NCBI GenBank assembly: GCA_025617745.1
Contig: CM046863.1
Span: 11,019,773 to 11,083,772 of the forward strand
Length of the DNA stretch: 64,000 nt
DNA from: Heliocidaris erythrogramma
Lineage: Eukaryota > Echinodermata > Echinoidea > Camarodonta > Echinometridae
Direction: 5' to 3'
The stretch's first letter is position 1, and the number at the start of each line of letters is the position of its first letter. The notes below the pieces were generated by a model. The model made no database searches and was not told the origin of the DNA. It saw only the letters and a list, made by a program, of their open reading frames with translations. This document shows, piece by piece, positions 1-64,000 of this stretch. The position numbers and the translations under genes were made by a program.

Positions 1-1047
1 GTGCAATTGTTCTAGTTAGTAGTAGTCCATTAATCATGCATTAGCTGTTGATAATCATTTTTTCCTACTGCCATAGAAATTGGACTTAACACTACTCATA
101 TACCCCATAATGGAGCTGGTCTAATAATTTTTTTCCAGGGCTGTATATATATATATATATATACAAATATTTGTTTTTTGTATCTTGGCAACGTATGCGT
201 CTTCTTGATTTGTTTGCATTTGATTGTTTATTTTCAGTCTTACTTTGATAAAGGGCTTTGACCGAAACGTCAGTCCAACTTTTGACTCCTGAGTATTTAC
301 TCTTTCTTCGAGATATTTACATTATATATGTTTGTGTGGGGGGGGGGGGGGGGGGGGGGGGGGGGTTGATTTTTACGAAATGTGGTCCTCCTACAAAGGG
401 GCAAAGTCGGCCCCTTGGAGCAAGTGCAAGTGACATTCGGTCAGATAATTTCAACTAAACTTTGTCTTTTGAAAGACATCACCTCCAATGTATGTCTGCT
501 ATGATGTTTGTTTATATATTGCTGATTTGTACGATCACCGACATGAAACCAGTAGTGTAACTTTGATCGTTTATTGATATTTTGTTTTTAATTGTACATG
601 TATGTTTTTTAAGCACATAATAACCTAAAACTGGAATCCGTAAAGATTTTCTTTTAACGACGTGTGGGTTTGTCATTGAACAAGAATAAGCTATTCTCTT
701 TTAGCTATCTGTAAGAAAATCTTAAAACTGAATTTGTTCGGTTTTTATTACAAGGAGAATATAAAACAACATAATAGCTACATGATATGCAGCCAACTAA
801 ATACCTACAAATGCCGTCGCCGGGTCGTTTCGGTGTTTTTGCTTTGAATCATTTTGTTTAGACACCTTGTATAAATGATGTAGGTGATTTTGTCTAGTCC
901 TTTCTGATATCGTGCTAAATTCCCATGTCTTCCAATACATTTTCACTATATTTTTCCGTACTCCTCTACAAGTCATGACCTATGTAGCCAGTTCGTATAG
1001 AACACCTATATCCGTTTTTTTCTTTCCTTCTTTCCATACTGCAACCA
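1..1047. other. Non-coding stretch, no gene seen
   Basis: AT-rich sequence with a (TA)n tract near 143-163, a 28-base G run at 338-365 and a possible Penelope-type ribozyme remnant listed separately. I see no conserved open frame or splice-supported exon. The short open frame spanning the G run is low complexity. Confidence 0.6.
243..272 (+). other. Decayed hammerhead-like core, possible Penelope-like element remnant
   Basis: The segment ends in GAAACGTC, preceded by GATAAAGGGC and a short GG/CC stem. Penelope-like elements carry minimal hammerhead ribozymes with a CUGAUGA box, a stem and GAAAC-GUC. The GAAAC-GUC part is intact, but the first box is altered (TTTGATAA), so catalysis is unlikely. 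No Penelope RT or GIY-YIG coding sequence is visible nearby. Confidence 0.3.
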
Positions 1048-1525
1048 AATAGACCTGTTCACAAATATATCCTAATTTTATGCATAGTTTTAAAACAAAA
1101 GTTGTTCCTGACAACCTGAAAGCTTGTCAGAGGCTTGTCATTTCATTTCATTTTATTTTATTTCAACACGGCAACACTTGCCTCAGCCAATGGCTGTTCT
1201 TCTGCAAGTTCGTGCATACATAAAAAAACATACAAAGTATAACACATGAGGAATATCACATAGAAAATAACAAAATAAATACATGTAAATCCTCTTACAC
1301 ATATAAAATAAAAAATTACAGTAAAAAAAAAAAATAACAACAATTCAACATATGATAACATAAGATTACATGAGTAAAACAAAGTATAGCAACAAGTAAT
1401 GCATGCAAACTGGATTCCAAGTATTGTAGTTCATTTATTAATAACAGGTTAATGGAATACCTCGTGACTAGGTCCCCAAGAAAGAAACATCCATAAATTT
1501 GAATAATTTTGTGAGCAGGTCTATT
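1048..1525 (+). repeat. MITE family M1, copy 1 (interrupted)
   Basis: A member of the roughly 235-bp family best seen at 14382-14616. It begins AATAGACCTG and ends CAGGTCTATT as terminal inverted repeats, and shares an internal block containing GTTGTTCCTGACAACCTGAAAG. This copy is split by an inserted A/T-rich segment at about 1138-1385. The terminal repeats are more diverged than in the 14-kb copy, so it is older. Confidence 0.75.
1138..1385 (-). mobile_element. Non-LTR retrotransposon or SINE 3' tail inserted in M1
   Basis: The inserted block starts with a TTTCATTTCATTTTATTTTA tract. On the minus strand this is an A-rich (AAAAT/AAATG)n tail following a GC-richer 3' end. Such tails are usual for CR1/L2-like elements and SINEs. 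No coding part is present. The flanking M1 sequence resumes on the right, showing that this is an insertion. Confidence 0.5.
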
Positions 1526-2424
1526 GTCTTTGCCAACTGCATATAGAAATTTTTTCCCATTTGTTTTCTTTTAAATATATATTCATTCTGTGGGCCTGCT
1601 TTGCTCATGCGGCGCCTATTGATTGCGCGCAAAACCACCTCTTTTATCACCCTATTTTCACACAAAATACAAGCATCCGACTATTTATACTGACTTGTGT
1701 CAAAGTATTTGCCAAATATGATATCTTGTAGGAAATGATGACATCAACAATTTTTGTTTTACTTATCTACTATTGTAGATTTATTATGGAACTGGGTTTA
1801 TACCACATTGTATACTTCATGTACGATTTCTTGATTGAATACTGGTTATTCTGATTACTGAATACTTACTCTCATACTTACGAATTCTTACCATTTTTAT
1901 CAATTCGAATTTATCGTCTTGATCTTTTTATCTATCGATGCATCTTTTTGTGTATATTATACGTGCATGATGTCAATATACTTGATTGAAGTTCAACTAC
2001 TTCATGGATTATGTTCATAAGCCATAATGGAGGGAAATCTGAATCACTAGAAAAGTATTTCACACCTTTTTTTAACGAACATTGTAATAATAGATTTACA
2101 TACTGAAAGTATATAGTTCTGCAATCTATGAAATGCATTATGTTATTGACACCTTTGAAGAGTTGGCATAATTATAGACATAATGTGCATGTTTTTTTGT
2201 ATTTTTATGCATGTTTATGTATACATAGTGCATTTTTATTACTTCATAACTATCATGACTATGGAATATGAGTGAGCAGGTATTATAATGTCAATATCTA
2301 TATCATAAGTTCCTTTTCTTTATTGTATTTCTGCTGTAAGTACATCAGCCTGGTAAATCAGATCATCTTCGTATCGTGCTCAGGTTTTTATAGCATACGT
2401 CCTCTCTGCTGCCTCGGGCTCGGC
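1526..2424. other. No recognised feature
   Basis: AT-rich DNA without an open frame that resembles a known family on either strand. I see no tRNA-like box, terminal inverted repeat or tandem array. Confidence 0.5.
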
Positions 2425-2480
2425 TTAAAACAGTTGTCGGTAAAAATTACTGACAAAACACTTGACGAAACGCTCCCCAG
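2425..2480 (+). repeat. Half copy of palindromic MITE family P1
   Basis: The segment matches the right half of the P1 palindrome at 58985-59121 (ACAGTTGTCGGTAAAAAT, then ACGAAACGCTCCCC). The left half is missing. It lies just upstream of the CR1-like element. Confidence 0.6.
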
Positions 2481-2642
2481 AATTAGGCGACTCCTAATAA
2501 TTACCATACTGAAAGATGTAAATAAAGCGTTTTGTGTTCCAAGCAGTGATACATTTTCAAGCATAAATTTCAATGCAAGACGTCTCCTAAATTCAATTGA
2601 TTCGATTAACTCACTTAATTTTAAATTTGATATAACAGATTC

Positions 2643-3056
2643 AATAATTCAACAGATGTAGCTCTCATTGAACTTAAGATTTCGAATGCTTTATCTAAAA
2701 AAGAACATGTACTTGGTGTATTAATGGACCTTAGTAAGGCATTTGATACTCTTGACCATCGTATTTTACTTGAAAAAATTAACTTTTATGGTATCCGAGG
2801 AATCCCCTTTTTATGGTTTAAAAATTATTTGTCTGATCGAAAACAATATACTACTTATAATGATGTGAACTCTATTATATTATCAATTAAATGTGGGGTC
2901 CCCCAAGGTTCAATCCTTGGCCCCTTGTTATTTCTCATATACATAAATGATATTTGTAATTCATCTTCTTTACTTCAATTCATCCTATTCGCTGATGACA
3001 CCAATGTATTTCTTTCCAATCATAATCTTGAGTATCTTTTTGAAACTATGAATGTA
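2643..3056 (+). pseudogene. Retrotransposon A reverse transcriptase, segment 1
   Basis: The segment encodes the RT palm and fingers of a CR1/L2-type element. MDLSKAFDTLDHR holds the first catalytic aspartate (motif A). GVPQGSILGPLLFLIYIND is motif B. FADDTNVF is the F/YADD box with the catalytic aspartates. The frame is open from 2643 to the foldback insertion. The core catalytic motifs are intact, but the protein is broken by the insertions. It would copy element RNA at a nicked genomic target. Confidence 0.9.
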
Positions 3057-3219
3057 CACTCTAAAAACTTAAGTGCTGTATTTAGCACTTTTTGAGGGCA
3101 TGTATAGGGACTGCACTCAGAGTGCTATTGACTGCACACAGCGTGCTATTTCAGCACTTTCACGGGAGCTGGACCGGCTCCTTAAACTGCTAAACATTCA
3201 TTTAAAAAATCGTGATTTT

Positions 3220-3286
3220 GGCGAGCCTCGAACCAGGGTCCGCTGATCGACAATTGCTGGCATTACCGCTAGACTAACTCACACCG
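3220..3286 (-). repeat. tRNA-like sequence (minus arm)
   Basis: Read on the minus strand, it has an A-box-like TTAGTCTAGCGG and, about 40 bases later, a B-box-like GGTTCGAGGCTCGCC. This is the internal promoter layout of RNA polymerase III tRNA genes and tRNA-derived SINEs. Acceptor and anticodon stems do not fold convincingly by eye, so I treat it as tRNA-derived and not as a functional tRNA gene. Confidence 0.5.
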
Positions 3287-3384
3287 TACGGTTTAGAGCA
3301 GATCATATTGTTACATAGTGAATTTACGACACCACATAGTTCATGTTATCTACTTGACTCCCATGACTAAACTGGATTGCAAGA

Positions 3385-3450
3385 AGCATTCGTTAGTCTA
3401 TCGGTAACGTCAGCGCCTCTCAATCAGCGGAACCTGGTTCGAGGCTCGCC
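3385..3450 (+). repeat. tRNA-like sequence (plus arm)
   Basis: On the plus strand it has TTAGTCTATCGGTAACG (A-box-like) and GGTTCGAGGCTCGCC (B-box), about 40 bases apart. It is a diverged partner of the minus-strand tRNA-like arm at 3220-3286. The two face away from a shared centre, so the element could form a hairpin and might initiate Pol III transcription in both directions. Confidence 0.5.
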
Positions 3451-3573
3451 ACGGTCACATTTTTTTGGGGGGGGGGGGGGCTGGTAAATTAGCACACTAC
3501 AAGTGCTAAAACAGCATTTCAGGTGCAGTCACTATACATGCCCCGAAAAAGTAGCACTTTAGTTTTTACAGTG

Positions 3574-3860
3574 TATAATTACCCAAGGTCTCAACGTGGT
3601 TCAGAAGTAATAAATTATCATTGAATATAAAAAAGACGAATTATATACACTTCAAAACCCCAAGGTCAAATATTAATAACCCATCCTTTGATATATTTAT
3701 TGACAATATAAAGATTGATAAAAAAGAAAGTACCAAGTTTTTAGGCGTTACTATTGATGAAAAATTGAATTGGAATTCTCATATAGCTAATGTTGTGACT
3801 TCTGTATCACGTGGAGTTGGTGCATTGTACAAAGTAAGATCGTATATTCCTCTATATACG
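3574..3860 (+). pseudogene. Retrotransposon A reverse transcriptase, segment 2
   Basis: After the foldback insertion the RT resumes with the thumb region. A stretch containing STWFRSNKLSLNIKKT is followed by TKFLGVTIDEKLNW, the conserved motif after the palm in CR1/L2-like RTs, and then the YKVRSYIPLY region. It stops at the junction with the BEL/Pao fragment. It is in the same register as segment 3 at 8507. Confidence 0.85.
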
Positions 3861-4727
3861 AGCAGGCAAGGACCATAACATGAACACATGCAGAAGGAGG
3901 AAGAGATGCAACAAGGAGAACTGTTCTTCATTCCATCATCCTTTGTTGCACAGAGAAACTGAGCGTACCAGCACTGTTGATGTCGCTAGTGTCTCGGGAG
4001 ATAAATGTTCAAATTCTTGGGCCAAGAACTTCAACTGTTGGGAGCTGCCTTCTGGACTCTGGAGCACAAATTTCCATTATCAAACAGTCGGTTGCAGATG
4101 ATCTCGGGCTTAGAGGTAAACCGATCAAGATAGATATAGGCAAGGTTGGTGGAGATACGGAAACAGTAAATTCAAAGCTCTATCAAATGAGGATTCGGTC
4201 GCTAGATGGTCAGAAAGCTTTTACCATTGAAGCAGTTGGACTTGAGAAGATTAATGACAATATAGCAGCGGTAGAGATAGAGGAATTGGCGAAAGTGTTC
4301 CACTTGGATAAGACTGTCTTGCATCGAAGTGGAGGTTCCATAGACCTTTTGGTAGGTGTTGACTACGCAAAACTACAAGCAGGCAAGACCAAGCAGGAAG
4401 GAGATCTGGTAGCTAGGTGTACTCCTCTAGGTTGGGTGGTATTCGGAGCAACACGCCAGATGACAATGCACGGCATGCATGATATCATGAACATTCAAAT
4501 CATGAAGAATCCAGTTGATTTGCAAGACTTCTGGACAACTGAAGCAATGGGAGTGTGTAGTAGGCAGGAGCATGATGAACAGAAACTAATCCGCAACTCT
4601 TGTGAAAAGGTTGGTCGACAATGGTTAGTACCTTACCCATGGAGAAAAGACCCAGCCACACTACCAGACAATATACAACTCGTTGAAAAGATGTTACAAG
4701 CTACAGAAAAGAAACTTGCAAAAAATC
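3861..4727 (+). pseudogene. BEL/Pao-like gag zinc-knuckle/protease part (plus strand)
   Basis: Near 3880-3970 a Cys/His cluster (NTCRRRKRCNKENC, then HHPLLH) resembles the gag zinc knuckle found before the protease in BEL/Pao elements. In a second frame from 3977 comes an aspartic-protease-like segment with LLDSGAQISII, where DSG is the catalytic triad, and a downstream linker leading to the RT. The change of frame between the two implies at least one frameshift. The open frame ends at an abrupt junction near 4727, where the rest of the polyprotein continues on the opposite strand (see 4728-8506). No 5' LTR is seen, so it is 5'-truncated. Confidence 0.8.
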
Positions 4728-5219
4728 ATTGCCGTATCTCGGTTTGATGAGCACATCGGTTGTCACTCGTTCTTCGTCAATTCATAGCATTCGATTTTTC
4801 TATGACGAGCACATAAACTTGGCTGAAAATACCAGTGGATACAAAGGATTGATGTGATGTAACCTGATCACATTTTCTGTACCTCCTGTCTCTAGGACAG
4901 TAAATCTGAGACTGACCCAAGCTTGTGTTGCCAATTTAACATTTTAAGATTAAAACATTTGTCAACAATCTGAAAAAAAGAAAGATTTGTATTGCCAATT
5001 TGATACATTTAATTAACTGCTCATTTAACAATAATAACAAGGGTTTGTGATGCCAATATGATAAATTTCCAATTTGGCAACAGAATTAACAATGGCTAGT
5101 GTTGCCAATTTGAGATTTTGGTTAAATTCTTGATTTTTGCAACAAATCTCAACATTCAAAATGTACTTTCTTCCTAAATTGTTAATTAATCATAGAAAAC
5201 AATATTTTAACCAAACATA
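4728..5219 (-). repeat. Probable 3' LTR of the BEL/Pao element
   Basis: Downstream of the integrase frame, the minus strand has a purine-rich tract (GGGCGGGGGAG, about 5221-5231). Such a polypurine tract primes plus-strand synthesis. The sequence then begins TGTTTGG near 5219, a plausible LTR start. The rest to about 4728 is AT-rich with several GTTGCCAATTTGA-type direct repeats. The far LTR end and a second LTR cannot be confirmed here. Confidence 0.45.
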
Positions 5220-5419
5220 CTCCCCCGCCCAATGAGGGAATTCTTTCCTCATGACAAACTTGTACACTAACTTTTCACAAAATATATGATTCAATTTAAC
5301 AATTCTTAACATTTAAACTACGACCCAATAGGGAAAAAAAGTCTATATGTCTTTAACAAAGATGTTACTATGGATTCCTCTGTTATTTAATTTTGTCCAA
5401 ATAGTCTTCATTGTCTTAT

Positions 5420-8400
5420 TCAAGTATCGTAACCTTCGGCTGGAACGATAACAGCAATCTTCGTGACTGGTCTACGATATTCATGGTTCATTGTCTTTAC
5501 TTTAATATTGCGAACCTTTCCGTCCTTTCCTGGATAGACCTCAATGACACGAGCGATTGTCCATTTACCACGTATGACATTTGCATCGGCCAACATCACG
5601 ATATCATCAACGCATATATTTCGGCGATCCACATTCCATTTGCGTCGTGGCGTCAACAAAGGTAAGACATCTCGAGTCCAGTGTTGCCAAAATGAGTCGA
5701 CAGTGCGTTGAACTAGCTCCACCCTGTGTCGCGGATTTCTGGTCTCTCGAAAAGGGCCCTGGGCTACATGACTTGACGCTCGCCCCAACAACATGTCGTT
5801 TGGACACAGGTAAGTACCATCATCCGGGTCGGTAGGAATTCTGCCGATAGGTCGCTGATTGACTAGATTGGCAACTTCAAGAAGGTAAGTATAAAGTTCG
5901 AAGGGCGTAAGTACTTGTTCTCCTATTGCCTTCTTCAGTGCATACTTACAACTCTTCACCAAAGATTCGGCGCATCCGTTCTGATGTGGGGCCCCTGGTG
6001 TGATGAACTTCCATTGCGTACCTTGCTCAGCACAAAAGTCTTTCAGCGTTTCATCAGATACTCCTTGGACCATAGCTCTTAGCTCGCGTTCAGCCCCTAC
6101 AAATTGTGTGCCATTGTCACTTAATATCATTCTAGGCTGACCTCTTATAGCAAAGAAGCGACGTAGTATCTTCAGAAACTCCATGGTAGAACAATCCTCT
6201 GCAAGTTCAAGGTGGACGGCCCTTGTATTCAAACAAGTGAATATAACACCGTAGTGTTTCGTCACTTTATTACGCCCCATCTTCACAGTTAACGGTTTAA
6301 AGTAGTCACAAGCACAGAAATGAAATGGCGGTGTCTTAGGTGCTAACCTTTCTTCAGGCAATTCTGACATTTCTTGTGTTTCAGTTTTGTGCTCGAAGGC
6401 TCTGCACACCGCACATCTGTACTTAATTGTCTTCGCTAATTTGTGTCCCTTCACAATCCAGTATTTCCTTCTAACTTTACCAGTAGTTACAGCAACTCCG
6501 CTATGGCCTATCTCATGAATGTTGCGTGTTATCAATGTTGATATCCAAGCTTCATATGGAAGTAGGATGGGGTGTTTCACTTCAAATGCTATTTTAGCTC
6601 TGTTTATCCTTCCTCCAACTCTCACTATTCCCTCATTATCAATGAAAGGACTGAGTGCTTTGAATTGACCCTTCTCAAGTCTTTCCTTCAAGTTTGTCTG
6701 TGCAGCTTTGATCAGATATGTCTCTCCTCTCTGTAGGTCTTCTGGTGTGAGTGTGTTGCTAGTTTCATCTCCAGTCTTTCCCCCTCTCTTTCTGCATCTA
6801 GCCTTTAGCTTCTCGACGAACTTCAAAACGTTTGACGTTACTCTAACAAGACGCCTCCAACTGGAGAACTTTTCACAGTTTATCAGCTCTTCTTTGGATT
6901 GTGATACTACAAGCACCGAATGTTCCTTGCGTTTCTCGTCCTCAATTCCTACCAGTCTCTCACCAACTCCTGCTGGTTTCTCATTGACTCCTACTGGCCA
7001 TTTCGACTTCGGCTGGCGCAAGAAACTGGGACCATATTGCCATACCCCTTTCAGTTCATCCGCTTTCAATCCTCTCGATAGAGCATCGGCAATGTTCATC
7101 TCTCCTGGAATATGCTTCCATTGACTTGGATCGGTGTTGCTCTGTATCTCACCAACTCGTGTAGCTACAAATATCTTGTAACGCTTGGCGCTACTCTTTA
7201 TCCATGCCAGAACTATCATGCTATCCGTCATGAAGACTACGTCACTGAAGTTGATGGTGAGCTCGTCCTTGATTGTCTTGTACAATCTACTAGCTAATAC
7301 GGCTGCTTGAAGTTCAAGGCGAGGTACAGTGAGTTGCTTCAAAGGTGCGACACGTGATCTGGCTGCTACAAACCGTACTTGATAACCTTCATTGATGGTC
7401 TCCCATCTTAAGTATGCACAGGCACCAAATGCATCAAGGGATGCATCAAAAAAGATGCATAGTGTTGGCAACCCTGCAACGTTGTTCGGAGTCAAGCATC
7501 TTTCTAATTTGACTTCTTGAAGCTTTCCCATTTCTTGGAAGAACCTTCTCCATTCAGTTTGACAGTCATCTGGAAGAACCACATCCCACTCATAGCCGGC
7601 TTCCCAAAGTTTTTGAAGTCCAGTCTTTGCTCGGATGACAAATGGGGCAGTGAATCCGATTGGATCAAATATTTGTGCTATTTGACTCAAAATTATTCGC
7701 TTTGTCAAGTTTTTTCCCTCTCCTTTGATCTCTACCTTGGTTCGATAGGAGAATGTATCTTGCTTGTGGTTCCAGACTGCTCCTAACACCTTTTCTTCTG
7801 CTAGATCACCCAATACGTGTTTGTCTGGGTCCTGTTCTCTTGTCTCATCCAAAGCTACATTTGAAATCCAGCCCTTGACCTTGAATCCTCCCTCTGATAG
7901 GATCTCGTCAATTTCCCTCGTCAAACGGCTTGCGTCCTGTGGTGTCTCCGTTGAGGTACAAATGTCATCCATGTACGTGTCCCTAGATATGACAGTTGCA
8001 GCTTCTGGATACTTCCCACGACCTTCCTCTGCTGTGCGACGTAATGCCGTCTGCGCCATCGCAGGAGCTGGCTTGTCACCAAACGTGACGACTTTCATGA
8101 CATACACATCTGGTGGTTTGTCAGGCCGGAGGTTTCTCCATAGGAAGCGATGAACCTGCTGGTCTGATGGTGGAATGAGAACTCTATGGTACATCTTGGA
8201 GATGTCTGCGCAGAGACCCACATGTTTCTCTCTAAATCTGAGGATAACTCCGAATAGCGTGTTGAGTAGGTCGGGGCCTTTCATCCAAAAGTCGTTCAGC
8301 GATTCACCCTGATACCGTGCCGAAGAGTTAAACACAATGCGTATCGGTGTGCTTTTCTTCTCCGGTCTGATGACTGCGTGGTGGGGAATATAATGAACTG

Positions 8401-8461
8401 GACCATTGTAAGATTTCAATTCATCATCTGTTAGTTTCCGTGCAAAACCCATCTCTACCAT
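5420..8461 (-). CDS. BEL/Pao polyprotein: RT, RNase H, integrase (uninterrupted frame)
   Basis: A 1,013-codon open frame. Residues 1-280 are reverse transcriptase: CADISKMYH at about 84-92 holds the first catalytic Asp, and YMDD at 163-166 is the active-site box. A connection and RNase H follow, with FFDASLDAFGA, the LELQAA region, VFMTDS and the IADALSRG end motif. The C-terminal third is integrase: an HHCC zinc finger (HEIGHSG through CAVC) and a DDE core with CDYF, ILSDNGTQF and HQNGCAESLV, then a basic C-terminal domain. Such a protein copies element RNA into cDNA and joins it to chromosomes. The frame stays open upstream of the Met for about 15 codons, to the inversion junction. The long intact frame contrasts with the rearranged layout, so the element was young when it inverted. 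It lacks gag and protease in cis. Confidence 0.92.
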   Translation of the reverse strand: MVEMGFARKLTDDELKSYNGPVHYIPHHAVIRPEKKSTPIRIVFNSSARYQGESLNDFWMKGPDLLNTLFGVILRFREKHVGLCADISKMYHRVLIPPSDQQVHRFLWRNLRPDKPPDVYVMKVVTFGDKPAPAMAQTALRRTAEEGRGKYPEAATVISRDTYMDDICTSTETPQDASRLTREIDEILSEGGFKVKGWISNVALDETREQDPDKHVLGDLAEEKVLGAVWNHKQDTFSYRTKVEIKGEGKNLTKRIILSQIAQIFDPIGFTAPFVIRAKTGLQKLWEAGYEWDVVLPDDCQTEWRRFFQEMGKLQEVKLERCLTPNNVAGLPTLCIFFDASLDAFGACAYLRWETINEGYQVRFVAARSRVAPLKQLTVPRLELQAAVLASRLYKTIKDELTINFSDVVFMTDSMIVLAWIKSSAKRYKIFVATRVGEIQSNTDPSQWKHIPGEMNIADALSRGLKADELKGVWQYGPSFLRQPKSKWPVGVNEKPAGVGERLVGIEDEKRKEHSVLVVSQSKEELINCEKFSSWRRLVRVTSNVLKFVEKLKARCRKRGGKTGDETSNTLTPEDLQRGETYLIKAAQTNLKERLEKGQFKALSPFIDNEGIVRVGGRINRAKIAFEVKHPILLPYEAWISTLITRNIHEIGHSGVAVTTGKVRRKYWIVKGHKLAKTIKYRCAVCRAFEHKTETQEMSELPEERLAPKTPPFHFCACDYFKPLTVKMGRNKVTKHYGVIFTCLNTRAVHLELAEDCSTMEFLKILRRFFAIRGQPRMILSDNGTQFVGAERELRAMVQGVSDETLKDFCAEQGTQWKFITPGAPHQNGCAESLVKSCKYALKKAIGEQVLTPFELYTYLLEVANLVNQRPIGRIPTDPDDGTYLCPNDMLLGRASSHVAQGPFRETRNPRHRVELVQRTVDSFWQHWTRDVLPLLTPRRKWNVDRRNICVDDIVMLADANVIRGKWTIARVIEVYPGKDGKVRNIKVKTMNHEYRRPVTKIAVIVPAEGYDT

Positions 8462-8506
8462 TTCTTGGATTTGCTTGTTGTACGCCTCGGCATGTTGTGG
8501 ATTTTT

Positions 8507-8910
8507 TACTATTTATAATTCGATTATACTGCCTTACATTTCATATTGCAACATTGTATTGGGTTGTCAAAAAACTAAATTAATTCATTGTTTCTTCTCC
8601 AAAAAAAGCTGTCCGTATTTGTACCAACTCAGATTATCTTTCACATACGGATCCTTTATTCTATCAGCTACGCACTCTCCCTATTCATGACATACATTAT
8701 CTCCAAACTGCTCTTTTTATATATCGATACCATTCCCGCGAACTTCCCACCAACTTGTTAAGCATGTTCCGTATCAATTCAGATATACACAATTATCCTA
8801 CCCGAATTTCTTCAAATGTGCATTTAGAAAATCCAAGAACAGCCCTTGCCCAACGATCTATTCGACACACTTGTCCCGACCTTTGGAATTCTCTTTCTCT
8901 TAATATTTGA
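8507..8910 (+). pseudogene. Retrotransposon A reverse transcriptase, C-terminal segment
   Basis: It begins FTIYNSIILPYISYCNIV, the standard CR1/L2 motif that follows the thumb region. It ends with a CPDLWNSLSLNI-type tail and a stop near 8910. There is at least one frameshift near 8690. This completes the element whose earlier segment stops at 3860, and shows that the BEL/Pao material between them was inserted. Confidence 0.85.
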
Positions 8911-9340
8911 ACGTGTCCAACAAAAAATACTTTTAAGAGACAAATAAAGAATGCACTTCTCTGCAAATATGAAACGTAAGGTCAAAAATTGCATGGTCCA
9001 ACCTCTACCCCCCGTATTATATTTTTGTTATTTGTTATACATTATGAGATAAATCACATAGGCTTGGCAACTAGTCTTCTTATTTGATGATGTATAGTAC
9101 TTTATATATATTCCCTCTCTATATCAATTCATAACCCGTCTAAATGCTACCAATTATCATGTGTGTTCTTTTTTGCTGTTTTTTTTTTTGGACGTCCCTG
9201 TCAAGCTCTTATGAGCTTATGACGATCCATTCATATATATGTATATATTTCTTGATTACACCATGTATGAAGATTATGATTATAATGATGTGTATATATA
9301 TGAAATAAATACATCAAATAAATAAATCAATATATATATA
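8911..9340 (+). repeat. Retrotransposon A 3' untranslated region and A-rich tail
   Basis: Non-coding sequence with TCAAGCTCTTATGAGCTTATG, a T run near 9180 and an ending of AAATAAATACATCAAATAAA type. This is typical of CR1/L2-like 3' ends that carry short tandem repeats in place of poly(A). Confidence 0.6.
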
Positions 9341-9720
9341 ATAGCAATTTCTGAAACAAGGCTGAAACATAGTCATCCTCTTGTAAATATTCCTGACTAC
9401 TCATTCATACAGAACGATAGAGGGTATGTCAATGACATGGCGGCCGGTGTTGGATTTTATATTTCATGAAACGCACTTCTCTTCTATTCGCAACTATTTG
9501 GTTTTAAAAGAAAGCCTGCGTGATTATATAGTTGTTGAAATTAAGCAGACCTCTGCTAGAATATTATTATTGTGTGTTATACAGGTCATCGTCCTTGGAT
9601 ACTAACGAATAGATCGCTTCCCCGGTGGAGCCACTCAATGTAATTTTAAGAATATATTCTTTAAAAAAAATTCTCCTCAAATACAGTTTGACCATCTAAT
9701 TGAATACACTTATTCAAAAT
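9341..9720 (+). pseudogene. APE endonuclease fragment of a CR1-like element
   Basis: It encodes IAISETRLKHSHPLVNIPDY, the second conserved block of an APE-type retrotransposon endonuclease, then after a frameshift and stop a stretch with NYLVLKESLRDYIVVEIKQT and VIYRSSS. It starts immediately after the A-rich tail of retrotransposon A. It also picks up the endonuclease exactly where A's own endonuclease breaks off near 2640. It may be the missing piece relocated, or part of a second copy inserted head-to-tail. Confidence 0.7.
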
Positions 9721-9734
9721 TTCATTTCCTCTAT

Positions 9735-10378
9735 ATCTCTTCTATCTTAACATAGTCTTTCATATCTATCCATGCTTTCAATAGACACTGATAAAAAGTA
9801 GGTAACGTGATTTCCACTGTACCCCTCCAATAATTGCAATAAAATATCAAATTTCCTCCCATCGGTCTCATTAAGCATTTGAAATAAAGTTTCCATTTGA
9901 TGGCTTGAGTTCCTGTTATAAGCCTTTTTAATGCACATTATTCTTTGTGCTTTTACAAAGAACCTAAAATTCATCATTTTGAGCCCACCCTGCTGATAAT
10001 CTAACATCACTCTTTTTTTTAATTTTATCTTTACCTCACCACAAGAAATCAAAGCATATTTCTTCAATTTCCTTATATACCCACTCTGGAACTGACACAA
10101 GTGATGTTGCATATATCAATTTAGAATATCCATATATTTTCATTAATTGAATTTTTCCCATTAAAGTTAAATCACGCTGTTTCCACCACGTCAATAGTTT
10201 TTTAATTTTGCTCAATATTTCCTTAAAATCCATTTTTTCCTTGATGTCTGCATGAACTGAAAAATAAATGCCTAATATTTTTACAACATCTACTAGCTTC
10301 CCAAATGGAAATGTATGCTCAGACACCTGCGGACCCAAAGGCAGAATATATGACAAAGCGATAATTCCACTATCTAAT
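9735..10378 (-). pseudogene. L1/Tx1-like RT C-terminal fragment (minus strand)
   Basis: It encodes a region with FPFGKLVDVVKILGIYFSVH and WWKQRDLTLMGKIQLMK, followed after a frameshift near 10040 by GGLKMMNFRFFVKAQRIM. This is the RT thumb and connection part of L1/Tx1-type elements. It is paralogous to 11400-11900 on the plus strand, but the two protein segments differ at many positions. It is therefore an independent older copy and not the inverted end of the same insertion. Confidence 0.8.
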
Positions 10379-10380
10379 CT

Positions 10381-12243
10381 AACAAGAAAAGGACAAATAT
10401 ACGGAAACTGTCAATAGGAAGTGATATAAGTTTTGATCAATTCGAAATAAAAGCTGAAAATAAACAATTTTATAGTAAGTTATATTCAAAAAGAGAGGAT
10501 AAAGATGTCGATGATAACATTTTATTCCATGATATACCAAGATTATCATTAGAATCGATGAAAGCATGTGAAGGGAAAATTACAGAAGGTGAATGTTTAG
10601 CTGCTTTAAAAGAGATGAAAATGAATAAATCACCAGGAAATGATGGGCTGAGTGCAGAATTTTATATATTGTTTTGGCCGGTGAGTGGGGATGTTTTAGT
10701 TGAAGCTTTAAATAATGCTTTTATTAGAGAAGAACTCTCACCCTCTCAAAGACAAGCAGTTATAACTTTAATTCATAAAGAGGGAAAAGATTCATTACAA
10801 ATTAAAAATTACCGGCCTATCTCATTACTTAATGTAGACTAGAAAATTTTGGCAAAAGTTCTATCAATAAGGATTAAGGAAGTTTTACATGAAATAATCA
10901 AAGTGGATCAGGTGAGATATTTAAAGGGAAGAAATATTGGGGAAGCCATTAGACTTATAGACGATATGATTTATCACACAACAAAACATAATATATCGGC
11001 ATATTTATTGGCTATTGATTTTCAAAAAGCCTTCGATTCAGTGTCACATTGTTTTTTGTACAAAGTATTACAAGCTTTTGGTTTTGGACTTTCGTTTTGC
11101 AAGTGGGTTAAGACCTTGTATAAGAAAGCTGAAAGTTGTGTTTTTAATGCTAATATTTCAACAGGTTACTTTGACTTTAAGAGAGGAGTAAGACAAGGGG
11201 ATCCTTTATCCCCTTATCTTTTTATATTATGTATTGAAATATTAGCTAACAAAATAAGGCTTGAACCAGAAATTCATGGAATAGGTTTGGGGATACAGAA
11301 GTCAAACAAATATTATATGCAGATGATATGACGATTTTTGTTCAAGATGTTTATTCGATTAGGAAGTTAGATAAGCTGTTTTTCGGAAACGTCAGGGTTG
11401 AAAATAAATAAAGATAAAACCTTTATAATGTTATTGGGACCCCATAAAGAAAGTGATTTAGTATTACCCTTCGGCAAAGTAGAGCAGATGGTTAAGATTC
11501 TGGGTATATATTTTTCATTGAATAGAGAAAGTCAAGAAAGAATTAATTATAAAAAAATACTTAGTAAAATAAAGAAAATTTTCACGTGGTGGAAGCAGAG
11601 AGATTTGACGTTAATTGGTAAAATCCAGCTTATTAAAACTTTTGTGCTATCCAAACTAATATATGTTTCTTCACTAACCCTTGTACCGACATGGTTAGTG
11701 GAGGATCTGAACACAGTTATTTTTGATTTCTTATGGGGTGGTAAAGATAAAATCAAGAGAAATAGTGTTTATTTAAATTATGACAGTGGTGGTCTCAAAA
11801 TGACTGATTTTCAATTATTTATCAAGGTGCAAAGAATTATGTGGATTAAAAGGCTTATATTGGGGGATCCAAAGATGAAATGGAAACAATATTTTAGCTA
11901 TTTAGCTCGGAAAGCCGGAGGATTGTTAATAGGTACTTGTATTTTATCGTTTCGTTATAGGGTTCTTGTTTTGTTTGGTTTTTCTTTCTTTTTCCATTCA
12001 CTGAATCAGGGTTAATAGGTACTTGTATTTTATCGGTTCGGTATACGTTATTGAATTTGTAGGTAATCTACAATTTGTATCATGTGATGTAAAATAATTA
12101 ATATGTTTATATTGCGAATGTTCATAATTGTCATATGCATATTATTTTAAAAAGTATGTTAATTAAGGATGCATATTATATATGGTATGTTATGTTTTTC
12201 TTTTGTTCATTGAATGGAAGATAAAAACTTCTTTTAAAAAAAA
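10381..12243 (+). mobile_element. L1/Tx1-like retrotransposon, 5'-truncated, plus strand
   Basis: RT coding starts in mid-protein near 10381 and includes MNKSPGNDGLSAEFY, the YRPISLLN motif, AIDFQKAFDSV (motif A), GVRQGDPLSPYLF (motif B) and, after a frameshift near 11325, a YADDMTIF box and a GLKINKDKT block. Stop codons at 10840 and 11331 and frameshifts make it non-functional. Near 11925 and 12010 the sequence TTAATAGGTACTTGTATTTT occurs twice, a short tandem duplication. The element ends in an A-run at about 12233-12243. L1-type elements insert by nicking DNA and priming reverse transcription at the nick. Confidence 0.85.
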
Positions 12244-12333
12244 AATCCCGTCTTGGCGTCTTGGCGTTGTCTATGCTTTGCGTTCGCCGAACGTGCACGC
12301 ATAAAATAAAACGCACAAGGATTGAAAACTGCT

Positions 12334-12367
12334 CGCGCGGAACTCAACTCGAGTTGAGTTCCGCGCG
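12334..12367. repeat. Perfect 34-bp GC-rich palindrome
   Basis: Centred on CTCGAG; the left half reads CGCGCGGAACTCAACTC and the right half is its exact reverse complement. It has no spacer, so it can extrude a cruciform. It lies at the left border of the foldback element 12371-13015. Confidence 0.9.
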
Positions 12368-12370
12368 TCG

Positions 12371-13015
12371 TACGTGGCCCGCACGCCACGCATGGACGTG
12401 AGTGGTTGCGTGCATCGTACGTTGCGCACCTGGTAAGTGAGTTGTACGTGCTTACAACGTGCTTACAACGTACGATCGCCGTGCGGTTGCCTCGTTATCG
12501 TACGGAGGCCGTACTTTCACGTACGGTGTCCTTACTGACTTGCAGGGAGTAAGTGCGTGCAAGTGCGATAAACGTGAGTTTTTTCCCGTCACCATCTGCC
12601 GAGTCTTCATCGCTCCTCATATGTTCGTCACCTGCCTTTACATCATCTACGGCCCGTTTCTGTTGGGCCTCTCTAGCCCTATTAGCTGTCTTTTGAGCTG
12701 ACCCCTTTTTGTTAAGCTTCTTGGGCACCTTGGAGACGAAATGATGATACTCGTCAGTCTGCTCGGCTTTTGTATATCCTGCAGAAATCAGCGCGCACAA
12801 CGTGCGTTGCATGTGCATAGCACGCACTTCCTCGGTGCGGTTTACGTGAGTTCTGCGTGCTCACTGGACAATTGAACTGGAGAAGCGCCTCCGTACGATA
12901 ACGAGGCAACCGCACGGCGATCGTACGTTGTAAGCACGTACAACTCACTTACCAGGTGCGCAACGTACGATGCACGCAACCACTCACGTCCAGGCGTGGC
13001 GTGCGGGCCACGTAC
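12371..13015. mobile_element. GC-rich foldback element with arms of about 130 bp
   Basis: Left arm 12371-12509 and right arm 12887-13015 are near-perfect inverted repeats. The left arm has one extra short tandem duplication (TGCTTACAACG twice). The 377-bp loop is GC-rich with many ACGT/CGTACG motifs. It contains a minus-strand open frame rich in Lys/Arg/Ala (about 12560-12827) that I cannot assign. High GC against an AT-rich background suggests recent arrival. Confidence 0.8.
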
Positions 13016-14024
13016 TTACACCTTGCGTTGTAGGGCGTGTGAAGTGCGTTGACGTAGTCCTTCCCTGCTCTTGCTACTCCCTCCCCACGTTTTCAGAAAC
13101 ACGTGGCGGACGTGGCCTCCGCAGAACACGTACGGACTAAAAACACGGACGGTGGGATGTGACCATGCCTTTACGCTGTCCTTTATTTTCTTCAAACTCC
13201 TTAACCGCTAACCTGTAGAATGCCGGGTAAAGTTATTTGGGGTTAATTTTATACATTCTAACTGTATACAAATTATTATACATTTTTTTTGGCCTCAGAG
13301 ACCCTTTAAACAACAAGAAGAAGAAAACCATTATTGTGATCCAAATGTTTGCACTTTTCTATCACATTAAAATTTAATAAAGGCAACTTTTTAATTGATA
13401 TAAATTGTTGTGACTCAGTTTAACTCGGTCATTCTCGGCTTGATATAGTATTTCTAAAACGGTGTAAAATTATTCATAGGGGCCAGGAAGACAGTCCAGA
13501 TATTCAATATCATCCTCTCTCTCCTCTCTCACTTACTGCGAAGTCGGATTTTCTTAATCCGTGAACATCACTTTTGGAGTAGGTCTGTGAGCAGGGGCAT
13601 TTCCCTGGTATTACGTAAGAGTCTCCTTACGCTGCCACTCAGTGTTGGCGGGCCAGCAGAGGCTATAGAATTATCCTTATAGCCATTCTCACACATATCT
13701 ACAAGATAGATATAATATATACATGTACATTAAAAAGACATAACAATAAGTAACCAAGATTTATAATATTGCGTAGAAAAATACGGTAATGAGGATTAAG
13801 ATATATTCTATATATGCAGGACTACAGGTCAGATTGTAATTTAAAAAACGAACAAAAAAAAAACTGGATCAATAATTAAAATATGGTCAAGTAAGAAATG
13901 TAGAAATTGAAGTATTAGCCTTTTAAGAATAATACATTTAAAACTATCAAGTGATGTTGCATTTTGTAGCCCGTTGGGGAGATCATTTCAAATTATTCCA
14001 CCTGCATACATTAGAGCTTCAATA
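13016..14024. other. No recognised gene
   Basis: The stretch has GC-rich sequence up to about 13150, then ordinary AT-rich DNA. I see no protein family match, no tRNA and no clear terminal inverted repeats. Confidence 0.5.
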
Positions 14025-14381
14025 AAACCAATCTGAAAATAAAGCAAACCGTGAAATAGAGGGGCCCATAGTTTGTTAAATGCTGTCCAAAAATAGTCAC
14101 ACCATATAAGATTTTACCACATGAAATCCATGTTATTCACAAAAGCTGGTCAGCCTGAACGAGATGCCGGGTTTGTTTCCTTTCAACATTGGAATTTCAG
14201 TTGTATAGTGTTAGTGGTGACCTCGAAATTCACGGTAGGTAAACTATAATAAATGCATTTTTTGCAGGCCAATTGAGAGTGTAGGCCGCTCTTGACTCGT
14301 AGTCATGGTATTGAAAAAAATGTCTATTGTCAGAGACCCGAAACAAGCATCTCTATCTCTATATCATTCTTCTCTACCGCC

Positions 14382-14616
14382 AATAGACCTGTTTACTAAG
14401 TGATTCAAATTTTATGCATACTTTTGAAACAAAGGTTGTTCTTGACAACCTGAAAGCTTGCCAGAGGCTTGCCAGACATAGCAACAAGTAATGTATGCAA
14501 ACTGGATTCCAAGTATTGTAGTTCATTCATTAATAACAGGGTAATGGAATACCTCGTTACTAGGTCCCCAGGAAAGAAACATCCATAAATTTGAACACTT
14601 AGTAAACAGGTCTATT
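14382..14616 (+). repeat. MITE family M1, intact copy
   Basis: It is 235 bp long with perfect 20-bp terminal inverted repeats (AATAGACCTGTTTACTAAGT at left). It is non-coding. Other copies in the window are 1048-1525, 19243-19477, 32061-32215 (truncated) and 45490-45719 (opposite orientation). Confidence 0.9.
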
Positions 14617-15084
14617 GATTGTGGGCAGCGACCCGTTTTGGCCCCCGGCGAGAAGCCAGTGTATAAAACCATAGACATATGGGTTAAATGCTTTTTTTTT
14701 TAAATTGTGAATTCACAATGAATTTAATGTATAGAAATACATTTGTAAAAAAACATGCCTGGTTGACAAAGCGTATTAGAGGTCCAATAAAATCAACTTT
14801 AAACAGAGACGAATCGTGGGAAATAGAGGGGCCTTTAGTTTATCAAATGCTGCATACTATACAATTAGCCATGTAGGGCTTGGCACCTGCGTATTTTAAA
14901 GGCGAGGGATGGAAGACGCATGATGTGAAGTATCTTCAAGTAATCAAACCAGTAGCCTATCAATGAATTACACAGATACGCACACACACACACACACACC
15001 CTCACACACTCACCCTCACACACCCATATACACACTCTGTTAACATAGGACTGCATCAGACAAATTAAGTATTATTTCGTTCAA

Positions 15085-15402
15085 TATTCATTTAATGTAT
15101 GCAAATTTTATACATACCTTTCAAACAAAGGTTGTTCTTGACAACCTGAAAGCTTGCCGGACATAACAACAAGTAATGTATGCAAACTGGATTCCAAGCG
15201 TAATTGAGACTCATTTATTTAAAGCAGGTTAATGGAATAGCTCGTCACTAGGTGCTCAGAGAAGAAATGTGCATAAATTTGAATACATGAATACATGAAT
15301 AGACCGGTTCTGTAATGTATTCAAATTTATGCACATTTCTTCTCTGAGCACCTAGTGACGAGCTAACCATTAACCTGCTTTAAATAAATGAGTCTCAACG
15401 CT
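15085..15402. repeat. M1-derived hairpin (copy 1)
   Basis: A diverged M1 sequence runs to about 15300. It is followed at once by an inverted copy of its right part: GAGACTCATTTATTTAAAGC near 15205 is mirrored near 15400. The arms are about 90 bp and the spacer is under 20 bp, making a long hairpin. The same structure is at 19946-20263. Confidence 0.85.
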
Positions 15403-15407
15403 TGTCC

Positions 15408-15980
15408 ATTATTTTTTGGTTTCTCATTTGTTTACTATTGTTTAATGTTGAAATAAGGTAATATCTTTTTAAAAATCTGCAATTTTCTCTGAAATTTCTA
15501 TGGTAGCATATAATAATAAATATATATTTAGAATGCTTGCTTTATGCACACAATTTTTTGATATACATTTACCACCATATACCTTTTCGAGCAATAAGCC
15601 ACTTCGGAGATGCAATCTGAGCATGAGCAGATAAAGGTCATCTGTACCAAATTCTAAAACCCACTGACACTAATATTCGATATGTGCTCATGAATGTCAT
15701 GTAATCATTATTCAATTATGCACTAATGGTGCATTCCATGATATCCAGGTGGAAGTATTCTTTTTAAAGGGGGAAACAAAAGCTATTCATGAGGCACCTC
15801 TATCACTCCCAGAGTTATTTTTCTGAAGTGCACATAAAGGGACCCTCCATGTCTAAAATATCTGTGGATATTTGGGGTCATTTGTACCATGCGCTAACCC
15901 CGAACTGGCTTATTGGTCGAGAATGGCAAGTCTGTCTGTCACACATACGTGACATCGGCACTGAAAGAGTTAATAATTAG
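15408..15980 (+). repeat. Dispersed repeat R, copy 1
   Basis: It runs from TTTTTTGGTTTCTCATTTG to GCACTGAAAGAGTTAATAA and is non-coding. It recurs in the tandem copy (there split by insertions) and at 63275-63850. In the 63-kb copy the central part (corresponding to 15595-15918) is inverted relative to the ends. Confidence 0.85.
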
Positions 15981-16591
15981 TCTCTTTTGCTGTTTGGTTC
16001 ATGTCAACTAGGGACATGGGCACTGGTGTAGACGGGGGGGGGGGCCGGGGGGCCATGCCCCCCCTACTAAAAAAAAACAAAAAACGAGAGCGAGAGCGAA
16101 AAAGCGGGGGAAGTGAGAGAAAAAGCCTAAAAAGGGGCTACAAGCCGTTATGGCTCTCAAAATTTGGTAAAACGTCAAAGTTTTCGCGCTTCGCGCGAGA
16201 AGGGAGGAAATAACTCTCCTCTCCCTGCACCCACCCCAGTTACCATGGGTGTCGATCCGGGGGGGGGGGGGGATGGGGGTATATATAAAAAAAAATGAGG
16301 TGGGGGGATGGCCTGTATTAATTACCCCCCTCCAATATTTTGGGATTATGATACATTAACTTAAAACTAATAATTATCCAAACTCATGATGTTTGATCTT
16401 GAAATACCATCACATTCTTTAATGATTAGAAGTAAGGAAATAAGAAATGCCATAATTTCAATGCGAAAATATCGAAGGAAATTCGTTCACTCGCATCGTT
16501 ATTCTCAATTAAGGATTAATCGACAGTTTTTTGAAAAATTCCCTGATGTAGGAGGGGATACCCCCTCCCACCCCCGCTCGGTCTCTTCGCT

Positions 16592-17387
16592 CAGTGGTGT
16601 ATCTAGGGGCAGGGGGGGGGCACGTGCCCCGTGCAGCACTTGGAGGGGGCGCAAAAAACGCAAAGGAGAGAGAGAAAAATAGGGGGAACTGAATAAAAAT
16701 CATAATCTTTATGGATCACCGCCCCAAATCCGCAGGGTAAATGCACTAGAAATCTAGTTTTTTAAGGTTTGAAATGCGAAAAATTTCCAAAGTTCGTCGC
16801 TTTGCTCCCTCGCATAATTATTTTCTTCAGGATCTTGTAATTTCGCTCCCCCAGTATATAGTTCTTAAATTAGCTTAAAGGGTTCAAAAAGTTTGAAAAA
16901 AGAAAGATGTAATTGCTTTGCTCGCAATCATTGTGTAAGTTTCATATGACTCCTGCTAAATATTGCGCTCCCAATATACTAGGATAAAGTGTATAAAACA
17001 GCATTTGCAAAGCTTCAACTTTTGAAAGAAATCTCAACTTCAGGTCGCCTTGCTGAATTTCTCGACTCTTTCTCAAGCCTATAGGGTTTTGTTAGTTCTA
17101 CTCCCGATTGTAGAAGTGAGTGAATAGAAAACCGTTTATCAATGTATAATATTCGAGCTTCTCTACCGCTCAACTGCGGTGGTCAAATGCAAAATTTTCT
17201 GGGTAAAATACACAAAAAAATGCGTTTGTTAGTGTTAAATATTGAAAATTTTGCCGCTCAGTCGCTTTGCTCCCTTGCTTGTACAATAACATAGATAAGT
17301 TTGGGCACTCGGGGGGGGGGGGGGTGGGGAGGGGGCGCCTAACTTCATTTTTTGCCCCAGGCGCCATAATCCCTAGATACTCCACTG
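16592..17387 (+). mobile_element. hAT-like element nested in the larger hAT element
   Basis: The terminal inverted repeats are CAGTGGTGTATCTAGG and its near-complement CCTAGATACTCCACTG. The flanks TCTTCGCT (16584-16591) and GCTTCGCT (17388-17395) match at 7 of 8 bases, as expected for an aged 8-bp target duplication. It is 796 bp with no protein encoded. In the second tandem copy its left end is deleted. Confidence 0.8.
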
Positions 17388-17393
17388 GCTTCG

Positions 17394-17950
17394 CTCCCTC
17401 GCGTGTGAAATGTTGCGTCCAAATAATTGAAAAGCGGTCCTGGCGTCGAACTATAACTTTCCGCCTACAAAAATTGCTTGTTACAAGCCGTTATCTTTCT
17501 CTCAAATTTGTTAAAACGTCAAAGCTTTCGCGCTTCCCGCGGGAAGGGGGAAACTCCCCTTCCCTTCACCTACCCCTGTTACATACAGTGCAGTTTTGCG
17601 TCCAAAATAACTGAAAAGCGGCCAGGGCGTCGAACTAACATTCCTCCTAAACAAAAAGGGTGCTAAAACGTCAGAGCTTTTGCGCTTCGGGCGGGAATGG
17701 GGAAACTCCTCCTCCCTACACCCACCCTGTTACATACAGTGCAGTATATAATTGTGTCCAAAATAACTGAAAAGGAGCCTGGGCCTCAAACTATAACTTT
17801 CCGCCTAAAAAATGGTTTGCTACATTTATCTTTCTCTCAAATTTACTAAAAAGCGTTTCCCGCGGGAAGGGGGAAACCCCCCCCCCCCCTCCCCCTCCCT
17901 GCACCAACCATGTTACATACAGTGCAGTATTGCCTCCAAATAATTGAAAA
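17394..17950 (+). repeat. Tandem units of about 150-180 bp inside the hAT element, copy 1
   Basis: Units repeat the order GCGTCCAAATAATTGAAAAG, GGCGTCGAACTA, CGCTTCCCGCGGGAAG, TGTTACATACAGTGCAG. About three and a third units lie here. The equivalent array at 23283-23965 has about one more. Copy-number change since duplication points to unequal exchange or slippage. Confidence 0.75.
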
Positions 17951-18277
17951 GCAGCCCTGGGGGATCGTGCTCATCACCAATATCGCACTCTTCGCGTGCC
18001 CCACAACCGCCCCCGCCTAAAATGAAATCCTGGCTATGCGGTTGGATCCTTCACGTCTGGACCCCCCCCCCCCCCTATTGAAAAATCCTGGCTACACCTG
18101 TGGACATGGGTATGGCGGAATGGAAGTCTGAGAATAAAAGGGTTAAACCAAAGAGAGTTTTAGCTGTCCTTTTGCTCTCAAAGGAGGGTTTCCTGCTTAA
18201 AGACAAGTGGCATTCCGTCACGATACATACAATCAACTGAAATCAACGTTTCCATCCCCAAAAATATATGTTACATA

Positions 18278-18800
18278 ATTCAAATTCAAATTCAAATTCG
18301 TATTTATTTCATTTCCAACAGAATGAAAAGACAATGGCATTACAGATATTGTTACAGAATATATGAAAAATATATGTACAAATTCAATTTACCTTGTTAA
18401 GTGTAGAAGTACGCTATACATATAAATACATTATTATAATGAATTATTAATAGAGATTCTTAATTTCTGAGGAAATGTGGGACCCACTACAAAGCAGTGC
18501 TTGTAATTTGTGGATCCCCCAGGGAAAATAAAATTGTTTCAAATTGTGCCTACGAAAACACAAAACAGTGTTACAGAACAACAAACAAACACGAAACGAC
18601 AAGGAAAAGGAAAACAGATAAAAGAAAAAGGAACAGGAAAAAGGGACAATTGGAAAGCAGGACAAATCATCACCGAAAAAGGAGGTAGTTATGTTGGTGA
18701 TTCTGGCAAGTTAAAATCATAAGACCAAATAGAAATTCAGTAAATTGAGCAGATGATGAAGACCCAAATGGAAAAATAAGAAGATACCAGCTGTTATTAG
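18278..18800 (-). mobile_element. Retrotransposon 3' end, minus strand (copy 1)
   Basis: It starts with tandem AATTCAAATTCAAATTC (18278-18300), which is the repetitive tail read on the minus strand. It is followed by 3'-UTR-like sequence. No RT coding is present. In the second tandem copy about 50 bp near 18598 is missing. Confidence 0.55.
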
Positions 18801-19242
18801 GTTATTATTGTATATTACATTATAAGATCTGTACGCGCGCTAATGCACATGGATACTTATTTATGACCATGGTTGTGAAACCATGAAACCAATCTGAAAA
18901 TAAAGCAAACCGTGAAATAGAGGGGCCCATAGTTTGTTAAATGCTGTCCAAAAATAGTCACACCATATAAGATTTTACCACATGATATCCATGTTATTCA
19001 CAAAAGCTGGTCAGCCTGAACGAGATGCCGGGTTTGTTTCCTTTCAACATTGGAATTTCAGTTGTATAGTGTTAGTGGTGACCTCGAAATTCACGGTAGG
19101 TAAACTATAATAAATGCATTTTTTGCAGGCCAATTGAGAGTGTAGGCCGCTCTTGACTCGTAGTCATGGTATTGAAAAAAATGTCTATTGTCAGAGACCC
19201 GAAACAAGCATCTCTATCTCTATATCATTCTTCTCTACCGCC

Positions 19243-19477
19243 AATAGACCTGTTTACTAAGTGATTCAAATTTTATGCATACTTTTGAAACAAAGGTTGT
19301 TCTTGACAACCTGAAAGCTTGCCAGAGGCTTGCCAGACATAGCAACAAGTAATGTATGCAAACTGGATTCCAAGTATTGTAGTTCATTCATTAATAACAG
19401 GGTAATGGAATACCTCGTTACTAGGTCCCCAGGAAAGAAACATCCATAAATTTGAACACTTAGTAAACAGGTCTATT
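19243..19477 (+). repeat. MITE family M1, tandem copy
   Basis: The duplicate of 14382-14616 with the same 20-bp terminal inverted repeats. Confidence 0.9.
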
Positions 19478-19945
19478 GATTGTGGGCAGCGACCCGTTTT
19501 GGCCCCCGGCGAGAAGCCAGTGTATAAAACCATAGACATATGGGTTAAATGCTTTTTTTTTTAAATTGTGAATTCACAATGAATTTAATGTATAGAAATA
19601 CATTTGTAAAAAAACATGCCTGGTTGACAAAGCGTATTAGAGGTCCAATAAAATCAACTTTAAACAGAGACGAATCGTGGGAAATAGAGGGGCCTTTAGT
19701 TTATCAAATGCTGCATACTATACAATTAGCCATGTAGGGCTTGGCACCTGCGTATTTTAAAGGCGAGGGATGGAAGACGCATGATGTGAAGTATCTTCAA
19801 GTAATCAAACCAGTAGTTTATCAATGAATTACACAGATACGCACACACACACACACACACCCTCACATACTCACCCTCACACACCCATATACACACTCTG
19901 TTAACATAGGACTGCATCAGACAAATTAAGTATTATTTCGTTCAA

Positions 19946-20263
19946 TATTCATTTAATGTATGCAAATTTTATACATACCTTTCAAACAAAGGTTGTTCTT
20001 GACAACCTGAAAGCTTGCCGGACATAACAACAAGTAATGTATGCAAACTGGATTCCAAGCGTAATTGAGACTCATTTATTTAAAGCAGGTTAATGGAATA
20101 GCTCGTCACTAGGTGCTCAGAGAAGAAATGTGCATAAATTTGAATACATGAATACATGAATAGACCGGTTCTGTAATGTATTCAAATTTATGCACATTTC
20201 TTCTCTGAGCACCTAGTGACGAGCTAACCATTAACCTGCTTTAAATAAATGAGTCTCAACGCT
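19946..20263. repeat. M1-derived hairpin (copy 2)
   Basis: The duplicate of the hairpin at 15085-15402. The arms and spacer are unchanged by eye. Confidence 0.85.
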
Positions 20264-20534
20264 TGTCCATTATTTTTTGGTTTCTCATTTGTTTACTATT
20301 GTTTAATGTTGAAATAAGGTAATATCTTTTTAAAAATCTGCAATTTTCTCTGAAATTTCTATGGTAGCATATAATAATAAATATAAATTTAGAATGCTTG
20401 ATTTATGCACAAACTTTTTTGATATACATTGACCACCATATACCTTTTCGAGCAATAAGCCACTTCGGAGATGCAATCTGTGCATGAGCAGATAAAGGTC
20501 ATCTGTACCAAATTCTAAAACCCACTGACACTAA

Positions 20535-21066
20535 GAGGCCTTTCACACTCACTTCTGGACCGCTCCAAGTTAGAGCGCTCCAGAGGAACGGTTCTTGAAG
20601 AACGCTTCGTTTGCTTTCACACTCACCGCATTTTTTATGTCTCGAATCGCTCAACGAGTCAAAGTGGTCTTGTTGCTATGGCAGCTCAGATCAGCGGCTC
20701 AAATTTTTCGCGCGGAATTTCAAACCGTATAATGCGCTGTGCCGCTGCCCGGTCGGTGATTGCCTGCGTAGCGTAAAGTAAGGTATCAAATCGCTCGCTC
20801 AATGTATCAAATCACCCATTGATTTCCCGCGCCACACACACTCACTTCCGGTTGAAGTACGCTTTAGGATCGCTTTGCTTTCACACTGACACGTTGGAGC
20901 GCTCTAACGAGGAACCGTTCCTCAAGACCACCTCGCGAGGTGGTCTTCTGGAGCGCTCCAGAAGTACGCTTCCTGGACCACTTGAGCATTCACACTCACC
21001 TGGGAACCGCTCCAGAGGAACCGTTCTTAGTTAGAGCGCTCTAACGAAGTGAGTGTGAAAGGGCTC
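20535..21066. mobile_element. 532-bp MITE with TAA target duplication
   Basis: The ends are inverted repeats GAGGCCTTTCACACTCACTT and (inward from the right) GAGCCCTTTCACACTCACTT, flanked by TAA at 20532-20534 and 21067-21069. The empty site in the tandem copy (15671-15673) has a single TAA, so the boundaries are exact. A 3-bp TWA-type target suggests PIF/Harbinger mobilisation, by inference. The interior repeats GAGCGCTCCAGAGGAACGGT-like motifs in both orientations. A larger relative lies at 33529-35710. Confidence 0.92.
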
Positions 21067-21163
21067 TAATATTCGATATGTGCTCATGAATGTCATGTAA
21101 TCATTATTCAATTATGCACTAATGGTGCATTCCATGATATCCAGGTGGAAGTATTCTTTTTAA

Positions 21164-22096
21164 AGTAGAACGTTAATGATTTTAAATATTGGCTTAATAC
21201 TTATTATTGCATAGATGGCATAAATTAAACAAGGTTATCCAAATTCAACGCTTGGAAACATTTGAAGTAATGATTATTATCAATTATAAAACGGTAAAAT
21301 ACAGCCCCCGATATAGCAGCTGAAGAGCTCCTCGAACGCTGCTGAGATATGTGACGACACACCCTGGACCAGTCCTGTCTAAGCAGACGATGTCCCATAA
21401 CATCTTACACATTTTTCAGAGCCTATTTTGTCATCTCCTCTTCACTTATTTCTCTTCCTTCACTAGCGTCAGTCTTAATGTTAGTCTGTTGCCTCACTCT
21501 TAACTTCGTGTATGGTATTATTTTGATGAAAAATGCAGCGTTAAAAAAATAAAGGAATCAGTCACTTGTAAACAAAATAAGACGCCATTGTATTTTCAGC
21601 TGCTTGCACCGGGCCATGTTCGGCGTTTCAAGAGGGAACGAATACCATCCTGCTATTATTCGGAGGGCTTTTCAATTTGAAAGTGGGGTTTATTTCATTG
21701 ATCATTGACCCTTCTCCTATGTATTTACAATCAAACGGTTTTAGCTATCAGAATCAGTTTCACTTTCCCTTTATAATGGTGTGAAATAAGGTCATGTTTA
21801 AATACACCAAACTCTTTATAATTTCATAAATAATTGCATTGCAAATTACGTTCATTCATTATAGGACGTCGTCTGCTTAAGCAGGATCGATCCCGTCTGT
21901 GACGACATAAAAACATCGCTATATTTCTGGCGAATCCTCGGATATTCCAGATGCTGAGAAGAGCTTTTATTTGTGTTGTTTTTATAATCACCAGATACGC
22001 AGTTGACATAAAACTTATACGATTGCCATCTGTAAGCTTCCCAGTTTCTAGTGATACATTAATTGCCATATTTGTGATTTTCTTTGAATATCTACT
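21164..22096. mobile_element. 933-bp element inserted at TTAA
   Basis: It is flanked by TTAA (21160-21163 and 22097-22100), while the tandem copy has one TTAA at the empty site. The terminal inverted repeat is short (AGTAGA...TCTACT). Internally, the sequence near 21350-21395 is an imperfect inverted repeat of 21865-21906 (CGTCTGCTTA shared). TTAA duplication is characteristic of piggyBac-type transposition. A 7-bp TTTAAAG duplication is an alternative reading. There is no transposase frame. Confidence 0.85.
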
Positions 22097-22353
22097 TTAA
22101 AGGGGGAAACAAAAGCTATTCATGAGGCACCTCTATCACTCCCAGAGTTATTTTTCTGAAGTGCACATAAAGGGACCCTCCATGTCTAAAATATCTGTGG
22201 ATATTTGGGGTCATTTGTACCATGCGCTAACCCCGAACTGGCTTATTGGTCGAGAATGGCAAGTCTGTCTGTCACACATACGTGACATCGGCACTGAAAG
22301 AGTTAATAATTAGTCTCTTTTGCTGTTTGGTTCATGTCAACTAGGGACATGGG

Positions 22354-24115
22354 CACTGGCGTAGACAGGGGGCACCGGGGGCCATGCCCCCCCCCCCCCC
22401 CCATTTAAAAAAAAAAGCGAGAGCGAGAGCGAAAAGGCGGGGGAAGTGAGAGAAAAAGCCTAAAAAGGGGCTACAAGCCGTTATATGGCTCTTACAATTT
22501 GATAAAACGTCAAAGTTTGGCACGTGCCCCGTGCAGCACTTGGAGGGGGCGCAAAAAACGCAAAGGAGAGAAAGAAAAATAGGGGGAACTGAATAAAAAT
22601 CATAATCTTTATGGATCACCGCCCCAAATCCGCAGGGTAAATGCACTAGAAATCTAGTTTTTTAAGGTTTGAAATGCGAAAAATTTCCAAAGTTCGTCGC
22701 TTTGCTCCCTCGCATAATTATTTTCTTCAGGATCTTGTAATTTCACTCCCCCAGTATATAGTTCTTAAATAGCTTAAAGGGTTCAAAAAGTTTGAAAAAA
22801 GAAAGATGTAATTGCTTTGCTCGCAATCATTGTGTAAGTTTCATATGACTCCTGCTAACTATTGCGCTCCCAATATACTAGGATAAAGTGTATAAAACAG
22901 CATTTGCAAACTTTTGAAAGAAATCTCAACTTCAGGTCGCCTTGCTGAATTTCTCGACTCTTTCTCAAGCCTATAGGGTTTTGTTAGTTCTGCTCCCGAT
23001 TGTAGAAGTGAGTGAATAGAAAACCGTTTATCAATATATAATATTCGAGCTTCTCTACCGCTTAACTGCGGTGGTCAAATGCAAAATTTTCTGGGTAAAA
23101 TACACAAGAAAATGCGTTTGTTAGTGTTAAATATTGAAAAATTTGCCGCTCAGTCGCTTTGCTCCCTCGCTTGTACAATAACATAGATAGGTTTGGGCAC
23201 TCGGGGGGGGGGGGGGGGGAGGGGGCGCCTAACTTCATGTTTTGCCCCGAGCGCCATATCCCTAGATACGCCACTGGCTTCGCTCCCTCGCGTGTGAAAT
23301 GTTGCGTCCAAATAATTGAAAAGCGGTCCTGGCGTCGAACTATAACTTTCCACCTACAAAAAAAAATCTTTCTCTCAAATTTGTTAAAACGTCAGAGCTT
23401 TCACGCTTCCCGCGGGAAGGCGGAAACTCCCCTTCCCTTCACCTACCCCTGTTACATACAGTGCAGTTTTGCGTCCAAAATAACTGAAAAGCGGCCAGGG
23501 CGTCGAACTAACATTCCGCGTAAACAAAAAGCGTGCTAAAACGTCAGAGCTTTTGCGCTTCGCGCGGGAATGGGGAAACTCTTCCTCCCTACACCCACCC
23601 CTGTTACATACAGTGCAGTATATAATTGTGTCCAAAATAACTGAAAAGCAGCCAGGGCCTCAAACTATAACTTTCCGCCTAAAAAATTGTTTGCTACATT
23701 TATCTTTCTCTCACATTTGCTAAAAAACGTTTCCCGCGGGAAGGGGGAAACTCCCCCCCCCCCCCCCCCCTCCCTGCACCAACCATGTTACATACAGTGC
23801 AGCATTGCGTCCAAATAATTGAAAAGCAGCCAGGGCGTCGAACTAACTTTCCGCCTGGAAAAAAAAGTGCTACGAGCCGTTATCTTTCTCTCAGATTTGC
23901 TGTAAAACGTAAGAGCTTTCGCGCTACGCGCGGGAGGGGGGAAACTCCCCTTCGCTGCACCCACCCCCTGGGGGATCGTGCTCATCACCAATATCGCACT
24001 CTTCGCGTGGCCCACAACCGCCCCCGCCTAAAATGAAATCCTGTCTACGCGGTTGGATCCTTCACGTCTGGACCCCCCCCCCCCCCCCCTTTGAAAAATC
24101 ATGGCTACGCCTGTG
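22354..24115 (+). mobile_element. hAT-like element, copy 2 (1.76 kb, deleted)
   Basis: The same element as 16021-18102 with the same GACATGGG flanks (22346-22353 and 24116-24123). A deletion joins the region near 22517 to sequence that lies about 440 bp further on in copy 1. It removes the left end of the nested hAT, whose right end survives at 23276. Confidence 0.85.
23283..23965 (+). repeat. Tandem units inside hAT element, copy 2
   Basis: About four and a third units of the 150-180 bp repeat described at 17394-17950. TGTTACATACAGTGCAG occurs near 23451, 23607 and 23787. Confidence 0.75.
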
Positions 24116-24843
24116 GACATGGGTATGGCGGAGTGGAAGTCTGAGAATAAAAGGGTTAAACCAAAGAGAGTTTTAGCTGTCCTTTTGCTCTCAAAGGAGG
24201 GATTCCTGCTTAAAGACAAGTGGCATTCCGTCACGATTCATACAATAAACTGAAATCAACGTTTCCTTCCCCAAAAATATATGTTACATAATTCAAATTC
24301 AAATTCAAATTCGTATTTATTTCATTTCCAACAGAATGAAAAGACAATGGCATTACAGATATTGTTACAGAATATATGAAAAATATATGTACAAATTCAA
24401 TTTACCTTGTTAAGTGTAGAAGTACGCTATACATATAAATACATTATTATAATGAATTATTAATAGAGATTCTTAATTTCTGAGGAAATGTGGGACCCAC
24501 TACAAAGCAGTGCTTGTAATTTGTGGATCCCCCAGGGAAAATAAAATTGTTTCAAATTGTGCCTACGAAAACACAAAACAGTGTTACAGAACAACAACAG
24601 GAAAAAGGGACAATTGGAAAGCAGGACAAATCATCACCGAAAAAGGAGGTAGTTATGTTGGTGATTCTGGCAAGTTAAAATCATAAGACCAAATAGAAAT
24701 TCAGTAAATTGAGCAGATGATGAAGACCCAAATGGAAAAATAAGAAGATACCAGCTGTTATTAGGTTATTATTGTATATTACATTATAAGATCTGTACGC
24801 GCGCTAATGCACATGGATACTTATTTATGACCATGGTTGTGAA

Positions 24844-25839
24844 TAAGTCCAGCTTCTGCCTCATGACTGATTTATATAACATGTACCTTGATATTTAATA
24901 TGGCTTAAACTCGTATTTCTCATTGATAATACACCAGATGTTTGATGATACTTTGATACATTTTTTTTACTTGTTGTCTGAATACTTTTCCCATGTTTAT
25001 GATATTAATTCTATCAATCTACTGATAGATTTTATATCATTTATATTATTGATAAATGCAATTATTGTCACATTATGATGCATATACATGTACTGTTATA
25101 GATACTTGGGCCTATAGTAAATATCAAATATCATTGATAGACTTTGGACAATATTGGACCTGTTTATCTTACAGCTCGAGCCAATGCCTGTTATGCCGCC
25201 CCCCCCCCCCCCCCCCAACTCGGAGGTCGAAGGGACCGCATGCGTGTTCCCAAAATCTCCGGTAAAGGGGTACTTTTTGGGCGACACAATCCTGCCCGTG
25301 AATTGTAAAAAAAGGGGGTGTTTTTTAACTTTCACCCGGAGATTTCATTAAAAAAGGGGGTGTTTTTCTTTCTCTCTCTCTCTCTCTCTCTCTTCGACAC
25401 CTGAGAAATTAAAAAAGGGGGGTTATGAAATATCTTGAAAAATTGATCAAATCCCAGGATCAAATTCCTGAAATTCCTGCTAGTTTTGATAGCTCATTCT
25501 TGGGAGGGGGGTTGGTGTCTGTCCTGAGATATGGGGTTGGAATGAGAGCTCACCTGAGATAGGGGGGTACATTGAGCAGTGTTCTGAATTTAGGGGGGTC
25601 TCCAAGGCAGGAAAAGCCCGCGCAAAGCCCGCGATAGGGGGGTTCAGAAATTTTGGCAGCCCTGAGATAGGGGGGTGCTTTCAAAGGGAGGGAACAAGCA
25701 TACGCGTACCCTAAATAATACTGAGTGGGGGGGGGGGGGGCGGCGGGCTGTTCTGCTGATACTATAGCCTTATTCACTGTACCCATTCTAACCATTGGAT
25801 ACTTCCTCACAAATGCAATAGGACAATTTGGTACTGGAT
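24844..25839. other. No gene; simple repeats and G/C runs
   Basis: Single-copy AT-rich DNA to about 25190, then a C run (about 25198-25216), (TC)n near 25368-25393 and a decayed array with CCTGAGATAGGGGGG-type units at about 25500-25680. A G run lies at about 25726-25741. Open frames here are low complexity. Confidence 0.6.
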
Positions 25840-25842
25840 TGT

Positions 25843-25887
25843 ATTTTTACTATTACAGGCAGGTGACTGTCACCCTAACCCAGATCC
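25843..25887 (+). pseudogene. Degenerate 2A-like peptide at element N-terminus
   Basis: One frame reads FLLLQAGDCHPNPDP. It resembles the ribosome-skipping 2A motif (D-V/I-E-x-N-P-G-P) known from APE-type retrotransposons of sea urchins and other animals, preceded by the usual Leu-rich stretch. Here the critical G of NPGP is D and the V-E is C-H, so skipping is probably lost. Confidence 0.6.
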
Positions 25888-25929
25888 CAGTGCCTGCCAG
25901 CACAGTAGTGATATGGATGTCTCTTCACC

Positions 25930-26225
25930 GAAATCTCCTTGTCATGTGTGCAAAGTTGCTTGTTTGTGGGGTGAGAGGGCAGTATGCTGTGATGGATGTC
26001 AGTGCTGTATATAGAGAGAGTCTGGCCAACTCGGTTTCAGTAGGGTAGCAACATGGCGTATATTCCTTTGTTATGTAAAGCTTGCATCTATATATATACG
26101 GCACTGATGGATGTGACGAATGGTATCATGTTGATTGCATGGGAATGAATACAGTGTGTTATGATGCATTGGTTCAACATGATTCGATATCATGGACATG
26201 CTGCTTGTGTGGCTTACCAAATTTT
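25930..26225 (+). pseudogene. PHD-type zinc finger, split by a 114-bp insertion
   Basis: The first half encodes CHVCKVACLWGERAVCCDGC (ending about 26000). The second half encodes DGCDEWYHVDC and SWTCCLCGLP (26108-26225), giving the Cys4-His-Cys3 pattern of a PHD finger. The 26001-26114 segment between them carries stops. It is bounded by direct repeats of TGATGGATGT (25991-26000 and 26105-26114). PHD fingers bind histone tails, and in retrotransposons they may help target chromatin (inference). Confidence 0.75.
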
Positions 26226-26439
26226 TCATCTAGCCTTTTTACAGCTTCTACCTCAAACAGATCGGCCCCTAATAACAGTGACTGTATTAATCCTGCTTCT
26301 AGTAACTTATCATGTACAGATGATGGCAAAAAACTGTTTAATACACCGTTTGCAACTTCCTCACCACGTGCGGATACTGCACGACAAAAGGCTAACTCAA
26401 AAAGTCAGAAGTGTCTGACTACTGGTAGGGATTATAAAC

Positions 26440-27140
26440 CACTAAAGGTTTTAGTGGTGAATTTCCAGAGTATCAGAAACAAGGTGGCAGATTTGCATAT
26501 GTGTCTAGAGTTTGATAATCCCGATATATTATTGGGAACTGAAACATGGCTACATAAATCTGTGAGTAGTAGCGAGATATTTCCAAGCAACTATATTGTT
26601 TATCGTAATGATAGAGATCCAAACAGTAAGGGCCAGGCATATGGCGGTGTGTTGATTGCCGTTAAAAACAACATTACCTGTGCCTAAAGGTATGACCTAG
26701 GGTCAGAAAACGAAAGTGTATGGATTGAGATTGAAATACATGGAGCCAAGTTAGTCCTAGTAGGAAGTTTTTACAGACCCCCAAACACGGATAAGGAATA
26801 TTTGGCTACTTTTAAGAACTCAATAGATAAGATTAACGTAGATCACTACAGTAATATCTGGATGGGTGGTGATTTTAACCTAGGTGACATCATATGGGAT
26901 TCACAAACAGGATCACAGAAGGTTACAATGTGTAGGGACTTTATTGATATGATTAATGATTGTGGTCTCGAGCAGATTGTTACAGAACCAACTCGAGGGG
27001 ATAATATCCTTGATTTATTTTTCATCAAGAATCCTTCTCTAGTCATTAGATCCTCAATTGTACCAGGACTCAGTGATCATGATGGCATCCCCATGATACT
27101 CACAAACACCAAGCCCTTGCTTAGTAGACACAAACCAAGG
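26440..27140 (+). pseudogene. APE-type endonuclease of retrotransposon B
   Basis: Visible blocks are VVNFQSIRNKV, ILLGTETWL (catalytic Glu), YGGVLIAV, VGSFYRPPN, WMGGDFNL (catalytic Asp/Asn) and GLSDHDGI (catalytic Asp-His). A TAA at 26685 interrupts it; the frame continues afterwards. The enzyme would nick target DNA to prime reverse transcription. Confidence 0.88.
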
Positions 27141-27159
27141 AAAGTCTTTCAGTATAACA

Positions 27160-28517
27160 GAAAAGTTGAAGGAGGTTGTGGGTAACATAAGTCAAGACAT
27201 TCTGGCTCATCAGGTACAGGGGGAAACAGGTTCAGTTGAAAAAGTGTGGAATACCTTCAAAGAGAAATTACACAAAGGTGTTGATGAGACTGTCCCGTCT
27301 AAGATGGTGGGCAAAAAGAACTTCGCCCCTTGGATAAACCAGTCCATCAAGAGATTACATAAACGTAAACAAAGGGCCTACAACAAGGCAAATAAAACAG
27401 GGAAGCCAGATGACTGGGAAGTGTATAAGAAGCTTAGAAAAGAAATCAAAAGCAAAACAAGAAAAACACATAGGTAATAATGTACAGGGTAAATGTAAGG
27501 AGTCAGCCAAGCAATTTTGGTCATTCATTAAGTCACTAAGAAAAGACTCGATGGAGATCCCAGCTCTAAAAGACAAAATCACTGGCGAGCTGATAACTGA
27601 TAGTAAAAAAAAGCAAATTTGTCAAATAGACAATATCAAGAACAATTCACAAAGGAAAGACTTCAAGATGTACCAAGGCCCCAAGAGTCTGACATAGCCT
27701 CTATGCCTGATATTGAGATTAATGTAGCAGGTGGTACTAAATTGTCCCACAAAGCTACAGGTCCTGATGAAATATCTCCTTGGGTCCAACGGCAAACAGC
27801 AGAGGAAGTAGCCCCTGCACTAACGAGCATATTTCAATTATCTCTCTCAACAGGTGAAATCCCAGAGGACTGGCGCCGAGCAAATATTACCCCAATATTT
27901 AAGAAAGGGGACAAAGCAGACCCCTCCAATTACAGATCAATAAACCTCACCTCAGTTTGCAGTAAAGTAATGGAAAACATTATCTATACTAACATTATGT
28001 TTCACTTAGATAGTCATGGAATCCTGAACGAGCACCAGCACTAACCGCAAACAAAGGGTTGTTGTTGAAGGGGAGCAATCAGAATGGGTGACAGTGGAAT
28101 CGGGCGTCCCCCAGGGTACAGTTACCAGACCTTTGTACTTTCTCATATTTATTAATGACTTGCCTAACATATTGAAGTCCACCTGCCGCTTATTTGCTGA
28201 TGACTGCATCATCTATGACCAAGTGTCTATCATGGTAGATGCACAGAAGGTGCAAAAAGACCTGGATAGACTAGCAGAATGGCAGGCAAGATGGCAGATG
28301 GATCTCAATGCCAAGAAATGTCATGTATTACACATAACCCACTCCAGAAATCCAGTGAAATACCAATACACACTTAATAACTCCCCACTCCCAGAGTCAA
28401 AATCTCGCAAATATCTAGGAGTCGACATCTCTAACGACTTGACCTGGAATGTACACGTCGATAAAATATGTGCAAAGGCTAACAAATCTCTTGGTTTTAT
28501 ACGCAGGAACCTTTTTG
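27160..28517 (+). pseudogene. Reverse transcriptase of retrotransposon B, left part, motif A deleted
   Basis: A basic linker (INQSIKRLHKRKQRAYNKAN) leads to RT blocks KATGPDEISPWV, WRRANITPIFKKGDKADP and YRSINLTSVCSKVMENII. The frame then stops at GILNEHQH (28041). Sequence resumes at the region before motif B (ESGVPQGTVT) and FADDCIIY. The residues that should carry the motif A aspartate are absent, so this RT was dead even before it was split at 28517. Confidence 0.88.
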
Positions 28518-31500
28518 ACTAGAAATGATGTCTTTATATTAGAAATGATATTGCATCTAACGTACGAGAAGATCTTACACAAAATGATATTGAATCGTTA
28601 TGGATTGACATTCTATTACCCCATACAAAACCCATTACTCTAGGTGTTGTGTACACACCCCTTACAGATCATTATTTTATTGAATATCTCACTGACACCT
28701 TGGATAAATTAACAAAAGATGATGAGGTTATAATTTTAGGGGACGTGAATATCTGTCTTCATTATCAAAAAAATACAAGAATATTTTGAATTTAAATGGT
28801 TTGAGTCAACTTATAACTAAACCCACTCGAACAACATCGGCCACTTCATCATTAATAGACCATGTAATCAGCAGTAAAGAAGAAAATATTTGTCAAAGTG
28901 GTGTTATTGAAATTGGCCTAAGTGATCATTTTTTAACCTACTGCTCTAGGAAGCTTATAAGACCTGAATTCAGACAGCATAGAAATATAAATATTCGGTG
29001 TATGAGAAACTATTGTATAGATGATTTTAATAATGTTTTATCTCAAGTCAATTGGTCTGACATATTAGAATGTAAAGAAGTAAATACTGCGTGGTCAATT
29101 TTCAAAAATATTTTCATGTCTATATAGTTGATAAATGTGCTCCATTAAAACAAGTAAGAATTAAGCAAAGAACCGATAAGTGGAGGAATGCTGAAATTAT
29201 GCCGTTAATAAGACAAATATAGCTTTTAAAAGAATGAAAAAGGATTATGGTAATTTAGAATTAGAAAAGAAATATAAACTTTTACGTAATTTGGTGCAAA
29301 GAAAAGTGAGACAGGCTAAAGATGAATACTTCCAAAATCAAATTGATGAGCATAAAAATGATTCTAAAAAGTTGTGGAAGAATCTGAAAGATTTAGGTTG
29401 TAAAAACAAACAAAAGAATATTAAAGAGAATGTTATTAATATCCAAGGGGAGTTATGTCATGATAATTATGAGGATAACGAACGAATTTAACAATTGTTT
29501 CACAACTGTGGCAGAAAAATTAGCTAGTAATCTGCCAGATAGCAACACTAATGAATTTGGAACGGACAGTGTTAAATTACAAAAATTATACGACAGTAAG
29601 GGTGTATCGAAAAGTTGTTTTCTTTTTTCTCCTGTCAAAGAAAAGTTTGTTTTAGATGAATTAAATGAGTTGAAAATATCAAAAAGTACCGGGCTTGACT
29701 TGGTACCTGCCAGATTTTTGAAGGATGGAGCTAAATATTTGTATAAACCTTTAACTTACATTATTAACTTATCTATCTCAACTTCCACCTTCCCTGATGA
29801 AATGAAAATTGCAAAAGTAACACCCCTTTATAAAAAGAAAGATAAAACTAATGTTAGCAATTATAGACCGATTAGCGTTTTAAGTATAGTCTCGAAGGTC
29901 CTGTAAAAATTTGTGTATGCCCGATTAGAGAACTACTTTCAAGAAAACAACATAATATACGAATTTCAATCTGGTTTTAGAAATGGTTATTCCACTGAAA
30001 CTTGCCTTATTCACCTGGTAGATTTTGTCAGGAACGAAATTTCCCACGGATGTTTTGTCGGGATGGTTCTTCTTGACTTGCAAAAAGCCTTCGATACCGT
30101 TAACCATAATATACTGTTAAGTAAATTAGAAGTAATTGGTTTAAATTCTGCATGTGTGCAATGGTTTAGGTCTTACTTGACCAATCGTCATCAAGTTGTC
30201 TCGTTGCAAAATGTACTCTCCGATTCTATGCCCATAAGATGCGGACTTCCCCAGGGGAGCATATTAGGTCCCATTCTTTTCATGTGCTACATTAATGATA
30301 TGTGTGTTTGTGTCGACGACAGTAAATTACTTTTATATGCAGATGATAGTGTGTTACTATATTCTGGTACTGATCCTAAGCTGATCGGGGAAAAACTTAG
30401 CTTAGAATTATCAAACTGTGTTAATTGGATGACAGCAAAACCGAAAGTATTTTGTTTTGTTCGCGGGGTAGGTTGAAGTATACTGATGATTTCAATATAA
30501 GTTATAACAATCAACTCATTAAGAGACAGGATTCTGTGAAGTATTTAGGACTAAATATAGCTAGTGATCTTTCTTGCTCAAGTTTGGTTGACAGTATTGT
30601 CAAAAAAGCGTCTAAAATTTTTGTATCGTTAATTATCAAAATTGCATGAACTTAAAATCAAGACGCATAAATTTAAAGTTTTTCCTTAATACAATATTTA
30701 TTTGATTATGCTAATGCGGCATGGTACTGCAGTCTAGGCAAGGTGGATCAAAACAAGTTAAAAAGATTGTAAGATTTATCAATCACTTACCACCAAGAAC
30801 ACACATTGGGAAGAGTGAACTTGAAACAGCTGGTCTTCTTCATATAAACCTTAGATCACAACAACTTTTAATTCACAATGTACATAAGATTTTTTACTCT
30901 AATGCAGATCACTATATTTCAAATAATTTTACTCGCTCTTCAAGTGTTCATGGGCATGACACTAGAAATAGTCAATTTAATTTCGTAGTGCCTAAGCGGA
31001 AAGGTAAAATTGGAAATTCCTTTTATTGTAACGGTATTCTTTTCTGGAATTCCCTCCCAAATCATGTTAAGTCAGTTAAGATTTTTTTTTACATTTTAAA
31101 AGGGTATTGAATCATCATCTGAAAAATGTTTCTACTCCATAACTGTATTTCTCCTCTCTTTTTTGTAGCTCAGAGGGTTTTTCCTATATTATATGACTTA
31201 TGTAACCAACGTTTATTATCGATAGTTTCATTATGATTTTCTCTATATAGTTTTTTTTCCGTTGAGTAAGTCTTGTTTTCACATTTATGTAATCTTCGCC
31301 TACTTTATAAAAATGTTATGTTTTATTTTGCTACTTTAGTACATTCTTGTCGCACTTGTACGATAGTCTTGTAGCCGTACTAATGTGTTTTCTTAGTGTA
31401 TTTTTTAATCAGTTATTTAGGTAAGGACCCCATTGGAAATAAGCCATTTCGGCTTTCATGGGCTATCCTGTCATGGTACCTCGACGTGTTTGTATTGCAA

Positions 31501-31538
31501 TATACCTGACGAATAAAATAAAATCAAATAAAATCAGA
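28518..31538 (+). mobile_element. CR1/L2-like retrotransposon C nested in retrotransposon B, 5'-truncated
   Basis: It starts in the middle of an endonuclease (about 28525-29130; ILGDVNI, GLSDHF), then RT with KISKSTGLDLVPARFLKDGA, YRPISVLSIVSKVL, LLDLQKAFDTVNHNIL (motif A), GLPQGSILGPILF (motif B) and YADDSVLLY. VKYLGLNIASDLSC and a C-terminal FWNSLPNHVKSV block follow. The 3' UTR (31115-31500) ends in AAATAAAATCAAATAAAATC repeats at about 31538. Several stops and frameshifts are present. Retrotransposon B sequence resumes right after the tail. Confidence 0.9.
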
Positions 31539-32045
31539 TTGTGCCAAAAAGATTAAAGATATGGCCTACAAGACGCTGGTAAGGCCGACCCTAGACTATT
31601 GTTCAACTGTCTGGGATCCTCATACTCAAACACTAATACATAAAATTGAAGCCATACAAAATAGAGCAGCTCGATTTGTCACAGGTGACTACTCCAAGTA
31701 TAGCAGCGTCACTGCCATGAAGCAGAAGCTGGACTGGGAAACGCTGCATCTGCGCCGAAAAGTGAACCGCGTAACAACATTTCGCGAGGCGCTTGCGGGT
31801 CGCCTATCCATCCCAGTACGAAAAGTCATGCGTCCGGTTCGAAGGCCTCTCCGGAAATCATCTTTAGCAAGCTTCATCCCAATCTTCGCCAACAAAAACT
31901 GTTATAAATACATGTATTCATTTGTACCGAGAACCATCCCAGACTGGAATTCCCTCACATCCGCAACCACCGAAATCATACACAGAAACCTTCAAAAGAA
32001 CAGCCTTCAAATCTTGACAAAACAAAACAAAAACTAAAGCACACC
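31539..32045 (+). pseudogene. Retrotransposon B, C-terminal RT segment
   Basis: It opens with CAKKIKDMAYKTLVRPTLDY, the normal continuation of the RNLFD region that stops at 28517. It goes on to VWDPHTQTLIHKIEAIQNRA and a C-terminal RTIPDWNSLTSATTE block ending near 32036. The match in register across 28517/31539 shows that element C inserted into an existing element B. Confidence 0.88.
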
Positions 32046-32060
32046 TTCTCTCTCCACACC

Positions 32061-32215
32061 AGAGACTTGCAAGACATAGCAACAAGCAATGTATACAACC
32101 TGGATTCCAAGTATTGTAGTTCATTCATTAATAACAGGTTAATGGAATACCTCGTCACTAGGTCCCCAGGAAAGAAACATCCATAAATTTGAATCACTTG
32201 GTAAACAGGTCTATT
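32061..32215 (+). repeat. MITE family M1, 5'-truncated copy
   Basis: It matches the right two thirds of 14382-14616, ending GTAAACAGGTCTATT. The left terminal repeat is missing. Confidence 0.85.
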
Positions 32216-32850
32216 GACAATAACCAGTAGTTACTGTAGGTACGGAAGGGGGGGGGGGGGGGTACGGCGGTACATATCCCCTAATCAAAAGGCGAAAATG
32301 AAAAGTAAGAGAATAGGAAAGCGAGGAAGCAAAGAAGAAGATAACATGCAGCCGCAGCCTCCCCAAAGTGGTAGCTTTGTTAATTTATTTCATTTCAATA
32401 AGATTTCCGCCCCCATAATCCAGTGCCCTCTTAATGGCGGGATCAAGTAACAACAATGAGTATAGCATTAGTAATGTGAAGAGCAGTAATAATACCAAAA
32501 AAAATGATGATGATGATGATAATTATTATTACAATTATAATTACAGTAATGTCAATAACAATAATGGTGTTATAAGTATGTACACTATGTGTAGTCAGAC
32601 TACACATACCATCAATATAATTTATCATCAACCTCAACAAGGAATATTCCTGATTCCCCTTTTTTCTACATGTATCGGAGAAGCCTGACCTACACAAAGT
32701 CAAAGATTTTCTACTGAGCAGTCCTTTATACACCCCCCCCCCCCCCCCCCCCCCCCCCACTCACACACCCGTTTGCCAGCTCCCGATCAAGCGTGTGCAA
32801 GCTTGATCATGGCATGCTGATCAAATTGGTCTAGCGCCATCTCGAGACGA
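32216..32850. other. Simple repeats upstream of the TBC1D2-like gene
   Basis: The stretch contains a G run (about 32247-32261), ATN/AAT-rich trinucleotide-like sequence at about 32500-32570 and a long C run (about 32732-32758). The promoter of the downstream gene should lie near 32760-32850. I see no TATA box. GCTTGATCATGGCATGCTGATCA near 32805 is a partial palindrome. Confidence 0.5.
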
Positions 32851-32877
32851 ATGCTTGTATTCGATTCAGAAAGCAAA

Positions 32878-33324
32878 ATGGCAGCGCCCTGGGGGAAGGA
32901 AGTGGCGTCATTAGACCAACGGAGCAGTAAGTTGTTGAAAGAAAATTACCCTTCCGCTCCCCTGGCAGACGTCCCGACAGGCGAGCTAATCTCATTCGAT
33001 GATGATGTCATGCCTACACCTCCACGAAGAAACAAATCACTTGGAAAGCGGTCAAAGATGGAGTCGGGCTGTGAGCCAAGCAAGTCCGATCAGGGGGCGT
33101 TGCTCTCCCTCAGCGACCCGGAACTCCCGGCGAAAGAGTCGCCCGGTGCGGCGGCAGTGACAACTTTCGCAGCCCGTTCTGCAGGTGATTGTGAGGAAGT
33201 GAAAAGCGCTGCCATTACAGGCAAGTCAAGCAGTGAAACAGCCGACATGGAAGAAGATTTTTCGAAAGAAGGAAATACAAACACATGTCGATCAGAGCTC
33301 AGACACAGCTCCAGTGGCAATGAG
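32878..33324 (+). CDS. TBC1D2: Exon 1 (codons 1-149)
   Basis: It opens MAAPWGKEVASL and is Ser/Glu/Ala-rich with no recognised fold (GELISFDDDVMPTPPRR is a notable acidic-proline stretch). The donor is GTGAGC at 33325, phase 0. The link to exon 2 across a 5.6-kb intron is inferred from matching phase and the absence of another candidate. It is the least certain exon of the set. Confidence 0.75.
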
Positions 33325-36300
33325 GTGAGCTTGCTCTTGAAACAACAATGACAACATATTTTTTTTGCTAAAATTCTACATTTCTAGTAATAAATAATTA
33401 ATACTTACTTACTTTACTTTACTACCGTAATAATCCTAAATAAATTAACTTAAATTAACTTCGTAAACGGTAAACTTTCATCAATAACAATTAGGCTAAG
33501 TATGAATGATTAGGCCTAGTCTAGACTCGAGGCCTTACACACTACCTGCTGGACCGCTCCTTACCGACCTTAGACCGCTCTAGAGGAACGGTTCTTAAAC
33601 TTTAAACGGGCTTGTTTGATTTCACACTCAGTGCTATGGCAGCTCAGTGTACGTGTGTGCGCACCATACTTAGGTGTGCACTGCGCACCCAGCGTAGAAC
33701 GGTGCACGATTCACTCTCCCCACAACTTCGGCCGGGTTTGTATAGGCCTAGCTCATATAGCTTCATGGTTTTACGGACAAAATAATTAAAAACGTCTAGA
33801 ACCTACACTAGTGCTGAGTCTGCTGACCTCTCGTCGACTCAGCTGCATGGAGAGAATTAGAGGTCATCTTTTTTCATGATCATGACAATTCTCACAGCAA
33901 CACGTGAAAGGTAAGCTGAATCCTATCCCCGCTGCCGTATTTCTGTACATAAGTGTTCATTTTAATAATGTTATTAGGCCTAGTCAATTTTGACCAGAAC
34001 CACCACAGCAAACACAGAGGCTGGTTTCCAAGGTTCAGTGAGCATGGGTATGTGTAATTCTAATGTGTGTGATTTTTGTGTTGATGTTGTGTCCACCACA
34101 GGCCCTACGGGATCCAATGTACATGTATAGCTCCGTAGGCCCAGTACCAGATTGATAATCCAAGGTGCTCGTATAGCTAGCTCAGGTCAGCGGGTCAAGT
34201 TTTTCGTGCGGAAATCAAACTTTATACTGCCTGCCTGATGCATTTATCTTCAGATCTTTCCGAGGCTTCTTTCTTTTTTTCTTTGTTTTTCTTTGTTATT
34301 ATCATTTTATCGTTTTATCTTTCTATCTTTCCTTGTTTTGTTTTTCATTGTTTTCATCATCCTATCATCTTTTCTTTGGAACTTTAGATTTCTTATGTAT
34401 TTCTTTGTTTTTATTATTCTATCTTTTTATCTTTCTATCATTTTATCTTTTATCTTTCCTTGTTTTCTTTTGTTTTTCTTTGTTTTTATCATTCTATCGT
34501 TTTATCTTTCTGTCTTGTTTTCCTTTCTTTTTCTTTGTTTTATCATTCTGTCATTTTATCTTTCTACACATGTATCTTTTCTTGTTTTCTTTTGCTTTTC
34601 TTTGTTTTTATCATTCTATCATTTTCTCTTCTATCTTTCTTTGTTTTCCTAAATGTTTTTCTTTGTTCTTATAATTCTATCATTTTATCTTTCTATCTTT
34701 CCTTTTTTTCATCATTCTATCATTTTCTCTTCCTATCTTTGTTTTATTTTGTCTTTCTTTATTTTTAGTCATTCTATAATTTTCCCTTTCTCTCTGTTCT
34801 TTATTTTTATCATTCTACATGTATCTTTTCCTATTTCTATCTTTCCTTTAGCCCCGGGACGTGAAACCACTACTATTCCGTGGGTCTCACAATTTACATG
34901 GGCAAATGACAATGTATAGTTGTATCGTAGGGACATATCAATGTGATGCCACTTACCTAAACAGACCTTCCGCAGATCAGCTCTTCCTCAGAAATGTATA
35001 GAATCAATCAAATGTCACTTTTTGTCACTCAATTGTAATCCTCCCTCTCGTCTCTCCCGAGCGAGAATTCGAACGTATGTAAAAAAAATATACTGACGCG
35101 CATGCGTATTGCAAACTATACATCGGCCTACGAAAATTTTTAGTACAGGAGCCGGGCAATTAATAGGCATTTTTTATATCATCCTCATCGAAAAGAAAGA
35201 CGACAGTTATTCGGAAAGTATTGTAAGTACCTAAAGTATCCTCAAATGAAGTTATGTCATATTTCATGGTATAATTTTGACATACGAGCTTGGATTTAAG
35301 AGGCACCCAACCTTTCAAAGGACTGCTGATCGCAGCCCGAATGCTACGTGTTTGGGCTGCCGCAGGAATCTTTCCTTATGTTTTCTTTCTATCGTCTTCT
35401 CTTTTTTTAAATTTAAATGTTTTTCTTTGTTTTTATTCATTCTATCATTTCCCTTTCTATCTTCTATCATTTCCTCTTCTATATTCCTTGTGTTTTCTTT
35501 CTATCGATGGCCTGCAATTATAGGACAATCAAGGAAAATCACTCGAGATTTCCCACGAAACACATTTCCGGTTGAAGTACGCTTTAGGATCGCTTTCGCT
35601 TTCACACTGCACGTTGGAGCGGTCTAACTAAGAACTGTTCCTCAAGACCAGGAACCGCTCCTGAGGAACGGTTCTAAGAGCGCTTTAACAAAGTGAGTGT
35701 GAAAGGGCTCATAGTCTATTAACTCCAGGGAGCTTTGGCAGCGTTGGAGATGCAGGTACAAATAACCATAGTCGACCTTGCCCATTAGTATGGCTAGTCG
35801 CATCGCTTAATTTCGGCAGGTATTAAAGATAGAAATTTGTACTTACATTTCAAGAGAATTACTATTAACTATCTAGGAGGCTCTTTGATTTTACGGTTTA
35901 ACGATTATTTCGATGAAAAAAATGGAATTTCCTCGCCGAGCCGATCTTTCCTCGTACTGTACGGTCGATTCAAATGACTCGATGTGTACCGTAATGTGTA
36001 CTGTATACTGTTGCTGACTAGATCACACGGTACAGTACGGGGAAAGATCGGCTCCGCGAGGAAATTCCATTTTTTTCATCGAAATAATTGTTAAATCGTA
36101 AAATCAAAGAGCCTCCTAGATAGTTACAGTTATTCTCTTGAAATGTAAGTACAAATTTCTATCTTACCTGCCGAAATTAAGCGATGCGACCAGCCATACT
36201 AATGGGCGAGGTCGACTTTGGTTATTTGTACCTGGAGTTAATACATGATATTTGTACAGAGTGTACGGTACATATAGTCTTTAGTAGTACAGAGTACAGA

Positions 36301-39300
36301 AACAAACATTTAAAAGTGCAAAAACAACAGCAACAGAGGGGGGGGGGGGGGGCATCAACGGCATACAGTACATTTTGGCAATTCAAAAACCCAATACTAT
36401 AGAGGAAATTATTGAAATTTATATTTCTTTTTCAATATGGCACGAAAGAGAGACATGATAACAAAGCCTTTCGACCTGCACTCAGCAGGTTTTCACGCAG
36501 GTATGTTTTATTCTTTTATTTTCCTCATATTAAAAAAAAGTGGGTTGTATGTGGTTGTAATTTGCTTTGTTTCATTTGTGTGTTTGTTAATTTTCTTTCT
36601 TCATTTGTTTGTGTTATTCTTTCAATACTTGTCACTGGGGTTCTATAACCTTTTGTTGTTTGTTTACATTTTCCTTTATAATTTTCCTGTTTGTTTATCC
36701 CTGCAGTCACTAGCCTATTTATTATAGCATAATTTTACTAATATTAGACTTACAACATTATTTCCTACGTTAGGGCGAATCCTATCAACGCAGTTTATTC
36801 TGTCACAATAGAAATTCAATGTTAAGGCGAGAGAGACCGTGCGTTAAGGCGAATGATAACAGGCTGAGATAAAGGATTCGCCTTAACGTCGCAATAAGAG
36901 TAATTGTTTCATAATATCATAATCATTATTTATCATCAATAATGATTATCATAATTATTGTTAAAAATTTGAAATGAAAAGAAATTTACTAAATCTACAT
37001 GTAGCTGAAAATGGCAGGCGCTACATAGAATCATGGGAAAGCTCACAAATTATTTTTCAGCTTTAGAAGAACTCAACATTCTCGTCGAATACATGTGTAG
37101 TGTTATTTAAAATGTCTAATTTACTGCATTTCTATTTACATGTACATGTAATTGTAAGTGTTGTAATGCTGTGTATAACCTTGAACATTTTAGTATAATA
37201 CATGTACATGTACATGTAAAAATACAATACAAGATACAATCAAAATCAGTACAATACAAATTAGCCATATTATACTCTGTTATTTTCTATAAACTGAAAA
37301 TAAATTTCTGTGAACCCATTCCTTTACTAGTGTCCTTTTTGTACAATGTATTCAATTTCTTTTATACGACTAGCCTAAATTACTAGCTGAATGTGTAATG
37401 TTATTTGAATTATAATGTTTAGTTTATTACTTTACTAGACAATAGAAGACAATTGTACGTGCAATACAATAGAATACAATACAAATTAAGCCTACGATAT
37501 TATTTTGTAAGTCAACCTAAATTTCAAACGATCCATTCTTCCGTGTGGATCTCCTTTCACATGGATGCATACATTGTTTCTATTTTCTTTATGACTGTTA
37601 TTTCATACATGTAGATTCCAGTTAAAACATTCCTTAATAGATATGATACACTTTCCTGTTTATATTTGCATTCAATTTCTCTACGACTGTCCTAAGTTAT
37701 TTGTGTTTAATGGGCTAGCCGAATCACTTCCTTTAAACCAGAAACCCGTGTGTTTCAGTGCGCCATGTGTGCACCGTCTGAAGGAAACAAGTCAATTATG
37801 TATCATCACACCCACTCCTTCCTCTCAGGGGTCATTCACACCTGAAAATTGATCCACAGTTCCAGTGTGAAAATAATGTTTTGTTCACTGGATCTTTTTT
37901 TTTAATTTGATCTTTTTATGTGGTGATGTAAAAGTATGATTTCCACACTACCATTTTACAGGTACATGGATGTATTGAATTAATTTATTCTATAATTCAG
38001 GGTATATCTTTAAAAAAAATGTTTTATACTAGAGCTGTTTTGTTGCTTTCCAGAGCTAAATTGTACGTTTAGCATCCTGGGAGCTAGTCTAGTTCTGGAC
38101 GTATTTAATTATTTTGTCCGTAATACCCCGTGTGTGTGCACCATGGAATGAACCTGCACCCAGCGTAGAGAACAGTGCTATTGAAGTCCACTGATTCACC
38201 TTCCCCACAAATTCACCCCCCCCCCCCAAAAAAAAAAAAAAAAAAAAAAAGAACAAAAATTGTTTGGGAGAGTGAATCAGTGGACTTCCCACCACGTCTC
38301 CCGCTGGGTGCACGCACACTGGGTTTTATCATCAAGTTTTACGGACAAAATGATTGCAAACGTCCAGAACTAGACTATCCAGGTGCATTCTCATACTACA
38401 TGTAAGTGTCACATGACTTTGTTTTACATGGACTTCAGTCTTCATTATTAAACTTGTCATACTGAAATTATTAGTATTGTTTTTGTTGGTAATTCAGCAA
38501 GAATTACGATGCATGATAAGTCACCATTACATGACTTGAAACAAGTGGGGGGGGGGCAACTGTCATTTGAGAGATATTTATTTGATTATTTTCTCTCTTA
38601 ATAAAGGGATACTCAATCGCAGATTGTGGACGTTTTTATGCCGCGAGAGGGCACCGTGTTCGTTACCTGATCATGCCGTTGCCCCGTGGGGTTCAATCTT
38701 CGGACAGAATAGGCGCTGTGCAACATGCACGCTCCGCCCGAGCTCGAGCTCGAGCTCGAGCTCTCGTGCGAGATTCGGTCGGCTTCGTGCAGTCCGAAAT
38801 ATAATTCCAGTAGTCTAACGGACGCGTTCTACGCACAAGCTTTGTGTACGAGTGAATGGGGCTTACGCAATCCTTACTTTCCCCACAGCCGCCTGGTTGC
38901 GTATCCCTTTAACTTCTTATTTTTCATTTCTGAATAGGATCAAAGCAAAGCAGTAAAGCTGTGTGGCTATCTGGACAAACAAGGAGAGAAAGGAATCATC
39001 AAATCTTTCAAAACAAGATGGTAAGTTACAACATCATGAAGAAATGAACAGAAGGGGTGGGGGGGGGGTGTGGTAAAAAACAGCAGGGAAGGAAGAAAAA
39101 CATGGTGTGAGAGAGGGAGAGAGAGATACATGTACTAAACAGGATTTGACTACAAGACAATGAGATGTAAACTAAAACAATGGTTTTTTTTTTATGTGGC
39201 TATCTAGACGGGGTAGCCTTGCTAGTCATAAGGACCGCTATTCATAAGGACCGCTATTCATAACGCGTGACTAAATGAATAGCGGTTTTGTATGAATAGC

Positions 39301-42300
39301 GGTCCTCCTAAATAGCGAGCAAACCATAGACAAATTACCTCGCTATCCATAAGGACCTCCATTCACAGGGACCACTATTCATAAGGACCGCTGTTCATAA
39401 CGCATGTTAAAGGAATAGCGGTTTTCTATGAATAGTGGTCCTTATGAATAGCGAGCGGACCTCACCTACATGTAGACAAACAGAGGATGGGCTCATCAAA
39501 TCTTTCCAAAGAAGGCAGTGAGATATATGGTGTGAGTGAAAGAAAGCAATAACAGGAAATGAGAGAGAGAGAATAAGAGAGAAATATAAACAGGAATATA
39601 AACAGGACCCGAGTATTAGAGTGCGTTTATACTCACATTTTCAGGCCAGAATGAGCGTTTTGAAACGCGTTTAGTTCAAAACAGGGTTGCGTCCTAACTC
39701 ATATTCGTATAATCGCCGATTTAAAAACGCCGATTGTAAACTCGCAAAGAGGTGCGTTCTGAATAGTGGTTTCTCCACAAAGACGGTTTCTGGGGAAGCA
39801 TAAACGCTCAATCATTTGTAAATTTATGCGTTTATAATGACGTCATATTTATAACATGTGTTCTCCAGTTCATGTGTGTGCAAGCAATGCTTGGACATGT
39901 AATGACATTGTACATGTAGTAGTATAGCGCAGTATCTCAAAACTTTCGAAAAACCGTGTGCCCAACTTTTGTCTGTTGAGAACAACTGTTGAGAGCAACA
40001 AAAATTTCATCCATTAGTCCATATTTTTGTGATCATCTTTGTGGTTAAAGATCATGGAGAGATTTGGGAGAACCAAACTAAACTTGTGTGATTCTGTTTC
40101 CATACCACAATGAGATGACAGAATACCTCAGTCACTAAACCTCCGTGGACCAAAAGATTGGTCAGGAAATTCATTTATAGACTGTCAAACTTGCCAAACC
40201 AGCGAAATAATTTGGGTGCCCGGACAGGGAGCCCGATGTAAATTATTTTGTTCGCTTTTAAAGGTATACAGTGCAGGATTTGAAACGGTATAGGTTGAAG
40301 AGCACATATTACGCTAACTCTAACTCTAATCCTCTATCCTGGAGCAAAAACTACATAACTGTAAAACCAGAAATTTTTGCGACATAAAACTTTCGCGATT
40401 TGTTAATGACCTCCAGTTTTGCAGCAGGAAACTTCCGCGAATCTCGCGTAGGGTCGAGATTTGCGAAACAATCAAATCACAATGGAAACAACATGAAATT
40501 ATCGCTATATTCACAAAAGTGTCCTGCTGCAAAATTGGAGGTCATTGACCAATCGTAAAAGTTTTACAGTGTATGGTCTTACTAGGTTCCTTTAAAACCC
40601 TTACTGTGTACCTTCACCCTTATTGTGTACCTTAAACCCTTACTGTGTACCTTCACCCTTATTGTGTACCTTAAACCCTTACTGTGTACCTTTCACCCTT
40701 ACTGTGTACCTTTAACCCTTACTGTGTACCTTTAACCCTTACTGTGTAACTTTACTCTTACTGTGTACCTATCAACCTTACTGTGTACCTTTAACCCTTA
40801 CTGTGTACCTTTAAACCGTACTGTGTAACTTTACCCTTACTGTGTACCTTTAACCCTTTACCTTTAACCCTTACTGTGTACCTTTAACCCTTACTGTGTA
40901 CCTTTCACCCTTACTGTGTAACTTTACCCTTACTGTGTACCTTTAACCCTTTACCTTTAACCCTTACTGTGTACCTATCAACCTTACTGTGTACCTATCA
41001 ACCTTACTGTGTACCTATCAACCTTACTGTGTACCTATCAACCTTACTGTGTACCTATCAACCTTACTGTGTACCTTTAACCCTTACTGTGTACCTTTCA
41101 CCCTTACTGTGTAACTTTACCCTTACTGTGTACCTTTAACCCTTTACCTTTAACCCTTACTGTGTACCTATCAACCTTACTGTGTACCTATCAACCTTAC
41201 TGTGTACCTATCAACCTTACTGTGTACCTTTAACCCTTTACCTTTAACCCTTACTGTGTACCTATCAACCTTACTGTGTACCTATCAACCTTACTGTGTA
41301 CCTATCAACCTTACTGTGTACCTATCAACCTTACTGTGTACCTATCAACCTTACTGTGTACCTATCACCCTTACTGTGTACCTTTCACCCTTACTGTGTA
41401 CCTTTCACCCTTACTGTGTACCTAAAACCCCTTGCAAAATTTCCTACCCAGAACCCTATATCTTTCATAAAGTCATTCCTGGTGAGCGTTTCATCAAGCG
41501 TTTTGTCAGTGATTTTTACCAACAACTGTTGTAAGCTACTGAAATCCTTGCATCTGATTGGCTGAGAGCAAATTTGTCAGTAAAAATCACCGACAGAACA
41601 CGTGATGAAATGCTCCCCTGGAGCATTCGTAGCCAGAGCATGACGGAGCACCAGGTTTTAAGACTTCAAAATTTAACAAGTTTTCGTATTTTATGCAGGT
41701 TTGTATTCGATGATCTGAGATGTCGTCTGTACTACTATCGCACACCTCAAGACGTCACTACACTAGGGTGAGTGTGTCATCATGTATGATTTGATATACT
41801 AGATACGTTCGAGCAAGTACAAGATATTCTGCCATACATGTACCAACTTCAGGGCCCCGTTTCATAAAACTTGTTATCAATAACAACTGCCCTATTTCTA
41901 TGACAAATTTGTTCTCAGCCAATCAGATGCAAGTATTTCAGTTGCTTATCACTGTTAATGTAGCTTGTTATTGATAACAAGTTTAATGAAACGGGGCCCT
42001 GGACTCTACATTAATACATGTATGCACCCGAGGCACATGGGCGCCCCAAATATGTTTTAGTCTGCTACCCGAAAATCTAATTACCTGTATCTGAAGAAGC
42101 AGCTCATAACCTGAAAATGTCAATCGTGAACCCCTACAAAAACATTTAGAATGGAGCCATGTGAACTACATCAAAGACTTTATAGACTTGATGAATTTTA
42201 ATCATGATAGCCTTGCTTTAGCTGGCATCATATCAAATGTTTTGGACAAAATTGCTTTCAGTGTTCATCTTGTTCTCACTTCCATTATACCTGGTAACAT

Positions 42301-45300
42301 AGGAGATGAAATTTGCTCTCAGCCAATCAGATGCAAGGATTTCAGTAGCTTATAACAGTTGTCGGTAAAAATCACTGACAAAACGCTTGATGAAACGTTC
42401 CCCTGGTATTATAGGAGATGAAATGGCCCAATAGCTTCAACATGCCCTTCCGTCACCCACCAAATACAAACTGTATTTGTAGAATCGCCAGGAGAAATCA
42501 GACAGCATTGCAATCCAATAATTTTAAATCTAAATATAGTCTAAAGCAAATCTTCATACATGTAGTTAAAGGTTGACTAAATTAGAGAGAAAATGGGTGC
42601 TCTTTCCATGTAGTTTTGCCTTCTAATCACGAATCTGGCAATTGATTGTCCAAATTATGTCTCGTTTTGGCGAAAAAGGGGGAAAAGTAGAGGTTTTGGG
42701 ACCGTTCCTTAAAACTCGTGAGCTGATTGGCTAACCCCCATGTGACGTATGAAAAGTAAGAGGCACAAGATCTGCAGGCTGCAGCATATAATATTGTACA
42801 CAGAATGCGGTATTTGACCCCTCTGTTCAACGGACAATTTATGAAAAAAGGAAATTAATCAATATAATCTTAGGAGTGAATAATCATTAGCAATATATTT
42901 TCTACAAGATCAGAAAACGATTTTACCCAAATATACAGCTCTTGTTTTGTTTTTAGCTTTTCTTTTGAACAATGTTCTCATCCATCTGAGCTTGCCGAAC
43001 GAAAGTTTTGCATTGGTCATAAACGCGTGCACAATCGTTTTATGCGTCTGTATGTACAATGTCATACACTTCTATAGTACGGCAGTGACTATGTTCCCCT
43101 CGTACATAGCGACTGGTGAACGCTTTTGTTTTGTTTATTTCACTCACGGCTTTTTTTTTTTTTACTTCGCTTTACGTTAGTACTGACTTAGATTTTGGCT
43201 AAATTCAAGTAACTTATATAGAGAGAGGAAAAGTGCCCGCGATTCCGAGTTGGAGGGCTTTTCTGAGCCATGCAGATACGAACTTTGATTTATCAGACCC
43301 TGAAGGCAAAGAAGCTCGAGTGGCAAGGGAAAATTCGACCAGTTATATGTTTGAACCCCTCGCAGAATGCGGTGAAGGGGGGTGAAGGGCCGTGGGTGAA
43401 GTAACTCCAGGGAGCTCCAACGCGTTGTCCTCCCTGGAGTTACGGGTTAAGTAGACCGAAAATTCGGTCTCTCGTTCGTTAGGTCGTCTTAGCCTGTTAG
43501 CTAACGAACGAGAGACAGAATTTTCGGTCTACGGGTGAAGCTGCTGCAGCTGCTGTCGTTGAAAAACAGATTGGAAGACTTGACTCCAAGTCTGATCGTT
43601 GGAATAGCTGAATCTTTTAGCTAGCTTATCCTTCTCTTCATGCCAAATTCGGAATATACGCCAGGATCCTCAAAATCATCTTCGGCAAAGTGATCGCTGC
43701 AGATTGTACTCCACTCACTTTGCCGGCCCTTGCCACTCTGCCCGCGTGATCATGAGCTTTACCTTTGCGACCCACAATTTCCGTAGATTTTCATCTTTAG
43801 GAAAATGATGTAGGCTTACACCATCTTTAGGGGTCTATAATTGCTACAGTCCGCAACTATACACCGATTAGGCATTTTTGATGAAACTGTGTCCCAAAAT
43901 CAAAGTTACTGTGAGGAATTAAACACACAAAAATACGCAATGCAAATGGTCGATGCGGTGAATATCATGCTCGGCACCGGGCTGGGCCTGCCGGGGGCCT
44001 CAGGGCGCGCACGGTATAGGTCAGTGGAATATTTTCCCTTACTTTTCATGCGTCACAGATCACGTGATCACGATGTTGCTTTGATGGGTTTTTTAGGGGC
44101 GGGGCTTATGAGTGTGTAAATCAGCAAAAATGTACTTTTCATATGATTATAAAATATGACTGAATGCATAAAAAATTGTGTGATGGATATTTTTTGGCTC
44201 CTGATGACACCTTCCTACGAAAAATGGGCAATTATTTTTTTATTTTAGTGACCCTTTAAGCTTTAATTGCAGCACATTTAGGAATTTTGAACCTTGAATT
44301 TTCATTTTATTATTTTTTTCATTTTCTTTTTACAAGGAATTATTTGTCTTCCTTCTTAGAATTCTAAATGGGTTCATGAATCATAAAGTATGGTGTGCAA
44401 ATATACATGTAATTGAACTATAAACATTTACATTTTACGTGTGAAGATAATTTAAAAACTACACAGTAATAAAAATTGCCTGAACTTGACGATGCATCAC
44501 TGTTTACAGCCGATTGATGTAAACAAATGAAGAGGTAGGTATTTTGTTTTCAACCAGATCTATCAGATAACCCTTTTAATGTCAATGAGGATAATGCGTA
44601 TTGTAGTCACTGTACTCACTGAACTAATAGTCTCAGTAGACCATCTTGCGGCATAGACTCTCTGCTGTACGCAAAATCTTTCCACAGTAATGCATCGCTT
44701 CACTGCGGATTCTAAATGGCATATGTGTAAAGATAGCACACACAAAGTTTCAGCGCCCGATATCCCCTACAATACATTTGTAGCAGTGTTACACAGGTCA
44801 AAGTCCACGGGCGTTTTAGTGACTACATGTATAAGGTTAACTTTGCATTTAAAGTCCAATTTTGATCACAAAAATAGTTCGACTTTAATAGGAAATGTGA
44901 ATAGCACATTTTTTGCATAGTTTAATAAAAACAATTGATTCGGCATAGGTAAAGTTGACTTATGCGACTTTAAGTTATGCAAGGTTGACTGTATTCATAT
45001 ACATGTTATTAGATTAGCGGTTTGAGCAGTTACTAACTGGAAAGACGCCATATTTGCAGATTATTATTATTATTAGTAATTTTTTTCTGTTTTTCTCTGT
45101 TTTCCTCAGATCAATAGACGTTGCTAATTCCTCCCTTACATTTGATGTTGCCAACCCTGGAGCCCATAGACAATTCCAGATACAGTGAGTCATCAGAATA
45201 ACTAGTATTACAGTACAATGTATTAGTAGCAGTATAAATACTTGTAGTATAGCAATTTAGTAGTAGACTTTACTGGAAAACTTGTTAGCACAAGGCTAAT

Positions 45301-48300
45301 TCGCCATATGGTCCATTGCAAAAATTAATGGCTTTTTGTATATCAAGGATAATGGTATAGTGAGGTTTAATACCCAACTGTTTAGGGAAAGCCTCAAACT
45401 GTTGCATGCCTGAAACTTTGCCCTTTTCTGGAGGAGTCCAGATTTGCTTAGAATTTATAATTTAGCTAAATCACAGCACTAATTTTTGCAATAGGCCTGT
45501 TTACTATAAAGTGTATTTAAATTTATGCATGTTTCTCTCCAGAATCCTTAGCTACCAACTATTTAGGGCACCTGATATGCATAATGGCATCTCTATGGAT
45601 GGAATCCATTTTGCATACATTAGATGTTGCTATGTCGGGCAAGTCTCTGGCAAGCTTTTTAGTCGTCAAGAGAAACGTTTGTTCAAGAAGTATGCATAAA
45701 ATTAGTAAACGGGTCTATTTGCCAAAGTTTATTGCTGCAAAAATGGTCATCATTAACATTTTCTGAAAGTTTGATATTGAAAAATTGTCTACCATTTCAG
45801 TTTTCTTTTCTTTGCTGACCAGTCTTTACATGCTTACTTTTGTATTCACAGAGTATCTTAATTGCCAGGTCAGGTTTAAATGTCACAAACTAGTTTAAAG
45901 TATTTCCTAGAAAAAGGGAAAGAAAATAAATCAATATTAATGTAAAGTTCAGGATAGAAATATTTTGTGTTCACAACAATGTGCATTCAAAGACATGTGG
46001 CAAAGAAAAAATTATGAGGAAGTACATTACATAGATAGGAATCATGTTAAATTTAGATCTTTCACATTTGAAGATTTAGTTGAGTTTTAGTCATGCAATT
46101 CGTTTACATTGTGAAAGAAACTGTCTCAAAGCATTTGGGAAATGTCTAGATATAAGAATAGGGGACTGAATACTGTATTAGGTTTTGGAATCGTCACGCG
46201 CACGGATATACTTGTATGGGGCTTAAGCATAGATGTGGCATGAATGTTTGGCCTAACCACTTCAGCTATTTCTTGTCATAATGTCGAATATGAGGGAATT
46301 TGAAGAGCAATCCTTTTCAGGGGACATTTCTGCAGTGATGTTTTTCCAAACTGACGTAAAAGGAGCGAGAAAGCTCACAAATTGTTTTTCACCTTTCTCA
46401 GAGCTGAGCTGTCTCTTTAAGGTTTTCCTGTCATCCCCTTTAATGTTTGCACTGTTTTCTCTCTTATGTTTACAGGAAAATATAATTTTCAAGGAAATGA
46501 TCACATTTCATGTTTCTCTTTTCCTTTAGCACCGAGGGAAGAACGTACATACTACAATGTAAAGATCAACATACTATGATGTTCTGGCTTCAGGAATTGC
46601 AGGTCTGTAGAAATCATATCTTGACAGGACTTTAAAGTGGCAGTAAACTGAAGCTCCTAAAAGTGATTGTTTTTTGTTTTTTTTTGTTTTAGATTTAAAG
46701 AAATGTATTTTGCAATTTGTTTTTTTATTTGTAATAAATATTTTAACTTTTGTGGCACCTTCAGAAATTAAGGTTTATATTATCTTTAAAGTGGCAGTAA
46801 ACTGAAGCTCCTAATGGAGCCATCTTTTAACAGGATTTGAAAAAGTGTCTGTGCCTCTCTTTTTTCCCATCATGCCCCATTCTAGTTTGTAGTTCTAAGC
46901 TTCGAATGTACCGGTAGGCAATTTTCAACCTTGGCAAATTCAAAAAAATAGTTTGAAATATGAAATGTGCTTTTCATCCAAACACACCGTTTGTCAAAAT
47001 TCAAAATGAAATGCAATTAATTTTTCAAATTATAATCTTAATATAACAATCAATGTAAGATGGCGCTGTTCAATTTATACCAGTTTAATGTCACTTTAAA
47101 CTGTGATGTATTTGTGTTGGTTGATTATCAGGAAAGAAGGAGAGCGTACAGCAGTCAGAAGACATCACTTTCTAAGGAGAGATCACTCACCAGATATTCA
47201 GTACTAGTAAGTACATTTAACCCATGGATAGCAGTTCATAGTTTTCATAACGTCTAAATTAATCTGTTTTACCTCCTTAAATTGGCAACAAATATTTTTA
47301 TTTTAGCACTCTTTCATAGTTTGAAGTAAAATTTAAAAAAAGAGAAAAAAAAGGAGTTCGTCCAAGCTTTGCGATTGTTCTGAAATTACGTCGTCTGGGT
47401 TGCGTCCGGGTTCATCGAGTATAATATAGTTGATTTTGAGTACCTGCATGATAACCTGATGCGTGCAGGTCGAAAAGCTTCGTTATCATGTCTCTTTTTC
47501 GTGCCATATTGAAATTTTATAGTACCAAGAAATTATTTGTAAAAATAAAAATGTTTATTACATTAGCCAATGTGAATGACAATTGCCAGTTTGTACATAA
47601 AAATAGTGATTATGTATTTCTGTCATCGGCATCAGTAGTACATGTTATAGTAGCAGTAACATTGCTGGTCTATGCCAAAAGGGTTAGCAAAAAAGATAAC
47701 TAATCATAAAAATGAAAAAGAAGGGGAAAAAAGCTGAAAATAACTGTATCAATCATTGTTTATTCCTGTTTATACAGTTGAGATCTATACAATTGCAGTT
47801 ATTTGCATCAGTAGTTGTTGCGTAGATTCGCTTCTGTATTCTGTCCCATACAGAAGATTTTATGTCAATAGTAACTAGTATCGAGGCGACCGTGCCAAGA
47901 CATGGCCTTGCTAATTTCTGTGACTCACAAGTTTTAAATACATGCACATGTACATGTACACTAGGGCATGGTATTGTTAGCTAAGTACTAGTTTATGAAA
48001 GTGTAACACTCTATTTAATTGAGTTATTTGATGATGATCTGGTTGCGTGGATTGTGAGTGTTAACTGTTTTAGATCAAACAGAGGAATCCAAGAAGATAA
48101 AATATGCAGTTCAAGATGGTTCTATTTATAATCAGAACGATGAAGTGACAATATGGTATGAAAGCGGCACTACTGTTCTTTGGCAAGACATTAATCTACA
48201 TTTGCCACTCTCCACCCAGGTGTTAAATGGGTACCGGCAGGATTTAATTCCTTTAATGCTGTGAGCACCGAAATCGGTAGCCTACATTAGCTAGAGCCGG

Positions 48301-51300
48301 GGTAATATTGGAGCGCCTTGAGCATCATTCATGGTGGAAATGAGCGCTATAATATCCAATATTATTATTATTATTAAAGCAGTTATTTGAACTCCTATGG
48401 TTGCGCCATCGGTAGGCAGGAGTGTAATCAATCCACACTGGATGGTGGAATGAGAAGAACAACCAAGATCTCTTATTTTCACAACTATATATACTCCCTA
48501 GCAGGGGCGGATCCAGGATTTTGTAAAAGAGGGGGCACGGTGCCGTAAAAGTACACAATAAAGGGGGCCATTTTTTTTTTTATTGTGTACTTAAGGTATA
48601 CCAGTCGGGTTTCAAAAAAGGGGGGGGGAGAGGCACTGGCTGGTTTTCCTCCGATCCGTCATTGCTCCCTAGGTGAATGCTAGGACTTGTTGACTCGTAA
48701 TCTTTGTTAGTAAAGTGAACAAGGAGTTGGTGTCAAAAGATGACCAATGAATTCCGCGTGATTAATTTTTCGCGCTCGGCTGAGTAAAGTGAATTTTGTG
48801 TGTTTTTAATTCCGCCGACGCGCTAGGCTCATAGGCAAAAGATTACATAAACAAAAATATTTGCGTGTTTTTATTTTTCGCGCACATTTCAGGCTGCGCG
48901 AAATGCGTGAAAATTTCCACACCGCGAAATATTCCACATTTACAGTAGTATGGTTCAGGAAGTCAGGAATAAAGAGGAATAGGAATATATTGTAAGGGAT
49001 GGTCATTTCCAAGGAATTAGCCTTGGCGAAGATGGAGCGTACACAAGAGCACGACCAGTACCTCCTAAACAATAATGAATAGGTGATTGACCTTCTGAGA
49101 GGGTGAGGAGGGATGTTGCAAATACTACTGGAGGGTGTTTCACAAAGCGATAAGTTGGACTTAAAGTCACACTTATGGTACAGTGTAAATTCCTAGTTGC
49201 GTACTGTATATTACGCATCACCTCATTGGTCAGATCATGCTCAGGGGACGCGCGTTACTGGGTAATCTACCAATGAGATTGCGAGTGTTTAATACCGTAT
49301 GCGCATTGGCACTTACGCATGACTTACTCAAACATAACTCTTTGTGAAACATCCCCCAGGTAGTAATTATGATTACCATTTTACCTCTTACAAAAGCATA
49401 CTAGTTTTAAAGATGAAATTGAATTCTTTATTCTTTATTTGAATTGATCCTTTTCATGGGCTTTACTACTATGATGTTCTTCCAAACTCACAAAAACAAA
49501 AATTAGAAAGCTCCCCATTTTTTTTGTTTTTGTTTTTATTGTTTTCATAGCTTTCCCAAAACTCGACCTTCTCTATATATAACACTTAGTGTTCCATAGA
49601 TCTGCAGACCAGTTAAGCCAGGCTTTTACTATGTACATGTTGTTTATGAACTGTACATAAGATGTTTGCCTTTTGAAGGAAAAAACAAAAACAAAAAACA
49701 AAAATAAATAACAGTAAACAAAACTGCAAAATGCATTTTATAATGTGCTTATTATAGTGACAAATTTCATTAATTTCTCTGTGGGATAAGGATTAACAGA
49801 ACTTATAAAAATGGCGTTAAATGACAGTTTGATTTATACAAGAAGATTCAAGTGGTAATACATGACCCAATTGTGATAAAATAGTTTTGGTTTCTATCCA
49901 TTCATGTGAGTACATGCATGAAAAACAGTTGAGGCCTGAAAACAATGCTTACATTTGGGCAATCAATGTTTATGTTCAGTTTTTACATAGTGTGATGAAT
50001 ATCAGGCAAAGTATTTGTTTTGGAGATATACATGTATGTTTGGAGTGGTGTGAGAATTAATTAGTCAAAGTTGAGTTCTGGTCATGCGATTACATTGTGA
50101 AAGAAACTGTCTCAAAACTATTGGGAAAAGTTGATCACGTCTAAAAATAAGAAATGTTTTATACTGTGAGGTTTTGGAATCATCGAATTGATTTAAAAAT
50201 CAACCCAATTTCGCTGAAAAGCACAAGTAATGCGGGTATATTTTGGACTGCACGCAAAAGTGGCATGAAGTGGATAGCTGGTCACAGGAGCGAAAAATTG
50301 GGGGAAGACTGTTCCACAACCTCGATGCACAAGTAGTAAGCGATCGATCACCTAGAAGAAATCGTGTTCGAGGACTCTCAAGCAGATATTTTCCTGCAGA
50401 TCGCAAATTAGTTCGAAGATTATGAGGGGTCAGCAAGTCTGAAATGTACACGGGCAGATCTGTGCATTGCCTGCCATGTTTACAAAATGATTTTGTATTC
50501 AATTCTCTGTTTTACAGGAAGCCAGTGTAGTGCAATAAGTAAAATGAATTGTAAAAGAAACTGTCTCAAATCAACTGGGAGAGTTGATTATATAATGTAG
50601 CACATAAGAATCGGTGTATGCTGTAAAGTTCTGGGATCACCAAAATGATAAAAAATTGACTCAATCCTGCTGAGAGTCACATGCACTGCACACTAAAATG
50701 TGTATATGGGACAACACCCAAATGTTTGGCCCAATTACTGCCCGACACCAGCACGGAGCACGCTCGAAGCACACCCGACTTTGTACAAGCCGTGCGGGAT
50801 GCAGGGAGGGGTTGTTCGAGTATCGTAGGGTCCATATTTTAAAGCCGAAAAATAGTCTGAAGTCGTTCGTTTGCCTACCGTATATCGATCGAATGATTGC
50901 CGATGCCCGAGCGATCTACGGGCGACCTGTCTACGAGCTCTGTGACCTCACAAATTTACCATCATTGGAAAATCGCTGAATTGGGAGCAGGTTTCGATGC
51001 CTTTGCGAACATCAGCCGACCCCTAAAAAACGCGTTGAAGCCCGCAGTGATCGAGCAGACACTGGCCGTATTCCTGGCGAAAATGCCAATTTTAGCTCGC
51101 AGAGAGGTCTGGTGGGCTCCGTTTTGGATCTGTGACGGCCCTTTTATAGTGATCGAAATACATATCAATGTTCAGAACATGAATCGAGCATTCTAAATAT
51201 CTCATGATATATTTCCATTAACAATTTTAAGAGAAAATTGCAGAATTGATGGTGTACAAGATATTTCCTCACTTTATTTACATGTAAAGCTAAACCTGCT

Positions 51301-54300
51301 TTTAATAGCGACCACCTGTATAGAAAAACCACGCAAGACCACAATTTTTGTTTCCCTTGAAAAGTGTTTCTCATTGAAACGTGTATAAAAGGAACCTGTA
51401 CATAAAGACCACCTGCTCATGAAGACTGCTTTTCTTGTCTCCCTTGAGCGGTCTTTATAGACAGGTTTCACCGTACATGTAGTAAACAAATAAGGAACAG
51501 GAATGTACTGAATGGAAGAAAAGGAAACTTGGTTTAATTTCACATAATTTTCATGCATGAAATTAAATAGCTAAGTAAACGAGGAATCTTTTAATTTTTT
51601 TATAGAATCACTTGAAAGAGTACTAGATTTTATACAAATTTTGTACGCAACATTTTCTGAAATACATGTATAAGTCATGGTTAAAGAAGAGCAGACGTTT
51701 GTAAAGGAAAGCATTATATGGGTTTGGTACATCTTGAAACAAGCAAAATAAGGTTTATGCTGATGAGGCTACCCTGGTTAAAGAAGATCATATTACATGT
51801 ACAATGCATGTATTGAGTTCAGTTTGACTGTTTGATTTCAAGAGTCTTTAGTTTCGATGCGAGTGGAAACTTGGGATGTTAATTAACTTTTGATTGTTGA
51901 AGTGCTGAGTTCTTGTTTCCTGTTAATGGAAGGGCTGTATAATACTGATTGTACTTCAGAGCATAATTGTTCATCTAGAAATAATCATTAGTTAATCTCA
52001 TAAATCGGACAAAAACTTAATTGGAGTAAAGTTCATTAAACCATGGATTTGATAAGCAAATCTGTCATTACAAGTAGCTTTAAAGTTTACTAATCACCTA
52101 TTAACGAGTGTACAGTGAAAGAGTATACAATCAACCTCCCAGAACGCGACCTGGCTTTCTTTATTGTCAGCAGTTAAGGAGTATCACTGAGTCTACAAGT
52201 CACTATTTAGAATGTAGTTAAACTTACAATACTACTTTATACATACATGTACATGTATGCACACGTAGGAGTAATATTTGAAGCTACCATAGAACCATTC
52301 AGGTCCGCTCGCTGTTCATTTAACATGCGTTATGAATAGCGGTCCTTATGAATAGTGGTCCTTATGAATGGAGGCCCTTATGGATAGCGAGGTAATTTGT
52401 CCATGGTTTGCTTGCTATTTAGAAGGACCGCTATTCATACAAAACCGCTATTCATTTAGTCACACGTTATGGATAACTGTCCTTACATGTATGAATAAGT
52501 GGTCCTTATGAATCGCGGTCCTTCTGACTAGCGAGGTTACTGCGAACCAATGTACATGTACATGAAGAGCAAACTATTAATGTAAAGCTATTGTTATCAT
52601 TATTATTATTATTATTGTTATTTTTGTTATTATTAGTAGTAGTAGTAGTCGTAGTATCATAATTATTATTATTGTAAAACAGTTATTATTATTCATTTGA
52701 ATTGTTTCCATAGCAACCATCGTCTGGTCTCGTCAGTACTCAAAAGATGAAGGAAAAGATGAGCAACTCTTGTTCAGGTTTGTTGTTAATCATGTTCTTA
52801 TTAACCCTTTCTTTACTGTGCATTAAATAATGTTAGACAAATGAAAGCTTTTAATTACCAAATACCTCAAATTAGGTTTATGAACTGTGGAGAATATTTC
52901 ACTAAAGCGAAAGTCCAACCTGGTATTAAGTTGATTTGATTAAAAGAAGAAAAAGGAGGGAAACCTGTTCGTGAAAGTTTGAGCAAAATCCAACAAGAAA
53001 TAAGAAAGTTGTGATTTTTTTCTTGCGAGCTCTTTTCCCATTTTGCTTAATACAAAAAAATTCATGAATGTTCATTTTTTTATTTTCTGATGAAGGAATA
53101 GATTTTGTTTCGTAAAAAAAGGTTTTGTGTAAAGACATATACATGTAAGCAATTATGATTATATCTAAAGGTGCATGTATGTTTGGATATTTTTTTTATA
53201 GAGAAAATGGAAATTAACAATGTATTGGGTACAGGGCAAATGGGAGAGGAGCTCGCAAGATACATGTATGTTCTGGAGTTGCCAATTTGCGTTTTATTGA
53301 TTAAAACTTCAAATGTGACCAGGCACAAGTCAGAGTGCTTCAATAGACTGCAAACTTTAAACCCTTATTTCTCAGTAGTAGCATTCGACGGGACTGGGCA
53401 TTCCATTATTTGTAAAGTGGGTTAGGAACATCCAATGCTAATGAATTATATATCATTTTGAATCTCCTCTTTCAGAATCAGACCTTAACTAAAAATTCAT
53501 TTCTGGCAACTTTTTGGTGGGTTTATGGTGCCTAGTCACAAATATTCATAACTTTCTTATTTCTTATTTTGCTCAAACCTTTACTGATCTGGGGCCCGTT
53601 TGCACAAAAACTTGCGTTTAATTGCAACTCCTAAAAATCAAACGCAAGTCCTTAATGCACACTTCTGATTGGCTGAAAATGAAGTTGCGTTTGATTTTCC
53701 TGAGTTGTGTTCAAACGCAAGTTTTGTGCAATGAGCCCCTGTTTCTATCATTCAGTAGTCAATTCTTCCTAGCATCTCCATGAAGGGGGAAATTGTCTCC
53801 GAGGTTGTTTTAACACTGACTTTCTCCCTCTCTACAGATTCCGATATCCCCCCTGTGATGGACTATGTGGAACCTCCCCGGCATTCCGTAGGTGAAGCTA
53901 CGGCCAATACCACTCAGAAAACGGGGATGTTCAACTTATCCTTGACAAACTTGAAGACAGATTTTAGAAATCAGATGTCAAATTTAAGGTAAATAAATTG
54001 TTTCTTTATAGAGTACCTTAATCATATGTTTGATTGAAAATCAAACACTTTTACCGTCGATATTTCAAAAAGTTTTTTGACATAAATGTATTCTAAATGG
54101 CAAGTATTCACAGAATTCATTGTCACTTGATGCATGGCATTTATAAGATTTAACTGCAAACGCGACAGCTTAATTTTTTATTTTTTCCAAACACACACCC
54201 CCCCTTCCCTCCCCTTCCCTCCCCCTCCCTCCCCTCCCCTCCCTCATCCTCTTAGTTTGACTGGTTCATTCAATCCTATTTCAGCAGCTCTTTTTTTGTA

Positions 54301-57300
54301 GACCTAATGAAATGGTCACATTCGTATCATCTTTAATAGTATTAGACTTGTCCAATAACGATAAAGATAACTACATGTATACCTATAACAAAATTGTTGC
54401 CAAATCTCTCAAGCGATGTTTATGTGGAAAAGGAAGAGGTAATCGTTATGGTAGGGCTGACCTCACCGATATATATGCTAATGATCCTCCCTCACTGATT
54501 TTATCGTCTCGGTGGAATCGCTCGGCCACCGATTATTCCAGGACAGACCTCGCCAATAGTTTCAGAGAGCCAATCGTTTTTGCTCCTTCAAGGTGACGTT
54601 AGTTCAGAAGAATCATATCGTGTTGGCAGTTTCCGTCGTGCTTGATTGACAGAACCCTGCCGAGTTCATCAGTCAGATGTGTCCACACCACATTTATCGT
54701 CATCGTTATAGGTACATAATATATGCGCATATAATGTCGATATCGGATAAGTCTGACCAACCCTTCACGAAGCATCATATTGTATAATTACTTTTGTGAA
54801 TTAACCTTTAACAGCATGAAATGGAGACTCCAATCACCCAATAGTGAGACGCCTCCTGATGAATTCATTGGGGAAGGTATGCAGACAGACGCAGCTAAAC
54901 AAGCAGAACAAAACAAACACAAAAGGTAATAACAATAATAGCTGTTTCTTTATAGCGCCTTACCAGTTACAACGTAACCGACCAAAGCGCTTACAGTATT
55001 ATTACCCTGGTCTCTGGATTCAATTGCGATTCTGCACATTACAGCGCACATTCTCCACTCCTCTGGGGAGCATTCCAGCCAGTCGCCCATTTCCAAGCGC
55101 GCACATGCTAATCCAACCACAATGACGTTCGCATCCTACCGGGTACCAATTTAACACCTGGGTGGAGAGGAGCAATGCAGAGAAAATGCCTTGCTCAAGA
55201 GCAATAATGACAATCTACATGCATATTATGATGATAATGTTAATAATTACATGTGATTTCTTTAGCGGATAATGATCAATACTTACTTCTCTATGCGCTT
55301 TACATATCTAGATTAATATTACATTAACTTATCTAAAGAAGAAATGTAACACTATAATACTGCAAAAAAAGGTATGTTTTTAACGCATGCACAGTAATAT
55401 GATATTTAGGCATAAAATATCTTGTATTACACGGCAACAGAAACTGATTCCAATTTTCCAGCGATATTTCTTTTTCCTGCTCATATGTAATGTGTAATTT
55501 ATTGCATTCTAATGCATTAATGTGAAAGTGACATTCTATACGCTGTTGGTTTACTGTAGTGTGTTTATTCCTTATTTCTGTACAGTTATGAGAAGAAGGA
55601 TGTAGCAAGCCATATCGGAGGAGCTAAGGCAGCCTTTAAAAAGTGAGTCTCTATATACATTAAACAGTGAACCCTTTCTGTAAAGACCACTCAAGGGAGA
55701 CAAGAAAACCGGTCTTTATGAGCAGGTGGTCTTTATGTACAGGTGGCCGCTAAAGCAGGTTTCACTGTATAAACCTGTTATTATCAGACAATATGGCCTT
55801 TCTCACTTGTAAACATCGCAATGAAAACACTCGCAATATTTCACCTCATGATTCACACTGATTTCCAAACTCTGCGGAGTTAAAAACTCCATGAAGACAG
55901 GGATTGTAATGCGCTTGCACACACGCGATCTGGTACCACGCAAACCAACAACGTTGATTGCACATACAGATCTAATTTTTACGCGACCTAAACAGGAAGT
56001 GCCAGGAGTCACGTGACAAACTCCGCTGAGTTTGAATTCACAATGGGATACTCACTAGCAATTCACTTGTGCAGATAGAAAAATGGCTAGTTTATTTGCG
56101 AGTTTTCATGCGGGTTTTCTGTCCACATTAGGAAAAAACAACAACAAAACTTCCCCGAGTTCTATCTCTGCGAAGTTCCGCTGTAAATGAGAATGGCCCT
56201 AATGTTGTGAAAGGTTAATTTCGCGTTCTGGTCCTGACAAAAAACACATTCTCAGAGAATCTAACCAAACTTGGACTGAATAGTGAGTGAAGACTAAAAA
56301 TAAATAATTGAATTGAGGTGTTTTTAAAATTTAAAGTAACGATAGCTGCCAAACAGAAAATTGCCCAATGTAAAAACTGTGATAGATTATGCTACTCGCA
56401 GTTGCAAATTTAAAGATTTGAAGCCCTTTTTTTCACTGTTAACGTTATTAATATTATTGAATAGAATAATGCTAACGTAACAGAAATAGATTCAGATTTG
56501 TCAGTGACTTTTATTCTTTCCGTATGTGTAATTCATAACATTTTAGTTCCAGAGATAATGTGTAAGGTGAGACACTGTAGCTCTTAACCTGAAAGTCTTT
56601 TGTAGAGGTGGTGTGGTCTAGTAGATAAGTCACCAGACTGCAAATCAAAAGGTTACGGGTTCATATATGTTTGCAGGGCCCTCAGGGAGAACAGTATATC
56701 ATACTGATAAGCTACCCTAGGTAAACAAGACATATTATTAATTGTTATTATTATAAAGTTTTGTTTTTGATTTCTCTTCTAGAAAGCTGAGTAATAGCAC
56801 TGGGGGAACACCAGCTTTACCACCTATCAAGCCTCCCAACACAACTTGGTTTGAAGCTCTGCCGGACTATGACTGCAGAAACTGCCAACAGGTTTGTGGA
56901 TCAGTGCCTGCATGGTATGGCTTTATCCCTTCTCCTAACCCCCTTTTCCACCCCTTCCCCCTAAAGGTACTTCATCCCTTTGCAGACTTACACAGTCAAA
57001 ATCTTGCTCTTTGCACAGGTTTTTTAGTAGACATCCTGTATAATTATACTGCCTTTGAAATTGCAAGGTTACAAGTTCTATAACTCCTTTGTAAGAAATT
57101 AAAATCTTGCTTTTGTTGCAGAGGGAGCTATTCACAAATCAACGCAGGTACGTGTACTCTAGTAATGATCAAAAAATAATTTTTTAAATTACGCAAATTT
57201 TTTCGAGTCGGACAAATTTAAGTGTTACCAAACTGTTCTTATTACTTCCTTAAAAAGCAAATTATAATGATCCTTTTCACATCCGCACAAGTTTTCTGAT

Positions 57301-60300
57301 TATAATTCTTTTGTAATGTATCGCATACCCACACAACTTCAAAAGTTAGGGCTGCAAAAGTATGAACTACCTTTAAAAGACATAGAATTGTAAGTTGTTT
57401 CTCATAGGGAATCTAATACCACTCGGGTATTCACATTGGATTTCACGCGCAACAGAAAGAGAAAGAGAAAATCTTTGGAAATCCTCCCATTCAGGAATAA
57501 AGAGAACATCTACATGTAGAGCTTTCAGGTTGCTTTGGAACAATCATGATTTAACCCCTTTCACGACAGAAACTGTTCAAGGGCTATATTTATCACTTTT
57601 TGTTCTTCAAATTGGCAACATTATTACTTGCTTTATTAATGTAAGTTTTTGTTGTTAATCTTATCAGTTTCTATATATGCTTATACTGTATTTTTTTTTT
57701 CAATCTGATCTTGTTTAGCTCTCATCTTATCCTAATTTCAGATTTTTAGTTTCATTCTTTTGTTAAGGTGGCAGCACTAATAAGGCGTTACCTTGTTAGC
57801 TGTCTCCTCATTCTCATAAATACTCTCTTTCCCCTATATTTTCACCAGATTACCTTTGTGATGTATATTATATTTTATGACTATTTTGTAATACATGTAT
57901 ATGTTATTTTGACTTTATATGTATTTTATGTAAATGTTTTTATGATGAATGAATTAAATTTGACAGTCTCAATAAAAAACAATAATATTTTTCTTTTAGT
58001 GCTACAGTACATGGTTCCTGTAAGGTGTAATATCTTTGAAAACAATATACATGGTTGGTAATGTCTAAAAAGTTGGGAAAATTGCCAATTTGGATAAAAA
58101 ACAATTTTGTAAATCTCAGTGTGTTGCTAAATTAAGGATTTTAAAGCTTATGCTCGTCTTTAAAGTACGTACCTGGCATCAAACGCAACATGGTCATGCA
58201 ATAAAAATGGACATAGTGTGTGCAGAAATTATTGCTCTTTCTACTCATGAATCTGGTATATTTTTTAGAGCTCTGCATCAAAATTTATTGAGCCAAACCA
58301 CAAAATGTGGTAAATTGTTTTGAAAGGGTTAACGTGACCCCCCCCCCCCCCCCCCCCCCGAGAGGCAGATCTCTTGAAGTCTTTGGGTGACCTGCCAATC
58401 GTGTAAGTGAAATATACTGTCTGTGATTTTTATTATAACATCTATACCCATTTTCAAGTTGCAATAACTGTAAGACAGTTACTGAAATCCTTGCATCTGA
58501 TTGGCTGAAAGCAAGTTTGTCATAGAAACGTGGCAGTCGTTACTGATAAACAAGTTTTATGAAATGGGACCCCATTATCGGGTGAATACCTGAACCGTGT
58601 TATATTCTCATTGAGAACCTGCAAATACACGCTATGAACATGATGACAAAGAGAGCGACAAAATATACAGTTCCTCATTGTACCCTCCACAATTGCTCTG
58701 GTAGACAAAAGAACATCCCTTCATTGCTATTACGTAAAATAAGTAGAATAGGTGAATATGCGTGTGACACCTGTTCTACATACTTTTACATAATAGCAAT
58801 CAAGGGATGTTCTATTGTGGAAGGTACAATGAGGAGCTGTATATTTTGTCCCCTTCTTTGTTCGCCATGTTCATAGTGACAGTATATATATCTTCCAAGA
58901 AATATTTAGTATTGGTAGCGAAAAGGGGATTACAATGAAACAAACTGTAGGATATTGTCCCGTGAGATGTTGGCTTAAATTCTAGGGAGCGTTTCATCAA
59001 GCGTTTTGTCAGTGATTTTTACTGACAAATTTGCTCTCAGCCAGTCAGATGCAAGGATTTCAGTAGCTTATAACCATTGTTGGTAAAAATCACTGACAAA
59101 ACGCTTGATGAAATGCTCCCCAGGAAAGGTGGTTTTCAGGTGGTAAAGGTGTGCAGTGACTTTTTAAGAAACATTCCTAATACATGTATATTTAGAGACT
59201 ATTGTTTTTATGAAAATTATTAGTAAATAACCTTGATCTTTCTTGCTTTGCTCTTTTTTTAGCTTGCAGCTGAGGTGAAACAGCTGAGTGAAGATCTGTG
59301 CCACGTTAGGAGAGAGTTGAACGAGAGCAAAGAGCTAATTGATCTCCTTCATAAGCAGCTCACTGCCTCTCAGATGCAATCAACCAGCAAGTGAGTCGTC
59401 TCCACCCACAAGACCATTTCTCATCCCCTTACAAGTGTATAATTTGTAAATAAGAAATCTGGTCCAATGCCACTTGTCCAATCCCCACCTCATTTCATAC
59501 CATTTATATGTAGTTTAAAGAGAAGCTTGAGTTCTGGGAAAGGTGAATAAATATTTTGTGAGCTTTCTCAATCTTTTTATGTCACTTTGAAAGAATATCA
59601 TATTAAAATAGCTCCCTGAAAAATGATCGCTCTTCAAATGCCTTCACATTCAAAATATGACAAGAAACAGCTGAAATATCTGGGCTAAATATTTGTGTGT
59701 AGTCCCATATACACATTTCTATGTGAAGTGTATGTGACTCTCAGCAGGATTGATTCAACTTCTTATCATATTGGTGATTCCAAAACCTAAATAGTACAGC
59801 ATACACCAGTTCATATGTGCTATATAATCAACCTTTCTAAATTACCTTGAATTTTTCTTTTTTTAATTCCATCTCGTGACCAGAATTCAACCGTATCTTT
59901 AAGAATGTTTAAAGATTTTTTTTTCTCCTCGTTTTCCTGAATAGTCGTGAGTTTTCTTTGTGCCAGACAGACCAAGAGAAGCTCCATGTTGTACAGAGGA
60001 AAGATAAACAACTGATTCAACTAGAACAACTCCTTCAAGAGATTAGACAAGATAGAGACAGCTTTAAGATACAACTCGGGTAAGCAGATGTAGAACTGGG
60101 TTTAGTAGAGGTATGATGCATAGGACTTCATTGTTTTCTTAAAGGGCAATCCAACCTTGGTAATAAGTTGATTTGTGTAAAAGCAGAAGAATAAGAAAAA
60201 CAGGATGGTGAAAGTTTGAAAGAAATCGGACAAGGACTAAGAAAGTTATGGATGTTTGAAAAATGAGATCACTACATCTATGCGAATCTCAAATTGGCAA

Positions 60301-62564
60301 TTTGGTGAGTTGATTGTGACATGTTTGTGGACAACTCTCCCGTTTGTCGTACACAAAAATATTAATTTGCGGTTTTCTTCGAGGCGCTTTTACCCTCAGG
60401 GCAGGGCTCAAAATATATTGGACATAGCATATTTTTATAGGTCCTCATGAAAGAAAAAGATCCTAATAAGTAATACATTTTGAAAAAAAGTGACATTTTA
60501 GTCATTTTGTGTGTTGGAGCGAATGGGGGAGTTGTCCACAGCTACATCACAGTGACGTTACCTGTTCGGCCAATTTGAAATTCCCATATATGTAGTGATT
60601 ATAACTTTCAAAAATTCATAACTTTCTTATTGCTTGTCCGATTTCGTTCAAACTTTTATCAATCTGCTTCTCTGATTTTTCCTCTTTCTTTCAAAGCAAC
60701 TTGATATTAAGGTTGGATTTCCCTTTAAGTGAAAAGATTAAAGGAATCTGTAGTTACATATGATCATTTCTGAAAAGCAATATTGTTTGAAATTGTTCAT
60801 GTTATACTTATAGTCAGTGTGATTTGTTCACATTAACATCAGTCTTATTATTATCATCATCACCATCACCAACATTGTCATAATCAGTAGTATCATCATC
60901 ATCATCACCACCATCACCATCGGCATCGTTATTAACATCATCATCAGTGTATCTATCATGATAATCATATTACCATTATAATCATATTACCATCATCATC
61001 TTCATCATCATCATCTTCATTATCTTCTTCATTATCATCGTTATCATCTTCATTATCTTCATTATCATCTTCATCATCATCATTATCATTATCATCTTCA
61101 TTATCATCATCATGAACATCATCATTTTCATCATCATTTTCATCATCAATGCATTATCATCATCGCCATCACCATCGTTATTAACATCGTCATCACCATC
61201 GTTATTAACATCGTCATCAGTGTATCTATTTCTAAGTATTTTACAAAATATTCCAATCTTTGTCTGTGGTCGTATAATTGCTTTGCAGCTCCTGTGAGAA
61301 GGAGGTGAGAGACTTGAGAGAGCAGATCAACATGTTTACAGATCTAATACAAGCCAAAGATGAAGTCGTCATGTCTTTAACGATGAGGGTGAGATAAAGT
61401 GTAGTTAACCCTTTCGGGACAGGAATTATTCAAGGGCTAAATTGATCACATTTCGTTCTTCAAATTGGCAACAATAATATTTCTATTTTAGTGCTACATG
61501 CTTCTAATAAGGTGTAATGTCTTTGAGAGCAATATACTTGATTAACCATTTTGTCTAAAAGTTGAAAAAATTGCCAGTTTTGATGAAAAACAATGATTTT
61601 CAACCTCTCAATGTGTTGCCAATTTAAGGATTTCAAAGCTTATTCTCCTTTTCAAAATTCCTGGCATCAAACGCAACATGGTCGTGCAATAAAAATGGAC
61701 ATAGTGTGTGCAGAAATGTTTGCTCTTTCTACTCATGCATCTGGTATATTTTTTAGAACTCTGAATCAAAAGTTGTTGAGCCAAACCACAAAATGTGGTC
61801 ATTCAGTTGTCTTGAAAGGTTTAACCTTTTGACTTCTGAATTATTTTATTTTACTTTATTTCAACAAGGTTTATTTGGAGATTGATATTACTTCATTGAG
61901 TGGTCAATGACTCTTGACCAATTGGAATTATAGTTTTGATTAAGGCCCACCCCCTAACAAGGTTTAGGAACCAATGAAATAATAAGAGTATGAATGTTTA
62001 ATTAGGTATAAAGGAAGATCCCATGTACATGTATGTTCCAGTCACTCGGTTTCCCCAACTTGGTCATCCCCGTTTGGCTCCCCTTCTTATAGATCTTCCC
62101 CATCCCACCCCTACTAATTATTAACATCTCGAAGTGCAACTCTGAGACTTCAACATGAAAAGTACCTGAAGTTCGAACACCCGGGTACCATCAACCCTTA
62201 TTGCAAGTGTTGTTTTGGAGTTCACCCTGTCAATTCATCGTCTGTGTTCTCAAGTTTCTTCCTCTGTTTGCATGTCTAAAAACACAAAATCCTTGATCTA
62301 CTAATCGTGTCAATTACTTGAATCTTCATTTCTTTTCAAATTATGTGATACCACATTCATATTGTTTTGTGTCTGCTGTAGGTCAATGAGCTTGAGAGAA
62401 ACGAGCCGTTAATTGTGAGGACGGAGTCTGACGCACAACCGGATTTAAGTCCTGAGATTGAGGGTAATGTCAACCTGGCTGGAAACACCCCTGCTGAAGT
62501 AGTGGAACATACCCTCCTCAACACACAGTCCTATGTGGACCCTGTGGAGTTTGAGACTTTGAAG
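32878..62564 (+). CDS. TBC1D2: TBC1D2/TBC1D2B-like Rab-GAP gene, 5' part (15 exons, continues past the window)
   Basis: Fifteen exons, each bounded by AG and GT and joined in consistent phase, give 620 codons. Residues 1-149 form a low-complexity, acidic/Ser-rich N-terminus. Residues about 156-252 are a PH domain with KLCGYLDKQG, SFKTRWFVF and a C-terminal MMFWLQELQ helix carrying the invariant Trp. Residues 253-438 are a Ser/Pro-rich linker, and 439-560 a heptad-rich coiled coil. A segment ending PVEFETLK follows. PH plus coiled coil of this type characterises TBC1D2 (Armus) and TBC1D2B, which stimulate GTP hydrolysis by Rab7 on endosomes/autophagosomes; in TBC1D2 the coiled coil binds Rac1. 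The TBC catalytic domain is expected downstream, so GAP activity cannot be checked. Start at 32878 chosen for its strong context (AAAATGG); 32851 is an alternative. The N-terminal extension before the PH domain is longer than I expect for vertebrate members. Retained introns argue for a genuine locus. Confidence 0.9.
33529..35710. mobile_element. Large relative of the TAA-target MITE (2.2 kb, composite) in intron 1
   Basis: The left end GAGGCCTTACACAC and right end GTGAGTGTGAAAGGGCTC match the terminal repeats of 20535-21066. Both also share the GGAACGGTTC motifs and the stretch AAGTACGCTTTAGGATCGCTTT. Between them lie a half copy of the foldback family of 38085-38377 (about 33650-33800) and a pyrimidine-rich array. 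The flanks do not show a clear TAA duplication, so it is old. Confidence 0.75.
34262..34850. repeat. Pyrimidine-rich degenerate minisatellite
   Basis: Units such as ATCATTCTATCATTTTATC and CTTTCTATCTTTCCTTGTTT repeat imperfectly on the plus strand, which is almost free of G. A second patch follows at about 35380-35510. The Phe/Ser/Leu-rich open frames in it are artefacts of composition. Confidence 0.85.
35719..36241. mobile_element. Foldback element with arms of about 200 bp, intron 1
   Basis: TTAACTCCAGG at the left is mirrored by CCTGGAGTTAA at the right. Long inverted arms (about 35740-35970 and 36045-36241) share AAATTTGTACTTACATTTCA and GGAGGCTCTTTGATTTTA in inverted order. The loop is about 70 bp. 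It abuts the right end of the 33529-35710 element. Confidence 0.9.
36437..36500 (+). other. Exon-like 64-bp sequence X, copy 1 (intron 1)
   Basis: An ATG in good context (CAATATGG) opens 21 codons (MARKRDMITKPFDLHSAGFH and on), followed at 36501 by a splice-donor-like GTATGT. The same 64-bp sequence recurs on the minus strand at 47507-47444. Similarity fades on both sides at the donor and just upstream of the ATG. I cannot identify the peptide. Length modulo 3 does not fit use as an alternative first exon spliced to exon 2. Confidence 0.45.
36504..38084. other. Intron sequence without recognised gene
   Basis: AT-rich. It contains a partly self-complementary TTAAGGCGAAT-type segment (36770-36900) and dense ACATGTACATGTAC motifs near 37140-37210, but no coding match. 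Confidence 0.5.
38085..38377. mobile_element. Foldback element, intron 1
   Basis: TAGTCTAGTTCTGGACG at the left is mirrored by CGTCCAGAACTAGACTA at the right. The arms also share GAAGTCCACTGATTCA in inverted order. The centre is a C run followed by an A run (about 38217-38250). Half of the same family is embedded at about 33650-33800. Confidence 0.88.
38741..38763. repeat. (GAGCTC)n microsatellite
   Basis: Almost four AGCTCG units, self-complementary throughout. It lies about 175 bp upstream of exon 2. Confidence 0.85.
38938..39020 (+). CDS. TBC1D2: Exon 2, PH domain start
   Basis: The acceptor is TTTCTGAATAG and the donor GTAAGT. It encodes the first PH strands (AVKLCGYLDKQGEKG, then SFKTR) and splits the conserved Trp codon (phase 2). 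Confidence 0.93.
39205..39472. repeat. Repeat family S, built of ATGAATAGCGGTCC modules, copy 1
   Basis: The 14-base motif ATGAATAGCGGTCC or its complement occurs many times in both orientations, with CTCGCTATCCATAAGGACC variants. A reverse-complement copy is at 52303-52545. The modules make many alternative hairpins possible. Non-coding. Confidence 0.85.
40352..40574. repeat. Palindromic MITE, intron 2
   Basis: Left arm (ACTGTAAAACC, then GACCTCCAGTTTTGCAGCAGGA) is mirrored by the right arm (TCCTGCTGCAAAATTGGAGG, then GTTTTACAGT). Arms are about 70 bp. Confidence 0.8.
40583..41430 (+). repeat. 20-bp minisatellite in intron 2
   Basis: About 40 head-to-tail units of CTTACTGTGTACCTTTAACC type. 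A second variant has CTATCAAC where the first has CTTTAACC. Runs of five or more CTATCAAC units alternate with blocks of mixed units, including a higher-order block containing CCCTTTACCTTTAACCC that appears at least four times. It ends about 270 bp before exon 3. Confidence 0.95.
41481..41620. repeat. Palindromic MITE P1, copy near exon 3
   Basis: GAGCGTTTCATCAAGCGTTT at left is mirrored by GTGATGAAATGCTC at right. The centre carries GCATCTGATTGGCTGAGAG. It lies within 80 bp of the exon 3 acceptor. Confidence 0.88.
41699..41767 (+). CDS. TBC1D2: Exon 3, PH domain
   Basis: It completes the split Trp and encodes FVFDDLRCRLYYYRTPQDVT. The acceptor is TTTTATGCAG, the donor GTGAGT, ending in phase 2. 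Confidence 0.93.
41849..42002. repeat. Palindromic MITE P2
   Basis: GGGCCCCGTTTCATAAAACT is mirrored by a right end reading AATGAAACGGGGCCC. The centre CTCAGCCAATCAGATGCAAG is shared with P1, so the families are related. Confidence 0.88.
42313..42410. repeat. Truncated P1 copy flanked by direct repeats
   Basis: Right part of P1 (CAGCCAATCAGATGCAAG to GAAACGTTCCCCTGG). It is bracketed by ATAGGAGATGAAAT on both sides (about 42299-42312 and 42411-42424). Confidence 0.75.
42425..43230. other. Intron 3 sequence, no gene seen
   Basis: AT-rich with no assigned coding frame. A T run lies near 43150. Confidence 0.5.
43235..43612 (+). pseudogene. Decayed coding fragment with a YMFEP motif, split by a hairpin insertion
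   Basis: One frame reads SWRAFLSHADTNFDLSDPEG, then ENSTSYMFEPLAECGEG. After an insertion (43402-43532) the same register gives AAAAAVVEKQIGRLDSKSDR and a stop. A TGA lies in frame before the insertion. The YxFEP plus Asp-Trp layout recalls N-termini of P2X7-like intracellular-domain proteins common in marine invertebrates, but that is only a resemblance by eye. Confidence 0.4.
43402..43532. repeat. 131-bp insertion of two adjacent hairpins
   Basis: It is flanked by GGGTGAAG (43394-43401 and 43533-43540), which reads as an 8-bp target duplication. It contains TAACTCCAGGGAGC mirrored by CCTCCCTGGAGTTA, then GTAGACCGAAAATTCGGTCT mirrored by AGACAGAATTTTCGGTCTAC with GTTCGTTAG arms. Its first hairpin shares CTCCAGGGAG with the left end of 35719-36241. 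Confidence 0.8.
43621..43760 (-). pseudogene. THAP-domain-like fragment (minus strand)
   Basis: The minus strand encodes GRQSEWSTICSDHFAEDDFE followed by a basic MKRRIS end and a stop. W-x3-C-x2-H-F with a following acidic DDF is the second half of a THAP zinc finger, a DNA-binding fold shared with P-element transposases. The first cysteine pair and the AVPTIF end are missing, so it is a fragment. Confidence 0.5.
43830..45109. other. Intron 3 remainder, no gene seen
   Basis: The open frame at 43841-44119 has no recognisable motif and no splice support. The rest is AT-rich. Confidence 0.5.
45110..45184 (+). CDS. TBC1D2: Exon 4, PH domain
   Basis: It encodes SIDVANSSLTFDVANPG and HRQFQI. The acceptor is TTTTCCTCAG, the donor GTGAGT, phase 2 to phase 2. 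Confidence 0.93.
45490..45719 (-). repeat. MITE family M1, diverged reverse copy in intron 4
   Basis: The ends AATAGGCCTGTTTACTA and TAGTAAACGGGTCTATT are family terminal repeats. The interior matches M1 in reverse complement with many differences. Confidence 0.8.
46075..46430 (+). repeat. Dispersed repeat D, copy 1 (intron 4)
   Basis: The shared block GTGAAAGAAACTGTCTCAAA, then GGTTTTGGAATC, recurs at 50060-50250, 50540-50750 and, in reverse, 59515-59905. Later parts share GAATGTTTGGCC and GAGCAATCC-type sequence. It is non-coding and ends within about 100 bp of exon 5. Confidence 0.7.
46530..46602 (+). CDS. TBC1D2: Exon 5, PH domain C-terminal helix
   Basis: It encodes TEGRTYILQCKDQHT and MMFWLQELQ; the Trp is the invariant residue of PH domains. 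The donor GTCTGT is weaker than the others, but the phase (0) fits exon 6. Confidence 0.92.
46633..46816 (+). repeat. Direct repeat pair in intron 5
   Basis: TTTAAAGTGGCAGTAAACTG and the ten following bases occur at about 46633-46662 and again at about 46787-46816. The 124 bp between are T-rich. It could be a local tandem duplication or an insertion with target duplication. Confidence 0.8.
47132..47206 (+). CDS. TBC1D2: Exon 6, linker
   Basis: 25 codons (ERRRAYSSQKTSLSKERS and on), basic and Ser-rich. The acceptor is GATTATCAG, the donor GTAAGT, phase 0. Confidence 0.88.
47444..47507 (-). other. Exon-like 64-bp sequence X, copy 2 (antisense in intron 6)
   Basis: The minus-strand ATG (CAATATGG context) opens MARKRDMITKLFDLHASGYH and on, followed by GTACTC. 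It differs from copy 1 (36437-36500) at seven positions. Three are synonymous third-position changes and the others are conservative (P/L, S/A, A/S, F/Y). Flanks are unrelated beyond a few bases, so the copied unit corresponds to the putative exon. Confidence 0.45.
48205..48370 (+). repeat. SINE-like dispersed repeat with GAGCGCTATA 3' end
   Basis: It contains CAGGTGTTAAATGGGTACC and ends GAGCGCTATAATATCC followed by (ATT)n. The reverse complement of the same family is at 54935-55205 (TTTATAGCGCC to GGGTACCAATTTAACACC). A microsatellite tail is consistent with a retroposed SINE. Confidence 0.65.
49130..49358. repeat. Palindromic MITE in intron 6
   Basis: GGAGGGTGTTTCACAAAG at left is mirrored by CTTTGTGAAACATCCCCC at right. 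The inner parts pair loosely (CCTCATTGGTCAGATCATG against CCAATGAGATTG). It is of the same general design as P1/P2. Confidence 0.8.
50060..50750 (+). repeat. Dispersed repeat D, copy 2, interrupted
   Basis: Repeat sequence at 50060-50250 and 50540-50750 matches copy 1, with part of the block present twice (GAAACTGTCTCAAA at both about 50100 and 50555). Between them lies the retrotransposon fragment 50253-50465. Confidence 0.6.
50253..50465 (-). pseudogene. Non-LTR retrotransposon RT C-terminal fragment, antisense in intron 6
   Basis: The minus strand reads PVYISDLLTPHNLRTNLRSA, then FLLGDRSLTTCASRLWNSLP. These are the Leu-rich and RLWNSLP motifs that end CR1/I-type ORF2 proteins. Only about 70 codons remain. 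Confidence 0.8.
51291..51475. repeat. Repeat family T, copy 1
   Basis: Contains GGTCTTTATGAGCAGGTGG-like modules in both orientations and ends ACAGGTTTCACCGTA. Related to 55664-55769 in opposite orientation. Confidence 0.7.
52303..52545. repeat. Repeat family S, copy 2 (reverse of 39205-39472)
   Basis: Begins AGGTCCGCTCGCTGTTCATT and carries the same ATGAATAGCGGTCC modules in reversed order relative to copy 1. It ends about 170 bp before exon 7. Confidence 0.85.
52714..52777 (+). CDS. TBC1D2: Exon 7, linker
   Basis: A 64-nt exon (QPSSGLVSTQKMKEKMSNS) between CCATAG and GTTTGT, starting in phase 0 and ending in phase 1. The sequence is little conserved; support rests on splice sites and phase. 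Confidence 0.8.
52905..53590. repeat. Diverged foldback repeat around intron 7
   Basis: The left part (AGTCCAACCTGGTATTAAGT, GTGAAAGTTTGAGCAAAA) and right part (TCATAACTTTCTTATTTCTT, GCTCAAACCTTT) are inverted relative to each other. They match the arms of 60143-60724. The outer right end is lost. Confidence 0.65.
53591..53741. repeat. Palindromic MITE in intron 7
   Basis: GGGGCCCGTTTGCACAAAAA is mirrored by TTTTGTGCAATGAGCCCC. The inner arms share TTGCGTTT/AAACGCAA, and the centre holds TTCTGATTGGCTGAAAATG. It ends about 96 bp before exon 8. Confidence 0.85.
53838..53988 (+). CDS. TBC1D2: Exon 8, linker with conserved helix
   Basis: The acceptor is TCTCTACAG, the donor GTAAAT. It encodes SDIPPVMDYVEPPRH and later FNLSLTNLKTDFRNQMSNL. 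The latter resembles a short helical block conserved between PH and coiled coil in the family. Confidence 0.9.
54815..54925 (+). CDS. TBC1D2: Exon 9, linker
   Basis: It encodes KWRLQSPNSETPPDEFIGEG and a Gln/Lys-rich end. The acceptor is CTTTAACAG, the donor GTAATA, phase 2 at both ends. Confidence 0.88.
54935..55205 (-). repeat. SINE-like repeat, reverse copy in intron 9
   Basis: The same family as 48205-48370, starting 10 bp after the exon 9 donor. It contains TTTATAGCGCCTTACCAG, AAAGCGCTTACAGTATTA and GGGTACCAATTTAACACC. Confidence 0.65.
55586..55642 (+). CDS. TBC1D2: Exon 10, linker
   Basis: A 57-nt exon (YEKKDVASHIGGAKAAFK). The acceptor is TTTCTGTACAG, the donor GTGAGT, phase 2 at both ends. 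Confidence 0.88.
55664..55769. repeat. Repeat family T, copy 2
   Basis: The ends ACAGTGAACCC and GGTTTCACTGT form terminal inverted repeats. Between them are GGTCTTTATGAGCAGGTGG modules. It begins about 20 bp after exon 10. Confidence 0.8.
56605..56675 (+). repeat. tRNA-Cys-like sequence (SINE head or tRNA pseudogene), intron 10
   Basis: An A-box-like TGGTCTAGTAG, a loop CTGCAAA carrying a GCA anticodon and a B-box-like GGGTTCATAT lie at tRNA-like spacing. The stems are poorly paired and no 3' acceptor match is visible, so it is a degenerate tRNA-derived sequence. Confidence 0.45.
56783..56891 (+). CDS. TBC1D2: Exon 11, Pro-rich linker with CxxC
   Basis: It encodes STGGTPALPPIKPPN, then WFEALPDYDCRNCQQ. 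The closing Cys-x-x-Cys is isolated and is not a recognisable zinc finger. The acceptor is CTCTTCTAG, the donor GTTTGT, ending in phase 0. Confidence 0.88.
57551..58332. mobile_element. TTAA-target element, family U copy 1 (intron 11)
   Basis: It begins TTAACCCCTTTCACGACAG and ends GAAAGGGTTAA, so CCC/GGG termini abut TTAA, the piggyBac-type pattern. It shares long stretches with 61405-61824 (for example GCATCAAACGCAACATGGTC) but contains about 340 bp of extra sequence near 57650-57990. No transposase. Confidence 0.8.
58470..58572. repeat. Half of a P2-like palindromic MITE
   Basis: TCCTTGCATCTGATTGGCTG followed by AACAAGTTTTATGAAATGGG matches the right half of P2 (41849-42002). Confidence 0.75.
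58632..58876. repeat. Foldback element with arms of about 112 bp
   Basis: CTATGAACATGATGACAAAG at left is mirrored by the right end reading GTTCGCCATGTTCATAG. The inner arms share GAACATCCCTTCATTGCTAT and its complement. The spacer is about 20 bp. Confidence 0.9.
58985..59121. repeat. Palindromic MITE P1, most complete copy
   Basis: GGGAGCGTTTCATCAAGCG is mirrored by CGCTTGATGAAATGCTCCC, with CAGTGATTTTTAC/GTAAAAATCACTG inside. The centre is CTCAGCCAGTCAGATGCAAG. It lies about 140 bp before exon 12. Confidence 0.92.
59263..59390 (+). CDS. TBC1D2: Exon 12, coiled coil
   Basis: It encodes AAEVKQLSEDLCHVRRELNE and KELIDLLHKQLTASQ with clear heptads. This is the region that aligns with the start of the Rac1-binding coiled coil in TBC1D2. 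The acceptor is a long T tract then TAG; the donor is GTGAGT. Confidence 0.92.
59515..59905 (-). repeat. Dispersed repeat D, copy 3 (reverse, intron 12)
   Basis: Reverse-complement match to 46075-46430 and 50060-50750 (AGGTTTTGGAATCACC read on the minus strand, then GAGTCACATACACTTCACA-like sequence). It fills most of intron 12. Confidence 0.65.
59945..60079 (+). CDS. TBC1D2: Exon 13, coiled coil
   Basis: It encodes QKLHVVQRKDKQL-like heptads followed by LIQLEQLLQEIRQDRD. The acceptor is TGAATAG, the donor GTAAGC, phase 2 at both ends. Confidence 0.91.
60143..60724. mobile_element. TTAA-flanked foldback element, 582 bp (intron 13)
   Basis: TTAA at 60139-60142 and 60725-60728 flanks inverted ends AGGGCAATCCAACCTT and (inward from the right) AGGGAAATCCAACCTT. 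Arms extend about 130 bp (CATAACTTTCTTA and its complement). Confidence 0.9.
60845..61225 (+). repeat. (ATC)n imperfect microsatellite, intron 13
   Basis: About 380 bp of CATCATCAT / TTATCATCTTCA units, with ACCATCGTTATTAACATCGT repeated. It ends about 60 bp before exon 14. Confidence 0.92.
61289..61388 (+). CDS. TBC1D2: Exon 14, coiled coil
   Basis: It encodes CEKEVRDLREQINMFTDLI and KDEVVMSLTMR. The acceptor is CTTTGCAG, the donor GTGAGA, ending in phase 0. A TTAA-target element begins only 16 bases downstream of the exon end. Confidence 0.91.
61405..61824. mobile_element. TTAA-target element, family U copy 2 (intron 14)
   Basis: It starts TTAACCCTTTCGGGACAG and ends GAAAGGTTTAA. It is shorter than 57551-58332 because it lacks the extra internal block. 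It begins 16 bases after exon 14. Confidence 0.82.
62382..62564 (+). CDS. TBC1D2: Exon 15, linker and start of second helical region
   Basis: 61 codons, from VNELERNEPLIVRTES to YVDPVEFETLK. The closing motif precedes the next coiled coil in family members. The donor is GTAAGA, phase 0. The next exon lies outside the window. Confidence 0.9.
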
Positions 62565-63274
62565 GTAAGAACAAATTATGTATATGGGAGGGATGTTTGA
62601 CATGAGTAATTAGAACATTCTTACAGTCAAAGTTAGTTGAAAGAAGGCCTACCGGTTGATGTACATTTTATATCATTTTTAATATCACAAGTGCTGCATA
62701 ATGCATAAATTAAAGAGAATTGATGATAATTTCATGTTATTCTCATTGAACACTAAAGCCCAGAGTAACTTGGGTTGGACATTATGTGGCAGATGAATAT
62801 GGTATGGAATTAATAAAAAATCACCCATATATAGTTCCCATTATTGATCAAGTTTTGATGATTTTTGAAACCTCACAATATACAATTATTAAAATGCACA
62901 ATTCTTTTAGTTTCTTTCACAATGCAATTGTGTGCCCGAGTGTTGTCTCAAATTAAAGTTTTAAAGAATTCGTAAAGCCACATGCCTTTCCGCTGAATGA
63001 TGAACATTTCATTATTATACATGTACCTCTCTTCTTTATTAACTCTTACTGTGCCAGGGGTTTAGTTCTTTTCAAAATTTTACCAAACTGTGATCAATGC
63101 TTAATTTTCGAATGTCTGCACTTCATTAACCATCTATTATTTCACAAATATTGTATACAAAACTTGTAGGAAATTTAATACCATTTCTTATGATACCAAA
63201 CAGTTTCACTTTACCCAACTTTATGCAAAAGAATAATTGAAAATTACATTTGAGTTCCTTTTTTGTTCATTATT
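62565..63274. other. Intron 15, no gene seen
   Basis: AT-rich. A short repeat-D-like patch (CACAATGCAATTGTG, TGTCTCAAA) lies near 62880-62960. No further exon of the gene is visible. Confidence 0.5.
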
Positions 63275-63850
63275 TTTTTGTTTCTCATTTGTTTACTATT
63301 GTTTGATGTTGAAATTTGGTAATATCCTTTTAAAAATCTGCAATTTGCTCAGAAAACTCATGGTAACATATAATTATAATCATATATTTAGAATACTTGA
63401 TTTATGCTCAAAATTCTGATATATATATTGGCCACCATATACCTTTCCTGTGGTCGAGCAATTGGTCTATCTGTTACATATATGTGACATCAGCACTGAC
63501 AGAGTTAATAAAAATGCTCAGGGAATCAATAAGCCAGTTCGGGGTTAGCGCATGGTACAAATGACCCCAAATATCCACAGATATTTTAGACATGGAGGGT
63601 CCCTTTATGTGCACTTCAGAAAACTAACTCTGGGAGTGATAGAGGTGCCTCATGAATAGCTTTTGTTTCCCCCTTTAAAAAGAATACTTCCACCTGGATA
63701 TCATGCAATGCACCATTAGTGCATAATTGAATAATGATACATGACATTCATGAGCACATATCGAATATTAGTGTCAGTGGGTTTTAGAATTTGGTACAGA
63801 TGACCTTTATCTGCTCATGCTCAGATTGCATCCCCGAAGTGGCTTATGAT
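63275..63850. repeat. Dispersed repeat R, copy 3, with inverted core
   Basis: The outer parts (GTTTCTCATTTGTTTACTA; TGACATCAGCACTGACAGAG) run in the same direction as 15408-15980. The core (63520-63850) matches 15595-15918 in reverse complement. Confidence 0.85.
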
Positions 63851-64000
63851 GTTGTCATGATCCTTATCATTTTAATTTCCCTATAATCTATGAACTTGTG
63901 AAGTATGATTTTATTGATGATTGATGATTTTATTATGACATAATTAATTTTGTTCAATTACTTTGTCAAACAGGCAATATAAGCTTTTGAGCTGCATGTA

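Follow-up and report, generated by a model that had tools for sequence, protein, structure and literature searches.

Can a tandem duplication serve to date the transposon insertions that distinguish its copies? The question is raised by a locus in the 64,000-nucleotide stretch of Heliocidaris erythrogramma DNA that was analysed here (the window, C11:11019773-11083772 in the searched genome of 1.064 Gb and 26 contigs), where two adjacent copies of a repeat-rich segment differ by two clean insertions, designated E1 and E2. The first-pass annotation of this locus, made from the letters alone, described a recent 4,861-bp duplication, in which copy 1 serves as the allele before insertion and two MITE families must have been active afterwards.

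Self-alignment of the window placed the two copies head to tail at an offset of 4861, as annotated, and the tandem duplication is real in the assembly (Table 1). Direct matches joined 14022-15673 with 18883-20534 (99.3%), 15763-16183 with 22096-22518 (93.7%), 16619-17956 with 22519-23831 (95.4%), 17955-18584 with 23966-24597 (97.8%), and 18611-18879 with 24575-24843 (97.4%). When the genome was searched with the 1001 bases from 14025 to 15025, only the places of copy 1 and copy 2 matched over the full length among the 40 candidates scored out of 2318. E1 and E2 are present in copy 2 only, at exactly the coordinates that had been given, and copy 1 shows empty sites with a single TAA and a single TTAA, which supports its use as the empty allele; the further copy of the host element E0 near the end of the window also lacks both insertions, but at a different locus. 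One deletion had been noted, whereas copy 2 carries two sizeable ones. The longer segment was most likely lost from copy 2, since other copies of the repeat E5, at four matches of the E5 search (C4:41872633, C3:37003601, C4:42226284, and C11:580992), span it. The reported difference in satellite number was found as well, with an excess of ~136 bp in copy 2 after position 23829. Scanning five frames of the window against Pfam, and the window itself against Rfam, produced no matches. Control sequence of 200 kb (four blocks of 50 kb, listing repeats from 300 bp upwards) contained three head-to-tail duplications of 331-353 bp at 98% identity or more, several more diverged ones, and no direct repeats of at least 1 kb. 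The duplication in the window is large for its kind, but it is not strange.

Table 1. Positions of the duplicated copies, their junction, and the repeats and deletions within them (window coordinates).
Feature	Position	Strand	Remarks
Copy 1	14025-18879	+	4855 bp; left flank ancestral
Copy 2	18886-24843	+	5958 bp, insertions and deletions included
Junction filler, 6 bases	18880-18885	+	found directly and inverted in the adjacent end of copy 1
E0, young MITE, in both copies	~15592-15916, ends approximate	.	in copy 2 contains E1 and E2; further copy at 63527-63847 (-)
E1, MITE, 532 bp	20535-21066	+	TAA 20532-20534 / 21067-21069; ends GAGGCCTTTCACAC.../...GTGTGAAAGGGCTC
E2, putative non-autonomous Kolobok-like element, 933 bp	21164-22096	+	TTAA 21160-21163 / 22097-22100; ends AGTAGA.../...TCTACT
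E3, short inverted-repeat MITE, in both copies	14382-14617 (copy 2: 19243-19478)	.	many genome copies, 97-99% identity
E4, palindromic MITE-like element, in both copies	15204-15398 (copy 2: 20065-20259)	.	–
E5, dispersed high-copy repeat	16020-18104, ends approximate	+	internal satellite of ~150 bp
Deletion in copy 2, ~435 bp	copy-1 16184-16618	.	segment present in other E5 copies
Deletion in copy 2, ~49 bp	copy-1 18583-18631	.	AACA-type shared bases at ends

The joint between the copies had been read as non-homologous, with a few bases of shared sequence. It does lack long homology, but the detail is amended by the six extra bases that lie between the copies. Relatives of the left flank were fetched as six locus records, two pairs of which overlap, leaving four distinct loci. 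All four align through the left edge of copy 1, starting at 13710, 13717, 13930, and 14010 (the last reaching only 15 bases beyond the edge), and the matches of the same loci to copy 2 begin only at 18883 or 18886. This pattern indicates that the flank of copy 1 is ancestral, and that the filler marks a new joint, which formed within an old repeat rather than at the end of a transposon. A single transposition of the whole 4.86-kb unit was rejected as the origin, because the repeat that contains its left edge continues beyond that edge at other loci. No outgroup was found for the right edge: with 24500-25700 as the query, matches at other scored places began only at 25196. The direct and inverted occurrences of the filler both fall within the preceding 30 bases (chance 4.8% for the 6-mer within 30 bp, either side), an inverted 7-bp match lies next to it (probability by chance 0.4%, for a 7-mer within 20 bp), and the filler is absent from the sequence lost at either breakpoint. 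It would suit end joining with templated insertion, and from this one joint we infer that an over-extended repair intermediate was joined in a polymerase-theta-type reaction.

The copies had been described as almost identical, which is true on average, but not block by block. Thirty-seven of the 92 mismatches were excluded from the counts (35 from 16027-16195, where the alignment is ambiguous, and two beside the C-run 18076-18077), leaving 55 in 4173 sites. From left to right, these were distributed as 4/1498 (14027-15524), 6/96 (15525-15620), 0/400 (15621-16020), 10/682, 25/638, 10/283 (ending at 18254), and 0/576. Block divergence thus ranged from 0% to 6% and was bimodal, with 4 mismatches in 2474 sites of quiet blocks and 51 in 1699 sites of loud blocks, a difference of ~19-fold across limits that were drawn post hoc, with the mismatches seen. 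The permutation tests are independent of these limits, and none of 5000 permutations reached either the longest clean run (830 sites) or the Kolmogorov-Smirnov (KS) deviation of the mismatch spread. In the quiet left part, three of the four differences could be polarised and all were derived in copy 2, while the patch 15525-15620, judged against three relatives, had three differences derived in each copy. Of these ten left-hand differences, 15007 was left unpolarised because of a conflict between two alignments, and at 15570 the relatives have mixed states; overlapping locus records among these relatives were counted twice.

Most of the loud block consists of E5, which returned 11,532 first-look candidates in the genome. 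Forty-seven mismatches lie between 16619 and 18584; at 13 of them no relative aligned, and 34 were judged where one to five of five fetched relatives, chosen from search matches for high identity, align. Seventeen were derived in copy 2 and 14 in copy 1, two showed both states among the relatives, and one showed neither. The derived changes are shared evenly between the copies (p = 0.72), and across E5 the two copies appear to have been separate for longer. E5 is unlikely to have been converted ectopically by its other genomic copies, because only those two of the 34 differences show both states in five relatives; a further point against it is that, among the matches listed, copy 2 scores highest as a relative of copy 1. 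The mosaic divergence, along with private mutations on both copies of the loud block, argues for different separation times in different parts of the copies. The self-alignment that had been proposed for an exact divergence upheld the duplication, but the claim that the whole of it is recent is not supported.

These data bear directly on the history given in the first-pass annotation, in which one recent duplication was followed by E1 and E2; the divergence of E5 would then be due to a higher mutation rate. The few mismatches in the ends and MITE-bearing parts, which are the quiet blocks, are consistent with such a history, as is a loud block that nearly coincides with E5. However, it requires the full ~19-fold difference to be one of rate, and there are loud sites outside E5, at 15525-15570 and 18120-18254. 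Only 5 of the 31 polarised E5 changes are CpG transitions, so that hypermutation driven by CpG is unsupported. We regard this history as unlikely.

The elements common to both copies point the other way. E0, E3, and E4 together contain 1 mismatch in 755 sites, compared with 22.7 expected at the loud rate, from which it follows that the quiet blocks would descend from a later common ancestor than E5. E0 occupies the same site in both copies with one difference in 324 sites (position 15620, which is also counted as loud in the block counts), and in copy 1 it is listed as 100% identical to 34 of the 39 other genome copies shown, the rest being at 98-99% (best 40 of 531 candidates). Older members of the family occur at 63527-63847 (98.8%) and in L076 of the control sequence (86.4%). 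Judged from the best-scoring copies, E0 looks far younger than a 3% split. A near-pristine E0 in both copies beside a diverged E5 leaves either sequence exchange between the copies after an older duplication, or two haplotypes.

We prefer the former, although our confidence stops just short of an even chance. A 4.86-kb repeat-rich segment would have been duplicated in tandem by end joining, at an earlier date than its appearance suggests, with E5 keeping ~3% divergence and private mutations on both copies. The flanking parts with E3, E4, and E0 would later have been homogenised by gene conversion between the neighbours, and conversion may have stalled at E5 because of the deletion and satellite differences there. 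E1 and E2 would then have entered the E0 of copy 2, an order that applies only to their 400-bp block. Against conversion, two haplotypes of a polymorphic species would produce the same mosaic, and the near coincidence of the loud block with E5 makes an E5-specific mutation rate possible. The five mismatches within 46 bp at 15525-15570 fit neatly into no model.

If the copies are two alleles, either repair synthesis used the homologous chromosome and not the sister, giving a genuine tandem duplication composed of two haplotypes, or the assembler placed haplotypes end to end, and E1, E2, and the deletions may predate the duplication. The insertion differences, the ~435-bp deletion, and the satellite number do resemble haplotypes of a polymorphic species. 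The same holds for divergence that alternates, over 4.8 kb, between 0% and at least 3%, and for the changes private to either side. The assembly artefact, in contrast, is disfavoured by the absence of any N from the window and from the 200 kb control, by a gapless joint with templated-looking filler, and by the recent head-to-tail duplications elsewhere, though these are much shorter. An allelic origin is a serious contender, but we doubt that it is correct.

Whether the families of E1 and E2 moved recently can be judged from their other copies. E1 in the window equals the 552-bp family majority except for a 20-bp internal deletion. A perfect 3-bp target repeat flanks 15 of 21 E1 elements (the window copy and best matches, with one of 20 loci, L051, dropped as it is without the right end), and the 15 repeats are TAA or TTA in seven cases, ATA in four, TAG in two, and otherwise ATG and TCG. 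Elements of the PIF/Harbinger group, of which E1 is a possible member, have a 3-bp TWA target repeat; a literature search on Zator with Harbinger found nothing. E2 copies were located by the bases AGTAGA and TCTACT at their ends, with TTAA not a search condition, and in 21 of 21 copies (the window copy and 20 from the best matches) these ends adjoin TTAA on both sides. Nine of the 20 fetched best-matching copies have no difference from the 932-bp family majority, and a further three (L018, L022, and L025) share a single sequence. In the window copy there are two private substitutions, one private inserted base, and one variant common to other copies. The 33-base left end with TTAA has 1174 exact occurrences in the genome (579 forward, 595 reverse), a count of ends that gives no element lengths, and its reversed control does not occur. 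Two E2 copies in the 200 kb control have 98.4% and 97.4% identity with the window copy, which indicates that the family also has older members. As judged from these alignments, the E1 and E2 families look very young and are probably still moving.

Recent activity of both families thus agrees with the first-pass annotation, but the insertions need not post-date the duplication. The inserted sites carry 2 substitutions in 1464 (one branch), compared with 4 in 4948 for the quiet blocks (two branches; p = 0.63), and therefore the clock gives no order of the insertions and the quiet-block split. The block around the insertions, with no mismatch in its 400 sites, could have been reset by conversion or by allelic descent, so the duplication does not simply date them. 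E1 and E2 are younger than the last common ancestor of this block, and not necessarily younger than the duplication. Copy 1 might also be a post-excision allele, if the segment already contained E1 and E2 when it was duplicated, and both then left copy 1 precisely. TTAA elements of the piggyBac kind excise seamlessly, and copy 1, with its private mutations, has a history of its own. However, two independent precise excisions ~100 bp apart would be required, and the E0 copy at 63527-63847 is likewise empty, though it is another locus; we consider such excision very improbable.

The finding is ordinary in kind and useful in detail. Average identity makes a poor clock for a duplication, as one 4.9-kb pair contains blocks so far apart in divergence, and the identical 932-bp E2 copies at dispersed sites make insertion polymorphism in the species directly testable. 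It is conceivable, although we would not call it probable, that fresh transposon insertions spread between tandem neighbours by gene conversion and not by transposition, with an old repeat blocking conversion. If so, the locus keeps both the MITE that was moved (E0) and the tract that was blocked (E5), and it records a duplication, a MITE insertion, conversion, and a second wave of insertions in that order.

Tandem duplicates can undergo concerted evolution by gene conversion, and the alternation of nearly identical blocks with older diverged ones resembles that process, but here, unlike in plain concerted evolution, the allelic alternative stands beside it. With respect to E2, Kolobok elements are described as having a TTAA target repeat and termini 5'-RR...YY-3', unlike piggyBac (PMC9587614). 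A non-autonomous member would be mobilised by the Kolobok DDD/E transposase of an autonomous relative that carries matching ends. The TTAA and 5'-AG...CT-3' termini of E2 fit a Kolobok-like element and are like those of Kolobok non-autonomous elements such as the Xenopus T2-MITEs (PMC6004289; PMC9587614); unlike in those elements, the stretch shared end to end in E2 is short (AGTAGA). A literature search on sea urchin MITEs with TTAA found nothing. The duplication itself may be compared with those in helq-1 mutants of Caenorhabditis elegans, which are reported to be tandem, ~100 bp to 10 kb in length with a median of ~1 kb, and occasionally to carry templated insertions, and which are ascribed to theta-mediated joining of failed synthesis-dependent repair (PMC8654963). 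Although 4.86 kb exceeds that median, the event here is a single natural one, and the short filler match may have arisen by chance, the two cases are alike in their head-to-tail arrangement, in a length within the reported range, in a joint without long homology, and in a short insert that matches adjacent sequence.

Five mismatches between copy 1 and copy 2 of the tandem duplication are clustered within 46 bp (15525-15570), where the surrounding sequence is near-identical, and derived states at these mismatches were found in copy 1 and in copy 2. When the genome was searched with E5, the dispersed high-copy repeat that lies in both copies, two places on contig C20 (C20:13646325 and C20:13722935), ∼77 kb apart, gave an identical match pattern, suggesting another recent duplication.

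Three fetched genome loci (L037, L038 and L045) contained ends of E1, the MITE family inserted in copy 2, in head-to-tail succession with a 3-bp spacer between them, an arrangement indicating that E1 occurs as pairs. At two further loci on contig C1, L041 and L050, separated by ∼388 kb, the E1 copies had identical right flanks and similar left flanks over the 15 bases compared on each side, and so the target of E1 at these loci may itself be a repeated sequence.

The window also holds a 20-bp satellite, listed below with the open frames.

Open frames (from the open-frame listing of the window) and satellite array
Feature	Position	Strand	Unit	Unit copies
Open frame, 1030 aa	5420-8512	-		
Open frame, interrupted	10378-12015	+		
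Open frame, interrupted	26079-28522	+		
Open frame, interrupted	28726-31110	+		
20-bp satellite array	40577-41430		ACCCTTACTGTGTACCTTTC	∼43

Judged by eye, the 1030-aa frame presumably resembles a BEL/Pao-type retrotransposon polyprotein, and the interrupted frames, also judged by eye, are ones that we take to resemble non-LTR retrotransposon reverse transcriptases.
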